Shown here: positions 1-64,000 of the stretch, in pieces
Numbering within the stretch: position 1 is the stretch's first letter
How the letters are laid out: each line of letters starts with the position of its first letter
Assembly: GCF_026283925.1 (NCBI RefSeq)
Contig: NZ_JAPDPF010000002.1
Span: 496,001-560,000 of the forward strand
Direction of reading: 5' to 3'
DNA: 64,000 nt
Origin: Dyella halodurans
Lineage (GTDB): Bacteria; Pseudomonadota; Gammaproteobacteria; Xanthomonadales; Rhodanobacteraceae
The notes under the pieces: model-generated
What the model was told of the DNA's origin: nothing
Databases searched by the model: none
Seen by the model: only the letters and a program-made list of their open reading frames with translations
Position numbers and translations under genes: made by a program

Positions 1-652
1 CGATCTTGTACGTGTCGAGCAAGCCCGACACTCCACTCCCAGTGACGACCACGCGAGGTTCCCGCGGTGTAAGCACCATCAGGATCGCACCCGTAACGAG
101 CACGAGCACGCCGAGCAAGACCCAGAAGCCGGCCACCGACATGACGCCATGAATCAGCGGTCCGACGACGATTTGCCCAGCGGAACCGCCAAGCATCCCC
201 AGGCACTGCGTGAGACCGATGGCCGTTGCCAGTCGCTGTGCGGAAAAGCCGTGGCTGGCAAGATAGACCGCGCCGGTGAAGGCAAAGGCGGATCCGGCAC
301 CTTGCAGCAGGCGACCGCCATTGCCAGCCGCCACTTGGGGGAGCGCAAACAGCAGACAGCCCAGGCCGAGAATGGCCATGCCCGCCGGCACCACGTACTT
401 GGCGCCCAGCCGATCGAGCAGTACGCCAGCGATCAGGCTGGTGGTGGAGTAGGTGTAGTAATAGGTGCCGAGGATTGAGCTGACGCCAAGAGCGCTGACA
501 CCGAATGCCTGCGAAAGCTCCGGAATCATCACCGCAGGCGCCGAGCGGCCGGCATACTCAAAGAAATAGAACAGCAGCGCACAACCCCAGGCGATGGCGA
601 ACGCCCGGGTCTGTGGCTGCGGAATCGCCGAGGCTGTGGATACGCTGCTCAC
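1..652 (-). CDS. MFS transporter, 3' part missing (runs off window start)
   Basis: This is the N-terminal 217 residues of a major facilitator superfamily permease; the rest lies before the window. It opens with GTG (codon at 650-652), preceded by an AGGAG ribosome site. About six hydrophobic segments are visible. The motif FFEYAGRSAPAVM in the first helix and the loop LLDRLGAKYV after helix 2 are typical of the family. The substrate cannot be told. It lies 60 bases downstream of poxB on the same strand, so the two may be cotranscribed. A link to pyruvate or other organic-acid uptake would be guesswork. Confidence 0.85.
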   Translation of the reverse strand, partial: MSSVSTASAIPQPQTRAFAIAWGCALLFYFFEYAGRSAPAVMIPELSQAFGVSALGVSSILGTYYYTYSTTSLIAGVLLDRLGAKYVVPAGMAILGLGCLLFALPQVAAGNGGRLLQGAGSAFAFTGAVYLASHGFSAQRLATAIGLTQCLGMLGGSAGQIVVGPLIHGVMSVAGFWVLLGVLVLVTGAILMVLTPREPRVVVTGSGVSGLLDTYKI

Positions 653-712
653 GGGAATGCTCCTGTGGTGACGAGGCGAATCGCGCTTGACACCCCCGCC
701 CTTGCCGCTGGC

Positions 713-2434
713 TTAGCGTCCGAAAGCGGTACGTGCCAATTCGACGATCTCATTGGCTTCACCGTTAAGCACCGCCTTCATCATCCAGATGCTGAATCCC
801 TTCGCTTGCTCCAGCGTGATCTTCGGAGGCATGACCAGCTCCAGCGGATCGGTGACCACCTCGACGACCGCGGGTCCGGCATGGGCGAAGGCCTGCTTGA
901 CGGCGTCGGCAAGCTGCGCGGAGTCCTCCACCCGTACGCCGTAGATACCCGCCCCTTCAGCGATCTTGGCGAAGCTCGGATTGTCCAGACGCGTGCCCAC
1001 CGGAAGAAAGCCGCCCGCCTTCATTTCGATATCCACGAAACCCAGCAGGCTGTTGTTGAAGATCACGATCTTCACCGGCAATTTGGACTGCCTGAGGGTG
1101 AGCAGGTCGCCCATGAGCATGCTGAAGCCGCCATCACCCGACAGGGAAACGACTTGTCGACCCGGGAACGCGACCTGGGCGCCAATCGCCTGAGGCATGG
1201 CATTGGCCATCGAACCATGCAGAAAGGACCCGAGCAACCTGCGCTTGCCATTGACGCGCAGATAGCGGGCCGCCCATACCGTCGGCTCGCCAACGTCGCA
1301 GGTGAAGATCGCATCCTCGCTGGCCAGGTCGCTGACAACCTTGGCTACCAGCTGCGGGTGGATGCCTCGCTTCGACGCGTGGCCGACGGCCAAGGCATCC
1401 AGCTCGGCCCGGGCTTTCTTGTAGTGATCGACGGCTATGGTGAGATGTGATTCATCTGGCTTTTCCGACACGCGATCCAACAGGCGCCCCAGCGCCTCCG
1501 GCACGTCACCGATCACGCCCAGATCGAGGCGACATCGTTTGCCGAGATTCTCGCCGCGGATATCTATCTGCGCGATATGCGCTTTCTCAGGATAGAACTG
1601 GCGATAGGGAAAATCCGTGCCCAGCATGAGCAAGGTATCGCAGGCCAACATGGCGTAATAGCCCGATGAAAATCCGATCAAACCCGTCATGCCGACGTCG
1701 AACGGATTGTCCCACTCCACGTGTTCCTTGCCGCGCATGGCGTGGACGACGGGCGCCTTCAGCTTGGACGCCAAGGCGACGACCTCATCGTGTGCACCTG
1801 CGCAGCCCGCGCCGCACAACAGGGTTATTCGCTTGCCGGCATTGAGTAGCTCGGCCAGCGCATCGATGTCCGCGTCCTGCGCCAGGACCTTGGGCAGACG
1901 GGGAATCAACCGTGGCGATGGCTTGCGAGCGACCGCTTCGCGCAGCGCCACATCGCCAGGGATCACGATGACCGCTACACCCTGCTTGCTGATGGCCTCG
2001 CGGATCGCCGTCTCGACGATGCGCGGAACGTGATCCGCGTCGCTGATCAGCTCGGCGTAGTGGCTGCATTCCTTGAACAAAGTTTGCGGATGCGTTTCCT
2101 GGAAATAGCCGGAACCGATTTCCGTGCTGGGAATGTGGGCGGCGATGGCTAGCACCGGCACGCGATTGCGATGGCAGTCGAACAGACCATTGATGAGATG
2201 AAGATTGCCAGGACCGCAACTGCCGGCGCATACGGCCAGCTTGCCGGTCAACTGCGCGTCAGCACCGGCAGCGAACGCCGCAACCTCTTCATGCCGAACC
2301 GCGATCCATTGCGTACGTTTATGCGCCCGCAACGAGTCCGTGATGCCATTCAACGAGTCGCCCACCAGGCCATAGATGCGCTCGACACCAGCGGCTTCCA
2401 GGGTCTCAACCAGTCTCTCGGCTACAGTCGTCAT
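713..2434 (-). CDS. poxB: Pyruvate oxidase / pyruvate:ubiquinone dehydrogenase (PoxB)
   Basis: A thiamine-diphosphate and FAD enzyme that decarboxylates pyruvate to acetate and CO2 and passes electrons to ubiquinone at the membrane. The 573-residue length matches E. coli PoxB (572). The N-terminal block has the catalytic glutamate in RHEEVAAFAAGA, followed by LAVCAGSCGPGNLHLINGLF. The ThDP-binding motif GDGGFSMLMGDLL lies near residue 430. The tail IVELARTAFGR corresponds to the lipid-binding C-terminal helix of E. coli PoxB. An in-frame ATG sits four codons upstream (2446), but GGAGG lies 6 bases before the ATG at 2434, so that start is preferred. Confidence 0.93.
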   Translation of the reverse strand: MTTVAERLVETLEAAGVERIYGLVGDSLNGITDSLRAHKRTQWIAVRHEEVAAFAAGADAQLTGKLAVCAGSCGPGNLHLINGLFDCHRNRVPVLAIAAHIPSTEIGSGYFQETHPQTLFKECSHYAELISDADHVPRIVETAIREAISKQGVAVIVIPGDVALREAVARKPSPRLIPRLPKVLAQDADIDALAELLNAGKRITLLCGAGCAGAHDEVVALASKLKAPVVHAMRGKEHVEWDNPFDVGMTGLIGFSSGYYAMLACDTLLMLGTDFPYRQFYPEKAHIAQIDIRGENLGKRCRLDLGVIGDVPEALGRLLDRVSEKPDESHLTIAVDHYKKARAELDALAVGHASKRGIHPQLVAKVVSDLASEDAIFTCDVGEPTVWAARYLRVNGKRRLLGSFLHGSMANAMPQAIGAQVAFPGRQVVSLSGDGGFSMLMGDLLTLRQSKLPVKIVIFNNSLLGFVDIEMKAGGFLPVGTRLDNPSFAKIAEGAGIYGVRVEDSAQLADAVKQAFAHAGPAVVEVVTDPLELVMPPKITLEQAKGFSIWMMKAVLNGEANEIVELARTAFGR

Positions 2435-2927
2435 GATTGCCTCCATGGGAAAGGGAGGAGATTGGCATCCCCTCGGCGGGTTCGTTCACCACACATAGGC
2501 AAGCTCAGCCCAGCCGGCCCCTTCCACGGTTGTTCGTACTTACCTCCGGGCAACCGCCCCAGAAAGTGCGGGTCGTGGATGGTCTCACCACGATCGTGAT
2601 GGCCTCGAGAACGCGCCCCCACTCGCGCATGCCTGACGCGATCTCCCGCTACGCGTACCTGCGCTAGGTCGACCTCTGCCTACGTCACGGCGAGCTGAGC
2701 GTGTCCGTCGGAAAGCAGCGTGCGCCAGACGTGCTCCGCCGCGCCTTGGTCCGTGACCGCCTCGCGCCGGCGACTGCTACCCAAAAAACCTTGCGCCCAT
2801 GGACACCATGGACCAAGTCGCCTCATGACCAACGGCTTCGTCGAATCGGAAGGAGATGGCCGATGCCGCGTGACCCACGCAGGCCACCCAGCTACGGCGC
2901 GACATCCGTCCTGATCCACTCGCGAGC
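2435..2927. other. Intergenic region upstream of poxB, no supportable gene
   Basis: About 490 bases separate poxB from the last gene of the nos operon. Several short open frames exist on both strands, but none shows a recognisable protein. One (around 2859 on the plus strand) has a good GGAAGGAG ribosome site, but its product looks like random GC-rich translation and runs antisense into the next gene. I saw no FNR-type palindrome. The poxB promoter should lie here but I cannot place it. Confidence 0.4.
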
Positions 2928-3578
2928 TCAAGCGCATCCCAGGACGGGCGACTGCGCCAACGCATGCAGAAAGTGGCGCGCAATCGCCACGGCGTCCTCG
3001 TTGTGGGGACGCGGCGCCGGATCGTCTACTACCGAGCCGTCAGGCCGGTGTAGATGTGCTTGCGTGGTGATGCCGGGATGCGCGACCGGCGCGGTATCCA
3101 GCCGCCACAGGGCATCCCTCCAGCGCCATTCGAACGACCACGCCACGGGTGTGACGATTCGCAGCATGACATCGATGCCGTCATCACTCTGGAACGCGAG
3201 GCCATCGTGATGCGTGCGCATGCTGCCGGCGAACGTGGATGGAAGCTCGCGCTCCAGCGCGGCAGCGAGCGCAGCCAGGCCGGTGAGCGCTGGCGCCGCG
3301 AGCGCGGGTTCGCCGTTCGCCTCCCGGCAGCGCCAGAGCAGCGCCGCCTCCAAGGCCTGCTCGTGCTCCCGCATCAGCTGCGCCGCCAGCCAGCCTTCGT
3401 AGCCGGGATGCTCGGGCAGGCGACCGTCTCGCACCGCGGCGAGCATGGCGTCGGCGTCGAGGCAGGCAGCTTCGATGAACAGGCGCTTGCGCGCCTCGCG
3501 CACTTCGTACATTCGCCGCGAAAGATCCGCGATGTCGCTAGCAGCCTGCGGTTCCACATAGTCAAAAAACGATCCCAT
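2928..3578 (-). CDS. Uncharacterised protein at the end of the nos operon
   Basis: A 216-residue soluble protein that I do not recognise. It begins at MGSFFDYVEP, 10 bases after the nosL stop, so it is probably the last cistron of the nosR-to-nosL transcript. No signal peptide or membrane segment is visible. Residues 1-75 look helical and charged. The middle is alanine/leucine-rich. The C-terminal 80 residues look like a beta-rich domain with FEWRWRDALWRLDTAP followed by a histidine/proline-rich stretch (HPGITTQAHLHRPDG). An open frame continues upstream, but it overlaps nosL and its extra residues look unreal. A role in NosZ maturation is possible from position alone. Confidence 0.6.
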   Translation of the reverse strand: MGSFFDYVEPQAASDIADLSRRMYEVREARKRLFIEAACLDADAMLAAVRDGRLPEHPGYEGWLAAQLMREHEQALEAALLWRCREANGEPALAAPALTGLAALAAALERELPSTFAGSMRTHHDGLAFQSDDGIDVMLRIVTPVAWSFEWRWRDALWRLDTAPVAHPGITTQAHLHRPDGSVVDDPAPRPHNEDAVAIARHFLHALAQSPVLGCA

Positions 3579-3588
3579 ACATCCTCCA

Positions 3589-4095
3589 TCACATGCTGTG
3601 GTCACCGCCGACCGCGCCGTCGAGGCGCACCATCGCCGGCGTGATTTGGGCGAATGCGAACACCTGGCCGCCCTGCTGCTGCGCGAATGCCTCGGCATCG
3701 GCGCGCTGGGCAAAACTGGCGAGGGTGGGTCCCATGCTGCCGTTGCGCCGGGAACCGCGCACGTAGAACGCCTTGGTCGCCTCGATCCAGTGCCCCTGCG
3801 GGTGGTCCCAGTCGGCCTTGGCCATGTCCTGCGTATAGGCGCCCGCCATGGCCCTCACCTGCTCCGGCGAGATCACCATGGACAGCAACTCCAGCGTGTC
3901 GCAGAAATACGCGGTGTCGCCATCGGCGTAGCGGATCTGCCCCTTAGGCCCGGGATAGTCCGCCAAGGCCATGCCGTCGAGCTGGCAATGGGTGTCGGCT
4001 GCGGGGTCAAGCGGCCCCAGCGAGCCCGCCGGCTGCGCGCACGCGCTCAGCAGGATGGCGAAAGCCAGTGAAGCAAGGTGTCGTGAGCGGTTCAT
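3589..4095 (-). CDS. nosL: NosL, copper chaperone lipoprotein for N2O reductase
   Basis: A 168-residue lipoprotein with a signal ending in the lipobox LLSAC. In the family NosL binds Cu(I) and delivers copper for CuZ assembly in NosZ. The mature part has CQLDGMALADYPGPKGQI and YFCDTLELL, which resemble the conserved NosL blocks. The start at 4095 is fixed by GGAG 7 bases upstream and overlaps the nosY stop as ATGA. It is the sixth gene of the leftward nos transcript. Confidence 0.92.
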   Translation of the reverse strand: MNRSRHLASLAFAILLSACAQPAGSLGPLDPAADTHCQLDGMALADYPGPKGQIRYADGDTAYFCDTLELLSMVISPEQVRAMAGAYTQDMAKADWDHPQGHWIEATKAFYVRGSRRNGSMGPTLASFAQRADAEAFAQQQGGQVFAFAQITPAMVRLDGAVGGDHSM

Positions 4096-4928
4096 CGGAA
4101 TCTCCATAGCGCCAAACCCAGCGGCGCCACGATCCATGCGGCCATGGCGCCATATAGCGTGGCCGGGGCGTTCCAGCCCTGCGGCAGCAGCGTGCCCAGG
4201 CCGAATGCGCTGCGCAGCGCATCCGCACCGAACACGTTGATCACTCGAAACACATCGGCCGGGTTGCACAACAGGGCGTACGGCGCCCAGGACGAGGCAT
4301 ACCGCCCTGCCGAGGCCACCAGGATGCCGAGCAGGGAAAGATCAAACACCAGCACGAAACCGAACCACAGCGCGATGGCCGCCCCGGTGGCGCGGGCGCG
4401 GTCGTGCGCCAGGGTTGACACCAACACGGCCATGCTGAGAAAGGCCAGGCCGAGCAGCAGCGCGCTGCCCACGAAACGCAGGTAGAGCACCATCGCGGCC
4501 CCGTCCATCGCGTGGGCAAGCGGCACCAGGGCGGTGCCGAAGCCGACCAGGGTGGCGAGCGCCAAGGCGGCGGCAAGTCCCAGGTACTTGCCGACCAGCA
4601 GCTCCGCGCGACGGATCGGCAGCGAAATCAACAGGTCGAGCACGCCGCGCTCGCGTTCGCCGACCACCGCGTCGAAACCGAGCAGCAGCGCGATCAGCGG
4701 CACCAGGTAGATCGCCAGACTGGTCAGGCTTGCCACCGTCGCGGCGGTACTGCGCAGGCCAATCGTGCCGCTCTGTGCACCGCCGAAGTAGGCGATCAGC
4801 AGCGCGAATGCCGCAAACACCAAAGCTACTGCCAGCACCCAGCGATTGCGCAGGCGATCGCGCCATTCCTTCGCCGCGATGGCCGCGACCAGGCGCCATT
4901 GCCAGTCGTATCCCCTGCCAGCGCTCAT
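4092..4928 (-). CDS. nosY: NosY, ABC transporter permease for N2O reductase maturation
   Basis: A 278-residue inner-membrane protein with about six hydrophobic segments and the ABC-2-type loop FDAVVGERERGVLDLLIS before LPIRRAELLVGKYLG. It pairs with the ATPase NosF and with NosD to form the NosDFY complex needed for CuZ assembly. Its start overlaps the nosF stop (ATGA at 4925-4928), and its stop overlaps the nosL start, so translation is coupled through all three genes. A longer open frame upstream only overlaps nosF and is not used. Confidence 0.93.
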   Translation of the reverse strand: MSAGRGYDWQWRLVAAIAAKEWRDRLRNRWVLAVALVFAAFALLIAYFGGAQSGTIGLRSTAATVASLTSLAIYLVPLIALLLGFDAVVGERERGVLDLLISLPIRRAELLVGKYLGLAAALALATLVGFGTALVPLAHAMDGAAMVLYLRFVGSALLLGLAFLSMAVLVSTLAHDRARATGAAIALWFGFVLVFDLSLLGILVASAGRYASSWAPYALLCNPADVFRVINVFGADALRSAFGLGTLLPQGWNAPATLYGAMAAWIVAPLGLALWRFR

Positions 4929-5863
4929 GCCCGCTGCTCCGGCAACGCGCCGGCACGCTGGTGACGAAGGAACACGTCTTCCAGGGTGGGCTCGGTGAGG
5001 GTGTAGTCGATCAGGGCGTCGGCCAGCCACGCCAGCGTCCGCAGCAAGGCGATCCGGCGTGCCGGGGCGACGGCAAACCGCAAGCTGCCATCGTCCTCGC
5101 GTAACGGCACGAAACCAGCCGCGGAGAGCGCCTCGAACACGCGTGCCTGCGCATCGTCGCGCGGCAACAGCCAGGCAAGCGCTGGCAGGTCCGCGGTGGC
5201 GGTAAGCGACGTCACCGCGCCCCTGGCCACCAGTCTCCCCGAAGCCATGATGGCGAGCCAATCCACCCGGCTCTGAATCTCGGCCAACAAATGCGAGCTG
5301 AGGATGACGGTCGTGCCGCCGCGCTTGAGTTCGTCCAGCACGTCATAGAAGGCGTGGATCGCCTGCGGATCAAGGCCATTGGTCGGCTCGTCGAGCAGTA
5401 GCAGGCGCGGCGCCCCGAGCAGGGCCTGGGCAAAGCCCAGGCGCTGGCGCATGCCCTTGGAATACTCGCGCACGGCGCGCCGCATGGCATGGCCCAGGCC
5501 GACCCGGTCAAGCAACGCGGCGCAGCCGGCGGGATCGGCGAACTTCAGGCGTGCGAAGAACTGCAGCGTCTCCAGGCCGCTGAGGTTGTCGTACAAGGCG
5601 ATGCTTTCGGGGAGATAGCCGATGGCGCGGCGTACATCGCGAAATCCCCTGCCCCGGACCGGCTCGCCGAACAGGCGGAGCTCGCCTTCGTCCGCTGCGA
5701 CAATGCCCAGCATCATCTTGAACAAGGTGCTCTTGCCCGCGCCATTGTGCCCGACCAGCCCCACCACCTCGCCCTTGCCGCAGCACAGGTCGACGTTGCG
5801 GACTACCGCCGTGGCGCCATAACGCTTGCCGACACCGGCGAGTTCAACGACTGCTGCGTTCAA
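4925..5863 (-). CDS. nosF: NosF, ABC transporter ATPase for N2O reductase maturation
   Basis: An ABC ATPase of about 312 residues, partner of NosY. Walker A is GHNGAGKST, the signature is YSKGMRQRLGFAQAL and Walker B is LLLLDEPTNGLDP, followed by the switch histidine in SSHLL. The start is uncertain. TTG at 5863 has GGAG 8 bases upstream and gives the usual short N-terminus. An ATG at 5884 adds seven residues but has no ribosome site. Either start overlaps the end of nosD, by 20 or 41 bases. The C-terminal extension beyond the ATPase core is normal for NosF. Confidence 0.92.
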   Translation of the reverse strand: MNAAVVELAGVGKRYGATAVVRNVDLCCGKGEVVGLVGHNGAGKSTLFKMMLGIVAADEGELRLFGEPVRGRGFRDVRRAIGYLPESIALYDNLSGLETLQFFARLKFADPAGCAALLDRVGLGHAMRRAVREYSKGMRQRLGFAQALLGAPRLLLLDEPTNGLDPQAIHAFYDVLDELKRGGTTVILSSHLLAEIQSRVDWLAIMASGRLVARGAVTSLTATADLPALAWLLPRDDAQARVFEALSAAGFVPLREDDGSLRFAVAPARRIALLRTLAWLADALIDYTLTEPTLEDVFLRHQRAGALPEQRA

Positions 5864-7100
5864 GCCACATTCTCCAGTCTGCATGATGCGGGCGCATCGC
5901 CGGATGCGCATCGATGATGGTGGCCACGCGCAGAATTGGGAACTGGCGCGCCGCCAGCCCCAGCGCCTGCAAGGCGGGACTGCTGTCGAGCAGTTTCACG
6001 AAGGGATAGCGCGATACCAGGCGGTCAGTGAGCTCGTTCGCCTCGAACGGAATGTCGCCGTAGCCGTCCGCATTGCCGTCCCAGCCGAGGTAGTTGCTCC
6101 AGTAGTTGCCTTCGCGCATGCCCCAGTGCACGTCGCGCGTGGCGCCATAGCTGACCTGTTCGGCATTGCCGATGAAGTCGTTGGCGTCCACTTCGTTGTT
6201 ATAGGAACCGGCCCACAGGTGCACGCCCACTTCGTTGCCGATCACCAGGTTGCCTCGCAGCACGACGTATTCGGCGTCGTAGACGAACAAGCCGACGCCG
6301 TTGCCGGCCGAGACGTTGCCGGCGATGGTCGAGTCCTGGATGGTGCGCAACATGATGCCGTGCCCGGCATTGCCCCAGGCGACGTTGTTGCGCACGACCA
6401 GGTCGCGCACCTCCATCAACGCCAGCCCACCGAGATTGTGGAAACTCTCGTTGCCCTCCCAGAGGTTGTGATAGGAGTTCATGTAGTGCGTGCCGTAACG
6501 CACGTCGTGAATGCGATTGCCGACGAAGCGCGCGTGATGGGACACGTCCACGTAGATGCCATCGCGCGCGAAGCTGATGTGGTTGCGCTCGATCGAGGCG
6601 CCCTCAGTGTTATACAACTCGATGCCGTTTCCACGCTGCGAGGACAGCTTCTCGCGCATGCCGGTGATCAGGTTGTCCTCGATCGTCACCTGGTCGCTTT
6701 TTTCGATCCACAGCCCGAACAGCACATGGGCGAAGTCGCAATGGCGCACCACCGCCCGATGCGAGCCGGGCTGGATATAGATGCCGGCCTGCTGCGCCGC
6801 GAGATCGTCCCCGCTATCGCGCACGATCAGGCCCTCGATGCGCACATCGGGCGCGGCGACGCGAATGACGTCGCCTTGCCCACCGCCGCTCAGGGTGGGC
6901 CGGCCGAGGCCGAGCAGGGTCAGCGGCTTGTCGATACGCAGGTTCTCGACATACTGGCCCCGTTCGATCTCGACGGTATCGCCGGGCGATGCCTGCGCGA
7001 CTGCCGCACCGATGCGCTCCCCCGCATGCACGCGCAGCGTCGCCGCCTGCGCGGGATGCAGGGCAAGGCCAAGCACGGCCAGCATGAAGATCCGCTTCAT
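5844..7100 (-). CDS. nosD: NosD, periplasmic maturation protein for N2O reductase
   Basis: A 418-residue protein with a Sec signal (cleavage near HPAQA-A). The long right-handed beta-helix repeat domain shows recurring patterns such as IEGLIVRDSG, VTIEDNLITG, IERNHISFARDGIYV and VVRNNVAWGNAGHGI. Family knowledge: NosD is the periplasmic part of NosDFY and works with NosL and NosZ in building CuZ. The start codon overlaps the nosR stop by four bases. The ending after residue 395 is unusually arginine- and histidine-rich. Confidence 0.94.
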   Translation of the reverse strand: MKRIFMLAVLGLALHPAQAATLRVHAGERIGAAVAQASPGDTVEIERGQYVENLRIDKPLTLLGLGRPTLSGGGQGDVIRVAAPDVRIEGLIVRDSGDDLAAQQAGIYIQPGSHRAVVRHCDFAHVLFGLWIEKSDQVTIEDNLITGMREKLSSQRGNGIELYNTEGASIERNHISFARDGIYVDVSHHARFVGNRIHDVRYGTHYMNSYHNLWEGNESFHNLGGLALMEVRDLVVRNNVAWGNAGHGIMLRTIQDSTIAGNVSAGNGVGLFVYDAEYVVLRGNLVIGNEVGVHLWAGSYNNEVDANDFIGNAEQVSYGATRDVHWGMREGNYWSNYLGWDGNADGYGDIPFEANELTDRLVSRYPFVKLLDSSPALQALGLAARQFPILRVATIIDAHPAMRPHHADWRMWLERSSR

Positions 7101-9289
7101 TCGATCAGCTTGATCGGAATGAAATGGCCGTCACGGCCCACCGGCGTGAGCGGCAGACCCGCCTTCGCGCGTCGTTTGCGTTCCGCGCTGAGTGGCGGAC
7201 AGGCATGGTCGTCGTGATAAAGCACCATGCAATCGAGGCACTGCATGCACTCGGTAGGATCGATGCGCCCGCGTGCGTCGATCGCCTGTGCACCGCAGCC
7301 TACCGCGCAGGCCTTGCAGCTCGTGCATTCGGCCTTGCGCCGCAAGCCGAACAGGCGGAAGCGCGAGGGCAGCGCCAGCGCCGCCCCCAGCGGGCAAAGG
7401 TATTTGCAGAACGGCCGCTCCACGAACAGCGACGCCGCCACCAGCGCCGACCAGAACAGCACGAAGGGCCAGCTGCGGTTCCACACATGCACCATGAAGG
7501 TGGTCTTGAATGGCTCGACCTCGGCCAGGCGCTCCGCCAGCGCCATGGAATGGAACGAGGCGGCTACCAGCACCAGCAGCACCACATATTTGAGCCAGCG
7601 CAGGCGGTGGTGCCAGCGCGCGGGAAGCGCGAACTGCCAGCGACCGAGGCCAGCGCGACGTGCGCCGCGAAACAGCAGTTCGCTCAACGAACCGTAGGGG
7701 CACAGCCAGCCGCAGAACACGCCGCGCCCCCACAGCGCGATCGTGATGGCAATGAAGACCCAGAACAGGAAGATCAGCGGGTCGCTCAGGAACAGGTCCC
7801 AGCGCCAACCGTCGAATGGCGCGTGGATCAAGGTCAGCACCTGCACCACCGAGGGTTGGGCCAGCTGCGCCGCGCCGACGAAGACGACGGCCACCACCCA
7901 TGCCATCATGTGCGGCCACAGGATGCGGCGCTTGTCGTGGCGACGCGAGCGCGCGGCCCAGCGTAGGTGCAGCGCATAGAACACGGCGACGAACACGAGC
8001 AGTGCGACGAAGGCAGCGATCACGCCGGCCTTGGCCTTCCACAGCTTCACCCAGCCGGGAACAGGCGTCTCGATGGTCGGTCGCCCGCCGAGCAGGTAGC
8101 GCGCGGGCAGCCAGTACGGTGCATTGAAGTTGGCAAAGTCGGCGCTGCCGTGGTCGCCACTGTGCTTGGAGAGAAAAGCCAGCCGCCACGGATAGGCCGC
8201 GGAAAACGATGCGCTGCGCAGGATGAAGATGCCCGATTCGGCATAGTCGGGCGCACCGGCAATGTCGATGCGGTAGAGGTTGCGGTAATCGGCATCGCTG
8301 AACTGGTAGGTGTCCTCGTCCTGGGTGACCTGGATGCGGTCATAGACGCCACCGCGTACAAAGGCCGAGCCCTTGAACGAGCTGCTGCCGCTGCCGATGA
8401 TGAAGATGGCGTGCTCGCCGGGCTTCAGGTCGGCCATCAGGCGCCGGTAACCGTCCTCGCCCAGGACGCTCTTGCCCACGGCGGGCGCATTGAGATAGCC
8501 AAACCACAGCTCGATGAACGGCTGGTCGGAGCGCGCCTCGCCCACCTGTTCCGGCGTCACCTTCAGGTGCCCGACGTTGCCCTCGGCAACCAAGCCGCTC
8601 CAGTCGCGCGGCGCGGAGGCATCGGTGAAACGTGCCTGTGGACGCTGGACCGCGTGCACGAGCCCCACCTGGCGCGCGACCGCGTAGCTGCCGCGGCCCA
8701 CCATCTGGTTCTCGGCCAGCACCGTCACGGTGGCGCCGCTGATTGCGACCATCGGCACGTTGCTGCCATCCGCGCGGCCCAGTTCGAAATGCGCGCCCGC
8801 CGGCTTGCCGACGTACTGCGCGACGTAGTCGGCGAGTTTCGTCTCGGGAATGCCGGCCAGCAGGATCGGCTCGCTGTGGCGCAGGATGCGTACGCCGGCG
8901 ATGCGTCCCTGCGCATCCATGCCCACCAGGGTGACGATGGGTTTGCCCGAATAGCCGACCACATCGGGCGTGGTGTCGGTGGAAAGGAACACGTAGCCGA
9001 CCACTTCGTCGCGGCCGTCGTGCCGCCGCAGTCCTTCGACATAGGGCGGCTGGCCCTTGCGCAAGGAGAACCGCTCGGCCTGCGGCAACACACTGCCGCA
9101 GGGCGCGTACTGGCAGAGATCGGGACTGGCGAACAGCGCAGCGGGCAACTCTGCTTCGTACGAGCCAGCCCATACTTCGCCAGTGCCGAGCCATAACCAC
9201 AGCCCGACCAAGAGCAGGGACAACAGTCCCGCCCAACGTCCACGCACGGGCATCCCGCCATGCCTGCGGCAGCATCCTTTCCGGTCCAT
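7097..9289 (-). CDS. nosR: NosR, membrane flavo-iron-sulfur protein for N2O reduction
   Basis: A 730-residue membrane protein thought to feed electrons to NosZ. It has an N-terminal signal/TM segment, then a periplasmic FMN-binding domain with the flavin attachment motif SGATVT near residue 200. About five TM helices follow, with the polyferredoxin motifs CGWLCPYG and CKYLCPLG. The C-terminal cytoplasmic part carries two 4Fe-4S sets (CTSCKACAVGC and CMQCLDC). The flavin is covalently attached by the ApbE-type enzyme encoded at 11993. An alternative start at 9253 (MPVRGRW) is possible; neither has a strong ribosome site. Confidence 0.94.
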   Translation of the reverse strand: MDRKGCCRRHGGMPVRGRWAGLLSLLLVGLWLWLGTGEVWAGSYEAELPAALFASPDLCQYAPCGSVLPQAERFSLRKGQPPYVEGLRRHDGRDEVVGYVFLSTDTTPDVVGYSGKPIVTLVGMDAQGRIAGVRILRHSEPILLAGIPETKLADYVAQYVGKPAGAHFELGRADGSNVPMVAISGATVTVLAENQMVGRGSYAVARQVGLVHAVQRPQARFTDASAPRDWSGLVAEGNVGHLKVTPEQVGEARSDQPFIELWFGYLNAPAVGKSVLGEDGYRRLMADLKPGEHAIFIIGSGSSSFKGSAFVRGGVYDRIQVTQDEDTYQFSDADYRNLYRIDIAGAPDYAESGIFILRSASFSAAYPWRLAFLSKHSGDHGSADFANFNAPYWLPARYLLGGRPTIETPVPGWVKLWKAKAGVIAAFVALLVFVAVFYALHLRWAARSRRHDKRRILWPHMMAWVVAVVFVGAAQLAQPSVVQVLTLIHAPFDGWRWDLFLSDPLIFLFWVFIAITIALWGRGVFCGWLCPYGSLSELLFRGARRAGLGRWQFALPARWHHRLRWLKYVVLLVLVAASFHSMALAERLAEVEPFKTTFMVHVWNRSWPFVLFWSALVAASLFVERPFCKYLCPLGAALALPSRFRLFGLRRKAECTSCKACAVGCGAQAIDARGRIDPTECMQCLDCMVLYHDDHACPPLSAERKRRAKAGLPLTPVGRDGHFIPIKLIE

Positions 9290-9301
9290 GGTGCGATAGG
9301 C

Positions 9302-9721
9302 CTATTGTGCTCGGCTGACCATGAAGTCGACGGCGGCCCGGATCGCCGCATCGTCGAGGCTGGGATTGCCGCCGTGCGCCGGCATCGCCCCTTTCTCGCC
9401 GCTGAAACCCTGCAGGGCGTGCGTATACAACACGTCCTTGCCCTGGGCGATGCGTGGCGCCCAATCCGCCTTGTTGCCGAGTACGGGCGCGCCCACCGCC
9501 GGGCTGCCGTGACACATCACGCAGGTGCCCTGGTAGACCTTCTCGCCGGGTGACACAACCGCCGGCGCGGCAGGTGGAACTGGCGCTGCCGCTGCGCTTG
9601 CCTCGGCGTTCGGCGGCGAAGACGGCGGCGTGATGCTGGACGTTCCCTTGTCGCCACTGCAGGCAGCAAGAAGCAGGGCCACCGCAAAACAGAGCGGGCC
9701 ACCGAGGTGTCGGTCATTCAT
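9302..9721 (-). CDS. Class I cytochrome c lipoprotein, first gene of the nosR operon
   Basis: A 139-residue lipoprotein with lipobox LLAAC, then a 35-residue Ala/Pro/Ser linker and one c-type haem domain. The haem site is CVMCH, and the likely axial methionine is in MPAHGGNPSLDD, as in the cytochrome c5 family. It sits 12 bases before nosR and is the first gene of the leftward transcript. It is therefore a good candidate electron donor to NosZ (inference). The start at 9721 is chosen because the lipoprotein signal begins there; the upstream frame is promoter DNA. Confidence 0.87.
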   Translation of the reverse strand: MNDRHLGGPLCFAVALLLAACSGDKGTSSITPPSSPPNAEASAAAAPVPPAAPAVVSPGEKVYQGTCVMCHGSPAVGAPVLGNKADWAPRIAQGKDVLYTHALQGFSGEKGAMPAHGGNPSLDDAAIRAAVDFMVSRAQ

Positions 9722-9790
9722 CGATTGATTTCCCTGGATACGGACGCTGGTTGTCAGGCGCAGACACGGTGCGGTCGCGACATGGCGAGC

Positions 9791-9831
9791 ATGAAAACAG
9801 TGCGCCGCACATTTCTCTCTGATTTGCGTCA
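9791..9831 (-). promoter_or_regulatory. FNR-type site and -10 for the cytochrome c/nosR operon
   Basis: The site TGAT-TTGC-GTCA lies at 9820-9831. Reading leftward, a -10-like TTTCAT lies at 9791-9796. This puts the site centre at -41.5 from a predicted start at 9784, which is the class II FNR position. Found by eye. Confidence 0.6.
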
Positions 9832-9882
9832 GGCCTGCGGCAATCGATACCGATGCCCGCGATCGACAACCTGGACGCTGCG

Positions 9883-9923
9883 TGACTTGCGTCAAGGGAG
9901 CTTGCACGTGCGCGCCCTAGAGT
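9883..9923 (+). promoter_or_regulatory. FNR-type site and -10 for nosZ
   Basis: A perfect palindrome TGAC-TTGC-GTCA at 9883-9894 is followed 23 bases later by a -10-like TAGAGT at 9918-9923. The predicted start is 9930, which places the site at -41.5 and leaves a 35-base leader before nosZ. The same core occurs upstream of ubiU. Confidence 0.7.
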
Positions 9924-9964
9924 CCGCCCCGTCCAGAACCTGACGCGACAAAGAGGGATGTGCA

Positions 9965-11902
9965 ATGAGTGGGAAGCAAACACAAGACGAACTATCGGCA
10001 GTCGACCCCAGTCGGAGAAAGTTCCTGGGCACGACCGCCATGGCGGGACTGGCCGGCACCGGCGCCGTGCTCGGGCTGACCGCCTGCGGCGCGCCGGCAC
10101 CAGCGCAAGGCGACAAATCAGCGCCAGCCGCTGCAGCATCCGCGGAGAACGGCAAGTACGAGGTGGCGCCAGGCAAGCTCGATGCCTACTACCTCATTTC
10201 GTCCGGCGGCCATTCCGGCGAAGCACGCGTGCTCGGCTGCCCCTCGGGACGCACGATCAAGCGGATTCCCGTATTCAATATCGACCCCATGGTGGGCTGG
10301 GGCATCACCAACGAATCGAGGGCGATCATCGGCACGCGTCCGGACGGCCAGTTGAATTACTGGACGGGCGATACGCACCACGTGCATGGCTCGTACAACA
10401 ATGGCACTTACGACGGCAAGTATTTCTGGGTCAACGACAAGTTGAACGCCCGTGTCGCACGTATCCGCGGCGATACCTTTGAAACCGACAAGATCGTCGA
10501 GCTGCCGAATGTCCAGGGCCAGCACGGCCTGTTCCCCGACAAGCGCGATCCCGTCGACGCGTCAATCAACCACACCACGCGCGTCTTCGCTGGCGCCGAA
10601 TTCCACACGCCGCTGCCCAACGACGGCCGCGACAAGGAGTCGCCGGAAAAGTACGGCTGCCTGTTCACCTGTGTCGATGCCCTCAGCATGGAGGTCCGCT
10701 GGCAATGCCGCATCGACGGCAATATGGATCTGATCGCCACCAGCTATGACGGCAAGTACGCGGCCTCCGACCAGTACAACACCGAAGGTGGCGTGCATTA
10801 CGAAGACATGATGTCCGCCGAACAGGATGCCTGCGTATTCTTCAACATCGCCCGCATCGAGCAAGCCATCGCCGCTGGCAAGTCGACCACGATCGGCAAC
10901 TCGAAGGTGCCTGTGGTGGATGGTCGCAAGGAGGCCAACCCGGATCCGAAGACCTCGCTCACCTGCTATGTGCCGGTACCGAAGAACCCGCACGGCGTGA
11001 ACGCGAGCCCCGACGGCAAGTACTTCATCTGCTCCGGCAAGCTGTCGCCCACCTGCACCGTGATCGACCTGGCGCTGATCGACCAGTGGTTCAATGGCGA
11101 GCTGGCCAAGCCGCGTGATGCGGTGGTCGCCGAGCCCAACGTCGGACTTGGCCCCTTGCACACGGCGTTCGACGGCCGCGGCAATGCCTACACGACGCTG
11201 TTCCTGGACAGCAAGATCGCCAAATGGAGCGTCGACGGCGCGATCAAGCAGTTCAAGGGCGACGCCAGCGCCAAGGTGATCCTCGACACGATCGACGTCC
11301 AATACCAGCCCGGCCACGGCTTCACCTCGATGGGCGAGACCAACCAGCCTGATGGCCAGTTCTTCAATTCCGGCAACAAGTTCTCCAAGGACCGCTTCCT
11401 GCCGGTGGGGCCGTTGCACGTCGAGACCGAGCAGCTGATCGACATCTCCGGCGAGAAGATGAAGTTGATCCATGACCACTCGGCCTACTCGGAGCCGCAC
11501 GACGGCATCATCGTGCGCGCCGACATCATCAAGACGCGCCAGATCTATGACCTCGACGAGTTCCCCAACGCGGTCAAGACCAAGGAAGACAGCACCATCG
11601 AGCGCAACGGCAACAAGGTTCACATCAAGCTGATCTCGCAGGCGCCGGCGTTCTCGATGCGGGAGTTCACCGTCAAGAAGGGCGATATCGTCACCATCAC
11701 GCTCACCAACCACGACAAGGTGGAGGACCTCACCCACGGTTTCGGCATACCCAAATACAACATCAGCTTCATCGTCAACCCACTGGAAACGAAATCGGTC
11801 ACCTTCGTTGCCGACAAGCCCGGCGTGTTCTGGTGTTACTGCCTGCACTTCTGCCACGCCCTGCATCTGGAGATGCGTTCGCGGCTGATCGTGGAGGGCT
11901 AA
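9965..11902 (+). CDS. nosZ: NosZ, nitrous-oxide reductase (clade I, Tat-exported)
   Basis: The 645-residue terminal reductase of denitrification, reducing N2O to N2. A twin-arginine signal (SRRKFLG, residues 16-22) marks clade I and Tat export. The seven-bladed propeller holds the CuZ histidines, for example DTHHVHGSY, NPHGVNASPDGKY, GLGPLHTAFDG and HDHSAYSEPHD. The C-terminal cupredoxin carries the CuA ligands in FWCYCLHFCHALHLEM. Unusually, the signal ends in a lipobox-like L38-T-A-C41 followed by Gly, so the mature enzyme may be lipid-anchored. It is divergent from the cytochrome c/nosR operon. Confidence 0.96.
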   Translation: MSGKQTQDELSAVDPSRRKFLGTTAMAGLAGTGAVLGLTACGAPAPAQGDKSAPAAAASAENGKYEVAPGKLDAYYLISSGGHSGEARVLGCPSGRTIKRIPVFNIDPMVGWGITNESRAIIGTRPDGQLNYWTGDTHHVHGSYNNGTYDGKYFWVNDKLNARVARIRGDTFETDKIVELPNVQGQHGLFPDKRDPVDASINHTTRVFAGAEFHTPLPNDGRDKESPEKYGCLFTCVDALSMEVRWQCRIDGNMDLIATSYDGKYAASDQYNTEGGVHYEDMMSAEQDACVFFNIARIEQAIAAGKSTTIGNSKVPVVDGRKEANPDPKTSLTCYVPVPKNPHGVNASPDGKYFICSGKLSPTCTVIDLALIDQWFNGELAKPRDAVVAEPNVGLGPLHTAFDGRGNAYTTLFLDSKIAKWSVDGAIKQFKGDASAKVILDTIDVQYQPGHGFTSMGETNQPDGQFFNSGNKFSKDRFLPVGPLHVETEQLIDISGEKMKLIHDHSAYSEPHDGIIVRADIIKTRQIYDLDEFPNAVKTKEDSTIERNGNKVHIKLISQAPAFSMREFTVKKGDIVTITLTNHDKVEDLTHGFGIPKYNISFIVNPLETKSVTFVADKPGVFWCYCLHFCHALHLEMRSRLIVEG

Positions 11903-11910
11903 GCCTGGCG

Positions 11911-11935
11911 AGGCGCCGCCGTACTGGCGGCGCCT
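11911..11935 (+). terminator. Strong hairpin after nosZ
   Basis: A perfect 10-bp stem (AGGCGCCGCC / GGCGGCGCCT) with a 5-base loop starts 8 bases after the nosZ stop. No T-run follows, so it may act as a processing or attenuating stem between nosZ and nosX rather than a full intrinsic terminator. Confidence 0.5.
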
Positions 11936-11992
11936 CCCTCGCAACAGCCTTCCCATGCGCCCTGCACCACCCACCCCAGCTGAGCCCGATCG

Positions 11993-13120
11993 ATGACCTT
12001 CCGTCCGCGTGAGATTGCCACCCGCCTGCTACTGGTGCTGGCGGCAGCGCTGCTGCTGGCGGGCCTGCTGCTGTGGCTGCGGCGGCCACAGCTGATCCAG
12101 TCCGAGTTCCTGGTGTTTGGCACGCGCGCGCGCCTCGAACTGCTCGCACGCAATCGCGACGATGCCGAAGCCGCCCTGCAGGAGATTGGCCGGCTCTTTG
12201 TCTACGACCACCACACCTGGCACCCCTGGGAACCCAGCGAGCTGACCCGGCTCAACGAGGCCCTCGCCAGGGGTGAGTCCTACCGGGTGCCGGCGGTCGT
12301 GGCGGACCTGATTCGCCGGGCCCAGCAGGGCTACACGCAGAGCGACGGCTTGTTCAATGCCGCCGCGGGCCGCTTGATCAGCGCCTGGGGTTTCCACACC
12401 AGCAACTACCCCGTGCAGACGCCTGCGCCCGCGGCGGCGCAGGTACGCACCCTGCTCGCGTCCCATCCAGGCATGGACGACGTGCGCATCACCAGGGACG
12501 GCAGCATCAGCGCAACCAATCCCGACGTATCGCTCGATCTCAACGGACTCTCCGAAGGCTACGCGGCAGCGCAAGTCCGCCAGTTGCTCGCGCGGCACGG
12601 CATCCACGATGCACTGGTGTATATCGGTGGCTTCGTACTGGCGCTGGGACACAACGACAGCCAGTCGTGGCGTGTGGGCGTCAGCGCTCCGTCAGGCGTA
12701 CTTGGCAGCATCGACCTGGACGACAACGAAGCGCTCGCCTCCTCCGGCGACTACCAGCGCCACCGCGCGGGGGCGGTCGACCTGGGCCATATCGTCGATA
12801 CGCGGACCGGCTGGCCGCAGCGGGCCAGCGCGGCCACGAGCGTGCTCAGCGACGACCCAGTGTTCGCGGACATCGCCGCCACGGCGCTGATGGTGGCCGG
12901 CCCGGCCGGCTTCCAGCAGCTGGCCGACCATATGCATCTGAGCTGCGCGCTGCTGCTGGGCCACGACGGCGTGCTCTACATCACCCCTGGCATGCTCGCG
13001 CGACTGCACGGCAGCCCTCCCGCGGCCGGCCTGCTCATCATTCCCCAGCCATCGTCCGATTGCCGGCGCGGTGCGCGCGGAGATCGCGACGAGGGCGTGG
13101 TCGTACCGGAGGGGATCTAG
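11993..13120 (+). CDS. nosX: NosX/ApbE-type FAD:protein FMN transferase
   Basis: A 375-residue membrane-anchored periplasmic protein (N-terminal helix at residues 12-28) of the ApbE family. The family attaches FMN covalently to a Ser/Thr of partner flavoproteins. In nos loci the partner is NosR. Visible family blocks are SLDLNGLSEGYAA, DALVYIGGFVLALG, ALASSGDYQRH and the Mg-site region GHIVDTRTGWP. It follows nosZ by 90 bases with a hairpin between, so it is probably cotranscribed at a lower level. The last 40 residues are arginine-rich and not part of the usual family core. Confidence 0.9.
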   Translation: MTFRPREIATRLLLVLAAALLLAGLLLWLRRPQLIQSEFLVFGTRARLELLARNRDDAEAALQEIGRLFVYDHHTWHPWEPSELTRLNEALARGESYRVPAVVADLIRRAQQGYTQSDGLFNAAAGRLISAWGFHTSNYPVQTPAPAAAQVRTLLASHPGMDDVRITRDGSISATNPDVSLDLNGLSEGYAAAQVRQLLARHGIHDALVYIGGFVLALGHNDSQSWRVGVSAPSGVLGSIDLDDNEALASSGDYQRHRAGAVDLGHIVDTRTGWPQRASAATSVLSDDPVFADIAATALMVAGPAGFQQLADHMHLSCALLLGHDGVLYITPGMLARLHGSPPAAGLLIIPQPSSDCRRGARGDRDEGVVVPEGI

Positions 13121-13172
13121 CCTCCGCGTGCCTTCAGGGACTCTAGGCCAGCCCCGGGGGCACGTGGCAGCG

Positions 13173-13949
13173 TCACCGACCTATCAGTGACTTTGCCAAT
13201 TGACGCAGCTGATCCGGTTTCACCAGCACCAACTCCCGCCCGTCCACCGCGATCAGGCCTTGCTGGCGGAATCGGGTCAGCACCCGACTGACGGTCTCGG
13301 AGGCGAGTCGCAGGTAATTGGCGATGTCGCCGCGCGACATGCTCAGGCGAAAGCGCTCGCCGGAAAATCCACGTTCCGCAAAGCGATCGCCCAGATCGAT
13401 CAGAAAGGCCGCCACCCGCTCATCTGCACTGTGGTCACCCGCCAGTCTGCTGGCCGAGCCCAGTTCCTTGCTGAGCATCCGGAACAGCTCCTGTTGCACC
13501 GCCGGCATGCGCGATGCCAGCTGACTCATGGCGGGAAATGAGAACCGGCAGAAATGCGCCGTATCGAGCGCAATCGCATCGCAAGGGAATCGCTCGGGAT
13601 AGATGGCGTTGAGGCCGATCACTTCGCCGGGCAAGTAGAAACCGAGCACATGTTCGCGCCCATCACCGTCCAGAACCCGTGTCTTCACCATGCCGGCGCG
13701 CACGGCGTAGATGGCACGGAAGGGCGCGTCGGTACGGAACACATATTCATCGGCATGGTACGGCCCGATGTGCTCCACCAGGCAGTGCAGTTCGGCCAGC
13801 TGCGGCTTGGCGTAGCCCACGCTCAGGCATGCGCTGGAAAAGGCACAGGTGCGGCAGAAGTGGGTCTCGTCGCCATCATCCGCGATCGGGCTGGGTTCTT
13901 CTGGCAACCGACCGGATGGGATGTGGGTGCGCATGGAAAAGGGGCTCAT
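13173..13949 (-). CDS. fnr: FNR-type oxygen-sensing transcription regulator (first paralogue)
   Basis: A 258-residue CRP/FNR family activator. Cluster ligands match E. coli FNR: Cys32-X2-Cys35-X5-Cys41 plus Cys134 in HFCRF. It should therefore carry an O2-labile 4Fe-4S cluster and not be a haem-type DNR. The recognition helix reads SETVSRVL, with the Glu-x-x-Ser-Arg of FNR at 218-222. The dimer helix and beta-roll (VLGFYLPGEVIGLNAIYP) are intact. An alternative start is 13934; a much longer open frame upstream is not protein-like. It converges with nosX. Confidence 0.9.
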   Translation of the reverse strand: MSPFSMRTHIPSGRLPEEPSPIADDGDETHFCRTCAFSSACLSVGYAKPQLAELHCLVEHIGPYHADEYVFRTDAPFRAIYAVRAGMVKTRVLDGDGREHVLGFYLPGEVIGLNAIYPERFPCDAIALDTAHFCRFSFPAMSQLASRMPAVQQELFRMLSKELGSASRLAGDHSADERVAAFLIDLGDRFAERGFSGERFRLSMSRGDIANYLRLASETVSRVLTRFRQQGLIAVDGRELVLVKPDQLRQLAKSLIGR

Positions 13950-14067
13950 CGGATGGCGAATATCGCAAGAGTAACCTGTCGGCGCCTTGCCGACACCCGC
14001 GCCGTCGCCCCGGATGGGCGGGCCCCAGCATGCATGCCCATGGCGACCCGGCGTCCTGGCGTTTGCC

Positions 14068-14108
14068 TGACCTTCGTCAAGGCCATGAGCGTTCCCGGCA
14101 TGGACCAT
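14068..14108 (+). promoter_or_regulatory. FNR-type site upstream of the decarboxylase gene
   Basis: TGAC-CTTC-GTCA at 14068-14079, followed by a -10-like GACCAT at 14103-14108, gives a site at -41.5 from a predicted start at 14115. In the opposite direction (towards fnr) no -10 is seen at the matching distance, so rightward control is more likely. Confidence 0.45.
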
Positions 14109-14223
14109 GGGCGCCTGCCTTGTGGAGATACGCCATGGACCCCGTTCGAAAGCACACCCGGGAATGTACCCGTCGGGTACGGTCAATGTCCCAGCCGCAG
14201 GCTTGCTGGCGAGGTGGGGTGAT

Positions 14224-16242
14224 ATGAGCGCGGCGCAGCCCATGTCAGCCACGGCCGGGCACGACCATGCCCTGGATGCCTGCTTTCTTGGCCCGTATGG
14301 CGAAAACGACACGCTGCTGGAGAAGCTCCTGGTGGAGTTTCTGCGTGACCATGTGTATTGGCGGCGGAACTTTCACCCCGAGGATCCGCCGGCCATCGCC
14401 ACGACGGCCGCGCAACACCCCGATTACCTGGCTTATGAGGCGCGCATGCGCCGGGAACTGCATAGGCTATCGGCCGCCCTGAAAAAGTCGGTGCCATTCC
14501 ATAGCCCGCGCTATATCGGCCACATGGCCTCGGATCTGCTGCTGCCGGGCCTGGCGGCGCAGATGCTCACCCTGCCCTACAACCCGAACAATGTCAGCGA
14601 AGATGCGGCGCCAGTAACAGTGGAGCTGGAGGTCAAGGTCGGGCTGCAGCTCGCGCGCATGCTCGGCTACCCCAATGACCCGAATCAGGACCTGTGCGCC
14701 CTGGGTCATCTCACCTCGGGCGGGACGGTCGCCAACTATCAGGCCCTGCGCCTCGCGTTGGCGCTCAAGGCGTTTCCGGTGGCCTTGCGTGCGGCGCAAG
14801 TTCCGGAAATCGAGCTACCTGCGGATGATTGGAGCGCCTTCAACCTCGCTTCCGCGGATGGCATTGCCCTCTTGACCCAATGGCAACGCTGGCTGTCTAC
14901 GCTGCCGCCGGCCGAGCGACACCACTGGCAAGCTCGCGTGGAGGCCGAGCGCATCGAGCAACGCGGCCTGGTGGACTTCTTCACCGCCCATTCGCAACTG
15001 TCGGTACCACTCGTCCTCGCGCCCGCGACGGCTCACTACTCATGGAGCAAGGGCCTGAAGCTTCTCGGCCTGGGCCGAAACCAACTGGAATTGCTGCCGA
15101 CACGAAGCATGCGGCTGGATCCGGAAGCACTTCGCGCGACGCTGAGGCAATGTGCGCGTGAGCGGCGATCCGTCCTGATGTGCGTAGCGGTGCTGGGCGG
15201 CACCGAATACGGCACCATCGACCCTGTAGATGGCGTGCTCGCCGCGCGCGCTGAAGCGCGCACTCTTGGCCTGGATTTCGCCGTGCACGTGGACGCCGCA
15301 TGGGGCGGTTACCTGGCCACCCTATTCCGCCACGCAGACGGCAGCCTTCGCTCGCGCGACGAAGTCGGGGCGGAATACATCCAGTTTCCGACCCCCGCGG
15401 TTCACGCGGCTTTCGCGGCGCTAGGCGATACCGATTCCGCAACGGTGGATCCGCACAAGCTCGGTTATCTGCCCTACGGCGCAGGCGCCTTTATTTGCCG
15501 CGATCACCGCGCCATGGCCTTGCTCGCCGAGCGCGCCGACTACGTCTTTCAAGCCGGCACGCCGGCCGACTACATGACCCGCTACCGCAATATCGGCCAG
15601 TTCACTCCGGAAGGCTCCAAAGCGGGCGCCGTCGCTGCAGCCGCCTACGTGACCCATCAGGTGCTGCCCTTGCACCATGCGCAATTCGGCCGACTGCCAC
15701 GCGCCACCATACGCGCAGCAGAGGAATTCTATGCGCGGGCACGCCGCTTTGCGATCGACGTCGCTGACGTCGTAGCCGTGCTGGTGCCCTTCGTACCAGA
15801 CAGCAACCTGGTTTGCCTGGCGCTCAATCCCGTGGGCAACCGTGATGTACGCGCCGCCAACGTCTTCATGAGCACCCTGCAGGGCATGCTCAAGTGCGAA
15901 CCCGAGCAGCCGCTGCAGTCCAAGGAGTTCTTCGGCTCGGGCACCAGCCTGCGACCGGAGATGCTGGGGCCTGCCGAGACCGATCGCATCTTCACGGGAC
16001 TGGGACTCGACGCCATTGATCCCAACCAGAATCCTGAGCACGACCACCTGAGGATTCTTCGACACACCTTGATGAACCCGTATCTCGTGAATCGGGAAAA
16101 CGGCATGAACTATATCGACGGCTATTTCGACTTCCTCGAGCGAAGCATACGCGCGCTGCTTGCGCGCTCACCCTGGCATCGCGAATCAGGCATCGTCGCC
16201 GAGGCCGGTCCAAGGCCGGCATCGGAAGGTCGCGCTGCATGA
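14224..16242 (+). CDS. PLP-dependent decarboxylase, tyrosine-decarboxylase-like
   Basis: A 672-residue group II amino-acid decarboxylase most like bacterial tyrosine decarboxylases (DHVYWRRNFHP, RYIGHM, VDAAWGGYLATLF). The PLP lysine is K412 in TVDPHKLGYLPYGAG. The stacking histidine lies in ATAHYSWSKG (H271) and the cofactor aspartate is D357. The C-terminal part (MNYIDGYFDFLE) matches the long bacterial form. The substrate could be tyrosine, aspartate or another amino acid. The start at 14224 has GGGGTG upstream; a 39-residue upstream extension is not protein-like. An FNR-type site precedes it. Confidence 0.85.
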   Translation: MSAAQPMSATAGHDHALDACFLGPYGENDTLLEKLLVEFLRDHVYWRRNFHPEDPPAIATTAAQHPDYLAYEARMRRELHRLSAALKKSVPFHSPRYIGHMASDLLLPGLAAQMLTLPYNPNNVSEDAAPVTVELEVKVGLQLARMLGYPNDPNQDLCALGHLTSGGTVANYQALRLALALKAFPVALRAAQVPEIELPADDWSAFNLASADGIALLTQWQRWLSTLPPAERHHWQARVEAERIEQRGLVDFFTAHSQLSVPLVLAPATAHYSWSKGLKLLGLGRNQLELLPTRSMRLDPEALRATLRQCARERRSVLMCVAVLGGTEYGTIDPVDGVLAARAEARTLGLDFAVHVDAAWGGYLATLFRHADGSLRSRDEVGAEYIQFPTPAVHAAFAALGDTDSATVDPHKLGYLPYGAGAFICRDHRAMALLAERADYVFQAGTPADYMTRYRNIGQFTPEGSKAGAVAAAAYVTHQVLPLHHAQFGRLPRATIRAAEEFYARARRFAIDVADVVAVLVPFVPDSNLVCLALNPVGNRDVRAANVFMSTLQGMLKCEPEQPLQSKEFFGSGTSLRPEMLGPAETDRIFTGLGLDAIDPNQNPEHDHLRILRHTLMNPYLVNRENGMNYIDGYFDFLERSIRALLARSPWHRESGIVAEAGPRPASEGRAA

Positions 16243-16550
16243 GTTATCCAAATCGATTTTCGCGTATAGACAGGTAAACGCGCGCAAAGCCTGCGGTTCG
16301 CGTGTTCGACGGGCATGGCGTCAGCTGTCAGGTCCGGGACGGCAAAGTACCGTGGTTAGTCGGCGACCACCTGACGCACCATTTTCAACTCGCGCACGTC
16401 GTGCGGATGACGCCATGCGCTTGTTCGAGCGCAAGGTCGGCACAGAAATCATGCCAGTTGGCCATGCCGAGTCCTCACCTGACTTGCGTCAGCGACGCTG
16501 CAAGGACGGATGGCCATGATGCGCATCCAATCATAGGCAAGGGGCCTCGC
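16243..16550. other. Intergenic region before ubiU, holds an FNR-type promoter
   Basis: About 310 bases with no supportable gene. The frame upstream of ubiU is open from 16302, but its residues are not conserved-looking. The only clear signal is the FNR-type site at 16480 with its -10, annotated separately. Confidence 0.5.
16480..16520 (+). promoter_or_regulatory. FNR-type site and -10 for ubiU-ubiV
   Basis: TGAC-TTGC-GTCA at 16480-16491, the same 12-base core as at nosZ, is followed at the same distance by CATGAT at 16515-16520. The predicted start is 16527, 24 bases before the ubiU ATG. The E. coli ubiUV genes are also FNR-activated (established). Confidence 0.7.
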
Positions 16551-17549
16551 ATGCATTTGGTCTGTCCCGCCGGCAACCTGCCGGCTTTGCAAGCGGCGAT
16601 CGACGCCGGCGCCGATGCGGTCTACGCGGGCTTTCGCGATCAGACCAACGCACGCGCTTTTCCAGGACTCAATTTCAGTGACGAAGAGCTGCGCCAGGGC
16701 ATTGCCTACGCACATGCTCGAGGTCGCAAGGTCTACCTGGCTCTCAATACCTATCCGGACAGTGCCCGACTCGCACTGTGGCAAGCAACGGTGGACAAGG
16801 CGGCCAGCTTTGGCTGCGATGCGATCATCGCCGCGGAAATGGCCGTGCTCGATTATGCCTCGCGCAGTTATCCCCAACTGGCGCGACATCTCTCGGTGCA
16901 AGGTTCGGCCACCACGGCACCCGCCTTGCGCTATATGCACGAGCGCTTCGGCATCGAGCGAGCGGTGTTGCCTCGCGTGCTGTCGATCCAGCAAGTGGAG
17001 CGGCTGTGCGAGCAGTCGCCCGTGCCACTGGAAGTGTTCGCGTTCGGCAGCCTGTGCATCATGGTCGAAGGTCGCTGCCAGCTTTCCAGCTACGTCACGG
17101 GAGCATCACCGAATCGCCACGGCGTGTGTTCGCCAGCGCACTTCGTACGCTGGGACGAACACCCCGACGGTGGGCGCAGCGTGCGCCTGAACCAGGTGCT
17201 GATCGATCGCTTTGGGCAATCCGAACCCGCCGGCTATCCCACCGTCTGCAAAGGTCGCTTTGTCGTCGGCGACGAAACATTCCACGCCCTGGAAGAGCCT
17301 ACCAGCCTCAATACCCTGGAGCTGCTGCCACGCCTGGCGCAGGCCGGTGTGGCGGCACTGAAGATTGAAGGCCGGCAGCGCGGCGTGGCCTACGTGGCGT
17401 CGGTCACCCGAACCTGGCGGGACGCCCTGGATCGCTACCGCGCCTCGCCGCAGCACTGGTCGGCGAAGCCGACGTGGCAACAAGCCCTGTCACAGCATGC
17501 CGAGGGTCACCAGACCACGCTTGGCCCGTATCACCGCAACTGGCACTGA
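16551..17549 (+). CDS. ubiU: UbiU, O2-independent ubiquinone hydroxylation protein (U32 family)
   Basis: A 332-residue U32-peptidase-family protein, one residue longer than E. coli UbiU. The start MHLVCPAGNLPALQAAI aligns with it without gaps. The four 4Fe-4S ligands are C169, C176, C193 and C233, virtually the E. coli positions. With UbiV it forms the heterodimer that hydroxylates ubiquinone precursors without oxygen, using prephenate as hydroxyl source in the known system. It is followed after 3 bases by ubiV. Confidence 0.95.
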   Translation: MHLVCPAGNLPALQAAIDAGADAVYAGFRDQTNARAFPGLNFSDEELRQGIAYAHARGRKVYLALNTYPDSARLALWQATVDKAASFGCDAIIAAEMAVLDYASRSYPQLARHLSVQGSATTAPALRYMHERFGIERAVLPRVLSIQQVERLCEQSPVPLEVFAFGSLCIMVEGRCQLSSYVTGASPNRHGVCSPAHFVRWDEHPDGGRSVRLNQVLIDRFGQSEPAGYPTVCKGRFVVGDETFHALEEPTSLNTLELLPRLAQAGVAALKIEGRQRGVAYVASVTRTWRDALDRYRASPQHWSAKPTWQQALSQHAEGHQTTLGPYHRNWH

Positions 17550-17552
17550 ACC

Positions 17553-18446
17553 ATGCACACAATGAAGCTCAGCCTTGGGCCATTACAGTATTTCTGGCCG
17601 CGAGAACGCACCCTATCGTTCTATCGCGAGGCGGTGCAGTGGCCGCTTGACATCATTTACCTCGGCGAGACCGTGTGCAGCAAGCGTCGCCAGCTTGGCA
17701 CGCGCGACTGGATCGCCCTGGCCGCGGAACTCGCCGAGAGCGGCAAGCAGATCGTCCTGTCTTCGCTGGCGCTGATCGAGGCCGAGTCCGAACTTGGCAT
17801 GCTTCAGCGCCTGATCGAGGATGGGCGTTTCCTGATCGAGGCCAATGATCTTTCGGCGGTGCAGTTATGCAAGGCCCGCGGCGCGTCCTTCGTCGCGGGC
17901 CCCTCGCTCAATGTCTACAATCACCGCGCACTGGCGCTGCTCATGAGCGACGGCCTGCAACGCTGGGTCCCCGGCGTCGAGCAGGGAGAAACGCTGCTTC
18001 GCGAACTGCGCACCGCTGTCCTGGCCGATGGCCTTGGCATGCCCGAGCTGGAAGTCATCGCCTTCGGCCGCCTGCCGCTGGCCTACTCGGCGCGTTGCTT
18101 TACTGCCAGGGCATTGGACGTAGCTAAAGACCAATGCGGTTTCCGCTGCATCGAACATCCTGACGGCCTGCCGCTCGCCACACGCGAAGGCCAAGCCTTC
18201 CTTCGCATCAACGGCATCCAGGTCCAAGGGGAGCAGATTACGGATCTAGGCCCTGAGTTGCCGGTGCTGCGCGAGCTCGGCATCGATATCTTGCGGCTGT
18301 ACCCGCAGGCGGAGGGCATGCAGGATGTGGTCGCGCATTACGACCTTGCCCTCCGCTCGCCGACGCCACCACCGCGCATTGCCAGCCGCAACGGCTATTG
18401 GCATGGTGAGCCTGGCATGCAGCCGGTGGCCACCGCGCAGGCCTGA
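17553..18446 (+). CDS. ubiV: UbiV, O2-independent ubiquinone hydroxylation protein
   Basis: A 297-residue partner of UbiU. E. coli UbiV motifs are plain: DIIYLGETVCSKRR (first cluster Cys), SGKQIVLSSLALIEAESELG, and SARCFTAR followed by DQCGFRC with the other three cluster cysteines. The start could be ATG at 17553 or MKLSLGP at 17562; the second matches the E. coli N-terminus better. It is translationally adjacent to ubiU, so the two should be made together. Tail residues after 285 are not conserved. Confidence 0.95.
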   Translation: MHTMKLSLGPLQYFWPRERTLSFYREAVQWPLDIIYLGETVCSKRRQLGTRDWIALAAELAESGKQIVLSSLALIEAESELGMLQRLIEDGRFLIEANDLSAVQLCKARGASFVAGPSLNVYNHRALALLMSDGLQRWVPGVEQGETLLRELRTAVLADGLGMPELEVIAFGRLPLAYSARCFTARALDVAKDQCGFRCIEHPDGLPLATREGQAFLRINGIQVQGEQITDLGPELPVLRELGIDILRLYPQAEGMQDVVAHYDLALRSPTPPPRIASRNGYWHGEPGMQPVATAQA

Positions 18447-18520
18447 CATGGCTTGACGATGTCGGGTCATCGCATCGCCGAAGCTTGCTATGACCCGGAC
18501 ACACGCTGACCGTGCGCTGC

Positions 18521-19960
18521 CTAGGCGGCACTGTCCACGCGATGGTGCGAACCCAGGCTGCCGCTTCGCTCCAATGCCGAAGCCAGTATTCGCTGGGCCA
18601 GCCGTGCTTGCCACGCCCTGGAACTCCAATCCGCGTTCTGCCGCATGGCGCGCTGCAGCGTTTCCTTTTCGCGCACCGGTCCCGCAGCTTCCCATAACCG
18701 CTGGCGAAGTTCCGCCAGCGGTTGCTCCCATAGAGGTTCGCCACGCTCGACCCAGCGAGAACCACCTGTGCAAGGACCCACGAAGGATTGGGACAAATGC
18801 TGGCCAAGCCGCCTTCCACAGAGCAGGCCTTCCAGCAGCGAATTGCTGGCCAGGCGGTTGGCACCATGCACCCCATTGCATGCCACTTCCCCGACGGCGT
18901 ACAGACCGGGAACCGTGGTACGTCCATCCCCGTCCGTCGCCAGGCCGCCCATGTGGAAATGCGCCGCGGGCGCCACCGGTATCCAGTCACGACGCGGATC
19001 CACGCCATGCGACAGGCATGTCGCCAGCACGGTGGGAAAATGCCGGGCCCATTCGCCTGCTACCGCGCTGGCATCGAGCCAGGCACGGCCATCTGCGTTT
19101 TGCGACTGCCACACGCGGCGTGCCACGACGTCGCGCGGCGCCAGATCACCTAGCGGATGCACACCGTCCATCAGGAGTCTGCCGTCGGCATGACGGAGAC
19201 GAGCTCCCGCACCGCGCAGTGCTTCGGTGATCAAAGGCAGGCAGTGGCCGCCGCTTACATCCAGCGCCGTAGGGTGAAACTGGACAAATTCGAGATCGCG
19301 CGCAGCCGCGCCAGCAGCCAGGCCCAGGGCCATGCCGCTTCCGTCGGCACCCGGGGGATTGCTCGTACGCGCGAAGAGTGCGCCGACGCCACCGGTGGCA
19401 AGCACGACCGCCGCGGCCTGGATCTCCTCGCAGCGACCACGGGCATCACGCGTACGCACGGCGCAGACGCGGCCATCACGCAGCAGCAGCGCCTCCACAT
19501 CCACGCCGCCGCGCCATTGGATGTGGGAGGAGCGTTCGGCCTGCTCGCGCATGGCGCGGATTACCTCCGCACCGCTGGCATCGCCGCCGGCGTGCACCAC
19601 CCGCGCAGCACCATGACCACCCTCTCGGCCCAACAGCAGGCGGCCGTTCGCATCACGGTCAAAAGCCACCCCGATTTGCGCAAGCCACTCGATGGCAGCG
19701 GGCGCGTTCATGCATAGCCAACGCACCATCGCCACATCGTTGTGGCCAGCCCCGGCGACCAAGGTGTCGGAAACGTGGGCTTCGACGCCATCCGTGGCAT
19801 CGAGCGCAGCGGCAATGCCGCCTTGAGCCAGCGCACTGGCGCTACCGCCGCCGTCGTGGACGCGGCAAAGCACTCGCACCGGCATGGGTGCAGCCGCCAG
19901 TGCGGTAGCCAGGCCCGCCACGCCGCTACCAACGACAACGATGGGTCCCCGCGGCCGCAT
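18521..19960 (-). CDS. nadB: NadB, L-aspartate oxidase
   Basis: A 479-residue FAD enzyme oxidising L-aspartate to iminoaspartate, the first step of de novo NAD synthesis. It can use fumarate or quinone when oxygen is absent. The FAD site is VVVGSGVAGLATAL at the N-terminus; further blocks are SASALAQGGIAAA, FVQFHPTAL, APAAHFHMGGLATD and VGEVACNGVHGANRLASNSLLEGL. It is shorter than E. coli NadB (540) mainly at the C-terminal helical domain. The start overlaps the nadA stop by one base. Confidence 0.93.
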   Translation of the reverse strand: MRPRGPIVVVGSGVAGLATALAAAPMPVRVLCRVHDGGGSASALAQGGIAAALDATDGVEAHVSDTLVAGAGHNDVAMVRWLCMNAPAAIEWLAQIGVAFDRDANGRLLLGREGGHGAARVVHAGGDASGAEVIRAMREQAERSSHIQWRGGVDVEALLLRDGRVCAVRTRDARGRCEEIQAAAVVLATGGVGALFARTSNPPGADGSGMALGLAAGAAARDLEFVQFHPTALDVSGGHCLPLITEALRGAGARLRHADGRLLMDGVHPLGDLAPRDVVARRVWQSQNADGRAWLDASAVAGEWARHFPTVLATCLSHGVDPRRDWIPVAPAAHFHMGGLATDGDGRTTVPGLYAVGEVACNGVHGANRLASNSLLEGLLCGRRLGQHLSQSFVGPCTGGSRWVERGEPLWEQPLAELRQRLWEAAGPVREKETLQRAMRQNADWSSRAWQARLAQRILASALERSGSLGSHHRVDSAA

Positions 19961-20985
19961 CAAACCGTCTCGCGCCGGCCTATGGCAAGCATGCGTTGCA
20001 ACGCTGCACCTGCGCGATGGCCGATATCCGCTGGAACCTCGACGGGATGCTTCAAGTCGCGCAAGGCCGCATAGATGTTGGGCAAGGTGATCTGTTGCAT
20101 GTGAGGGCACAGCTGGCAGGGCTTGACGAATTCTGTGGCAGGGAACTGGGCACGGAGGTTGTCGGCCATCGAGCATTCGGTGATCAGCGCCACCCGCGCC
20201 GGCTTCTCCCGCTCCAGCCACCGCCCCATGGCCGTGGTCGAGCCGACGAAATCCACTTCCGCGAGCACCTCCGGCGAGCATTCCGGGTGCGCCACCAGCC
20301 GGGCATCGAAGCGCTCACGCGCGTGTCGCGCCTGCTGGGCGGTGAACTTCTCGTGCACCTCGCAGCGCCCGTCCCAGAGCACCAGTTCCACATCCGTCTG
20401 CGAGGCAACGTAGCGACCGAGAAATTGGTCCGGCAGGAAAATCACTTTCGACGACTGCATCGACTCGACGATCTGTACCGCATTGGCGGACGTGCAAATG
20501 GCGTCAGACTCGGCCTTCACCGCGGCCGAGGTGTTGGCGTAGCTGACCACGGGAACGCCCGGATGGCGCGCGCGCAACGCGCGCACATCCTCAGCCGTGA
20601 TCGAGGAGGCCAGCGAGCAACCGGCCTCCATGCTCGGGATCAGGATCGTCTTGTGAGGCGCGAGGATCTTCGCGCTCTCGGCCATGAAATGAACGCCGCA
20701 CACGACGATGAGGTCGGCGTCACAATCCGCCGCCGCCTGCGCCAATCCAAGCGAATCGCCCGTGACATCGGCCACGCCGTGGAATATCTCCGGCGATTGG
20801 TAGCTATGCGCCATGATCACCGCGCCTCGCTGCTTTTTCAGCCGGTTGATGGCATCGATCCACGGCAGGTGCATGGCCGCCTCAATGCACGGAATCATGG
20901 TTTCCAGTAACGCCTTCAGTCCGGCGTACTCCTGCTCGAGTTCGTCGCGCCAAGCCGGCACGGGCAAACCTTCGGACACGGTCAT
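19960..20985 (-). CDS. nadA: NadA, quinolinate synthase
   Basis: A 341-residue 4Fe-4S enzyme that condenses iminoaspartate with dihydroxyacetone phosphate to quinolinate. It shows AHSYQSPEIFHGVADVTGDSLGLA, CGVHFMAESAKIL and IPSMEAGCSLA (first cluster Cys), then DGRCEVHEKF, AHPECSPEV (second) and VKPCQLCPHMQQITL (third). It lies 50 bases after the ubiT fusion gene and just before nadB, so it belongs to a four-gene leftward operon. Confidence 0.95.
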   Translation of the reverse strand: MTVSEGLPVPAWRDELEQEYAGLKALLETMIPCIEAAMHLPWIDAINRLKKQRGAVIMAHSYQSPEIFHGVADVTGDSLGLAQAAADCDADLIVVCGVHFMAESAKILAPHKTILIPSMEAGCSLASSITAEDVRALRARHPGVPVVSYANTSAAVKAESDAICTSANAVQIVESMQSSKVIFLPDQFLGRYVASQTDVELVLWDGRCEVHEKFTAQQARHARERFDARLVAHPECSPEVLAEVDFVGSTTAMGRWLEREKPARVALITECSMADNLRAQFPATEFVKPCQLCPHMQQITLPNIYAALRDLKHPVEVPADIGHRAGAALQRMLAIGRRETV

Positions 20986-21035
20986 ATGTCTTGCCTATCT
21001 GATCGAACTGCGAACGTCGACAAGGCCCTTGCGGC

Positions 21036-21914
21036 TCAAGCCAACTCACCCCGATGCGCTGCTCTCGCAGCCCGCGCCAGACGCGCACCCCGGTTGAGCA
21101 CAATGCGTATTCCCAGCGGCACTCGGTCCCATGGCAGCCTTTCGAGCAAATTGCGCGCCGTGAGGCCAAGCTCCGTATCTCCCGTCAGCACGAGCGCACG
21201 CTGGAAGAACAAGGTATCGGCGTCTTCCAGGCGTCCCGCGAGCAGCAGTAAATTTGTAGCGCTGCCACTTACCAGGGCGTCGGGCTCTTCATTGGTGACG
21301 CACAGCTTCCCGTTCCTGAGCACGAAAACCCACCGCAGGCGCAGGTCGCGTACATCGATGCCCAGCCGACGGTCGCGCATGAAGTCGAGGGATCCATCCT
21401 CGAGTGGCGCCGCCAGCACGCTGGACACCGCAGTCTCAAGCAAGCGTCGCTGCCAGTCCCGGGGCAGTACGCGCAGCATGGGAGCAACGCGTCCAGGTGG
21501 CGGAAGTATCCGCAGCAGGCGTGGCACAAGATTTGAAGTCAGTGTGTCGAGGGTCATGGTGCCGTGTATGGTCGCCGATGAAATCGACTCGCCACCCTGA
21601 TGCAAATCAAGCTGGCCAGCATCGACGCCACCATCGATGACGACGCCCTGCTGACGGCAACCCTCACGAATGACCAAATCCAGAAGTTGTGCGGCCGTAT
21701 CGAGCGGTACGTCGATCCTGGCGGCGAGCCTGGACGCCCGCAGGTGCATCTGCCGTTCGCGACCATGATCGCGCGTTGGCGCACCAGCGCGCTGCTTGAG
21801 CGTAGCCACGGCGCGCACTATCCGTCGCCGCACCGACAGCAATACGAGGAGGCTGTCGTCGACTCGGTCAATAGCGCCGCGGGCGCGCGCCAGGGCGATC
21901 CGCTCAAGCGACAT
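21036..21914 (-). CDS. ubiT: Chorismate mutase (AroQ)-UbiT (SCP2) fusion protein
   Basis: A 292-residue two-domain protein. Residues 1-92 form an AroQ-type chorismate mutase. The E. coli catalytic set R11, R28, K39, D48, R51, E52, Q88 appears here as R12, R29, K40, D49, R52, E53, Q89, a constant +1 shift. Residues ~120-292 are UbiT (YhbT), an SCP2 lipid-binding domain, with DGSLDFMRDRRLGIDVRDL, EDADTLFFQRALVLTGDTELGL and VPLGIRIVLNRG. UbiT is the accessory factor of O2-independent ubiquinone synthesis. The frame is continuous through a linker of about 28 residues. The start at 21914 overlaps the upstream gene by 11 bases. Confidence 0.88.
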   Translation of the reverse strand: MSLERIALARARGAIDRVDDSLLVLLSVRRRIVRAVATLKQRAGAPTRDHGRERQMHLRASRLAARIDVPLDTAAQLLDLVIREGCRQQGVVIDGGVDAGQLDLHQGGESISSATIHGTMTLDTLTSNLVPRLLRILPPPGRVAPMLRVLPRDWQRRLLETAVSSVLAAPLEDGSLDFMRDRRLGIDVRDLRLRWVFVLRNGKLCVTNEEPDALVSGSATNLLLLAGRLEDADTLFFQRALVLTGDTELGLTARNLLERLPWDRVPLGIRIVLNRGARLARAARAAHRGELA

Positions 21915-22299
21915 CGGCTGTATCCCCTGTGTCCGCGGATAGCGCCTTCGCAGCCGGCAATACCTCCTGTGCATACACTCGCTGCGCCTCGACGACGTCG
22001 AAATCGGCATGCTGCCGCTTCTTGACCCCATAGTCGGAGAGTACGAGATGGGTATCGGCAACCACGCCTGCATTCGAAAGGCATGCCGAAACGCATTTCA
22101 GGACGCACCCGTCCAACGCCAGAATGCGTCGCCCACTCTGGGCAGTGCGCACCAATCCGGTGACGCCTCCGCCCACGCCTGCAATGCATGACATTTCAGC
22201 GGCGTGATCACGATCCAGCTTCAAGGCAAGGTGATTTGCCATCTGCGCGGCACTGGAACAACCGGAGCAGGAGTAGACGAGCGGAAGCTTGGCCTTCAT
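21904..22299 (-). CDS. DGC-domain putative zinc-binding protein
   Basis: A 131-residue cysteine-rich protein. It has YSCSGCSSAAQMANHLA near the N-terminus, MSCIAGVGG in the middle, and the family signature LDGCVLKCVSAC. This resembles the DGC family (PF08859), whose function is not established; metal or cluster binding is expected. The start at MKAKLPL is chosen because the signature begins there. It is the first recognisable gene of the operon DGC-ubiT-nadA-nadB. An open frame of about 87 codons upstream ends in an ATGA overlap with this start, but its product looks unreal. Confidence 0.75.
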   Translation of the reverse strand: MKAKLPLVYSCSGCSSAAQMANHLALKLDRDHAAEMSCIAGVGGGVTGLVRTAQSGRRILALDGCVLKCVSACLSNAGVVADTHLVLSDYGVKKRQHADFDVVEAQRVYAQEVLPAAKALSADTGDTADVA

Positions 22300-22667
22300 C
22301 GGCAATTCCCGACTTTCGATGGATGGTGAATCGTCCAGCGCCACGCACCGCTCAGAACCAGGCAGAAGGCGAAACCACCATGACGTGGCGGCTGCCCGGC
22401 TGTGCGCACGTGACGAGACCTGCCGAACACGACGACGTCCGCCGCGAACGGGACCGACGGGGCTACCTGCGCGGGCGGCGCGAAGCCATGCTTCGGTCCA
22501 GCGAAAATCGCTGCATGGCGGACAGGTGCGAACGACCTCGTTTTCATGTCGCGCATCAAACCGCGAATGCGGCTGCCTACGCCCTGACGTGCGTCAACGC
22601 ATCACGCAAAGACACGTCGGTTCGCCTTGCCCACGGCCAGGATGCCAAGCCTTCGTTGAATCCGGCG
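22300..22667. other. Intergenic region between the DGC gene and the second fnr
   Basis: About 370 bases. It contains an FNR-type site (22585-22596) pointing leftward. An open frame at 22296-22556 (minus) ends in an ATGA overlap with the DGC start, but its composition looks like random GC-rich translation. If real it would be a leader peptide of about 84-87 residues. Otherwise the leader is about 250 bases. Confidence 0.4.
22555..22596 (-). promoter_or_regulatory. FNR-type site upstream of the DGC-ubiT-nadA-nadB operon
   Basis: TGAC-GTGC-GTCA at 22585-22596. Reading leftward, TTTGAT at 22555-22560 resembles a -10 and puts the site centre at about -42.5, one base off the spacing of the other sites. 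The distance to the DGC start is long, about 250 bases. Confidence 0.45.
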
Positions 22668-23432
22668 CTATGGGGTAAGTACGCCCTGCCCAAGCGCAAA
22701 GAGGCCATCACGATCGAGCACGGTCAGCACCCTTCCATCGATGTCGATCAGGCCTTTGCTGCGAAGGCGTCCTAGAACGCGACTTACCGTTTCCGCGGCA
22801 AGCCTGAGGTAATTGGCGATGTCACAGCGCGACATGCGCAAGATGAACCGGGTACCCGAGAATCCGCGCGCAGCATAGCGACGACTCAAGTCGGCCAGGA
22901 ACGCAGCCATGCGCTCCTCGGCACTGTAATCGGCCGCCAGCTGGCTGGCCATGCCGAGCTCCCTGCTGATGAGGCGAAACAAATGCTGTTGAATCGCCGG
23001 CATGCTCGCGGCGAGCGCACTCATGGCCGGGAACGACAATCGGCACAGCTGCGATGTTTCCAAGGACACCGCATCACAGGGAAACTGATCCGGATAGATC
23101 GCATTGAGGCCTACGACCTCGCCCGGAAGATAAAACCCAAGCACTTGCTCGCGGCCGTGCTTGTCCACCACACAGGTTTTCACCGCGCCGGACCGCACGG
23201 CGAAGATCGCCCGGAACGGGTAGCCGGTCCTGAAAATGTGCTCGCCACTCCGAAATGGCCCGACGTGCTCGACCAGGCAATGCAGCGCAGCCAATTCGGG
23301 TTTGCCGTATCCCATGGTCTGACAGGATCCGGCGAATGCGCAGGCACCACAGAAGTGAGCCGCGTCACCGTCGTCCGCAATGGACGGGTCAAGCGATGCG
23401 GGAAGGCTGGCCAAGGGTCCTGAGTAATGCAT
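22668..23432 (-). CDS. FNR-type oxygen-sensing transcription regulator (second paralogue)
   Basis: A 254-residue paralogue of the regulator at 13173, with long shared stretches (ELxxLHCLVEHxGP, LGFYLPGEVxGLNAIYP). The cluster ligands are complete: C28, C31, C37 and C130. The recognition helix is AETVSRVL (E214, S217, R218). It lies 31 bases after hemN on the same strand, so it may be cotranscribed with hemN and thus indirectly FNR-controlled. A TTGAC-N5-GTCAA palindrome lies just upstream. The longer open frame upstream overlaps hemN and is not used. Confidence 0.9.
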   Translation of the reverse strand: MHYSGPLASLPASLDPSIADDGDAAHFCGACAFAGSCQTMGYGKPELAALHCLVEHVGPFRSGEHIFRTGYPFRAIFAVRSGAVKTCVVDKHGREQVLGFYLPGEVVGLNAIYPDQFPCDAVSLETSQLCRLSFPAMSALAASMPAIQQHLFRLISRELGMASQLAADYSAEERMAAFLADLSRRYAARGFSGTRFILRMSRCDIANYLRLAAETVSRVLGRLRSKGLIDIDGRVLTVLDRDGLFALGQGVLTP

Positions 23433-23452
23433 GCTCGTCGCGCAACCTGTTG

Positions 23453-23467
23453 TTGACCCGTTGTCAA
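23453..23467. promoter_or_regulatory. TTGAC-N5-GTCAA palindrome between hemN and the second fnr
   Basis: A perfect inverted repeat of five bases per arm, 21 bases upstream of the fnr paralogue, overlapping the hemN stop. The spacer is five bases instead of the four seen elsewhere, so it may be a weak or non-FNR operator, or chance. Confidence 0.3.
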
Positions 23468-24864
23468 ATAGTGCGCGAGTAGCGCACCGACGGTGTTTCG
23501 TTTGGCAAATACGCGTCAAAGCACATGGCGATGCTGCGCAGCAGGAGGCGCCCTTTGGGGGTGACGTGAATGGCGCGCTCATCCACCGTGACGAGACCGT
23601 CCTCGTCCAGTCGCCGCAAGCGCTCCAGTTCGGGTGCGAAGTACTCGTTGAATATGAGTCGATGCTGGTCGCCGAATGCTTGCCTGTCGAGCTGCCCATC
23701 GCACATCAGCTTGCCAATGAGCTTTCGGCGGATCAGGTCGTCCTCGTCCAGATGCAGGCCGCGCGCGATGGGCAATTTGCCGGCATCGAGCGCCGCGAAG
23801 TAGCCGAAGAGATCGCGCGCGTTTTGGCTGTAGCTGTTACCGATTCGACCTATCGCGCTGACCCCAAGACCTACGATGTCGCAGTCGCCGTGCGTGGAGT
23901 AGCCCTGGAAATTGCGCTGCAGCGTACCTGCGCGCTGCGCCCGTGCCAGCTCGTCGTCGGCACGCGCGAAATGATCCATGCCAATGTAGACGTAGCCGGC
24001 GTCGGTCAATCGATCGAGCGCGCGACCGAACAGTTCCAGGCGAACTCCCGGTTCCGGCAGCTCGTCGGCCACAATCTGCTGCTGTGCCTTGAACAGGTTG
24101 GGCAGATGCGCATAGCCATAAACCGCGACACGGTCAGGATTGAGATCGATCACCTCATCCAGGGTGCGATCGAAGCCAGCCAGGGTTTGCCGCGGCAACC
24201 CATAGATCAAGTCGACACTGGCCGACACGAAGCCAGCGGCACGCGCGGCGTCCAGGACCTCTCGCGTCTCAGCGACGCTCTGAATTCGATTGACCGCCTG
24301 TTGCACGGCCGGATCGAAATCCTGGATGCCCACCGAAATTCGATTGAAGCCAAGATCCGCCAACCCACGCACGTAGTCGCCATTGGCGAAGCGCGGATCG
24401 ATCTCGATGCCAAATTCACGATCGCTCGCTGAGCTGAAGTTCCAATGCTGCGCGAGCGACCCGACCAGGTCCCTCATGCGCGGCAGGTCGAGGAAATTCG
24501 GCGTGCCGCCGCCGAAGTGCAACTGCCTGACGACGCGATCAGGATCGAACTTCGAGGCCATCAGTTCGATTTCGCGATACAGGCGCTCCAGGTAGACGTC
24601 GGCCTTGCCGATGTCGCGCGTGATGACCCTGTTGCAGCCGCAATAGAAACATGGGCTCATGCAGAACGGCACGTGCACATAGATCGACAATGGGCGCGGA
24701 ATGGGCTCGTCGTTGGAGACCCGGATGACGCTGCTTAGTGCCGCCTCGTCAAAGTCACCACGAAAATGCGGTGCGGCCGGGTAGCTGGTGTAGCGCGGCC
24801 CGTTGGTGTCGTAGCGAGCGATCAGTTCGGCGTCGAACTCGGGGGTTTGGCTGGCCTGGTTCAT
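23464..24864 (-). CDS. hemN: HemN, oxygen-independent coproporphyrinogen III dehydrogenase
   Basis: A 466-residue radical-SAM enzyme that decarboxylates coproporphyrinogen III to protoporphyrinogen IX without oxygen. The N-terminal ARYDTNGPRYTSYPAAPHF matches true HemN rather than the HemW group. Cluster cysteines are C68, C72 and C75 in CMSPCFYCGC. Other blocks are LHFGGGTPNFL, ISVGIQDFD and DLIYGLPRQT. It supplies haem for the cytochromes used in anaerobic respiration. Its start lies 42 bases from the centre of an FNR-type site, so the predicted mRNA would begin at or very near the ATG. Confidence 0.95.
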   Translation of the reverse strand: MNQASQTPEFDAELIARYDTNGPRYTSYPAAPHFRGDFDEAALSSVIRVSNDEPIPRPLSIYVHVPFCMSPCFYCGCNRVITRDIGKADVYLERLYREIELMASKFDPDRVVRQLHFGGGTPNFLDLPRMRDLVGSLAQHWNFSSASDREFGIEIDPRFANGDYVRGLADLGFNRISVGIQDFDPAVQQAVNRIQSVAETREVLDAARAAGFVSASVDLIYGLPRQTLAGFDRTLDEVIDLNPDRVAVYGYAHLPNLFKAQQQIVADELPEPGVRLELFGRALDRLTDAGYVYIGMDHFARADDELARAQRAGTLQRNFQGYSTHGDCDIVGLGVSAIGRIGNSYSQNARDLFGYFAALDAGKLPIARGLHLDEDDLIRRKLIGKLMCDGQLDRQAFGDQHRLIFNEYFAPELERLRRLDEDGLVTVDERAIHVTPKGRLLLRSIAMCFDAYLPNETPSVRYSRTI

Positions 24865-24870
24865 GGCTCC

Positions 24871-24911
24871 AGTGTCTGGAGCAAGCGCCGGGCCTGCCCT
24901 GACACAAGTCA
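24871..24911 (-). promoter_or_regulatory. FNR-type site and -10 for hemN
   Basis: TGAC-ACAA-GTCA at 24900-24911, a perfect palindrome in the arms. GACACT at 24871-24876 (minus) is a weak -10 candidate. Class II geometry predicts a start at 24864, which is the first base of the hemN ATG. Confidence 0.6.
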
Positions 24912-25140
24912 GGAGAAACGCACAATGCCCTACTTCTCGAGGCGATACCGTTCATTTTGCAGGCCGCCAAGGCCGAGCCCGTTCGCGGCAGCGAAGCCCC
25001 AACCCCCTCCTGGATTGCCTTGAACCAGACAGTCCGGGCTCTTGCATCACCCCGGTACCCGCCGAAGCCGTTTACCGAGGTCGGCGCGCCACGCATCCGG
25101 TATGCGCGTCGCCGTTTTCGGCGCTCCTGTGCGGAATGCA

Positions 25141-25169
25141 AGGCGGAGCACCCATAGGGCGCTCCGCCT
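25141..25169 (-). terminator. Hairpin downstream of the pirin/DoxX/reductase operon
   Basis: Arms AGGCGGAGC and GCTCCGCCT (9 bp) with an 11-base loop lie 30 bases after the stop of the reductase gene. The stem is strong but lacks a clear T-run, so terminator function is probable rather than certain. Confidence 0.45.
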
Positions 25170-25198
25170 CATCGTCGACCACGGCAGGTCCGTTCGTC

Positions 25199-25795
25199 TC
25201 AGCGCTGCTTGATCAGGCTGTGCATGGTCAACGGGCCGCCAAACTGTTGCAGCAACCCGCCTTCCCCAAGGCGGCCCAGGGTGATGGGAGCGAAGCCAAG
25301 CGAGGTGGCGAGCGATGCGACTTGCTCGTTGGCGTCGGCGTGGTCGCCTGAAACAAAGATAGTGCGATGGCCTTCACTCTGGCGCGGTTCGTCCGCAAGC
25401 ACCGCGGCCGGCAGCGTGTTGAAGGCCTTGACCAGCTTGGCGCCCTTGAACTGGGCCGCGACCACGTCACTGGAGGGACGCCCGCCAAGATCCAGCGGTT
25501 TGAACGCGGGAAACTCGATCGCGTTGGTGGCATCCACCACAACCTTGCCGGACCAGCTGGTGCGCAACTTGGCGACCTCCCCCACCGACCCGAACGGGAC
25601 GGCGAGAATGATCACTTCCGCATCCAGGGCGTCGCTGGTCTTTACGGCGCTTACGGTTGGAGCAAAGGCTTGCACTGCAGCTTCCAGCGAGGCGGGTCCG
25701 CGACGATTGCTGATGACGGCCTTGACGTTGTTGCGGGCGAACTGTTTGGCGAGGGCGCCGCCAATGGCGCCTGACCCGATGATGGCGTAGCTCAT
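25199..25795 (-). CDS. F420-dependent-type NADP oxidoreductase (Rossmann protein)
   Basis: A 198-residue protein of the coenzyme F420-dependent NADP oxidoreductase-like family (NpdG-like). The N-terminal dinucleotide site is AIIGSGAIGGALAKQFA with ISNRRG after beta-2, which suggests NADP(H). It also has VVDATNAIEFP and LVKAFNTLPA. Many bacterial members use no F420, so the substrate is unknown. It is the third gene of a leftward operon after the pirin and DoxX genes (43-base gap). Confidence 0.85.
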   Translation of the reverse strand: MSYAIIGSGAIGGALAKQFARNNVKAVISNRRGPASLEAAVQAFAPTVSAVKTSDALDAEVIILAVPFGSVGEVAKLRTSWSGKVVVDATNAIEFPAFKPLDLGGRPSSDVVAAQFKGAKLVKAFNTLPAAVLADEPRQSEGHRTIFVSGDHADANEQVASLATSLGFAPITLGRLGEGGLLQQFGGPLTMHSLIKQR

Positions 25796-25838
25796 GAGAT
25801 GTCTCCTGATGAACGGTGGATGGGATGGACGTCAAGGA

Positions 25839-26285
25839 TTAGCGCGACTTGTGGTCGAGGCTGAGCGGGCCCGCGCCATTGACGGTCAGCAGCAGGAAGG
25901 CGCCGGCGATCGACACGTTCTTCATGAACATGATCATCTGCATCTGGTCGGCGAAATTCGTGTGGAACAGGATGCCGGTCAGCAAGGTGAAGCCGGCCAA
26001 CAGGAACGAGACGACGCGGGTCTTCCAGCCGAGCATGATGGCGACAGCGCCAAGCACTTCGGTGGCGATTACCAGCGGAAGCATGCCGGCGGGCACGCCG
26101 ACCGAGGCCATGTAGCTGGCGGTGGCGGCGTAGGCAGTGATCTTGCTTAGGCCGGAAAGCAGGAACAGACCAGCGATCAAGACGCGGCCGACGAGTTCGG
26201 CGGAGCTCTTGAGGGTGAGGCCAGACGCGACTTGGGGCTGGTCGATGGACGATGCATAGCTAACGGTTTCAATCTTGGTGTTCAT
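25839..26285 (-). CDS. DoxX family membrane protein
   Basis: A 148-residue protein with four hydrophobic segments. The opening VGRVLIAGLFLLSGLSKI is the hallmark of DoxX/DoxD-like proteins, and the fourth helix runs through ISIAGAFLLLTVNG-like residues. Members occur with redox and thiol-stress genes. No precise biochemical role can be given. It sits between the pirin and F420-type reductase genes in one operon. Confidence 0.85.
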   Translation of the reverse strand: MNTKIETVSYASSIDQPQVASGLTLKSSAELVGRVLIAGLFLLSGLSKITAYAATASYMASVGVPAGMLPLVIATEVLGAVAIMLGWKTRVVSFLLAGFTLLTGILFHTNFADQMQMIMFMKNVSIAGAFLLLTVNGAGPLSLDHKSR

Positions 26286-26336
26286 GATGGATTCTCCAAT
26301 GGGGATGGATAGGTCATACAGGCGAACAACTGGGAC

Positions 26337-27209
26337 TTACGGCAGGCGGCCGGCTGCGCGCAGCTGGCGACCGATACGTGCGATTTCCGCTTCGCCTTCG
26401 GCGAGCGCGCGAGCATTGGTGTGGACGGAGTACTTGCCCATCACCAGGGGATACGGATGCTTTACGGCGGCGCCCAGCACGAAGGACACGTCGTCATGCG
26501 CCACCACGTCGATGGGATGGTTGGATGCTTCAAAGATGGCGAGGTCGCCGGCCGCCAGGCTCTCAGGCACGCTGGCCGTACCTCGATGCAAGGCCATCCA
26601 CGCCACGGTCTCGCTCGGATTCGGCTGAAAGCGCCACTGCTCGCCTGCCTTCAGGCGCACATGCAGGTAGGTGATGCCGGCGGGACCGCGGATCGGGCTG
26701 GTCGCACCTTGGTAGTGCCCAAGCAGTACCCGCGCCGGACCAACCGCCGGCACCTTTTCCGGTGCGATGTTCTGGCTTTCCGGGACACCATTTTCCTGAT
26801 CCGGCGGTAGCGTCACCCAGAGCTGGAAGAACTCCACGGGCGTATTCCCCACGACGTGACCGTCGTGCCACACACCGCCTCCCGCCCTCATCCATTCCAG
26901 CCCGCCCGTCTGCACTTCGCCCTGCTTGCCGGTGGTGTCTTCGTAGGCCACGCGGCCCGAAAGCACGGCCGTCAAGGTCGCGATGCCGGAATGCGGGTGA
27001 ATGCCGAACAAGGGGCCGGCTGACGCCGGCAGCACGCCCGCATCCAGAAAGACGAAAGGCTTGATCCACTGGCCGAGATCGGAGGGGCTGACCAGGCGGG
27101 TGATCGGGCCACGGTGATAGCCCGTGGTGACCGTCCAGAGCTTGCGCGGCATGACTACCGATCCAATGGTCGATTCGGCTTGCGATTGGAAGGAAGCAAC
27201 AGCATTCAT
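26337..27209 (-). CDS. Pirin family protein
   Basis: A 290-residue double-cupin protein. The pirin N-domain shows PFVFLDAGVLPAS, GIHPHSGIATLT and GGLEWMRAGGGVWHD, which supply the metal histidines and glutamate. The C-domain shows GDLAIFEAS. Some bacterial pirins are quercetinases; others bind regulators or enzymes. It is the first gene of the leftward operon and divergent from a LysR regulator, which probably controls it. Confidence 0.9.
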   Translation of the reverse strand: MNAVASFQSQAESTIGSVVMPRKLWTVTTGYHRGPITRLVSPSDLGQWIKPFVFLDAGVLPASAGPLFGIHPHSGIATLTAVLSGRVAYEDTTGKQGEVQTGGLEWMRAGGGVWHDGHVVGNTPVEFFQLWVTLPPDQENGVPESQNIAPEKVPAVGPARVLLGHYQGATSPIRGPAGITYLHVRLKAGEQWRFQPNPSETVAWMALHRGTASVPESLAAGDLAIFEASNHPIDVVAHDDVSFVLGAAVKHPYPLVMGKYSVHTNARALAEGEAEIARIGRQLRAAGRLP

Positions 27210-27288
27210 GGAGGCGCCCTCGTTTGCGATGGAGGAAGGCTAGGCCTTGCCCGTGCATCTGAATAGCCTATATATTTCGATCAAATCT

Positions 27289-27303
27289 ATCGTTTTGGAC
27301 GAT
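27289..27303. promoter_or_regulatory. LysR-type T-N11-A box in the pirin/lysR intergenic region
   Basis: ATCG-N7-CGAT forms a dyad with the T-N11-A pattern of LysR sites, just before the lysR start. The surrounding 97-base gap is AT-rich (ATATAT on both sides), as expected for a divergent promoter. Confidence 0.5.
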
Positions 27304-27305
27304 AT

Positions 27306-28190
27306 ATGCTTGACGCCGTCACGCTGGACCAGCTGCGCACCTTCATTGCCGCGGCAGAAGAAGGCAGTTTTTCCGCGGCAGGTCGAAAGTTGCGGCGTGC
27401 GCAATCGGTAGTGAGCCAGACACTGCTGAATCTCGAAGCCCAACTGGGCGTCACGCTGTTCGATCGCAGCGAGCGCTATCCCCGGCTGACCGAGGCAGGC
27501 GTGGCGCTACTGGCCGAAGCGCGCGGCGTGGCCGACCAGATGGACGGTTTCAAGGCCCACGCCCGCTCGATGAAAGAGGGCCTGGAGCCCGAACTATCCG
27601 TGGCGGTCGACGTGATGTATCCGATGGACGGGCTGACGCGTGCCGCCGGCTACTGCCGCGAGTCCTTCCCCAACACGCCCTTGCGGGTGTTCGTGGAAGC
27701 GCTGGGCGGCGTGATCCAGCCGGTGATGGATGGCGTGTGCCGCATCGGCATCGTGGGTTCGTTGCCGGTGATACCCGACGAGCTCGCATCGGAGCCGCTG
27801 ATCGATCTTCCCCTGGTCACCGTGGTGGCGCCGTCGCACCCGCTGGCGAAGCATAAAGGCGCAATCGGCAGCAGGTACTTCGAGAAGCAGGTACAGCTGG
27901 TGCTGACCGATCGCACCTCGTTGTCGGAGGGCAGAACCTTCGGCGTGCTTTCACCGCTGACCTGGCACCTCGCCGACCTGGGTGCGAAGCACGCATTCCT
28001 GGCCGCGGGATTGGGCTGGGGGCATATGCCCTTGCCCATGGTCAAGAAGGATCTTGATGCTGGAACCCTGGTGAGGATAAGAATCGAAGGGCTCCCGCGC
28101 GAGTCGTTTCTCCCGATGCACGTGGTCTATCGCAAGGACGTGCTCCCCGGGCCTGCCGGCCGCGCCTTCATCTCGCAATTGCGCTGCTAG
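27306..28190 (+). CDS. LysR family transcription regulator
   Basis: A 294-residue LysR regulator. The winged helix-turn-helix spans residues 6-65 (LRTFIAAAEEGSFSAAGRKL, SVVSQTLLNLEAQLG, LFDRSERYPRLTEAG). The effector domain spans about 90-294 with WGHMPLPMV, typical of the AaeR/YhaJ type of effector domain. It is divergent from the pirin operon and probably its regulator; a dyad overlaps the gap next to its start. Confidence 0.92.
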   Translation: MLDAVTLDQLRTFIAAAEEGSFSAAGRKLRRAQSVVSQTLLNLEAQLGVTLFDRSERYPRLTEAGVALLAEARGVADQMDGFKAHARSMKEGLEPELSVAVDVMYPMDGLTRAAGYCRESFPNTPLRVFVEALGGVIQPVMDGVCRIGIVGSLPVIPDELASEPLIDLPLVTVVAPSHPLAKHKGAIGSRYFEKQVQLVLTDRTSLSEGRTFGVLSPLTWHLADLGAKHAFLAAGLGWGHMPLPMVKKDLDAGTLVRIRIEGLPRESFLPMHVVYRKDVLPGPAGRAFISQLRC

Positions 28191-28316
28191 TGACGCGTCG
28201 AGCCGTCGACGACACCAATGTCGTGATGAGCGCAAACTTTTGGCGCAATCGGATTAGGCCATTGAACAGGCCATGGAGACACTTGCTGGGCGAACACGAC
28301 GAGGTGGTGCGTACGT

Positions 28317-29015
28317 ATGAAAGTGGCTTTGTTCGGTGCGACCGGCATGGTCGGTCAAGGCGTGTTGCGTGAGTGCCTACGGGACCCCGCCGTCTCGCAG
28401 GTGGTCTGCATCGGACGCACGCCGCTCGGCGTGCAGCATCCGAAGATTGAGGAACTCGTCACGGAGAACCTCTTCGCCTTGGATCAGATCGAAGACAGGC
28501 TGCGCGGCCTCGATGCTTGCTTCTTTTGCCTGGGCGTTTCCTCGAGCGGCATGTCCGAGGAAAGCTATCGCCACCTTACCTACGACCTGACCCTGTCAGC
28601 AGCCAGTCTGCTGGCGCGGATTAATCCCCAGATGACCTTTGTATACGTATCCGGGGCGGGTACCGACAGCACCGAGCGCGGCAGAAGCATGTGGGCGCGC
28701 GTGAAAGGCGCAACGGAAAATGCGCTGCTGCGCCTGCCGTTCAAGGCGGCCTACATGTTCCGACCCGGGGTAATCGTGCCCCTGGATGGCATCCAGTCGA
28801 AGACGCCGAGCTATCGGGTCTTGTACAGCGTGCTCGGCGTTTTGCTGTTGCCGCTGCAGCGACGCTTTCCTCGCTCCATGAGCACGACGCGAAGCATCGG
28901 GCTCGCCATGCTGGAGGTGGCTCGGCACGGGGCGAAGTCGCCGACGCTGGGGCCCGCGGACATCCACGCCGCTGCGAGCGCAGCAACAGCAAGTCGGAGT
29001 GGAGACTCTCTTTAA
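28317..29015 (+). CDS. NAD(P)-binding Rossmann protein, HTATIP2-like oxidoreductase
   Basis: A 232-residue short-chain-dehydrogenase-like protein. The nucleotide site is ALFGATGMVGQGVLREC. CFFCLGVSSSGMSEE and FVYVSGAGTDS follow, resembling the HTATIP2/YwnB-type atypical SDRs. The catalytic role is unknown. It stands alone after lysR (126-base gap) and is followed by a convergent TetR gene. The last 20 residues are Ala/Ser-rich. Confidence 0.8.
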   Translation: MKVALFGATGMVGQGVLRECLRDPAVSQVVCIGRTPLGVQHPKIEELVTENLFALDQIEDRLRGLDACFFCLGVSSSGMSEESYRHLTYDLTLSAASLLARINPQMTFVYVSGAGTDSTERGRSMWARVKGATENALLRLPFKAAYMFRPGVIVPLDGIQSKTPSYRVLYSVLGVLLLPLQRRFPRSMSTTRSIGLAMLEVARHGAKSPTLGPADIHAAASAATASRSGDSL

Positions 29016-29125
29016 GTGGATGCCTGTGGATCACGGCAGAGCGTCCGGCGTGCCGCGATGGAAGCGGAATGGTTCGCGTGCGGCAACCGCTATCGCCCTG
29101 CAACGCCCGCCATCGGACGGCAGGC

Positions 29126-29722
29126 TTATTTGGCTGATAGGGCCTGAAGCAAATGTTGACGCCCGTCCTCGAGTATTTCCTTGGCGAGGACGGGGTCGGC
29201 ATCGACGACCGCGCGCGAAAGGAGTAGCGAACCGACCATCTGGCTGAAAAGAGCGACCGCCATCTTTCTCTGCTCTCGCGGATTGTCGCCGTCGATCACT
29301 TTTGCCAGCTCGTTGAAGTTCAACGCCAGCCCATCAGCATAGGACTGCCGCGCTTCCTTGCCGAGTCGCCGAACATCGCCGGCGAACGCCGTCAACGGGC
29401 AACCCGCCTCGATATTCGCCAGATGGTCCGGCGACAGGTACCACTCGATGTGCTGCTGCATGGGGTCGGCCGCCTTCGCCCTGGACGCCTCGATACCGGC
29501 GACGAGTTCGGCTGCACCCTCTTCCATCGCCTTCTCCATCACGGCAGCGACCAGGGCGTCCTTCGACTTGAAGTGGTTGTAGAAGCCACCCTGGGTGAAA
29601 CCCGCGGCCTTGGTCAGCTCAGCCAGCCCCACGGCCGCCACGCCTCGTTCGCGGAACAGTTTCTCCGCAGCAGCAACGATAGCCCTTTTATTTTCAATAA
29701 CTTGCTGCTTTGAAACACCCAT
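29126..29722 (-). CDS. TetR family transcription repressor
   Basis: A 198-residue TetR regulator. The N-terminal DNA-binding domain has VGLAELTKAAGFTQGGFYNHFKSKDALV. The C-terminal domain matches the family with CPLTAFAGDVRRLG, seen in YxaF/LmrA-like repressors. It is divergent from the SnoaL-like gene and a likely operator lies between them. Confidence 0.9.
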   Translation of the reverse strand: MGVSKQQVIENKRAIVAAAEKLFRERGVAAVGLAELTKAAGFTQGGFYNHFKSKDALVAAVMEKAMEEGAAELVAGIEASRAKAADPMQQHIEWYLSPDHLANIEAGCPLTAFAGDVRRLGKEARQSYADGLALNFNELAKVIDGDNPREQRKMAVALFSQMVGSLLLSRAVVDADPVLAKEILEDGRQHLLQALSAK

Positions 29723-29775
29723 AAGTTCACCCTTGCCCGACGGTCGGTTAGCGGTTCGTCCTCAATCACAATGTC

Positions 29776-29839
29776 GATCACCATTGACAATCTTTGGTGT
29801 CAGTGGCAGCCTGCGCATTGTCGATGGTGATCACCATTG
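29776..29839. promoter_or_regulatory. Repeated GATCACCATTG motif, likely TetR operator
   Basis: The 11-mer GATCACCATTG occurs twice, at 29776-29786 and 29829-29839. The second copy is part of the perfect 14-base palindrome ATGGTGATCACCAT (29824-29837). Both lie between the TetR gene and the SnoaL-like gene. Confidence 0.55.
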
Positions 29840-29948
29840 TATTTCATCCTGGCGCCCAGCGGCCAGCTCCCGATGCTGAAGGCCACATCGACGAACCCGC
29901 GCCCAGGCGCAGCGCCAGTCGAGTCACCCGTATCCAAGAGGAACCACC

Positions 29949-30350
29949 ATGTCCAAGACCTCGCCCGAACAGAACAAGGACCTCGTCATCAAGGCATTCG
30001 ACACGCTGTTCAACCAGCGTGACTACGAAGCTGCCGAACGTTTGTGGTCCGACAAGTACATCCAACACAGCGCGCATATCGAACCGGGCCGCGACGGCCT
30101 GTTCAATCTGGTTGGCAGCATCCCCAGCAGCCTGCGTTATGAGCATGGACTGGTCATGGCCCATGGCGACTACGTCATGTTGCATGGCCGCTTCTCTGGC
30201 ATGGGTCTACCGGCGAACTGGATCGTGGTGGACATCGTCCGCGTCGAGAACGGTCTGTTGGCCGAACACTGGGACGTGATTCAGGACGAGGCGACACAGG
30301 AATCCTCAAAGAGCGGCTTGCCCATGTTCGGCGCGTTCTTCCCCGCCTAA
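29949..30350 (+). CDS. SnoaL-like / NTF2-fold protein
   Basis: A 133-residue protein of the SnoaL-like polyketide-cyclase/NTF2 superfamily. Visible family pattern: AFDTLFNQRDYEAAERLWSD, YIQHSAHIEPGRDGL, VMLHGRFSG, WIVVDIVRVENGLLAEHWDV. Such proteins are small hydrolases, isomerases or binding proteins; no substrate is indicated. It is probably controlled by the divergent TetR repressor and followed after 57 bases by an uncharacterised gene. Confidence 0.85.
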   Translation: MSKTSPEQNKDLVIKAFDTLFNQRDYEAAERLWSDKYIQHSAHIEPGRDGLFNLVGSIPSSLRYEHGLVMAHGDYVMLHGRFSGMGLPANWIVVDIVRVENGLLAEHWDVIQDEATQESSKSGLPMFGAFFPA

Positions 30351-30407
30351 TCGCCACCCCAGGCGACCAGGTTCGCCTCTTTTGAATCTCGCAAGCAGGT
30401 GCACGAC

Positions 30408-31127
30408 ATGAACGAGTTGCTTGAGTTGGCCGTTGAGGCACACGGTGGCTTAAAGCGTTGGCAAGCGCTGCGCCACGTTGCCGCCGAACTTTCCGTGGGC
30501 GGTGTGATCTGGGAGCTCAAAGGACAGCCTGGGCTGTTTTCCAATGCCAACTACAGCGCAGATCTCCAAGTCCAACGCGCCACGCTTGGCCGCTTTGGAA
30601 ACACCGACCGCCTAGTCCAGTTCTCGCCGGACAAGCTCGTGCTGGAGACCTCAGCGGGGCATGTACTGGAGGAGCGGGCGCATCCACGCGAGGCCTTTGC
30701 GGGCCATGACAACGAGACGCCGTGGGATCCGCTGCACGCGGCGTATTTCAACAGTTACGCGCTGTGGACCTATCTCACCCAGCCGTTCCTCTACACCTAC
30801 CCCGGCTTTCAGGTGGCGGAGATCGAGCCCTGGCAGGAAGACGGTGAAACCTGGCGCCGCCTCAAGGTGCTGTTCCCTGGGACCGTGGCCAGCCACACGC
30901 GCGAACAAGTGAGCTACTTCGGTCCGGACGGCTTGATGCGGCGCCACGACTACGCGGTGGACATACTTGGTGGTGCCCAAGGGGCCCACTACATGGATGA
31001 CTATCGCGACGTCGATGGCCTACGTATCCCGCATCGACGCCGTGTCTATCCACTCGGTGCAGGCAACGAGCGCGTAGCCGAACCGTTACTGGTCACCATC
31101 GACATTTCGGCGGTGAGCTTTACGTAA
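30408..31127 (+). CDS. Uncharacterised protein, possibly lipoprotein-sorting-like fold
   Basis: A 239-residue protein starting MNELLELAVEAHGGLKRWQ, an opening common in proteins that share the LolA/LolB-like fold. It contains many beta-strand patterns (FQVAEIEPWQEDGETWRRLKVLFP, VSYFGPDGLMRRHDYAVDI). No signal peptide is visible, so it is probably cytoplasmic. A GTG three codons upstream is an alternative start. It is likely cotranscribed with the SnoaL-like gene. I cannot assign a function. Confidence 0.7.
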   Translation: MNELLELAVEAHGGLKRWQALRHVAAELSVGGVIWELKGQPGLFSNANYSADLQVQRATLGRFGNTDRLVQFSPDKLVLETSAGHVLEERAHPREAFAGHDNETPWDPLHAAYFNSYALWTYLTQPFLYTYPGFQVAEIEPWQEDGETWRRLKVLFPGTVASHTREQVSYFGPDGLMRRHDYAVDILGGAQGAHYMDDYRDVDGLRIPHRRRVYPLGAGNERVAEPLLVTIDISAVSFT

Positions 31128-31311
31128 CCGATCACCGGATGTGAAGCCGAGAGATCAACGCTGTCCCGTATCACCATGCTCCCACGCGGAGAACGCGTGA
31201 CACTGCCATCAGGGCGTTGCAAGGCTGACCGGGCACCCAGGCAGCATGTCTTGTGGATGCCGGTTCGACGTCATGCCCCGGATAACAAGGTTGCTCCAGC
31301 AGCCGTGATAT

Positions 31312-32709
31312 TTACGGTGTCACGTGAATATCGCCGGTCGCCAAGGCCAAACCCACCCAGGCGATCTGAGCATCGGCGCTGGCGCTCGCCAGCGCGGCTT
31401 GCGACTGCGCCATCAGCGCTTCGTCGTTGGCCAGGTCCGTATACGTACCTACACCATGTTGATAGGCATCGAGAGCCGCCTCGTAGGCAACACTAGCCGC
31501 GTGTGAGTAGGCCTGCGCCTCGGTGTAGGCTTCGCGGCTGGTGCGCAGATCGTTATAAGCCTTCACCACTTCCTGTGCGACGCCGTCGCGCACGTGTTCC
31601 AGCTGGTCTTCAGCGGCCTGGACCTGGGACTGCGCGATCGACAGATGCGCCGAGCGCGAGCCGCCATCGAAAAGGGGCAACTCGAAATTGAGGAAGACGG
31701 CGCCGCCCGGCTTGTTGATCGAATAGTACGGACTGCCGTCCGTGCTCAAGGCGCCAATATTCTGGTAGTAGTTGCCGGCGAAGCTGACGATCGGACGATA
31801 GGCGGCATGCGCACTCTGCACTTCGCCTTCCGCGGCCTTCACCTTCTCTTCCGCCGCGCGCACATCGGGCCGTCCCGCGAGCGCCTTCTGCACGTAATGA
31901 TCGATGGACTCGGCGGGAAGCGCGGGCAAGGCCTGGTCTTTCGTTTCGCTGACCGTCAATTGCGTGTCAGCGGACAGGCCGATCGCTGCAATCAGCGACG
32001 CATATGCCGTGCGCACCGCGCCATTCGCCTTGACCTGATTGAGCCTGGACATCGCCGTCTGGCGTTCGGCCTGGGCCGCGGCAACGACAGTAGCCCGGCC
32101 GTTGCGGCGCTGGGCTTCCGTGGCGTCCTGAATCGTTTGCGCCGCCTTGACCGCTTCGTCGGCTGCGAGCAATTGTTCGCGACTGGACTGATAGTCGAAA
32201 TATGCACGCGTCACACTGAAGACCAGTCGCTGTTGCACGCCGTTGTAGGCCACTTCGGCGGCCGCATGGTTGGCGCGCGCGGTTGCCTCCACGCCCGCGC
32301 GACGACCGAAATCGAACAACAGCCACTTCACGGACAGGGAGGGAATAAACTCGCGCGTGTCGGAGGTGAAGTATCCGCGTGATATCAGGTTGGTCGGAAT
32401 CGGCAACGGCGTGCGCTGGAAACCGCCCACCGCCTCGAGGGACACTTGCGGGGCGTAGCTGCTGCGAACGACGTCGACAGCCAGCTCCGCCTGTCGCGTG
32501 TGTTCCCAGGCCTCGCGTGTTTCGGGACTCAGGCATTGCGCGATATCGAGCAAGCGCGGCAGATCGTAGCCGCCATGGGGTGTCGACGACGCTTCCATGC
32601 AGTGCGCCCGCAGCGGGGCAGCCTCTTCGCCGCAGGCATCGAAGGCGGCCAGGCACATGGCCATGGCCGTCAAGATGCCACGCACCCGCTTAGTGGGCCG
32701 GCGCGACAT
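31312..32709 (-). CDS. TolC-type outer-membrane efflux protein
   Basis: A 465-residue outer-membrane factor with an N-terminal signal (ILTAMAMCLAAFDACGE) and two long helical repeats. Family patterns include LLFDFGRRAGVEATARANHAAAE and the duplicate FELPLFDGGSRSAHLSIAQSQ, with AGRPDVRAAEEKVKAAEGEV before the second repeat. It is the last gene of the operon ytcA-hlyD-fusC-tolC, and its start overlaps the end of the FUSC gene by 20 bases. An upstream in-frame extension is inside the FUSC gene and is rejected. Confidence 0.88.
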   Translation of the reverse strand: MSRRPTKRVRGILTAMAMCLAAFDACGEEAAPLRAHCMEASSTPHGGYDLPRLLDIAQCLSPETREAWEHTRQAELAVDVVRSSYAPQVSLEAVGGFQRTPLPIPTNLISRGYFTSDTREFIPSLSVKWLLFDFGRRAGVEATARANHAAAEVAYNGVQQRLVFSVTRAYFDYQSSREQLLAADEAVKAAQTIQDATEAQRRNGRATVVAAAQAERQTAMSRLNQVKANGAVRTAYASLIAAIGLSADTQLTVSETKDQALPALPAESIDHYVQKALAGRPDVRAAEEKVKAAEGEVQSAHAAYRPIVSFAGNYYQNIGALSTDGSPYYSINKPGGAVFLNFELPLFDGGSRSAHLSIAQSQVQAAEDQLEHVRDGVAQEVVKAYNDLRTSREAYTEAQAYSHAASVAYEAALDAYQHGVGTYTDLANDEALMAQSQAALASASADAQIAWVGLALATGDIHVTP

Positions 32710-34657
32710 CCACGATCTCCTTCTGCAGGCAGGCCATGGCCTCTCTTTGCATTCGCGACCCGGCAGCACCATCCGCCCCGGTCGGACGCCCCCCTGCCCA
32801 CGGCGGTGGCGAGCGCCCCTGCCCCGTCCGTACGGCCGCCTCCGAGAGCCAGCGCGCGGCCTCGCTACGTTCGGTGGCCAATGCATCCTGTTCGGCGACG
32901 TCTCTTCCGTGGCTGGGCACGGCGAACGCCGCCGCGGCGACCCGATCCAGCTGTCCTAGCGCCAGGTGAGCTGACGCCTCGTCCGACACGGGTGAAGCAA
33001 ACAGGCCGCGCTCAAAGAAAGCCAGGGAGGCGAGCTTGTGCGAGCGCACCAGCTCCTGTGCCACGGTCAGACGCAGCGGACGATTTTCCTTCGTCGTATC
33101 CGATACCAGGCTGGCCAGCAGGCCGATCGCCTTGGCCATGGACGAACGGACCACCTGCAAGGCGCTCACCGGCCACAGCGTGCTGAAGATCATCGACATC
33201 AGGATGTTTCCAAGCACGATGCCGACGAGGCGATCACGCAGCACGGTCAGATCGGTGGCGGGCGCATAGTCCTGCAGCACGCCAAGGTAAAACGCGAACG
33301 CCATTTGCATGCCTGCGTAGGCGAGGCGTTCGCTACTGGTGGCCACCCAGGCGCAAAGCGCCGATGCGACAGCGATCAGCAGGCTCAGATCGCCGATGTC
33401 GGTCAGGTGAGGCAACAAGTAGACGATGCAGAAGCCCGCCAGGATGCCGCCTGCCATGGCGCCGGCGAGGCGCAGGCTCAGCTTGTGCATGGTCTCCGCC
33501 ATGCTGCCCAGGGCGACGAAGAAGCACGTCGTGATGGCCGTACGTATGCCAGGCCAATCCAACAGTGTGTAGATGCAGTAGGCCAGCGTCACCGCCAGCG
33601 TCGTTTTCAGGGCGAACTGTGCGTGGCTCCGGTTGCTGAAGGCGTCGGGTACGAACAGGTGCTTGGCTTTGAACGCGGGAGCCACCGCCACGGGCCTTTC
33701 TGTCGCACTCTTCAACAGCTCATTCGTCGTGCGCGCCAGCGCCAGGATGATCGGACGTGACGCAACGTCGAGGGCGCCGAGCCCGCGCGCGTCGACCACG
33801 CATTCGCGTACCCGAGGTGCCGTGCCGGTCAACAAGGCGTCGCGGCAGGCATCGATGGCATGCGCAATGGGCACGCGTGCGGCAAGCGGCGCATCCCTCG
33901 GCAGCAGGCAGAGCAAGGACAGCAGGGTGACCAGCCCCTCGAACATCTCAAGGTCGATCGCCGTCTTTGCCTTCAGTTGCCGGTCCCACAGGCAGGCGTG
34001 TTCGTGCAGGGCCATCGTGTCGACAGCCTCTTCCCGCAGCTTCACCGGGTCTGCCTCGCCCCGTCCATCGAGTATGTCGGCTGTTCGTCGGAGCAGATCA
34101 TCGGCACGCCTGCGCACCAGCTGCACCGGATTCTCACCCCACGCCAGATCGATAAGCACCGTGACGAAGGCAGGCACAGCCACGACCACCCACAGCCACA
34201 GCAGGATTCGGGTCAGGACTTCGGCGGAGGGAACGTCATCGATCAGCGTCTGCGAGAGCACCAGCACGAAGCCGGCGAGAAATGCGATCGGCCCCAGGGT
34301 GCTGGTCCGGGCAAAGAACATGGCGATGAAGGTGCTGACCGCCAACAGCGGAAGACGCAGCCCGGGTTCACTCGCATCCAGCAGATAGAACAGGAAGGAC
34401 AACGCCACGGCCACCGTGGCCGCCAACGCACCGCCGATGGCCGTGAGCAGGGTTGCCGCCGTTTCCTCGCCGCTGACCAGGAACACGATGTAGGCCATAT
34501 AGGCCGGCAGGGGAATCTGGAAGACCATGCCGAGCGCGACGACCAAGGTACTGCCGGCAGTAATGCGCCAGACGGCCCGCATCCTCCCTGGACGCGGTGC
34601 CAACTCATGCCGCAGGAAGCCGAGCAGCATCGGGCGTTCCGGCGGACTGCTAGTCAT
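32690..34657 (-). CDS. FUSC family inner-membrane efflux protein (AaeB-like)
   Basis: A 655-residue protein with two blocks of hydrophobic helices (about residues 30-170 and 350-500), each followed by a cytoplasmic stretch: the FUSC/AaeB architecture. Family members export p-hydroxybenzoic acid and related aromatic acids, or fusaric acid. It works with the HlyD-type adaptor upstream (8-base overlap) and the TolC-type gene downstream. The substrate is inferred from the family only. Confidence 0.88.
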   Translation of the reverse strand: MTSSPPERPMLLGFLRHELAPRPGRMRAVWRITAGSTLVVALGMVFQIPLPAYMAYIVFLVSGEETAATLLTAIGGALAATVAVALSFLFYLLDASEPGLRLPLLAVSTFIAMFFARTSTLGPIAFLAGFVLVLSQTLIDDVPSAEVLTRILLWLWVVVAVPAFVTVLIDLAWGENPVQLVRRRADDLLRRTADILDGRGEADPVKLREEAVDTMALHEHACLWDRQLKAKTAIDLEMFEGLVTLLSLLCLLPRDAPLAARVPIAHAIDACRDALLTGTAPRVRECVVDARGLGALDVASRPIILALARTTNELLKSATERPVAVAPAFKAKHLFVPDAFSNRSHAQFALKTTLAVTLAYCIYTLLDWPGIRTAITTCFFVALGSMAETMHKLSLRLAGAMAGGILAGFCIVYLLPHLTDIGDLSLLIAVASALCAWVATSSERLAYAGMQMAFAFYLGVLQDYAPATDLTVLRDRLVGIVLGNILMSMIFSTLWPVSALQVVRSSMAKAIGLLASLVSDTTKENRPLRLTVAQELVRSHKLASLAFFERGLFASPVSDEASAHLALGQLDRVAAAAFAVPSHGRDVAEQDALATERSEAARWLSEAAVRTGQGRSPPPWAGGRPTGADGAAGSRMQREAMACLQKEIVDVAPAH

Positions 34658-35699
34658 GGTGATCGTGCTCCACCTTGACCGAAGCCGTCGCGCCGATGCG
34701 CATGAGCTGCTCGGGCGGGTCGTCGAGCCGCACCCACACCGGAAAACGTTGCGCCACCACCACCCAGTTGAGCGACCTTTCCACCACGGGCAGGCCGGGT
34801 CCGGCCTTGTCCTCCGGCTGCACGCCGGCGCCCAGGCTCTCTACATGGCCATGTACTGGCTGGTTCTCCCTGCCCATCAGCCAGGCCGTGGCCTTGTCGC
34901 CGATATGGATGTGCTCGAGATCGGTCTCCCGAAAATCAGCGACGGCATACCACTCATGCAATTTGATGAGGGTGAACAGTGGACTGCCGGCCGAGGCGAA
35001 GGCGCCCTCCGCCAGTTGCATGCCGACCACGCGCCCATCGAAGGGAGCGCGTATCGTCGCTTCGCGCAGATCCCGGGCGGCCAATGCCTCGGCAGCTTCG
35101 GCACCGGCGAGTTGCTCGACCAGGCTGGCAGTGTCGCCGACGGCCTCATGGGCCTGCGCCGCCTGCAACGTGCTGGCGGACAGCGCGGTTGCCGCGCTTT
35201 GCTCGTTGGTGCGCGCCTCATCGATCTGCTGCTGCGTGACGTAGCCCTTGCCAACCATTGGCTCCAGCCGTTCGCGCGTCGAGCGGGCCAGCGCGAACTG
35301 CTCCTTCGCCCGCTGGATCTGGGTGGACGCCGCCATGGCGCCCGAGGTCTGCGCATTCACCTGGCGACCCGTGAGATCGATGTCCGCCTTCAGCGCGGCG
35401 ACCTTCGCCTTTGCCTGCCGCAAGCGGAGTTCGAACGGCTCGGGGTCGATCTGCGCCAGCACATCGCCTTGCTTGACCCGTTGGTTGTTGACGACGCGGA
35501 TCACCGTAATGCGGCCGCTTACCTCCGGCGCAATACCGGCGGTGTAGGCAAACAGGTGAGCGTCGTGGGTCCGCGGACGGCGGTCCGCCACGAAGATGAC
35601 GACGACGAGCAGGACGAGCGCCACCGCCACGATAAGCAGGGTAAGGCTGCGCCCAAGCCACGAAGGTCGATTCGTTGTTGTCGTCATGGCGGCACTCAC
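34650..35699 (-). CDS. HlyD-type membrane-fusion protein of the FUSC efflux system
   Basis: A 349-residue periplasmic adaptor. One N-terminal TM helix (residues 17-38) precedes the lipoyl-like half APEVSGRITVIRVVNNQRVKQGDVLAQIDP, a coiled-coil hairpin (about 90-200) and the second lipoyl half ATIRAPFDGRVVGMQLAEGAFAS. The start is GTG at 35699 directly after the ytcA stop; ATG at 35687 is an alternative. The histidine-rich tail VEHDHHD is short. Confidence 0.9.
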   Translation of the reverse strand: MSAAMTTTTNRPSWLGRSLTLLIVAVALVLLVVVIFVADRRPRTHDAHLFAYTAGIAPEVSGRITVIRVVNNQRVKQGDVLAQIDPEPFELRLRQAKAKVAALKADIDLTGRQVNAQTSGAMAASTQIQRAKEQFALARSTRERLEPMVGKGYVTQQQIDEARTNEQSAATALSASTLQAAQAHEAVGDTASLVEQLAGAEAAEALAARDLREATIRAPFDGRVVGMQLAEGAFASAGSPLFTLIKLHEWYAVADFRETDLEHIHIGDKATAWLMGRENQPVHGHVESLGAGVQPEDKAGPGLPVVERSLNWVVVAQRFPVWVRLDDPPEQLMRIGATASVKVEHDHHD

Positions 35700-36023
35700 T
35701 CAGGCAAGCCAGATCAGCCACACGGCGAACGTGAAGGCCGCAAACAGCCCCAGATAGGCGACCAACGGCGCCGGAAGGACGGCGTCGATGCCCGTGCGAA
35801 CGAACACGCCACGCACGATCACGGTGAGGACCAGGGCGAGCAGCGCGCACACCATCCACGACGGAAAGTAGGAGCCGAGAATGTTTCGTGATGGCGCGCT
35901 GCTGCAGGCCTGGAGCAGGCCACCCATCGCGACCAGCGCAAGGCTACGCAGAGGGCCATGGCCAGCTCCGAGCGCTTTCGACCGCTCATCTCGCGTCAAC
36001 CGCATTAGCCCAGCCTGTCGCAT
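35700..36023 (-). CDS. YtcA-like small membrane lipoprotein
   Basis: A 107-residue protein with a lipoprotein-type signal (MGGLLQACSSAPSRN) and two hydrophobic helices in the second half, as in the YtcA family found beside FUSC/HlyD efflux genes. The start at 36023 has a strong GAGGGGG ribosome site. It is the first gene of the efflux operon. The biochemical role is unknown; it probably assists assembly of the pump. Confidence 0.8.
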   Translation of the reverse strand: MRQAGLMRLTRDERSKALGAGHGPLRSLALVAMGGLLQACSSAPSRNILGSYFPSWMVCALLALVLTVIVRGVFVRTGIDAVLPAPLVAYLGLFAAFTFAVWLIWLA

Positions 36024-36174
36024 GTAACCCCCTCGAACTTCGGAGTGCGCCTGCATGGGAAGGCGGAGGCCCCTCCGCGCGCGCCCTCCAACAAGGTCCA
36101 GCCGGCGACCCATGTCCGTAGCGGGCGACGCAGCGGAACGTCCCCGGTCGGTGCGATGCCGCGCCGTGACCTGA

Positions 36175-38424
36175 CTATTCGCGGACCACGTACGTATAGA
36201 AGCGGATGCGTCCCGCTTCCTGCACCTGGTAGACACCTTGCACTTCGTACGAGAACCCCGGGAAGCGGTTGCAGCTATCCTCGAACGCCGCGAAATAATC
36301 GACCATGGGCTGGGCCCGGTCATCGTAACGCTCGCCTGGGACGATGATGCCAATGCCCGGCGGATAGATCAGCGCCAGCGTGGCGGCGATGCGACCGGAC
36401 ACCTCGCTCATCGGCACGAAGTCCACCTCGCCACCGACAAGCGCCTCGTTTGCTTCACGCGCCGACATCGCCTGCTCGGGAAACGATTCGTATCGAAAGC
36501 ACAGTCGCTGCAGCTCCTTGATGTTCTTGGATACAAAGAAGTCGTGCATTTCCTGGGCAAGCTGTCGCAGCGAATAATTTCGATAGCGCTCTTCGTACTT
36601 CGCGTAAAGCGCAGGAACGACCGCCGAAAGTGGGCTATCGGCCTCATAGTGGTCCTTGAAGCGCTCCAGCGCCGCCACCAGCATCGCCATCTTTCCCTCA
36701 CCTACCGCGGGCGTCATCAGGAACAGGATGCTGTAGAGGTCATTCTTCTCGGGAATGACATGGATCTCGCGCAGGAAATTGGCGAGGATCGTCGCCGGCA
36801 GCCCGGTCTTCTCGTAGCTGCCCGAACTCGTATCGATACCGCGGGTGATCAGCATCAGCTTGGTCGGATCGACCATCGCCAGGTCGTCGCCCAGGTTGCG
36901 GTAGCCGTGCCATTTTTCACCGGGCGCCAGCTGCCAGAAGGCCTGCTCCCGCGCCAGCACGTCGGTGGGCACGTGCTCCCACTTGGTCTTCTTGCCGTGG
37001 AAGTCCACCATGTGCGGAACAAAGGGGTCGATCAAACCGTTGAAGCGCTTGCGTATCGCCTTGCGCGCCACGATGCCGAGCTTCACCATGTCGTCCCACA
37101 GCACCCTGCCCGCCTTGTCCCCATGCATTTGCGCGTTGACATCGAGACTGGAGAACAGCGGGTAGAACGGCGATGTCGACGCTTGCAGCATGAACATCTC
37201 ATTGAAGCGCTTGTGATTGATGCGAAACGACTTGCCGCGGATGTGCTCGTCGCGAACGTGGATCTGCGACGCCTGGGAAAAACCGGCGAGCTGCTTATGG
37301 GTGGACTGCGTGGCGATCACGCCCGGGTCTTTTTCAGAGAGCTTCAGGCCCATGCTGAAATGGTGCTTCATCAGCGGATGAAACGCGCCGAAGCCCGCCC
37401 AGGCCTCGTCGAAGTGTATGTATTCGCAAAGGTGGCCGATCTTGTCCAGCACCTTCTTGGCGTTATAGACCGTACCGTCATAGGTGCACTGCTCGATGAT
37501 GGCAACACGAATCGGACGCTCCTTCTTCCATGCATCGGTGCCTTTCAGCCGCGGATGGTTCTTCAGTTTTTCGCGGATCGCGTCTTCGTCGAACGCCGAC
37601 GCATCGATTGGCCCCACCATGCCGAAGCCATTGCGATCCGTTTCGAGGTAGATCGGGATGGCGCCTGCGAACAGCAGCGCGCCGTGGTGATTGGACTTGT
37701 GGTTGTTCCGGTCAAACAGGACCACGTCCTTGCTGCGCAACAGGGCCGTATTCACGACCTTGTTCGACGACGAGGTACCGCTGAGTACGAAATAGGTGCG
37801 GTCCGCGTGAAATATCCTGGCGGCAGCCTGTTGCGCGGACAGCGCGGGACCCTCGTGGATCAGCAGGTCGCCAAGTGACACCATGGCATTGCAGATGTCG
37901 TCCCGGAATACGTTCTCGCCCATATGCTCATAAAAAAGCCGGCCAATTGGGTGATGCATGAACATCTGGCCGCCCTGGTGGCCGGGGCAGGCCCACGTCC
38001 GGTTGGCGTCGAAGTCGTATTGCATCAGCGCGCCGAAGAACGGCGTCCTGAGGCTAAGGGCATAGTGCTCGACCGAGGCCAGCAGGCGCTTCTCATAGAA
38101 CTCCCGTGTTTCGAGTTCAGCGATCACCACGCCGTCGAGCGACTTCAGAAACGGCTCGGCAAACGTCTCGTCTTCCCGGCTGCTGATCATGAAGATCGGC
38201 ATGCGCAGGCCTCGCTCATCGCGGGCGCTGATCGCGGCAGGCGCATCCTCGCGCGATACGATGATGGCGCCAAGATCGGCGCCGTTGCGGATCGCCTGCA
38301 CAATCTGATCAGAGGCAATGGACTGCACGTCGAAGTGCAATTCATCCTCAAGGACTTGTGCGACGACTCCAGTCGGCTCACCAATAACGAGGATACGAAG
38401 ATAGCGCTGGACAGGAATGCTCAT
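36175..38424 (-). CDS. speC: Ornithine decarboxylase (SpeC/SpeF type)
   Basis: A 749-residue fold-III PLP decarboxylase making putrescine from ornithine. It matches E. coli SpeC closely: CPGHQGGQMFMHHPIGRLFY, FGEN-like GENVFRDDICNA, LFDRNNHKSNHHGALL, TYDGTVYNAKKVLDKIGHLC and the PLP lysine in STHKQLAGFSQASQIH. The N-terminal wing (residues 1-130) is receiver-like, as in the biodegradative forms. The start MSIPVQRYLRIL is preferred over an extension of 13 residues. It is an isolated gene; other basic-amino-acid decarboxylases of the fold are less likely. Confidence 0.88.
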   Translation of the reverse strand: MSIPVQRYLRILVIGEPTGVVAQVLEDELHFDVQSIASDQIVQAIRNGADLGAIIVSREDAPAAISARDERGLRMPIFMISSREDETFAEPFLKSLDGVVIAELETREFYEKRLLASVEHYALSLRTPFFGALMQYDFDANRTWACPGHQGGQMFMHHPIGRLFYEHMGENVFRDDICNAMVSLGDLLIHEGPALSAQQAAARIFHADRTYFVLSGTSSSNKVVNTALLRSKDVVLFDRNNHKSNHHGALLFAGAIPIYLETDRNGFGMVGPIDASAFDEDAIREKLKNHPRLKGTDAWKKERPIRVAIIEQCTYDGTVYNAKKVLDKIGHLCEYIHFDEAWAGFGAFHPLMKHHFSMGLKLSEKDPGVIATQSTHKQLAGFSQASQIHVRDEHIRGKSFRINHKRFNEMFMLQASTSPFYPLFSSLDVNAQMHGDKAGRVLWDDMVKLGIVARKAIRKRFNGLIDPFVPHMVDFHGKKTKWEHVPTDVLAREQAFWQLAPGEKWHGYRNLGDDLAMVDPTKLMLITRGIDTSSGSYEKTGLPATILANFLREIHVIPEKNDLYSILFLMTPAVGEGKMAMLVAALERFKDHYEADSPLSAVVPALYAKYEERYRNYSLRQLAQEMHDFFVSKNIKELQRLCFRYESFPEQAMSAREANEALVGGEVDFVPMSEVSGRIAATLALIYPPGIGIIVPGERYDDRAQPMVDYFAAFEDSCNRFPGFSYEVQGVYQVQEAGRIRFYTYVVRE

Positions 38425-38753
38425 GATCAACCTCGCCCTCACCTGTGCTGTTGGCGACGACATCGAATCCCGTAGTCGGACCGTTGGCGGCTGCGCCTTT
38501 CCTGGTTTGCGCGAAGGCCTGTGCTAAAGCAAGCCTACGTTCACGCCATCTTTCGGGATGGATAGCCGTAGTTCTGCCGGCGGTGCGACTGCCCGGCCTA
38601 TCTTCCGCACATGGCCACGGGATGTAATCCGTATTTTTACGGAGCACGGCCACGATCGTGCGGAAAGCCGATGGCGCCGCGCAAAGTGCAGGCCAAGCGA
38701 GGTACTGCCAGGGCGATGTAGCGGCCCGACGACCAGGCAAGGTTTTGGAGCGG
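38425..38753. other. Intergenic region between speC and the dioxygenase gene
   Basis: About 330 bases between divergent genes. It should hold both promoters. The frame of the dioxygenase is open back to 38658, but without a ribosome site or family-like residues. No clear operator, riboswitch or RNA gene was seen. Confidence 0.4.
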
Positions 38754-39539
38754 ATGGCGCAGATCGCCTACCATGGCGGCATGCACAATCACACCGACCT
38801 GCAAGCTTCATCGCTGCTGCACGCAGTGAGTCTCGATGGATTCGCCTTTGTCTCAGCCGAAAACATGGGCACCCTGCTCGCCTCAAGCGGAGAACTGGAG
38901 GATTGGGCGGGCTTCGTGGATAGCTGGAACCATCTCGAGCCCGACCGGTATCTGGCGGCCAAGGGGCGCTTTCGTCGAAGGCGCCATGCGACGTTTTCCG
39001 CCACGGCACAGAGCCCCGTTGTGCCGGAGCCCCATCAGGCGCACTTCCAGGCACTGCAGTACAACGCGCTGCAGGGCGATATCGAACGATGGTTTGAGCC
39101 GATATCTGCCGCCGTGGTGGCTGGTTCCACCCTGCGTGCCATCCTGACCTTTTGCAACGAGTTCTTTAGTTCGTTGGCGTCGCCTGCGCCTCGCTGGCAT
39201 ATCGAGGTTCATCAATTTCGCATCGAGGCCACGGCCGGTGTGGCTGGCGAGCCGACGCCGGAAGGCAGCCATCGTGACGGCGTCGACTACGTCCTGGTGC
39301 TGCTGGTGAATCGCCACAACATAGCGAGTGGCACGACGACGATTCACGCGCCGGATGGGCGCCTGCTGGGGGAATTCACGCTTGCACGACCACTCGACGC
39401 GGCCTTGATTCATGATCCCCGGGTCTTCCATGGGGTGACGCCAGTGATGCCGCTCGTCGCCGATGAACCTGCGTTTCGTGATGTGCTGGTGGTGACGTTC
39501 AGAGCGGTCCCGTCAGAAGCAGCGACCGGCTCAACCTGA
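38754..39539 (+). CDS. 2-oxoglutarate/Fe(II) dioxygenase family protein (PF10014-like)
   Basis: A 261-residue protein like the 2OG-Fe dioxygenases that include free L-isoleucine 4-hydroxylase. The Fe ligands are visible in PEGSHRDGVDYV (His, Asp) and HDPRVFHGVTPV (distal His), with the 2OG arginine in FRDVLVVTFRA. VHQFRIEATAG precedes the first motif. It probably hydroxylates a free amino acid or related compound. The start is uncertain (38754 or 38781). It lies between speC and selD with no obvious link. Confidence 0.75.
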   Translation: MAQIAYHGGMHNHTDLQASSLLHAVSLDGFAFVSAENMGTLLASSGELEDWAGFVDSWNHLEPDRYLAAKGRFRRRRHATFSATAQSPVVPEPHQAHFQALQYNALQGDIERWFEPISAAVVAGSTLRAILTFCNEFFSSLASPAPRWHIEVHQFRIEATAGVAGEPTPEGSHRDGVDYVLVLLVNRHNIASGTTTIHAPDGRLLGEFTLARPLDAALIHDPRVFHGVTPVMPLVADEPAFRDVLVVTFRAVPSEAATGST

Positions 39540-39746
39540 TTGAAGCCGACGCGGGCGATCCAAATGGATGCCGAGGGCCGCCACACTGCGTTCCGCCCTA
39601 CTCGCGACGTCTACCCGGCACGTCGAGGCAGCCGCGAATTCTTCTGACCAAGGCAAGAACGCCTGCAACGTGCTTTACGGTCCAAGGCTTTTCGCTATGC
39701 TGCCCGGAACGTAGCACTGCGCTATCGGGACTTGCCGAGGATCGCC

Positions 39747-40787
39747 ATGACCTCCGTTCGTTTGACCGACCTCGCCCACGGCGGCGGCTGTGGCTGCAAG
39801 CTGGCGCCTTCGGTGCTTCAGCAACTGCTCGCCGACAAGCCGGCCACCATGCCATTCGCGCAGCTCCTGGTGGGCACCGAGTCCAGTGACGACGCAGCCG
39901 TATGGCAGGTCGACGAGCGCACCTGCGTGATCGCCACCACCGATTTCTTCATGCCGGTGGTCGACGATCCGTTTGATTTCGGCAGCATCGCCGCGGCCAA
40001 TGCGCTGTCCGACGTGTACGCGATGGGCGGCAAGCCGATCATGGCCCTGGCCATCCTGGGAATGCCGCTGAACAAGATCGACGTGGAGACGGTGCGCGCC
40101 ATCCTCGCCGGCGGCGAAGCGATCTGCGCGCAGGCCGGCATTCCCATCGCCGGCGGCCACTCGATCGATTCGGCCGAGCCGATTTACGGACTCGCCGCGA
40201 TCGGACTATGCGAGCCCACGAACGTGCGCCGCAACTCTGGTGCGCGAGCGGGCGATGCACTGATCCTGACCAAGGGCCTTGGCGTCGGCATCTACTCGGC
40301 CGCCTTCAAGAAGCAGGCCCTGCCGACGCATGCGTATGCGGAGATGCTTGCCTCGACGACCCAGCTCAACCGCATCGGCCAGGAGCTGGCCATGGATGCG
40401 GATGTGCACGCCATGACGGACGTCACCGGCTTCGGCTTGCTCGGCCATGGCCTCGAATTGGCAGTGGCCAGCGGCCTGCGGCTTCGCATCGAACAGGCGC
40501 GCCTGCCCTTCTTCGCCCAGGCCGAGGCCTTGGCCGAGGCAGGCCATGTCACGGGCGCCTCCCAGCGAAACTGGAACAGCTACGGCGACCGCGTCGCCCT
40601 GCCTCCGGACCTGTCGGCATGGCGCCGCGCGCTCCTGACCGATCCACAGACTTCGGGTGGCTTGCTGGTCTCTTGCACGATGGAGCGAGCCGAAGCGATA
40701 CGAGCGATGATCGAGGCGGCTGGCTATTCGCGTGCAAGCATCATCGGAACGGCCGTGACCGGCACGCCTGGCATCGAAGTCGTGTGA
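39747..40787 (+). CDS. selD: SelD, selenophosphate synthetase
   Basis: A 346-residue enzyme making selenophosphate from selenide and ATP for Sec-tRNA synthesis. The catalytic motif is [10 protein letters not shown] (C15, K18), so this SelD uses Cys and not Sec. Further blocks are [61 protein letters not shown] and [14 protein letters not shown]. The start at 39747 has GAGG 6 bases upstream. It is convergent with selA-selB-selC, with a hairpin cluster between. Confidence 0.95.
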
Positions 40788-40816
40788 CCAAACCGCCAGC
40801 AAGCGCGCTACGGGGC

Positions 40817-40878
40817 CAGCCTTCGGCTGTCCAAACTTGCTCCTGCAAGTTTGTCGAACCCGAGTGGGTTCTCACCCA
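40817..40878. repeat. Three close hairpins after selD
   Basis: Within 62 bases lie three inverted repeats: CAGCC-TTC-GGCTG (40817-40829), CAAACTTGC-TCCT-GCAAGTTTG (40832-40853) and TGGGT-TCTC-ACCCA (40865-40878). They are followed by a fourth, terminator-like hairpin. The compact series looks like a dispersed palindromic element or a processed 3' end. Confidence 0.5.
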
Positions 40879-40900
40879 GTCTTTCCCTTAGAAACGAAAA

Positions 40901-40917
40901 CGCCCCCGGCGGGGGCG
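40901..40917. terminator. Bidirectional terminator between selD and selC
   Basis: CGCCCCC-GGC-GGGGGCG with A-rich sequence on the left (GAAACGAAAA) and T-rich sequence on the right (CTTTCATTT). It can therefore terminate both the selD transcript and the leftward selA-selB-selC transcript, whose tRNA 3' end is 11 bases away. Confidence 0.75.
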
Positions 40918-40927
40918 CTTTCATTTC

Positions 40928-41023
40928 TGGCGGAAGAGAGTGGGAGTCGAACCCACCCGAGACAGTCTGGCTGCCTCACCCGGATTTGAAGTCCGGACGC
41001 CCCACCGGGGACGATGCTCTTCC
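40928..41023 (-). tRNA. selC: tRNA-Sec (selC), anticodon UCA, CCA encoded
   Basis: The minus strand reads GGAAGAGCATCG at the 5' end and CTCTTCCGCCA at the 3' end, a full 8-bp acceptor stem typical of bacterial tRNA-Sec. The anticodon arm has GGACTTCAAATCC (anticodon TCA), and the T arm has GGGTTCGACTCCC. The long variable arm lies between them. The sequence is close to E. coli selC. It starts 14 bases after the selB stop on the same strand. Confidence 0.96.
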
Positions 41024-41037
41024 ATGGAACACGATCA

Positions 41038-42969
41038 CTATGGCACGGGCCCGAACAAGTCCAGGTAGCGTGCCTGGATCCTGCGCAAGGTGCCGTGATT
41101 GAGCGTGACACCCTGCCGGTCGAAGAATTCTAGTATCTGGATCGCCACTTTTCGACCTATCCCGAGGCGGTCGCGGAACTGCGCCGCGGTAAATCGGCCC
41201 TCGGCCGCCCGGGCGGCCAGTTCGGCGGCGATCAGCGCCATCTCGTGCATCGTCGCGCGCACAAAGAAATGGTCGTGCGCCACTTCGTCAACCAGGCCCA
41301 GCCGCGCCGCGAAGGTCATCAGTTGCCGGATGTCGTGCTCCGGACGCTTGAGCGTCCCGGCAATATCGCGGACCCGCGGCGGGCAGAAACGCGCATCGCC
41401 GCCAAGCAGCGGGGCGATCAACCGCCATGACGCCTCGCGTTCGGGACTCAACTGCAGCGAGTGGCCCGGCAGGCGCACAAACGCACCGTCGCGCACGACA
41501 CGACCGGCGAGGTCCGCGTGCTGCAGGGCCAGCGCAAACGCAGCAGCAGGTAGTCTCGGTTGCGATGCAAGCCGCAGTTTCTCGCGGCCCATGCCTTGCA
41601 GGTCCGGGTTCGCCGCGTGAAAGGCCTGCACACACTCGACCACGCCCGCGACGAAGCGTTGCCAATGCTTCTGGCTGATCGCGATGCGCTGCTCGCCAAC
41701 AGGAAAGACCACGGGCGAGATGGCGGCAGCCATGTCATCCACTTTGGCCGCAGACAAAGCGCGATCCCGCGCAAAGGCCGACAGATCGCTCACGAACGGT
41801 GGCGCATCGAGCAAGGCGGCAAAGGCCTCCTGCGGATCGACGATGGCCAACGCGGCCCGCTGGGCCTCACGTTCCGCGGTTCGACGTTGGCGTGACGGGG
41901 CACGCAGGTCGAGTAAGTCACCGCCGCCGATCGTGCGCTGGGCGGAGACATCACGCAGCACGAAGCGATCGAGCGCTGCAGCTGCCATCGGGCGACTCAA
42001 TACCAGCTGCACGTCTGCAGTGCCGCCTGGGAGCAGCTGCTCGCCTTCAAGCAGGACAATGCGCGCGCCGACCTCGACGGCGCCATGGTGCAGTCGCGCC
42101 GGGAACCATTGACCGAGGGGCCTGGTTTCGCCTGGCAAGAGATGCAGGCGCGCGTCGATGCGCTCGGTCGGCGCGTGCAGGAACGGATCGACGACCATGT
42201 CGCCGCGATGAATCGCGTCCTTGGCGATGCCTTCACCGGCGAGATTGAGAGCGCAACGATCGCCTGCCCTTCCCTGTTCCACTTCGCGATTCTGCGCATG
42301 CAGCGAGCGCACGCGCGCGCCCAGCCCCGAAGGACTAAGCATGACCTGATCCTTGACGCGCACGACGCCGGACAACACCGTGCCGGTCACCACCACGCCG
42401 ATGCCGGCCAGGGTGAACACGCGATCGACCGCAAGGCGAAAGCGACCGTCATCGGCGCGTTCGCCCGCCGCGCGTGCTTCGGCGGCAAGCCGATCGCGCA
42501 ACGCATCGATGCCCTGGCCCGTGGTCGAAGCGACCGGCAGGATCTCGGCGCCCTCGAGCGTGGTGCCTGCGGTGGCCGCGCGAATCTGCGCGCTGACTTC
42601 AGCCAGCCGTGCGGGCGTCGCCAGGTCGGCCTTGGTAATCGCGATCAGGCCTCGAGCGATGCGCAACAGATCCAGGATCGCCAGATGTTCCAGAGTCTGC
42701 GGCATCACCCCGTCGTCGGCTGCCACCACCAGCAGGGCAAAGTCGATGCCACTGGCACCCGCAACCATCGTGTGCACGAAACGCTCATGGCCGGGAACGT
42801 CAATGAAGCCGAGTATCGAGCCGTCGTCCAGCGGCAGATAGGCAAAGCCCAGATCGATGGTGATGCCGCGGACTTTTTCCTCTTTCAGGCGATCGCAGTC
42901 GACACCGGTCAAGGCCCTGACCAGCGCGGTTTTGCCGTGGTCGATATGGCCGGCGGTGCCGACGATCAT
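41038..42969 (-). CDS. selB: SelB, selenocysteine-specific elongation factor
   Basis: A 643-residue GTPase that brings Sec-tRNA to UGA codons marked by a SECIS hairpin. The G domain has [23 protein letters not shown] and ITKADL. EF-Tu-like domains follow, and the C-terminal 250 residues form winged-helix repeats that bind the SECIS RNA. The start overlaps the selA stop (ATGA at 42966-42969). The last winged helix reads [19 protein letters not shown]. Confidence 0.95.
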
Positions 42970-44399
42970 GGGGTGCCCGCAGCCAGGCCGTCCATGTCGA
43001 GCTGGCCCAGGGCCGACAGGAACAGTGATTCTTCCGCTTCGTCCAGGCAACGCAAATCCAGGTGGAGAGCGCCATCGGCCACGCGGCCGATGATCGGGCG
43101 CGGCAACGCGCGCAAGGCCGCGCCCAGCCGCTCCAGCTCGCGCTGGCTGCCATGCGGGCGGATCAGCAGCGCAGCACTGGCGAGGGTGTCCAGCGGCAAT
43201 GCACCGGAGCCGACCTGGCTGGAGCAATCGCCGACCTCGACCACGAAGGCATCCCCAAGCTGCTCGGCCACCGCCGGCTGCAGGCGGCGCGCCTGCGCCG
43301 CGATCTCCACCTTGCGCCGACTCAGCCAGCGCAAGGTAGGCAGTCGCTCGGCGAGGCGATCAGGATCACGGTACAGATTCAGCGTGGCCTCGATGGCTGC
43401 CAGGCGAAGCTTGTCCACGCGCAGCGCGCGCTTGAGCGGATTGCGGTTGATCTGCGCGATCAACGCGCGGTCCCCGACAATGAAGCCGGCTTGCGGACCA
43501 CCCAGCAGCTTGTCGCCGGAAAACGTCACCAGCCGCGCGCCCTCGGCCACGGCCTGGCGTACGGTGGGTTCCCTGGCCAGTCCGTAGCCGGAAAGATCGA
43601 CGAGGCTGCCGGAGCCCAGGTCGTTCAACAAGGGCACCCCTGCAGCATCGGCCAGCGCCGCCAACTCGGTCGCGCCAACCTCCGCAGTGAAGCCCTGGAT
43701 CCTGTAGTTCGAGGTATGCACCTTGAGCACGAGGCCCGTGTCTGGATTGATCGCGTCACGGTAATCGGCCGCATGGGTTCGGTTGGTGGTACCCACTTCG
43801 ACCATGCGTACGCCGGCCCGCGCCATGATGTCAGGCATGCGGAAGGCGCCGCCGATCTCGATCAGCTCGCCGCGCGAGACCACCACCTCGCGCCCGAGCG
43901 CAAACGTATTGAGGCAAAGCAAGACCGCCGCGGCATTGTTGTTCACCACCGTGGCGTCTTCCGCACCGGTCAGGTCGCGCAGCAAGGCACGCAGGTGATC
44001 GTCGCGCTCTCCGCGTCCGCCACCGTCCAGGTCGTATTCCAGAGCCACGGCATGGCGCATCGCTGCCACCGCCGCATCGATCGCGGCTTCCGCCAGCACC
44101 GCACGGCCAAGATTGGTGTGCAGCACCGTGCCGGTGAGATTGAACAGCGGGCGCAGGCCCGCTGCGTGCGCTTCCAGCAAGCTGCGGGCCCGCTGCGCCA
44201 GTTCCATAGCACTGGGCGCCACGCTGGCGCCTGCACGCAGAGCCTCGCGCGCTTCGTCGATGGCCTGGCGTATTGCCTGGGTGGTAGGGACACGCCCATG
44301 GCGTTGCTGCAGCAACGCTGCTTCGGCGGTCGCCAGTACGGCGGCAACCGCTGGCAGGCGACGCAAGGAAGAAACCTCGGACTCGGCCATGGCGCTCAT
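42966..44399 (-). CDS. selA: SelA, L-seryl-tRNA(Sec) selenium transferase
   Basis: A 477-residue PLP enzyme converting Ser-tRNA(Sec) to Sec-tRNA(Sec). It has the N-terminal tRNA-binding part ([13 protein letters not shown]), [61 protein letters not shown] and the PLP lysine in [13 protein letters not shown]. The start could be 44399 or 44390. It is the first gene of selA-selB-selC; its promoter should lie in 44400-44777. Confidence 0.95.
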
Positions 44400-44777
44400 C
44401 CAGTGACATCGCCGATCACCCTGGGCTTGATGCGAGAGCGCGGCGGCGAAGACTCGGTAGCCCCTATGCTGGGGTGCGCGCCAAGCCTGGGTCAAGGCGA
44501 GCCTGCTCACCAGATCTTTGATGACGATCGGCCCTGACATATACATCGGCATCACATGGCACTGGCCACGCTGCCTGCGGGCAGGCGTACGTGCCACACC
44601 TCAGGTGCGTGCATGACAGCGATCTTGTTCCAGTGCCGTAGCGGGCGCTGCGCCATGATGGCATTCGCCGTTGCTCCAAGGTCTTGCCCCTCCGCAGCGC
44701 ATCGGCCTGCGGCTTACGGATGGCAATGTCGTGCCCTGTAGGGCCGTGATGTCCGGACTGCTCGTCGGGGAAGATCG
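44400..44777. other. Divergent intergenic region between selA and the permease gene
   Basis: About 380 bases, divergent promoter region. I found no supportable gene, FNR-type site or known riboswitch. Short open frames cross it, but their products look random. Confidence 0.4.
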
Positions 44778-45830
44778 ATGGCCGTCGCCTTGCACACAGC
44801 GCGCACCCTGCGCTTGTCCGTATTCGTCCTGCTGGCGATCGCCGGCTTGTTCTATGTGAAGTGGTACCCGTACTACGGGCGCGCTTTCGTGGCCGCGGCC
44901 CACCATTCCATAGGCCATTCGATCCTGATGGGCGATGAGGCCAGCGCACCAGCGCCGTCCTGGAGCGCGGCGCTCGGCTATGCGCTGGCCTATGGCAAGG
45001 CAATCTGGCAGGCCATGCTGCTGGGCTTGGTGCTGGGCTCGGGCATCCAGGCCTTGCTGCCGGTGAACTGGGTGCAGCGTGTGCTGGGTAGTCGCGGCTT
45101 CGGCGGCGTGCTGGCCGGCGGCCTGCTGGCCATGCCGGGCATGATGTGTACCTGCTGCGCGGCACCGGTGGTCGTGGGCTTGCGCCAGCACCAGGCGGCG
45201 CCAGGCGCAGCGATCGCGTTCTGGCTTGGCAATACGGTGTTGAATCCCGCGACCCTGGTGTTTACCGGCTTCGTGCTCGGTTGGCACTGGACCGTGCTGC
45301 GCATCCTGCTGGGTGTACCGATGGTGTTTGGGCTGGGCTACCTGGCCAACCGCATCACGTCGCCCGGACCGTCGCTGGCAGGCGGTTCGCTGCCGATGGA
45401 ACCGGAGCCGCGCTCAACGACCGAGGTGGGCAAGCGCTGGGCGCGCATCTTCGGGCGCATGACGCTGCGGCTGATTCCCGAATACGTGGTGATCGTGTTG
45501 CTGCTGGGCGCGATCCGCGCATGGATGTTCCCGCATATCGGGCCGGCGATCGGCAATCAGTGGTTCTGGATCGCGGGATTCGCCTTGGCCGGGATGCTGT
45601 TCGTGATACCGACGGCCGGCGAGGTGCCGATCGTGCAGGCGATGCTGGCCCTGGGCATGGGAGGCGGGCCTGCCGCCGCCTTGCTGATGACCCTGCCCCC
45701 GGTCAGCCTGCCGTCGCTGGCGATGCTCGGGCGCTCGTTTCCCGCGCGTACCTTGGTGGTGATGGCCGCAGCGGTGTTCGGCTGCGGACTTTTGGGCGGC
45801 GCGCTCGCCTCGTTACTGGGAATGCGCTGA
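44778..45830 (+). CDS. PF03773-type permease (YraQ/ArsP-like), within the selenium module
   Basis: A 350-residue membrane protein with about eight to ten helices in two halves. It carries the hallmark PGMMCTCCAAPVVVGLR (two adjacent cysteines) in the first half and VIPTAGEVPIVQAM in the second. The family includes arsenical exporters and many unknown permeases. A GGGGAAG ribosome site precedes the ATG. It lies between selA and fdhE, so a role with selenium, sulfur or metal substrates is an inference worth testing. Confidence 0.82.
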   Translation: MAVALHTARTLRLSVFVLLAIAGLFYVKWYPYYGRAFVAAAHHSIGHSILMGDEASAPAPSWSAALGYALAYGKAIWQAMLLGLVLGSGIQALLPVNWVQRVLGSRGFGGVLAGGLLAMPGMMCTCCAAPVVVGLRQHQAAPGAAIAFWLGNTVLNPATLVFTGFVLGWHWTVLRILLGVPMVFGLGYLANRITSPGPSLAGGSLPMEPEPRSTTEVGKRWARIFGRMTLRLIPEYVVIVLLLGAIRAWMFPHIGPAIGNQWFWIAGFALAGMLFVIPTAGEVPIVQAMLALGMGGGPAAALLMTLPPVSLPSLAMLGRSFPARTLVVMAAAVFGCGLLGGALASLLGMR

Positions 45831-45845
45831 AGCGATCGTTGCGGG

Positions 45846-46775
45846 TCATCCCATCAGCAGCAAGGGGTTCGGCGCATGTCGGCCGTAGCCGTCTTCGGCG
45901 ACCAGGATGTCCAGGCCCAGCGAGGCCAGGTCGTCGGCATACGGATCGACCTGCATGTCGTGCTGCTGGTACAGCAGCTTGACGTAGGTGTGGCAGTCGC
46001 CGCAGGTCTCGGCCTTGATCACGCCGGGATCGCCTTCGATGCCTTGCAGGAACAGCTGGCGCGTGCCGCCGCAGGTGATGCACATGGCGCGCACGTGGTT
46101 CCACGCGGTCGAGCACAGCGAGCAATACAGGTAGCGCGTACCGGGTATCACGCCCGTCGCGGTGATCAGGCCGGATACCGACGGTGAGCCACAGCAGGGG
46201 CATAACGCGCGCTGTTCGAGCAGGCGCAGGCCCTCAATCCGGAGACGCGCTGCCGAGCAGGTGAAATACACCTGCAGGGCGGCGGCGACATAAACGACCA
46301 CACCCGCATCCGTCGCGGCCAACTCGCCGCGCAGGAAATCGTCGGCCAGCTGGTCCAGCGTGGCGGCTTCACTGCGCCGCAGCTGCTCCATCGCCTCGCG
46401 CGCAGCGAGCGGCAGGTCGCTTCCGTCAATATATTCGAGCAGCAAGGCGAGACCCTGCTGCCAGATCGCTTCGCGCCGATGCCCATCCGCCGCCAACGGC
46501 GGCAGACGCGCCTCGGCCGCTTGCGCCACGACTGCCGGGCTGAGCGCAGTGGCTGGGCCCAGCGTCGTGGCTACCACGTGCTGCGCGCGGGCCAGTCGGG
46601 CCATGAAGCGCAGCCACGCATCCATCGGATGTCCGGCGGCCAGTTTATCCAGCCGTTGTGCGGTGGCCGCGAAGCGTAGGGCCGGGTCGGGAAGCAGGAT
46701 GGGATCGGGGGCTTTGACGCCGGCATGGACCGGACCGCTCCACTGGGCGTCGGGTGGTGCTGCGGCTTGCTTCAC
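45846..46775 (-). CDS. fdhE: FdhE, formate dehydrogenase accessory protein
   Basis: A 309-residue cytoplasmic protein needed for activity of respiratory formate dehydrogenases. It shows four CxxC motifs in the C-terminal rubredoxin-like half (CPCCGSPSVSG, YCSLCSTAWNHVR, CITCGGT, TCGDCHTYVK). The N-terminal half is helical. Its start overlaps the fdnI stop by four bases, so it is the last gene of fdnG-fdnH-fdnI-fdhE. It converges with the permease gene, 15 bases away. Confidence 0.94.
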   Translation of the reverse strand: MKQAAAPPDAQWSGPVHAGVKAPDPILLPDPALRFAATAQRLDKLAAGHPMDAWLRFMARLARAQHVVATTLGPATALSPAVVAQAAEARLPPLAADGHRREAIWQQGLALLLEYIDGSDLPLAAREAMEQLRRSEAATLDQLADDFLRGELAATDAGVVVYVAAALQVYFTCSAARLRIEGLRLLEQRALCPCCGSPSVSGLITATGVIPGTRYLYCSLCSTAWNHVRAMCITCGGTRQLFLQGIEGDPGVIKAETCGDCHTYVKLLYQQHDMQVDPYADDLASLGLDILVAEDGYGRHAPNPLLLMG

Positions 46776-47431
46776 GGACGCTTCCTGTCGTTAGTTTCGT
46801 CGTGCTGGCCGGAAGCCAGCTCCTCCAGCCACTTGCGGTGATGACGCCAGGCCCATCCCGGCGTTACGTAGCCCTGGGTCATGGCGCGCACCGAATCGCG
46901 AACCCAGATCGCCGCGAAGACATGCACGATCCAGACGAGGATGGCCGCAATCGCCGCGAGGCTGTGGATCAGCACGGCCGCGCGCTGCACCGGGATGGAG
47001 GTGGCTGCGCCGAAATACACTTCCCATATCAGCAGGCCGGTGAAAAACAGCACCGGAATCAGCAGCGCCATCGACCAGAACACGATCTTTTGGCCTGCGT
47101 TGTTGCGACCGGTCTGCGGGGCGCGTTCCTCCTGGTTGGACACGATGAAGCGGGCCTGTTTCAGCCACTCGATGTCATCCTGGTGCACGAGATTCTCGCG
47201 CCAGAACTGCACGATCATGGCGAGATAACTGATAAGCAGCACGATGCCGATCCATGGATGGGCCGCACGCATCCATTGCCCGCCGCCGAACAGGCCGGAC
47301 AGGAAGAACAGCATGGGGTGGAACATCGCCAACCCCGACAGCACCAGCAGCACGAAACAGATCGCGGTGATCCAGTGGTTGACCCGGTTTGTCGCGCTGT
47401 AGCGGATGATCACGTTCTTCGGCCGGCTCAT
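46772..47431 (-). CDS. fdnI: FdnI, cytochrome b556 subunit of formate dehydrogenase-N
   Basis: A 219-residue inner-membrane dihaem cytochrome b (gamma subunit) passing formate electrons to quinone. Four TM helices are visible. Haem histidines are likely in [22 protein letters not shown] and [11 protein letters not shown]. The start overlaps the fdnH stop (ATGA). Length and order match E. coli FdnI (217 residues). Confidence 0.94.
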
Positions 47432-48345
47432 GGCGACTTCTCCGATTCCGATTCGCGCAGCACGCGCTCGCCTGCGGCCTCGTCCTCGTCGGTGACTTCG
47501 TTCGGTCCCTCGATGATCAAGTGGAAGAAACCGACGACGGCCGCCAGCCCGACGCCAATCAGGGCTAGCGGCTTGAGGATGCCCTTCCACGCCTCGACTA
47601 CCGGGCTGATCCGCGGATGATCGGGCAGGCCCGAGTACAACGAGGGCCGGTCCGCGTGATGCAACACATACATCACATGGGTACCGCCGACGGCCGGCGG
47701 GTCGTACAGGCCGGCCTGCTCGAAGCCACGGGATTTCAGGTCGACGATGCGTTCCCCCGCCCACTCCTGCATGGTGGTCTTGGAGCCAAACATGATCGCG
47801 CCGGTAGGACAGGCCTTGACGCAGGCCGGCTCCTGCCCGACCGCCACGCGATCGGAGCAAAGCGTGCATTTGTACGCCTTGTGGTCCTGCTTGCTGATGC
47901 GCGGGATGTCGAACGGGCAGCCCTTCACGCAGTAACCGCAACCGATGCACTTGTCGCTGATGAAATCGACGATGCCGTTGGCGTACTGCACGATGGCACC
48001 CGGCGCCGGGCAGGCCTTCAGGCAACCCGGATCCTCGCAGTGCATGCAGCCGTCCTTGCGGATCAGCCACTCCAGATTGCCCTGTTCGTTCTCGTACTCG
48101 GCGAACTTCATCAGGGTCCACACGCTCGGGCCCAGGTCCGCCGGGTTCTCGTACGAGCCTTCGAAGTGGCCGATTTCCGGCCGCAGGTCGTTCCACTCCA
48201 TGCACGCCGCCTGGCAGGCCTTGCAGCCGATGCAGCGACTGACATCGATCAGCTTGGCCACCTGCTCCACGTGGCTGCGCACCGAGGGCGGCGTCATGGT
48301 CGATGCGGAACGCCGTACCAGGTCTTGCGATTGCAGGTCGGACAT
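47428..48345 (-). CDS. fdnH: FdnH, iron-sulfur subunit of formate dehydrogenase-N
   Basis: A 305-residue electron-transfer subunit with four 4Fe-4S motifs: [43 protein letters not shown] and [22 protein letters not shown] single TM helix near the C-terminus ([19 protein letters not shown]) anchors it, as in E. coli. It follows fdnG by 10 bases. Confidence 0.95.
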
Positions 48346-48355
48346 GTCGGCTTCC

Positions 48356-51300
48356 TCAGGCGGCGACCGGTGCGCTGGTCTTTTCGATGTTGACCAGGAA
48401 CGCCTTGAACTCGGGTGTCTGGGTATTGGCGTCGCCGACGGACGGCGTCAGTGTGTTGGCGCCGTAGCCCTTCCTGGCCTGGCCGGTGAAACCCCAGTGC
48501 AGCGGCACGCCGATCACGTGGGTCGGCTTGCCGTCGACCGTGAGCGGCTTGATGCGCTTGGTCACATAGGCCTTGCACACCACGTGGCCGCGATTGGACG
48601 ACACTTTCACCCAGCCGCCCTGCTCGATGCCTTTTTCCTTGGCCAGCACTTCGCCGATTTCCACGAATTCTTCCGGCTGCAGGATGGCATTGATCAGCGC
48701 GTGCTTGGTCCAGAAGTGGAAGTGCTCGGTCAGGCGATACGTGGTCGCCACGTACGGGAAGTTCTTTGGACTGCCAAACGCGGCACGGTCATTGGCAAAC
48801 ACGCGGGCAACCGGATTGTTCTGCACCTTCGGATGCAAGGCGTTTTCCACCGGCGATTCCAGCGGCTCGTAATGCTCCGGGAACGGCCCTTCCACCATCA
48901 GCTTGCGGGCAAACAGCCGACCCAGGCCTTCGTCGTTCATGATGAACGGACTAGCGCCCGCCGACGGATCCAGTGTTGGCGTGTAGTCGGGCACATCGAT
49001 GCCCACCCAGCGTGTACCGTTCCACGAAATGACCGGCTTGGCCGGGTTCCACGGCTTGCCCGCCGGATCGGCGCTGGCGCGGTTGTACAGGATGCGCCGG
49101 TTCGCCGGCCATGCCCACGCCCAGTTCGGAGCGATGCCTTGCTCGCGCGGATCGGTGGCGTCGCGACGCGCCATCTGGTTGCCCTTCTCGGTGAACGAAC
49201 CGCAGAAAATCCAGCAGCCGGATGAGGTGGTGCCGTCGTCACGCAATTGCGCAAAGCCATCCAGCAAGGTGCCCGCCTTGGTCACCGCGCCGGTGGCAGC
49301 ATCCGTGAGGTCGGCCAGCGCGCGGCCGTTCATTTCCTTGGCCAGGTCTTCCGGGTCGGGACTGATGGGGTCGGTGTACTTCCAGGTGAGGTTGAGTATG
49401 GGATCGGGGAACGCACCGCCTTCCTTGCGATACAGCTCGCGCAGGCGATGGAAGATGCCGCTCATGATCCAGATATCGGACATGGCAATGCCCGGTGCAT
49501 CGGCAGCCTTCCAGTGCCATTGCAGCCAGCGCGCCGAATTGACCAGCGAGCCGTTTTCCTCGGCGAAGCAGGTGGTGGGAAGCTGGAATACCTCGGTCTG
49601 GATTTCGGCCGAATTGGCCGGGTTCTGCGGGCCGAAGTCCTGCCAGAAACGCGAGGTCTCGGTATCCAGCGGATCCATGGTGACCAGGAATTTCAGCTTG
49701 CTGAGGCCGCGGCGGATCTTGCCGCGATCCGGGAACGCCTGCAGCGGGTTGAAACCCTGGCAGATATAGCCCGTCATCTGGCCGTTGTTCATCATCTCGA
49801 ACGCCTTGATGATGTCGTACAGCGGGATGTCGAGCTTGGGCAGCCAGTCATAGGCCCAGTTGTTTTCCTGCGTGGCGGCGTCGCCATACAGTGCCTTCAT
49901 CAGGCTCACGAACAGCTTGCGGGTGTTCTGGTAGAAGCTGATCTGGCCAGGTCGCAACGGCTTGAACTGCCGGGTCGACATGTAGGTGTCGAAGTCGGTT
50001 TCCTTGTCGTTGGGCAGGTTCATATAGCCCGGCATCTGGTTGGACAGCAGGCCAACATCGGTCAAACCCTGGATGTTGGAGTGCCCGCGCAAGGCATTCA
50101 TGCCGCCACCGGCCACGCCGATGTTGCCCAGCAGCAGCTGGATCATCGCCATGTTGCGGATGTTCTGCGCACCCACCGAGTGTTGCGTCCAGCCAAGCGC
50201 GAACAGGCTGGTCATGGCCTTGTCCGGCGCAGACGTACTGGCAATGAGCTCGCACACATGCAGGAACTTGTCCTGCGGCGTGCCGCAGATGCGCGACACC
50301 ATCTCCGGCGTGTAGCGGGAGACGTGCTGCTTGAGCAGGTTGATGACGCAATGCGGGTCCTGCCAGGTATCGTCGAACTTGGCGTAGCCGTCCGGGCCCA
50401 GTTCGTAGTCCCAGGTGGACTTGTCGTAACTGTGGGTATCCTCGTTGTAGCCGCTGAACAGGCCGTCCTGGAACGTGAAGCCATCCTTCACGATCAGGCC
50501 GGCGTTGGTGTACGCGCGAACGTACTCGTGCTGGATGGCGTCCTTGTCCAGCAGATAGCGGATGACACCGTTGAGAAACGCAATATCGGTGCCCGGCCGG
50601 ATCGGCGCGTAGTAGTCGGCGACGGAGGCCGTGCGGGTGAAGCGCGGATCGACCACGACGAGCTTGGCGTCGTTCTCGATCTTCGCCTCGATCACCCATT
50701 TGAAACCGCAAGGATGCGCCTCGGCGGCATTGCCCCCCATCACGATGACGACGTTGGCGTTCTTGATGTCCTGCCAGGTGTTGGTCATTGCACCGCGACC
50801 GAATGATGGGGCCAGACTGGCCACCGTCGGTCCGTGTCAGACACGCGCCTGGTTGTCGAACACCACCATGCCAAGCGAACGCACCGCCTTCCAGGTGAGG
50901 TAGGAAGTCTCGCTGGAAGAGGCCGAGGCGGCCAGCATGCCTACCGTCGTCCAGCGATTGACGGTCGTGCCGGCTGCGTTCTTGGCGATGAAGTTCTTGT
51001 CGCGATCGTCCTTCATCAGCCGGGCGATCCGGTCCAATGCGTAATCCCAGGAAACGTCCTTGAACTCGGTGCCGCCCGGTGGCCGGTAGCGCGGCACCCG
51101 CAATCGCGTCGGCGCATGCACCACGTCGAGCAGGGCCGAGCCCTTGGGGCACAGGGTGCCGCGGTTCACCGGATGGTCCGGATCGCCTTCGATGTGGATG
51201 ATGTTCGAGCGCGCGTTCTTGGCGCGGTCGCCCATGCTGTAGATCAGAATGCCGCAGGCGACCGAGCAATACGTGCAGGTGTTGCGCGTTTCCGTCGCGC

Positions 51301-51430
51301 GGGTGAGCTTGAAGGGTCGCACGGCGGCGGCTTGCGCCTCGCCTGACTCCCCAAACCCGAGCATGCCGAGGCTGGACGCTGCAAGGGCCAGTCCGGTGAA
51401 CTTGATGAACTCGCGGCGAGTGAGTGGCAT
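48356..51430 (-). CDS. fdnG: FdnG, selenocysteine-containing formate dehydrogenase-N catalytic subunit
   Basis: A 1,024-residue periplasmic molybdopterin enzyme oxidising formate to CO2. The Tat signal is [10 protein letters not shown]. The 4Fe-4S site is [11 protein letters not shown]. The frame is interrupted by TGA at 50837-50839. The flanking residues (DNQARV before, [19 protein letters not shown] after) match E. coli FdnG around its Sec196, so this is Sec198 and not a pseudogene. A SECIS hairpin follows, and selA, selB, selC and selD are nearby. A plain gene finder would split it at 50837. Confidence 0.96.
50805..50839 (-). promoter_or_regulatory. Bacterial SECIS element in fdnG
   Basis: Starting at the UGA, the RNA folds as a GGCC-AGUCU-GGCC stem-loop with lower pairs GG/CC and GA/UC. 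A bulged U at position 17 and G23-U24 in the apical loop, counted from the UGA, are the SelB contact features known from E. coli fdhF/fdnG. Confidence 0.88.
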
Positions 51431-51906
51431 CGCTTGCGCTCCCGGGAAATTTGGCTGGACATACCGCCCGCTGGATGGGCGTGGACGTGGCTCGATTTCT
51501 CCTTGAAAGCGACGGGACTGGGCCCGTCGCCTGCTCAAAAAATCTAGCACAGATTAAGTGAAGGGTCCGGCACGCCTTATGCAACTGCTGAAGGTGATCT
51601 CCATGTCCGATGCGACCGTGCCGGCCTCTTTTGGGCGGCCTGCGCCACCAAGGCACCCACTTCCAAGGAAGCAACTCGCGTGAGTTCGCCTTCACGATGT
51701 GAGAACTAATCTATTAAGAATGTCTTCGCCGCATGGCCATGCGCACTTCTATCCGGGCCCAGCGGCCGATCGGTGGCGGCGAGGCGATCGCGCATCCGTT
51801 CAAGCATGGAAATGAGCGGCAACGCACGGGGAAGCAGCCATCAGCAGCGGGGTCGGCACCGGGCGAACTTGGCGCACTTTTCACGAATGGCACAAGAGGC
51901 ACTGAT
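51431..51906. other. Intergenic region upstream of fdnG and the hydrolase gene
   Basis: About 475 bases holding divergent promoters. No TGAC-N4-GTCA site is present, in contrast to the nos, ubi and hem promoters. An A-run and AT-rich stretch around 51537-51560 may belong to the fdnG promoter. The hydrolase frame is open from 51733, but without ribosome site. Confidence 0.4.
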
Positions 51907-52917
51907 ATGAGCCGCGACTCCGACATGATCAGCACCGGCAGGAGAAGTCTCATGCAAGCATCGATGCTGGGAGCGCTCGCCATGGTCATGCCTGAGGGCG
52001 CCAAGCCACAGCACGCACCGATGGATTCGACGGCGATCGCCGCGGCACAGCGCCACAAGGTGCGATACCAGACCCGCAAGGTGGGTGACGTCGATGTCTT
52101 CTATCGCGAAGCCGGTCCGGCCAGTGCACCCGTCATCCTCTTGCTCCACGGCTTCCCCACCTCAAGTCACATGTTCCGTGACTTGATACCGCTGCTGTCG
52201 CAGGATTATCGCTTGATCGCACCTGACCTGCCCGGCTTTGGACAAACCAAGGCACCTCCGCGCGGGAAGTTCGACTACACCTTCGACAACCTTGCGAAAG
52301 TCACGGAAGGCTTCATCGAGGACCTGGGCCTGGCGCACTTTGCCATGTACATTTTCGACTACGGCGCACCGACGGGACTGCGCGTGGCCGCTGCGCATCC
52401 GGAGAAAATCGCGGCGATCATCACCCAGGACGGCAATGCCTACGTCGAAGGCCTTAGCGATCAATGGGGCGCCTGGCAAACCTATTGGCGCGAACCGACC
52501 CCCGCGCACCGCGAGGCGTGCCGCTCTTCGCTCTCGGCCGACACCATCAAGAACTGGCAATACCTTACCGGCGCCGATCCGCAGCTGATGTCGCCAGATG
52601 GCTACACGCTGGACATCGCGTATATGGCGCGACCGGGAGCGGATGACATCCAACTGGACCTGATCCTGGACTATCGGACCAACATCGATCGCTATCCGTC
52701 ATTCCATGAGTACTTCCGAACCCACAAGCCGCCCTTGCTGGCGGTTTGGGGGAAGCACGATCCAGCCTTCATACCACCCGGCGCCGAAGCGTACCGTCGC
52801 GATCTTCCGGATGCAGAAATCCATTTCCTGGATACGGGCCATTTTGCGTTGGAAACCCATGCACCCGAGGTGGCCGCATTCATGCACGATTTCCTTGGTC
52901 GAAAGCTTAAAGGATGA
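51907..52917 (+). CDS. Alpha/beta hydrolase, epoxide-hydrolase/dehalogenase-like
   Basis: A 336-residue protein. It has a Tat-like N-terminus (TGRRSLMQASMLGAL), then an alpha/beta-hydrolase fold: oxyanion motif LLHGFPTSSHMFRDL, APDLPGFGQT, and an Asp nucleophile in FDYGAPTGLRVA, as in haloalkane dehalogenases and epoxide hydrolases. The acid lies near WGKHDPAF and the histidine in DTGHFALETHAPEVA. The start at 51907 has GAGG upstream. The substrate is unknown. Confidence 0.85.
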   Translation: MSRDSDMISTGRRSLMQASMLGALAMVMPEGAKPQHAPMDSTAIAAAQRHKVRYQTRKVGDVDVFYREAGPASAPVILLLHGFPTSSHMFRDLIPLLSQDYRLIAPDLPGFGQTKAPPRGKFDYTFDNLAKVTEGFIEDLGLAHFAMYIFDYGAPTGLRVAAAHPEKIAAIITQDGNAYVEGLSDQWGAWQTYWREPTPAHREACRSSLSADTIKNWQYLTGADPQLMSPDGYTLDIAYMARPGADDIQLDLILDYRTNIDRYPSFHEYFRTHKPPLLAVWGKHDPAFIPPGAEAYRRDLPDAEIHFLDTGHFALETHAPEVAAFMHDFLGRKLKG

Positions 52918-53005
52918 CGAACTGGCGACTGGCGGTTCGTCGATCGGCGTGATGCATCCGAGCCGAATTCATCCTCGGACCGCCAGCACCTGCCCTATCC
53001 GCCGG

Positions 53006-54547
53006 TCAGCCGTTTCCCCTGGTCGGAATCGGGCGTGCGCTGGCCTGTGACGGGTGCGCATCGGGACACGCGGTCCCATCACACGCATCGGCCGCGCCCG
53101 GCCAGCCGCCACCCAGGGCACGGAACGTCGCCACCGCGGCGCGCGCATCGTCGGCGTGCACGCGGGCCAGTTCGTCACGCGCGGCCAGCAGTTGCCGGTC
53201 TTCGTCCAGCACTTCGATCAGGCTGATGGCGCCGCCCTTGTAGGCATCCTGCGCGGCGCCACGGGCCTGTTCGTGCGCAGTCACCTCTTGCGTCAGATCG
53301 CGATGCTGCACTTCCAGCTCAGCCAGCGCGGTGATCGCGTCCTCGACGTCTTCGTTGGCACGCAACATCGACTGCCGGTATTGCGCCAGCGCCTCGGCGT
53401 TGGCGCCCTTGGCCTGCGCGACCTCGGCATCGATGCGACCAAAGTCGAACAGCCGCCAATGCAGTCCCAGCACCGCCTGTGGCTGGAACGCGGCGGAGGA
53501 AAACAGCGAGCCGTTCTGCAGGCTCTCGAAGCCAAGCAGGCCGCCGAGCGAAACCTTGGGGTAATACTCGGCCACCGCCACGCCGATGCCGGCGTTGGAG
53601 GCGGCCAGTCGACGCTCGGCCGCGATCACGTCCGGACGGCGGCGCAGCAGCATGTCGGGGCCGCCATGGGTACCTACGGCGGGCACGTTGAAGGTCTGCG
53701 GGCTATCGCGCAGTTCGCTGGCATAGGTGCCGGGCGTCGCGCCCCTCAGCACGTCGAGCCGATTCAGCTGTTGCGCCAGGGTGATGCGCAGCGGAGGCAA
53801 GGTCGCCTGCGCCTGCAGTACCAGCGCCTGGGCCTGGGCCAGTTCACGCGATGTGGCCAGGCCACCGGCGAGTCGTTCCTTCACCAGGTCCAGCAGCTTT
53901 GCCTCGGTATCGATCTGCTGTTGCGCCAGGCGAATACGTTCCTGCGCGCCACGCACCTGGAAATAAGCGTCCGCTGACTCGGCCGCTACCGAGACGCGTA
54001 CGCCATCTCGATTGGCTTCGGCGGCATCGGCTTCTGCCCTCGCCGCCTCCGCACCGCGATGCAGGCCGCCGGCAAGATCCAATTCCCAACTGGCGCCCAC
54101 GCCGATATTTTCCAGCGTTTGCGAACGTGTGTAGCCGGGGTGCCCGCTACCGAGTTCGCCCAAGGGACTCTTCAGCGATTGATACTGCTTCACCACTTGC
54201 CCATCCAGGCTGCCTTGCGGCGCCAACTGCGCGCCTGCTTCACGTGCCGCGGCACGCGCCTGGTCGACGCGCGCCATGGACGCGGCAAGATCGAGATTCT
54301 CGGCCAGGGCGCGCTGGACGATGCGGGTCAGCTCGGGGGAATCGAAGCCGGCCCACCAGCTGTCGAGGGCCGGAGCGGGCAGCGTGGTCGAGCGACTTTC
54401 CAGCGTCGATGCCTGCGCGTAATCCGCGTGGGTCTGCAGGTCGGGTCGCACGTAGTCCGGACCCGCCATGCAGGCCGTAAGCGTGCCAATGGAAAGCGCC
54501 AGGGCAAGCATGCGCGACACGGAAGAAAGCTTCAGTGGGAAAGACAT
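53006..54547 (-). CDS. NodT-type outer-membrane efflux lipoprotein
   Basis: A 513-residue RND/MFS-associated outer-membrane factor with lipobox LTAC (TLTACMAGPDYVRP). It shows the NodT family pattern: WWAGFDSPELTRIVQRALAENLDLA, RRRPDVIAAERRLAASNA and LGLHWRLFDFGRIDAEVAQA. The start at 54547 has GGAG 7 bases upstream. It is the last gene of the hxlR-emrA-emrB-nodT operon. The tail after residue 480 is Pro/Ala/Arg-rich and unusual. Confidence 0.9.
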   Translation of the reverse strand: MSFPLKLSSVSRMLALALSIGTLTACMAGPDYVRPDLQTHADYAQASTLESRSTTLPAPALDSWWAGFDSPELTRIVQRALAENLDLAASMARVDQARAAAREAGAQLAPQGSLDGQVVKQYQSLKSPLGELGSGHPGYTRSQTLENIGVGASWELDLAGGLHRGAEAARAEADAAEANRDGVRVSVAAESADAYFQVRGAQERIRLAQQQIDTEAKLLDLVKERLAGGLATSRELAQAQALVLQAQATLPPLRITLAQQLNRLDVLRGATPGTYASELRDSPQTFNVPAVGTHGGPDMLLRRRPDVIAAERRLAASNAGIGVAVAEYYPKVSLGGLLGFESLQNGSLFSSAAFQPQAVLGLHWRLFDFGRIDAEVAQAKGANAEALAQYRQSMLRANEDVEDAITALAELEVQHRDLTQEVTAHEQARGAAQDAYKGGAISLIEVLDEDRQLLAARDELARVHADDARAAVATFRALGGGWPGAADACDGTACPDAHPSQASARPIPTRGNG

Positions 54548-54593
54548 GGGGATACTCCGAACGGAGTGAGACTGTGGGGAAGACATGAGCGGC

Positions 54594-56186
54594 TCAGTGC
54601 GCGTCCGCGGACGGCGCAGACGGGGGAACCACCTTGCGCATCAGCGGCACCATCACGGTGGCCACCGCAAAGCAGAGCATGATCACCAGGAACGCATCGG
54701 CATACGACAGCGTCTGCGCCTCGCGATAAGCGAGCAACCACAACTGGTGCAGGGCGCCATCATCCGTGCCATCGACAGCCTGCCCAAGTTCCGTGAGGCG
54801 ACCGCCGGTCTGCGCCAGCCACTGGCCCATGGCTTCGTTCGTGCTGTTGAGATGCTCGGCGAGGCGATAGAAGTGCAGATTGGTGCGATCGTTGAGGATG
54901 GTCGCGCAGACGGCGATGCCGATGGCGCCACCCAAGTTACGCATCAGGTTGAACAAGCCGGAGGCAAGCTTCAGTCGCGCCGGCGCCAGGCTGCCAAGCG
55001 TCAGCGTCACCGTCGGCGGGATTGCCAACTGCTGCGCCATGCCGCGCAAGGCCTGGGGTAGCAGCAACTCGTGAGCGCCCCAGTCGTGCGTGATCGGACT
55101 GAAGTCCCACATCGATATGGCAAACAGCGCCAGCCCTGCCATCAAAATCCAGCGCAGGTCGAAACGTTGCGCCAGGTACGAATACAACGGGATGGTGAGA
55201 ATCTGGAATACGCCGGTCGAAAATACCGCCTCGCCGATTTCCAGCGCGCTGTAGCCGCGTACACGACCAAGGAACAACGGGGTCAGGTAGATGGTGGCGA
55301 ACAGCCCGATGCCGGTGACGAATGAAAAGAAGCAGCCGAGCGCGAAATTGCGATCGCGCAGTGCGCTGAGGTCCACTACCGGATGATCGTAGGTCAGGCT
55401 GCGGACGATAAAGCCCACGCCAGCCACACCGGAAATCCATGCCGTGGTCAGAATCGTGGCATCGCTGAACCAGTTCCAGCGCGGCCCTTCTTCCAGCGTG
55501 TATTCAAGGCAGCCAAGAAACGCGGCGAGCAGCACCATGCCGACATAGTCTGCGCGACGCAGCAACGACAGGTCGGGCGCATCGATATTCACCAGCAGCG
55601 GCACCGCGACCGCGACGAAGATGCCTGGAATCAGGTTGATATAGAACAGCCAGTGCCAGGACGAGTGGTCGGTGATCCAGCCACCCAGGGTCGGGCCAAG
55701 CGTCGGCGCCAACGAAGCCAGCGCACCGATGGTGGCTGCGGCAACGACACGCTGCTTGTTGTGGAAGAACACGAAGGCCGTGGTGAACACCATCGGAATC
55801 ATCGAGCCACCCAGGAACCCCTGGAGGGCGCGGAACACGATCATGCTCTGGATATTCCAGGCCAGGCCACACAGCATGCTGGTGACCGTGAAGCCGGCGG
55901 CGGAAGCCGCAAACAGCCAGCGCGTGGAGAACACCCGCGACAGCCAGCCCGACAGCGGAATGACCACAATCTCGGCAATCAGGTAGCTGGTCTGCACCCA
56001 CGCGGTCTCGTCCGTGCCGGCCGAGAGCCCGCCGCCGATATCGCGCAGCGACGCCGACACGATCTGGATATCCAGCAACGCGATGAACATGCCCACGCAC
56101 ATGCTGGCAAACGCGAAGATCTTCTGCGCCATGTTCAGTGCCGCTGGATCCATCGGCATGGCATAGCGCGCGGCCGTGGTGTTCAT
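54594..56186 (-). CDS. emrB: EmrB/QacA-type drug:H+ antiporter (DHA2 MFS)
   Basis: A 530-residue transporter with 14 predicted TM helices. DHA2 marks include LLDIQIVSASLRDIGGGLSAG in helix 1, WVQTSYLIAEIVVIPLSGWLSRVF and the motif C-like stretch GPTLGGWITDHSSWHWLFYINLIPG. It overlaps the emrA stop by four bases. With EmrA and the NodT-type protein it should form a tripartite drug or aromatic-compound exporter. Confidence 0.92.
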   Translation of the reverse strand: MNTTAARYAMPMDPAALNMAQKIFAFASMCVGMFIALLDIQIVSASLRDIGGGLSAGTDETAWVQTSYLIAEIVVIPLSGWLSRVFSTRWLFAASAAGFTVTSMLCGLAWNIQSMIVFRALQGFLGGSMIPMVFTTAFVFFHNKQRVVAAATIGALASLAPTLGPTLGGWITDHSSWHWLFYINLIPGIFVAVAVPLLVNIDAPDLSLLRRADYVGMVLLAAFLGCLEYTLEEGPRWNWFSDATILTTAWISGVAGVGFIVRSLTYDHPVVDLSALRDRNFALGCFFSFVTGIGLFATIYLTPLFLGRVRGYSALEIGEAVFSTGVFQILTIPLYSYLAQRFDLRWILMAGLALFAISMWDFSPITHDWGAHELLLPQALRGMAQQLAIPPTVTLTLGSLAPARLKLASGLFNLMRNLGGAIGIAVCATILNDRTNLHFYRLAEHLNSTNEAMGQWLAQTGGRLTELGQAVDGTDDGALHQLWLLAYREAQTLSYADAFLVIMLCFAVATVMVPLMRKVVPPSAPSADAH

Positions 56187-57304
56187 GGGGCGCTGGCCTG
56201 GCGGGCGGCACGCGTGTCGACATCGGCGACTACGGACAGGCCCGGACGAAGCACGCCTAGCGCGTCATCCCTGGGATCAAGCACGACGCGCACTGGCACG
56301 CGCTGCACCACCTTGGTGAAGTTGCCGGTCGCATTTTCCGGGGGGAGCACACTGAACTGCGCGCCCGTGGCCGGCGCCAGGCTGCCCAGGTGACCGTGGA
56401 ACACCCTGCCCGGCATCACGTCCGCACGCACGTCGACGACCTGGCCGGCCTGCATGCGCGCCAATTGGTCTTCCTTGAAGTTGGCATCCACCCACAGGCC
56501 GTGTGCAGGCACCACCGAGAGCAGTTGCGTGCCCGCAGCAGCAAAAGCGCCGACTCTTGCACGCCGATTGCCAATCACGCCGTCGACGGGTGCGCGCAGT
56601 TCGGTGTAATTGACGTTGAGTTGCGCGATGTCCCGCTCCGCCCTGGCCTGCTGCAAGGCGGCCAGCGCCTGCTGCTTCTGCGAGGCGATAACGTCCAACT
56701 GCCGCTGCGCGGCAATCTGCGCGGCCTGGGCTTTTTCCGTATTGGCCTGGGCGGTCTTGTAGGTGGCGTCGGCGCGCTGGGCGCTTTCGATGGAAACGGC
56801 CGAGCGGCTGGAGAGGTCGCGGTAACGCGTTTCGTCATCGCGCGAGCGGACGAATTCCGCATCTGCCGCGGTGACGCCAGCCTTGGCCTGGCTGATGACC
56901 GCCTGCTGCAGGCGTTCGGTGGCCTCGAGATTGGCCAGCAAGGCTTGCTGGGCTGCCACCGCGCCATCCGCCTTGGCCAGCGCCGCCCGGTAGTCACGAT
57001 CGTCAATCTTCACCAGCAGATCGCCGGCATGCACGACCTGGTTGTCCGTCACCGCCAGTTGCGTGATGTAGCCGGAGACCTTCGGCCCGATGACGGTGAC
57101 ATCGCCACCGACATACGCATCGTCCGTGCTTTCAATGAATCGCCCTACACCCCACCAGTGCACGCCATAGATCACGCCGGCGACCAGGGCCACGCCAAGG
57201 GCCGCACGCAAGGCGAGTTTTCGCCGGCTTCGGGGCACCGGGGCGACCTCGGGCTCCACCTCGGGAGGCACCTCCACACGCTTGACGACCGTGACGCTGC
57301 TCAT
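56183..57304 (-). CDS. emrA: EmrA-type membrane-fusion protein
   Basis: A 373-residue periplasmic adaptor with a TM helix at residues 28-48, lipoyl halves (VIGPKVSGYITQLAVTDNQ and LRAPVDGVIGNRRARVGAFA) and a coiled-coil between. The final motif FTKVVQRVPVRVVLDPRDD is typical of EmrA. It starts 27 bases after hxlR and overlaps emrB. Confidence 0.92.
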   Translation of the reverse strand: MSSVTVVKRVEVPPEVEPEVAPVPRSRRKLALRAALGVALVAGVIYGVHWWGVGRFIESTDDAYVGGDVTVIGPKVSGYITQLAVTDNQVVHAGDLLVKIDDRDYRAALAKADGAVAAQQALLANLEATERLQQAVISQAKAGVTAADAEFVRSRDDETRYRDLSSRSAVSIESAQRADATYKTAQANTEKAQAAQIAAQRQLDVIASQKQQALAALQQARAERDIAQLNVNYTELRAPVDGVIGNRRARVGAFAAAGTQLLSVVPAHGLWVDANFKEDQLARMQAGQVVDVRADVMPGRVFHGHLGSLAPATGAQFSVLPPENATGNFTKVVQRVPVRVVLDPRDDALGVLRPGLSVVADVDTRAARQASAP

Positions 57305-57331
57305 CGGAAAACTCCAGCTCTAGTTTGGGAA

Positions 57332-57844
57332 TCACTTGTCGTCGCCGCGCCGTTCGCGGCGCTGGCGACTGAGTTCAATGCGGGCGCGCATGCGCTCGTT
57401 GGCGGCAGGGCCCGCCTGCAGGACATGGCGCCCGCGCGATAGCGGCTCACCGGTATGTGCATCGACCATCACGGGCTCGACGTCGCGCCCGGTGTGCACG
57501 TCTGTCAGCTGCGTGCTCACGCCTTCAGGCGCGAAATGACGGTTGCCCCAGGCCAGCAAGGCGATCAGCACCGGACGAAAGTCCTCGCCGGCCGGCGTAA
57601 GGACGTATTCGTAACGCACCGGGCGATCCTGGTAAGGACGGCGAACCAGCAGCCCGCTCTCCACCAGTCCGCTCAGCCGCCGACTCAACATGTTGGGCGC
57701 GATGCCCAGGCTTTGCTGGAATTCGTCGAAGCGGGTGAGGCCGTAAAACGCATCGCGGAGAATCAGCATGCTCCACCACTCGCCTACCCGCTCAAGGCTG
57801 CGCGCAATGGCGCATTGCATACCCTCGAGGCTCTTGCGTTGCAT
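57332..57844 (-). CDS. HxlR family transcription regulator
   Basis: A 170-residue winged-helix regulator. HxlR marks are CAIARSLERVGEWWSMLILRDAFYGLTRFDEFQQSLGIAPNMLSRRL-like helices, then a wing with RPVRYEYVLTPAGEDFRPVL. It is the first gene of the emr operon and probably autoregulates it; redox-active electrophiles are common inducers in the family. A promoter is visible upstream. Confidence 0.92.
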   Translation of the reverse strand: MQRKSLEGMQCAIARSLERVGEWWSMLILRDAFYGLTRFDEFQQSLGIAPNMLSRRLSGLVESGLLVRRPYQDRPVRYEYVLTPAGEDFRPVLIALLAWGNRHFAPEGVSTQLTDVHTGRDVEPVMVDAHTGEPLSRGRHVLQAGPAANERMRARIELSRQRRERRGDDK

Positions 57845-57880
57845 GACTGAAGACCTGCGGCCATCAATAAGCTGATGGTC

Positions 57881-57910
57881 ATCATATAATCAGTCACTAT
57901 CGTTATGCAA
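57881..57910 (-). promoter_or_regulatory. Sigma-70-like promoter of the hxlR-emr operon
   Basis: Minus strand: -35 TTGCAT (57905-57910) and -10 TATGAT (57881-57886) with an 18-base spacer, about 37 bases before the hxlR start codon. A small palindrome AACTAGTT (57913-57920) just upstream may be part of the regulator site. Confidence 0.55.
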
Positions 57911-58007
57911 GTAACTAGTTGTGAAAGAGGCGTCAAGACGGGAACGTCGCCGCTGAGCCTGCACGACGGGCGTGCCACCCACGGGCGATCCGTCCGGAAG
58001 ATGCGCT

Positions 58008-58595
58008 TTATTTCGCGGACTGAGCCAAGGCGAGCGCTGCCCGGCGCCCTTGCGCGAGCAGCTCATCGGACATGGCCGGATCGCTCACCGCGCGAGCCAG
58101 CATCAGGGTGCCGACCAAGGAAGACAGCACAGCCATGGCGATGCCATGGCGCTGCTTGGGCGTCAGGTTTCCGGGCAGCGCGCCGGCGATCAGCGCCGTC
58201 GTTTGCGCCGTGCCCTCGCTAAACGCCTCTCGCAGCGACTCCGATCCGCGTGCGATTTCGGCGGAGAGAGCGGCCGCCACGCAGCCCTCGGCAACCCGGT
58301 TGCGGTGCGACGCGCTGAGATAGGTGTCGATCAGCGCTTCGATGCCGCCATGTTTCGCACGCTCGAGCGCCTTGCGCAAACGCTCGTAGGTCCCTTGCCA
58401 GGCGAGCATGATCGCCTCGCGCGCGAGATCGTCCTTGGATTCAAAGTGATTGTAAAAACCACCCTGGGTAAGCCCGATGTCGCTCATCAGGTTGGCGACG
58501 CCGACGGCAGCAATGCCTTCCCCGCGAAAACGCGCGGCGGCAGCCTCGATGATCCGCTGGCGGGTGGCTTCTTTGTGACCCTTGTCGTAACGCAT
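58008..58595 (-). CDS. TetR family transcription repressor
   Basis: A 195-residue TetR protein with the DNA-binding part VGVANLMSDIGLTQGGFYNHFESKDDLA. It is a distant paralogue of the repressor at 29126 and shares GLTQGGFYNHF-type residues. The ribosome site GGGGGAGGAG is very strong. It lies downstream of the thiolase gene on the same strand. Confidence 0.9.
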   Translation of the reverse strand: MRYDKGHKEATRQRIIEAAAARFRGEGIAAVGVANLMSDIGLTQGGFYNHFESKDDLAREAIMLAWQGTYERLRKALERAKHGGIEALIDTYLSASHRNRVAEGCVAAALSAEIARGSESLREAFSEGTAQTTALIAGALPGNLTPKQRHGIAMAVLSSLVGTLMLARAVSDPAMSDELLAQGRRAALALAQSAK

Positions 58596-58748
58596 GGTTT
58601 AACTCCTCCCCCTACATACCCGAACCGACACGCAGCCAGTTTCATCCAAAGTCGCTGATCCACGCTGGACCAAGGTCACCCATGAGCTCGGTCCAGGCGT
58701 GTAGCCACCGCCACGAGATGGCCAACATTCACGCCAACAGCCGATCCA

Positions 58749-59939
58749 TCAGGCCTCCAACTCAATGGCGATCGCCGTGGCCTCGCCACCACCGATGCAT
58801 AGCGAGGCTACACCGCGACGACCGCCCGTATGGCGCAGAGCATGCAACAAAGTCACCATCAGGCGAGCGCCGGTAGCGCCAATCGGGTGGCCCAGCGCGC
58901 AGGCACCGCCATGCACGTTGATCTTGTCGCGTGGAATGCCCAGCTCTTTCGACGCCATCATCGGCACGACGGCAAACGCCTCGTTGATCTCGAACAGATC
59001 GACGCTGTCCGTGCTCCAATCCAGCTTCTGCAGCAGTTTCTGGATCGCTGGAATCGGCGCCGTGGTGTACCAGGCCGGGTCCTGCGAATGCGTCGCGTGC
59101 CCTTTGATGGTCGCCAGGATGGGCAGGCCTGCCTGCTCGGCGATCGAACGCCGGGTCAGGATCAGGGCTGCCGCACCATCAGCGTTGGCCGAAGCACTGG
59201 CTGCGGTAATCGTCCCGTCGGCGCGAAAGGCCGGCTTGAGCGCGGGAATCTTCTCGGCGGATACCTTCTGCGGGTGCTCGTCGTGCTCGATCCACACGCT
59301 GCCATGCTTCGCCGGCAGCTCCACGGGCACGATTTCATCGCGGAATGCGCCACTCGCGATGGCTTGCTGCGCCCGCTTCAGCGTCTCGATGGCCCAGGTG
59401 TCCTGATCGTCCCGGCTGAATCCATAGGCCTTGGCGGCCACCTCACCGAAGTCACCCATCGGGCGCCCTGTTTCGTAAGCGTCCTCCAGGCCGTCGCGCA
59501 TCATGTGGTCAAGGATCTGATCGTGGCCGACACGGTAACCGCTGCGTGCCTTGCTCAGCAGGTAAGGTGCGCCCGACATGGACTCCATGCCGCCGGCGAC
59601 GACGATATTCGCCGACCCGGCACGGATAAGGTCATGGGCCAGCATCACCGCCTTCATGCCAGAACCACAGACCTTGTTGACGGTTGTCGCGCCTACCGCG
59701 TCCGGCAGGCCAGCGGCGCGTGAAGCCTGGCGTGCCGGAGCCTGACCCTGCCCCGCCGGCAACACACAACCCATCAGCACTTCATCCACTGACGCAGGAT
59801 CTACGCCGGCCCTGGCGATGGCTGCGCCGATGGCCAGCGAGCCAAGTTTATGAGCGGGCTGACTTGCCAGTTCGCCCAGGAAGCGGCCAAGCGGGGTGCG
59901 TACGGCCGATACGATGACAACAGGATCGATGGTGGTCAT
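58749..59939 (-). CDS. Acetyl-CoA acetyltransferase (thiolase)
   Basis: A 396-residue thiolase. The nucleophile is in VNKVCGSGMKAVM, the histidine in NEAFAVVP to NVHGGACALGHPIGATGAR, and the second cysteine in SLCIGGGEATA. The length and GGMESMSGAPYLL fit biosynthetic/degradative acetoacetyl-CoA thiolases. It stands alone between two regulators. An AT-rich promoter-like stretch lies about 130 bases upstream. The start MTTIDPVVIVSAVRTPLG is standard. Confidence 0.93.
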   Translation of the reverse strand: MTTIDPVVIVSAVRTPLGRFLGELASQPAHKLGSLAIGAAIARAGVDPASVDEVLMGCVLPAGQGQAPARQASRAAGLPDAVGATTVNKVCGSGMKAVMLAHDLIRAGSANIVVAGGMESMSGAPYLLSKARSGYRVGHDQILDHMMRDGLEDAYETGRPMGDFGEVAAKAYGFSRDDQDTWAIETLKRAQQAIASGAFRDEIVPVELPAKHGSVWIEHDEHPQKVSAEKIPALKPAFRADGTITAASASANADGAAALILTRRSIAEQAGLPILATIKGHATHSQDPAWYTTAPIPAIQKLLQKLDWSTDSVDLFEINEAFAVVPMMASKELGIPRDKINVHGGACALGHPIGATGARLMVTLLHALRHTGGRRGVASLCIGGGEATAIAIELEA

Positions 59940-60069
59940 GAGAGATTCGCAGAGTGAAGGAATGGCTGTTGCGTGCAGCCTCATGGCTTGCTCGCGGACG
60001 CGTCTGTCCAACGCCTCGATCCAGCGGGCACGCGCCGCGCCGGACCGAGCCGTGGGGCTCTCGCAAACC

Positions 60070-60112
60070 ATAATATGATGGCGGTAATTTTATATTAAAG
60101 AGGCGCGACTCG
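60070..60112. promoter_or_regulatory. AT-rich promoter-like stretch upstream of the thiolase gene
   Basis: A 30-base AT-rich island with inverted TAATAT/ATATTA ends. On the minus strand TATTAT (60070-60075) is a good -10 for thiolase. On the plus strand AAAGAGG sits 8 bases before a GTG (60112) that opens a 77-codon frame with no recognisable product. Confidence 0.4.
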
Positions 60113-60186
60113 TGGCCAGGCGGCATCCGCGCCGCATTCACCGCGCTGCTGGAGAAGAGATGATCGGAGGGCGACGTGTAACGCCT

Positions 60187-61161
60187 TCAACCCCGAGGCG
60201 GCGCAGCGGTGATGGAGCGTCGAAGCGCCGCCAACGGCGCGCCGTCATCGAAGCGAATGTCGCCGTCCACTTCGGAAATGCCCAATTGCTGCAGGGCGTG
60301 ATCGAGATCGACGTGAACCGGACGGTCCTTCATGTCGTTGTATAAAGCCATCAGAACATCCAGCCGCACCGCGGCGTCACCCGCCGCCAGCACCTGTTCG
60401 ACTTCCCAGTACGTCGTATTGCCACCGCTCGCCCGGTTGATTGCACGTAGCGCGTCCTGCAGTCGATAGCGCCCCGCGCTCTTCTCGTAGATGGCAATTT
60501 CTGCAAGCAGCCAGAACATCGCTCCGCCCCAATACGTGCGGCCCCAGGTATGCGTGTGATCGAGGCCCTCGTCGCCAGGACCAGGCTGGCCCTTGGACAT
60601 GTCTTCGACCGCCCAGCGCCACACCTCCTGCGGCGTGATCTGTCCTGCCTGCGCCCGCGCAATCGGCTCGACATAGGTTGCATTGCCCTCCAACAGCCAT
60701 TCACTACGCCGAGGCACGTTCGGCAAGGCGAGATGAACCATTTCGTGGACCAGCACCCAGTCATTGCGGAACTTGGCCTCGCTTGCGTCGGCACCGACAT
60801 GCAGGCGCATAGCCGAGCTTTCCATGCCGTAAGTCGTTGCCGGGCCAACGTGGTCGCCCTCCCCGCCAATGACCAGCAGGCCCACGCGCTGCACCGGGAA
60901 ACGACCGAAATAGGTGGAGACGGCGACGGCACTACGCTGGATCCAGGCAGCGACACGGTCCCGGTCCAAGGCGGAAGAGCCCTCCGCGAACACCACGAAG
61001 ATGTCGCCGCCACCGATCGCCAGCTTCAGGTCGGGGCGGCCACGCAATGCCGCATAGACATCGCGCGCATCGTCGTAGCTTTGCGCAGAGACCGCGATGG
61101 ACGGCAAGCATGCGGCGGCCACACCGCCAACGATGACACCGAGAACTTGCCTGCGATTCAT
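60187..61161 (-). CDS. Tat-signal putative zinc metallopeptidase (HExxH)
   Basis: A 324-residue exported protein starting MNRRQVLGVIVGGVAAACLPSI, a Tat-like signal. The zinc motif HEMVHLALP lies near residue 160, followed by RRSEWLLEGNATYVEP with a likely third-ligand glutamate, as in gluzincins. DHTHTWGRTYWGGAMFW follows. It may be a peptidase or an inactive relative. No neighbour gives a clue. An upstream start at 61209 is possible, but the Tat signal favours 61161. Confidence 0.75.
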   Translation of the reverse strand: MNRRQVLGVIVGGVAAACLPSIAVSAQSYDDARDVYAALRGRPDLKLAIGGGDIFVVFAEGSSALDRDRVAAWIQRSAVAVSTYFGRFPVQRVGLLVIGGEGDHVGPATTYGMESSAMRLHVGADASEAKFRNDWVLVHEMVHLALPNVPRRSEWLLEGNATYVEPIARAQAGQITPQEVWRWAVEDMSKGQPGPGDEGLDHTHTWGRTYWGGAMFWLLAEIAIYEKSAGRYRLQDALRAINRASGGNTTYWEVEQVLAAGDAAVRLDVLMALYNDMKDRPVHVDLDHALQQLGISEVDGDIRFDDGAPLAALRRSITAAPPRG

Positions 61162-61283
61162 CACGATGCACCCAAGCCTGGATCCGTTGCCCGCGCAAAC
61201 AGCGACCATGCCACTGCGACGCGCAAGGTGGCGTCAACGAGGAACGCATGCCTGGGACACGTCGAACCAGGCCCCCACGGCGA

Positions 61284-62135
61284 TCAATGCGCCAGGCGCT
61301 CGAGCACGATGTCCAACAAGGCACGCAAGCGCGCAAGGCGTCGCAGGTCATGGTGGTAACCGACCCAGGTATCCCGCGACGGCGGGTCTTCGCCAAGCTC
61401 GATACGCTCGAGCCCGGCAAAACCATCGCCCAACGGTCGAGGCAGAACGGCCACTCCAACACCCTGGGCGCACATCTGGGCCTGGATGAGGCGGGCATTG
61501 CTGCGCACGGCAACATGCGCACGCGGCAACAGGCGTTGCAGCCAGGCAACGTCCGGCATGCTGCCAAACGCCGTATCCATGGTGACCAGGGCGACATCCG
61601 CACCGTTGCCTGCCTCCGGATGCGCCGAGCCTGCACGGGTATAGAGCCCATACGGCATGGACAGCAGCTTGCGTGACACGATGTCCGGCTCTTCAAACGG
61701 CTTGATGCGAAAGGCCAGGTCCGCCTCGCGGCGTGAAAGATCCAGGAAGCGTGCATCGGTCAGCAGTTCAATCGTCACCCGCGGATGGGCGCGTGAGAAC
61801 TCCGCCAGCACCGGTGTCAGCACATAGGCGCCGAACCAATCCGACGATGTGATCCTCAGCAGACCATCCAGCAGTTGTTCCTGGCCGGCCAATTGCCGCT
61901 GGAATGCCAGGGCTTCCTCCTCCATGCGTTCCGCATGAGCGAGCACCGCCGCGCCTTCATCGGTCATCACGAAGCCGTCATTCGTGCGCTGGAACAGTTT
62001 CTGCCCTACTGCCTCCTCCAGCGCGCGCAGGCGCCGACCCATGGTCGGCTGCGTCTGCCCCAGTTTGCGGGCCGCCGCGCCCAGGGTGCCCTCGCGGGCC
62101 ACGGCCAGAAAGACACGAAGGTCATCCCACTCCAT
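61284..62135 (-). CDS. LysR family transcription regulator
   Basis: A 283-residue regulator with MEWDDLRVFLAVAREGTLGAAARKLGQTQPTMGRRL-type N-terminal HTH and an effector domain from residue 90. It is divergent from the quinone-oxidoreductase-like gene at 62290 and probably controls it; an 18-base dyad lies between them. The start at MEWDDL is clear; the upstream frame is not protein-like. Confidence 0.92.
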   Translation of the reverse strand: MEWDDLRVFLAVAREGTLGAAARKLGQTQPTMGRRLRALEEAVGQKLFQRTNDGFVMTDEGAAVLAHAERMEEEALAFQRQLAGQEQLLDGLLRITSSDWFGAYVLTPVLAEFSRAHPRVTIELLTDARFLDLSRREADLAFRIKPFEEPDIVSRKLLSMPYGLYTRAGSAHPEAGNGADVALVTMDTAFGSMPDVAWLQRLLPRAHVAVRSNARLIQAQMCAQGVGVAVLPRPLGDGFAGLERIELGEDPPSRDTWVGYHHDLRRLARLRALLDIVLERLAH

Positions 62136-62192
62136 AAACAACTCCTCTCGCCGCGATGGACCAAGCTGCCGTGTACCGATACGGCCTGCACA

Positions 62193-62210
62193 CCATGCAT
62201 TTATGCATGG
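62193..62210. promoter_or_regulatory. Perfect dyad CCATGCAT-TT-ATGCATGG, likely LysR operator
   Basis: Two perfect 8-base arms around TT, midway between the divergent lysR and oxidoreductase genes. Partial copies (ATGCAA and CATGCAAAAG) follow within 35 bases, as in multi-site LysR promoters. Confidence 0.6.
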
Positions 62211-62289
62211 GAAGAATGCAATTTCTTGAGTTCCCATGCAAAAGGAATGGGCATAGCTTAGTCGCAGCTCCCTTATCGAGGCCTTGGCC

Positions 62290-63291
62290 ATGAATACCGC
62301 GAACACCATGCACGCCGCCGTTCTGGAAACCCATGGCGGGCCGTTTCGCCACACCACGATCGCCCGCCCGCTTGTCGGCGCCGGGCAGGTCCTGGTGCGC
62401 GTCAAGGCGAGTGGCGTCAATCCGCTGGATCTGAAAATCCGCGGCGGCAACGCGGCACATGCCCGACACCCGCTGCCGGCCATTCTCGGGATCGATCTCG
62501 CCGGCGTGGTGGTTGCCGTCGGCCCGGGCGTGACCACGTTTCGCCGCGGTGACGAGGTCTACGGCATGACTGGCGGCGTCGGCGGCGTGCAGGGATCGCT
62601 GGCCGAGTACGCCGCCGTCGATGCCGAGCTGCTGGCGCTGAAGCCCACCAACTTCAGCATGCGTGAGGCCGCCTCACTGCCGCTGGCCTTCATTACGGCA
62701 TGGGAAGGCCTGGTCGACCGTGCGCGCGTCGGCGCGGGACAAACCGTGCTGGTGCAAGGCGGCGCCGGCGGCGTAGGAACCATGGTGATCCAAATTGCAC
62801 GAGCGCTCGGGGCCAGCGTGTTCGCCACCCATGCTGCTTCCAGCGCCGACGTCATTGCCCGCCTGGGCGCAACGCCAATCGACTATGCGCGCTGCACGGT
62901 CGAAGAGTATGTAGCGACCCATACCTCGGGCCGTGGCTTTGATGTCGTCTATGACACGGCAGGCGGCGTGAGCCTGGATGCATCGTTCAAGGCGGTGAAG
63001 CGTTTTGGCCACGTGGTCAGTTCACTGGGCTGGGGAACGCATGCACTCGCGCCGCTTTCGTTCCGTGCCGCCACGTATTCAGGCGTATTCACCTTGCTGC
63101 CGTTGCTGACCGGTGAAGGCAAGGCCCATCATGGCGAGATCCTGCGCGAGGCCACGCGGCTTGCCGAGCTGGGCACCTTGTTGCCGCGACTCGATCCACG
63201 CCGCTTCGACCTGAACTCCGTTGGCGACGCCCACGAACTGCTGGCGTCGCGCCAGGCGCAGGGAAAAGTCGTCATTGATGTCGCTGGCTAG
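62290..63291 (+). CDS. Zinc-independent MDR-family quinone oxidoreductase
   Basis: A 333-residue medium-chain reductase. The N-terminal GroES-like part has VLVRVKASGVNPLDLKIRGG and GIDLAGVVVAVGPGV. The NADPH site is VLVQGGAGGVGTMVIQIARALG. The structural zinc cysteines of alcohol dehydrogenases are missing, so it is of the quinone-reductase (QOR/zeta-crystallin) type. The start at 62290 is preferred over a TTG two codons upstream. Induction by the divergent LysR regulator is likely. Confidence 0.9.
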   Translation: MNTANTMHAAVLETHGGPFRHTTIARPLVGAGQVLVRVKASGVNPLDLKIRGGNAAHARHPLPAILGIDLAGVVVAVGPGVTTFRRGDEVYGMTGGVGGVQGSLAEYAAVDAELLALKPTNFSMREAASLPLAFITAWEGLVDRARVGAGQTVLVQGGAGGVGTMVIQIARALGASVFATHAASSADVIARLGATPIDYARCTVEEYVATHTSGRGFDVVYDTAGGVSLDASFKAVKRFGHVVSSLGWGTHALAPLSFRAATYSGVFTLLPLLTGEGKAHHGEILREATRLAELGTLLPRLDPRRFDLNSVGDAHELLASRQAQGKVVIDVAG

Positions 63292-63358
63292 AGCCTGCCT
63301 CGCCAGTGACAGGCCAACGGTACCTGATGGCCCGCTGGCAACAGCGCTGGTGCCGCCC

Positions 63359-64000
63359 TCAGCTGGGCTTGGCCAGGCTCTGCAGCGTCGTCGGCAGCAA
63401 CTCGGCGATGGTTGGATGGATATGCACGGCATGCGTCACGGTGCGATAGGGCGCCTTGGCATACATGATGTCCAGCAGGCAATGAATGGCTTCATCACCA
63501 TTCACGCCAAGGATGGCGGCGCCCAGCAGTTGCTCGCTTTTGCCATCCACGACCACTTTCATGAAGCCGAGGGTTTCGCCACGCTCGACGGCGCGCCCCA
63601 CGCGGGTCATGGGACGGACGCCGACAAGCACGTCATGCCCGCTGTGCAAGGCTTCCTGTTCGGACATGCCGATGCGCGCCAAGGGCGGATCAATGTATAG
63701 CGCATAGGCCAGGATGCGATCGGAAATGCGACGTGGCTCGTGGTCCAGCAGATTGGCGGCGACGATCTCGTAGTCGTTGTACGAGGTATGGGTGAAGGCG
63801 CCCTTGCCGTTGCAATCCCCCATTGCCCAGATGCCTTCGACATTGGTTCGGCACTGATCGTCCACCACGATATAGCCATGCTCGTTCGTCTTCACGCCGG
63901 CCTTGTCCAGTCCCAGCGTATCGGTATTGGGTTGCCGACCGACGGCCAGCAAAAGGTGCGTGCCCTTCACCTCCATGCGCGGGTCCGCACATCGGGCCAC
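63359..64000 (-). CDS. Pyridine-nucleotide-disulfide oxidoreductase, 5' part missing
   Basis: The C-terminal 213 residues of an FAD/NAD(P)-dependent oxidoreductase; the N-terminus lies beyond the window. The visible part has LLLAVGRQPNTDTLGLDKAGV, the FAD motif GIWAMGDCNGKGAFTHTSYND and the dimerisation domain with HIHPTIAELLPTTLQSL. This pattern fits mercuric-reductase-like or dihydrolipoamide-dehydrogenase-like proteins. The redox-active cysteines cannot be seen, so the exact function is open. Confidence 0.88.
   Translation of the reverse strand: MARCADPRMEVKGTHLLLAVGRQPNTDTLGLDKAGVKTNEHGYIVVDDQCRTNVEGIWAMGDCNGKGAFTHTSYNDYEIVAANLLDHEPRRISDRILAYALYIDPPLARIGMSEQEALHSGHDVLVGVRPMTRVGRAVERGETLGFMKVVVDGKSEQLLGAAILGVNGDEAIHCLLDIMYAKAPYRTVTHAVHIHPTIAELLPTTLQSLAKPS

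Follow-up and report, generated by a model that had tools for sequence, protein, structure and literature searches.

The window, by which we mean the whole 64,000-nucleotide stretch of Dyella halodurans DNA that was analysed, contains a gene (cm-ubiT) in which a chorismate mutase (CM) and the SCP2 protein UbiT are encoded by a single reading frame. This locus raises the question of what a prephenate-forming enzyme does on a protein of ubiquinone synthesis, and of how many products such a gene makes. We propose that the CM domain would turn chorismate into prephenate beside UbiT, an SCP2 protein thought to hold ubiquinone intermediates for UbiUV, and that UbiUV would use this prephenate as the oxygen donor for O2-independent hydroxylation, CM-UbiT being a dedicated prephenate source for that step of ubiquinone synthesis. 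The DNA of the linker between the two domains would act as a class II FNR-type promoter and give a near-leaderless transcript for UbiT alone. Two products would result: a UbiT with the mutase, expressed from an upstream promoter, and a UbiT without it, whose synthesis would rise along with that of ubiUV when oxygen is low, while in one probably derived group an FNR box located before the mutase would lead to induction of the whole fusion. We consider this proposal as a whole, the dedicated prephenate source together with the two-product gene, to be reasonably probable. The features of the locus are the following.

21036..21914, minus strand: cm-ubiT fusion gene, 292 amino acids, an open frame with an ATG start and AGGGGA ahead of it
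21648..21881, minus strand: AroQ chorismate mutase domain, residues 12-89, matched by Pfam CM_2
21557..21647, minus strand: inter-domain linker, part of it predicted to be disordered, carrying the putative embedded promoter
21597..21610, minus strand: FNR-type box TTGATTTGCATCAG, 9/10, in the codon frame of Asp103...Gln106, from the box scan and family conservation
21568..21573, minus strand: putative -10 element GACCAT, weak (3/6 to TATAAT), with A/T positions constrained in the family
21036..21557, minus strand: predicted short product, UbiT alone from Met120, 173 amino acids, from an in-frame ATG at 21557 downstream of the box
21904..22299, minus strand: DGC-domain gene, 5' of cm-ubiT and overlapping its start by 11 nt, Pfam DGC 112.7 bits, start placed by eye
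16551..17549, plus strand: ubiU, NF047963, 533 bits for a cut-off of 440
17553..18446, plus strand: ubiV, NF047965, 351.6 bits for a cut-off of 275
19960..20985, minus strand: nadA, 3' of cm-ubiT, Pfam NadA
18521..19960, minus strand: nadB-like gene (FAD-binding), 3' of nadA, Pfam FAD_binding_2, the name nadB being our interpretation
22668..23699, minus strand: Crp/Fnr-family regulator, open reading frame as listed with an uncertain true start, 191 bits with the Fnr subfamily model for a cut-off of 228
23464..24864, minus strand: hemN, oxygen-independent coproporphyrinogen oxidase, TIGR00538, 555 bits

Residues 12-89 of CM-UbiT matched Pfam CM_2 with 50 bits (cut-off 27), residues 172-257 matched Pfam SCP2 with 50.8 bits (cut-off 21.3) and residues 147-263 matched the NCBIfam UbiT model NF047962 with 121.5 bits (cut-off 46.9), which confirmed the claim of the preliminary description that one frame joins an AroQ CM to UbiT. 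This frame is open on the minus strand only, stops being present on the plus strand of 21036-21914 in the same register. The cut-offs of the NCBIfam CM equivalogs were not reached by CM-UbiT (best score 44 bits, for a cut-off of 120) and, as far as these models can tell, the mutase half is an unnamed CM subfamily. In the predicted structure, the mutase domain has the three-helix AroQ fold, and residues 100-121 of the linker have a pLDDT below 50.

Both domains were present in all 120 listed homologues, the best 120 of 902. The sample of the order comprised 250 genomes, 68 of which had a UbiT above the cut-off, and the search for AroQ+SCP2 architectures that had been called for earlier found the fusion in 32 of these 68 (12 in family f1, 15 in f2, one in f3 and four in f4), the UbiT of the other 36 being unfused; UbiU was present in all 32 (by a partial match in one case, a 67%-complete genome). 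Among the named loci, 79 of 80 were fused, a figure that is biased toward fusions since the search started from an alignment of fusions and retained the best 80 of 363 relatives. These fused loci included Dyella, Rhodanobacter, Frateuria, Oleiagrimonas, Arenimonas, Lysobacter, Thermomonas, Dokdonella, Pseudoxanthomonas, Stenotrophomonas, Xanthomonas and others. The sequencing or assembly error against which the preliminary description had warned was ruled out by the recurrence of the fusion in the 32 genomes and, with the bias just mentioned, in the named loci. CM-UbiT is a true conserved fusion of the Rhodanobacteraceae/Lysobacteraceae.

The sole unfused member of the 80 named loci was L182 (Arenimonas daejeonensis, 5727-6612), where CM and UbiT are encoded in two different frames that overlap. 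Two cm-ubiT loci with equal scores, L111 and L112, were found at opposite ends of one record of Dyella jiangningensis (CP007444.1) and may be a duplicate or an assembly overlap.

Outside the order, we used a sample of 398 genomes of the phylum, 193 of which had a UbiT above the cut-off (a few of these are inside the order). No fused CM was present in the 40 UbiT loci fetched from outside the order, 20 of which were picked mainly for long open frames, nor was a CM gene found near unfused ubiT in these 40 loci, the fetched stretch being at most about 8 kb a side. The O2-independent pathway thus works without the fusion elsewhere. Within the order, no CM gene was found beside unfused ubiT in the loci fetched, many of which cover only about 3.3 kb. 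The simplest reading is that the fusion arose once, long ago, within this single order. When the CM domain by itself was used to search a database, at limited sensitivity, there was one free-standing relative among 19 candidates, P0121 (124 amino acids), which may be a gene or a fragment.

Alignment of CM-UbiT to the CM of E. coli PheA showed that R11, R28, K39, D48, R51, E52 and Q88 of the E. coli protein, which we take to be the AroQ catalytic residues, correspond to R12, R29, K40, D49, R52, E53 and Q89, and the constant +1 offset reported earlier for these seven residues was thus verified. The position of E. coli S84, absent from that earlier list, is Gly85 here and is A, G or S in the family. 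The seven residues were invariant in 121 of the 121 near homologues listed; in the fusions of the order-wide sample, six of them were present in 32/32 and the glutamine in 31/32. Comparison of 26 disjoint pairs with 80-98.5% UbiT identity showed that pN of the CM domain was below pS in every pair, the pooled pN/pS being 0.31 for CM, 0.70 for the linker and 0.18 for UbiT. The CM domain is under purifying selection. The residue and selection data fit a working mutase, and the earlier expectation of an active enzyme held up to the extent that the mutase looks competent by its kept residues and by this selection.

UbiU, present in all fused genomes, was found in none of the 23 genomes of f1 and f2 without a UbiT above the cut-off, and it was absent from G184 too. 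With UbiU in 32/32 fused genomes and in 0/24 genomes of f1 and f2 without a sound UbiT, the fusion goes with the pathway. A second CM_2 match was present in 28 of the 32 fused genomes (in G160 as a fragment only), so that prephenate would mostly be available anyway, which counts against a dedicated source. The locus of G184 (L068, 8077-8688, minus strand) contains a UbiT remnant beside a DGC gene, without the mutase and with conserved residues lost, which appears to be a decaying copy.

In the remaining four fused genomes (G246, G233, G207 and G116), which are 99-100% complete and have UbiU, the sole CM_2 match was the fusion itself. Neither a prephenate dehydratase (PheA), the control for which was matched in all 14 named genomes, nor an AroH-type CM was found in these four genomes, while chorismate synthase was kept in each of them. 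As they are spread over three genera in two families, PheA was probably lost more than once. The prephenate users tested were PheA, TyrA, U32 proteins and CmoA. No U32 protein was found beyond UbiU and the adjoining UbiV (in G116, UbiU alone passes the Pfam search), and no CmoA exceeded its cut-off in the four genomes.

The search for TyrA with PF02153 (cut-off 26.5), an insensitive one, gave no match in G233 and weak matches of 26.7, 23.6 and 22.5 bits in G246, G207 and G116, respectively. The match of G246 is over the Pfam cut-off by 0.2 bits, that of G116 is under it, and for those of G246 and G207 a hydroxyisobutyrate-type dehydrogenase is the better classification. With PF02153, an evident TyrA of G160 (471.6 bits with NF006457) scored only 34.8 bits, and nothing was matched in G121 and G075, which keep PheA; this lack of sensitivity means that the four genomes may have a TyrA that was overlooked. 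UbiUV are the only prephenate users found there among the users tested, with the caveat that a TyrA may have escaped the search. The link from the mutase through prephenate to UbiUV, suggested in the preliminary description, was thus backed by gene content (UbiU in all 32 fused genomes and the four sole-CM_2 genomes), and the part of it that depends on TyrA is weakened by the insensitive search.

Other arrangements of prephenate genes were seen in single loci. The pheA of G160 (G160:C3:57709-58375) is broken into several frames while its CM-UbiT is intact, and the breaks may be sequencing errors. A prephenate-dehydrogenase-like protein with a C-terminal CM is encoded about 4.5 kb from cm-ubiT in L137 (11450-12514, minus strand) and L163 (11352-12437, minus strand), and in L171, a Mizugakiibacter MAG, a CM joined to an apparent TyrA-type dehydrogenase (6834-8207, minus strand) directly adjoins cm-ubiT, both names being our interpretation.

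The linker protein is poorly conserved except at Asp103...Gln106, at a Met/Ile spot and at one Met, and the DNA under these spots consists of a TTGAT-N4-ATCAA box, a -10-like hexamer and an ATG. In the 64 kb of the window, the box at 21597-21610 was one of three sites with at most one mismatch, for 0.7 expected. We counted such boxes in 95 distinct fused genes (111 fused frames minus exact duplicates, L002, a copy of the window gene, being dropped). The linkers, 7.8 kb in all, contained 53 boxes of at least 8/10 and the remaining 68 kb contained 8, a count free of selection; for boxes that also had the -10 letters, the figures were 52 and 4.

Positions were then compared in 33 representatives with less than 75% identity, picked among genes whose in-frame box scores at least 7/10. 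With the upward bias that this choice gives to box scores and partly to wobble counts within the box, the codon before Asp103, which encodes nine different residues, has a T as its third base in 32 of the 33 (synonymous resampling: mean 4.4, maximum 12 in 5000), and the codon before Gln ends with T in 33 of 33 (mean 11.7, maximum 21). This selection had no bearing on the -10 letters, the ATG spacing or the density count in 95 genes. At +31 and +35 from the box centre, which correspond to the most constrained pair of positions in a -10 element, the letters were A in 33/33 and T in 32/33, while the residue at +31 varies between M, T, I, K, S and N. An in-frame ATG is located at +43 or +46 from the box centre in 30 of the 33 representatives.

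In class II FNR promoters, a TTGAT-N4-ATCAA box is located about 41.5 bp before the start of the transcript and the -10 element is at the matching spacing. This layout was matched by the linker in its box, its -10 spacing and its wobble constraint, the -10 of the window itself being weak. By analogy, transcription would begin about 41-42 nt downstream of the box centre, leaving 1-5 nt ahead of the ATG. At the DNA level the linker resembles an FNR-type promoter, and most of these genes would therefore probably also make the predicted mutase-free UbiT. Such a promoter would raise UbiT without the mutase, so that the mutase would not be one-to-one with UbiT in most species, which counts against strict channelling; a one-to-one ratio would hold in the group with the FNR box before the mutase.

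An upstream promoter and coupling to the DGC gene probably account for the long form, to judge from the AGGGGA before its start, the 11-nt overlap with the DGC gene and the adjacency of the two genes. The DGC gene was found in 52 of 111 fused loci, many of which are short, and was adjacent and on the same strand in 50 of these 52; the DGC-domain protein is thus encoded directly 5' of cm-ubiT in roughly half of the fused loci that were examined. A search for an FNR box before the DGC gene in 41 loci, 12 of which were dropped when the start motif was not found, gave sites in scattered and inconsistent places in the other 29 (in the window, TTGACGCACGTCAG, 7/10), and these were not convincing. 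Of 40 ubiU loci, 24 have a box of at least 8/10 ahead of the gene, in most cases 45-66 nt from its start. For ubiU of the window, the best site (8/10) is only 28 nt from the start, and a 6/10 site seen by eye, CTGACTTGCGTCAG, is 65 nt ahead.

We sorted the 95 fused genes into an internal type, with an in-frame linker box of at least 7/10 and the -10 letters, and, failing that, an upstream type, with a box of at least 8/10 and a -10. Under this rule 65 genes are internal and 10 upstream, and 20 belong to neither type; three of these 20 (L159, L161 and L172) have a 9/10 upstream box without the -10 pattern. The upstream type includes Xanthomonas chitinilytica, Pseudoxanthomonas wuyuanensis and Lysobacter soli, and two of its boxes are perfect. 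In a UbiT tree made by a quick method, in which the outgroup was not on one side of a branch and several branches were long, the upstream type grouped with modest support, mixed only with two genes having a 7/10 upstream box. Its nesting in an internal-type background makes it probably derived.

Unfused UbiT genes were compared with these. Of the 14 loci of family f8, 10 carry a 9-10/10 box, and most of these also have TATACT and an ATG about 60 nt beyond the box. The unfused UbiT gene L053 of f12 has an 8/10 box with an ATG at +42, and a clear box was not found for the unfused UbiT of f10. A similar near-leaderless layout was seen by eye in L044, another unfused UbiT gene of f12, whose best-scoring box is elsewhere. 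On the strength of the FNR-type boxes before unfused ubiT of f8 and f12, the hidden promoter is most simply the old ubiT promoter, kept after the mutase joined in front. The unfused UbiT of f12 fall among the fused ones with modest support, so that a later loss of the CM is possible. The linker suggests how a promoter survives inside a fused gene and gives rise to two protein forms that standard annotation hides. The picture of a single fused anaerobic protein is incomplete, most such genes probably making two UbiT forms under different oxygen control. A bolder version, in which prephenate would be made beside the carrier of ubiquinone intermediates, in some species by the sole CM of the cell and for ubiquinone alone, and the linker promoter would add a mutase-free carrier as oxygen falls, is put forward tentatively as a serious possibility.

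Four other explanations were weighed against this proposal. The mutase half could serve ordinary phenylalanine and tyrosine synthesis and be attached to UbiT incidentally, as its full AroQ residue set would permit and as a TyrA missed in the four PheA-less genomes, where tyrosine could then come from prephenate, would make easier. CM-UbiT is however kept in these four genomes, which have no detectable prephenate dehydratase, the fusion was unseen in the 23 genomes of f1 and f2 without UbiU, the CM is gone in G184 where UbiT decayed, and a free-standing relative of the domain was found only once; we regard this explanation as improbable. We give a similarly small chance to a chorismate- or prephenate-binding or dimerising module that would regulate UbiT or split chorismate between UbiC and other routes. 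Since AroQ proteins form intertwined dimers, the fusion would dimerise UbiT, and the Ser84 position is changed; but the catalytic residues, and not just those needed for folding, are invariant, and binding alone would not obviously need all of them. An isochorismate-pyruvate lyase-like enzyme of the same fold is hardly credible, as the sequence models that match are those of chorismate mutases and the full mutase residue set is present.

The remaining explanation accepts the linker FNR site and takes the short UbiT as the only functional anaerobic product, the long form being minor or aerobic and its prephenate put to another use. The box, -10 and ATG are indeed placed as in a ubiT promoter, and the unfused UbiT genes of f12 have a similar layout (L053, and L044 by eye). 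This explanation does not account for the group with the FNR box before the mutase, in which the fusion itself would be induced, nor for the occurrence of the fusion only where UbiU was found, and we consider it unlikely. In the proposal that we prefer, the mutase-bearing form would supply prephenate to UbiUV.

The available part of a 2023 mBio paper (PMC10470549) presents prephenate as the oxygen donor only as a proposal, whereas that of a 2024 review (PMC11574389), citing PNAS 2024 e2321242121, states as established that prephenate supplies the hydroxyl oxygen. The same part of the review notes that direct evidence for catalysis of the hydroxylation by U32 proteins is lacking and that what they do with prephenate is open. 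A parallel for the oxygen donor is given by the related TrhP, in the portion available of PMC6599085. A prephenate-making enzyme fused to an accessory protein of UbiUV, and found as the sole CM_2 in genomes without detectable PheA, would be independent support for prephenate as the oxygen donor, and CM-UbiT would be a ready construct for testing prephenate supply or channelling. Among the matches listed by a literature search for UbiT/YhbT with chorismate mutase and prephenate, which did not cover PNAS 2024 e2321242121, we found no description of the fusion. Such proteins are annotated by JGI as 'predicted lipid carrier protein YhbT/chorismate mutase', and annotation pipelines have thus already seen this architecture.

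Comparison with UbiT (YhbT) of E. coli showed that the C-terminal half of CM-UbiT passes the UbiT equivalog cut-off and occurs with UbiU, and that the predicted short form, with 173 amino acids, is close to the 174 amino acids given for the E. coli protein in the accessible text of PMC6747719; CM-UbiT differs by its N-terminal chorismate mutase and, in most members, by an FNR-type box inside the coding sequence. The fold and catalytic residue set are common to the AroQ mutases and their fusions (PheA, TyrA and DAHP synthase-CM), but the partner of the CM is here a lipid carrier of quinone synthesis rather than an enzyme of the shikimate pathway or of phenylalanine and tyrosine synthesis. The ubiT-ubiU fusion of Zymomonas mobilis, as described in that same text of PMC6747719, is also a natural fusion involving UbiT, which is joined there to a hydroxylase subunit and here to the source of the oxygen donor. 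In the FNR-regulated ubiTUV loci of Pseudomonadota, as far as the portion available of PMC11707229 describes them, an FNR box is located upstream of ubiT, while in CM-UbiT it is within the open reading frame; that survey covered 450 bp upstream of annotated start codons and would probably miss in-frame boxes.

The surroundings of the gene in the window gave some further observations. Two Crp/Fnr-type regulators, at 13173-14312 and 22668-23699, at most about 10 kb apart, flank the ubiUV/cm-ubiT region, and both scored under the cut-off of the Fnr subfamily model (181 and 191 bits, for 228). No narG was found in the genome of the window. A nitrous oxide reductase cluster (nosD, nosR, nosZ and an apbE-like gene) is located at positions 5844-13120.
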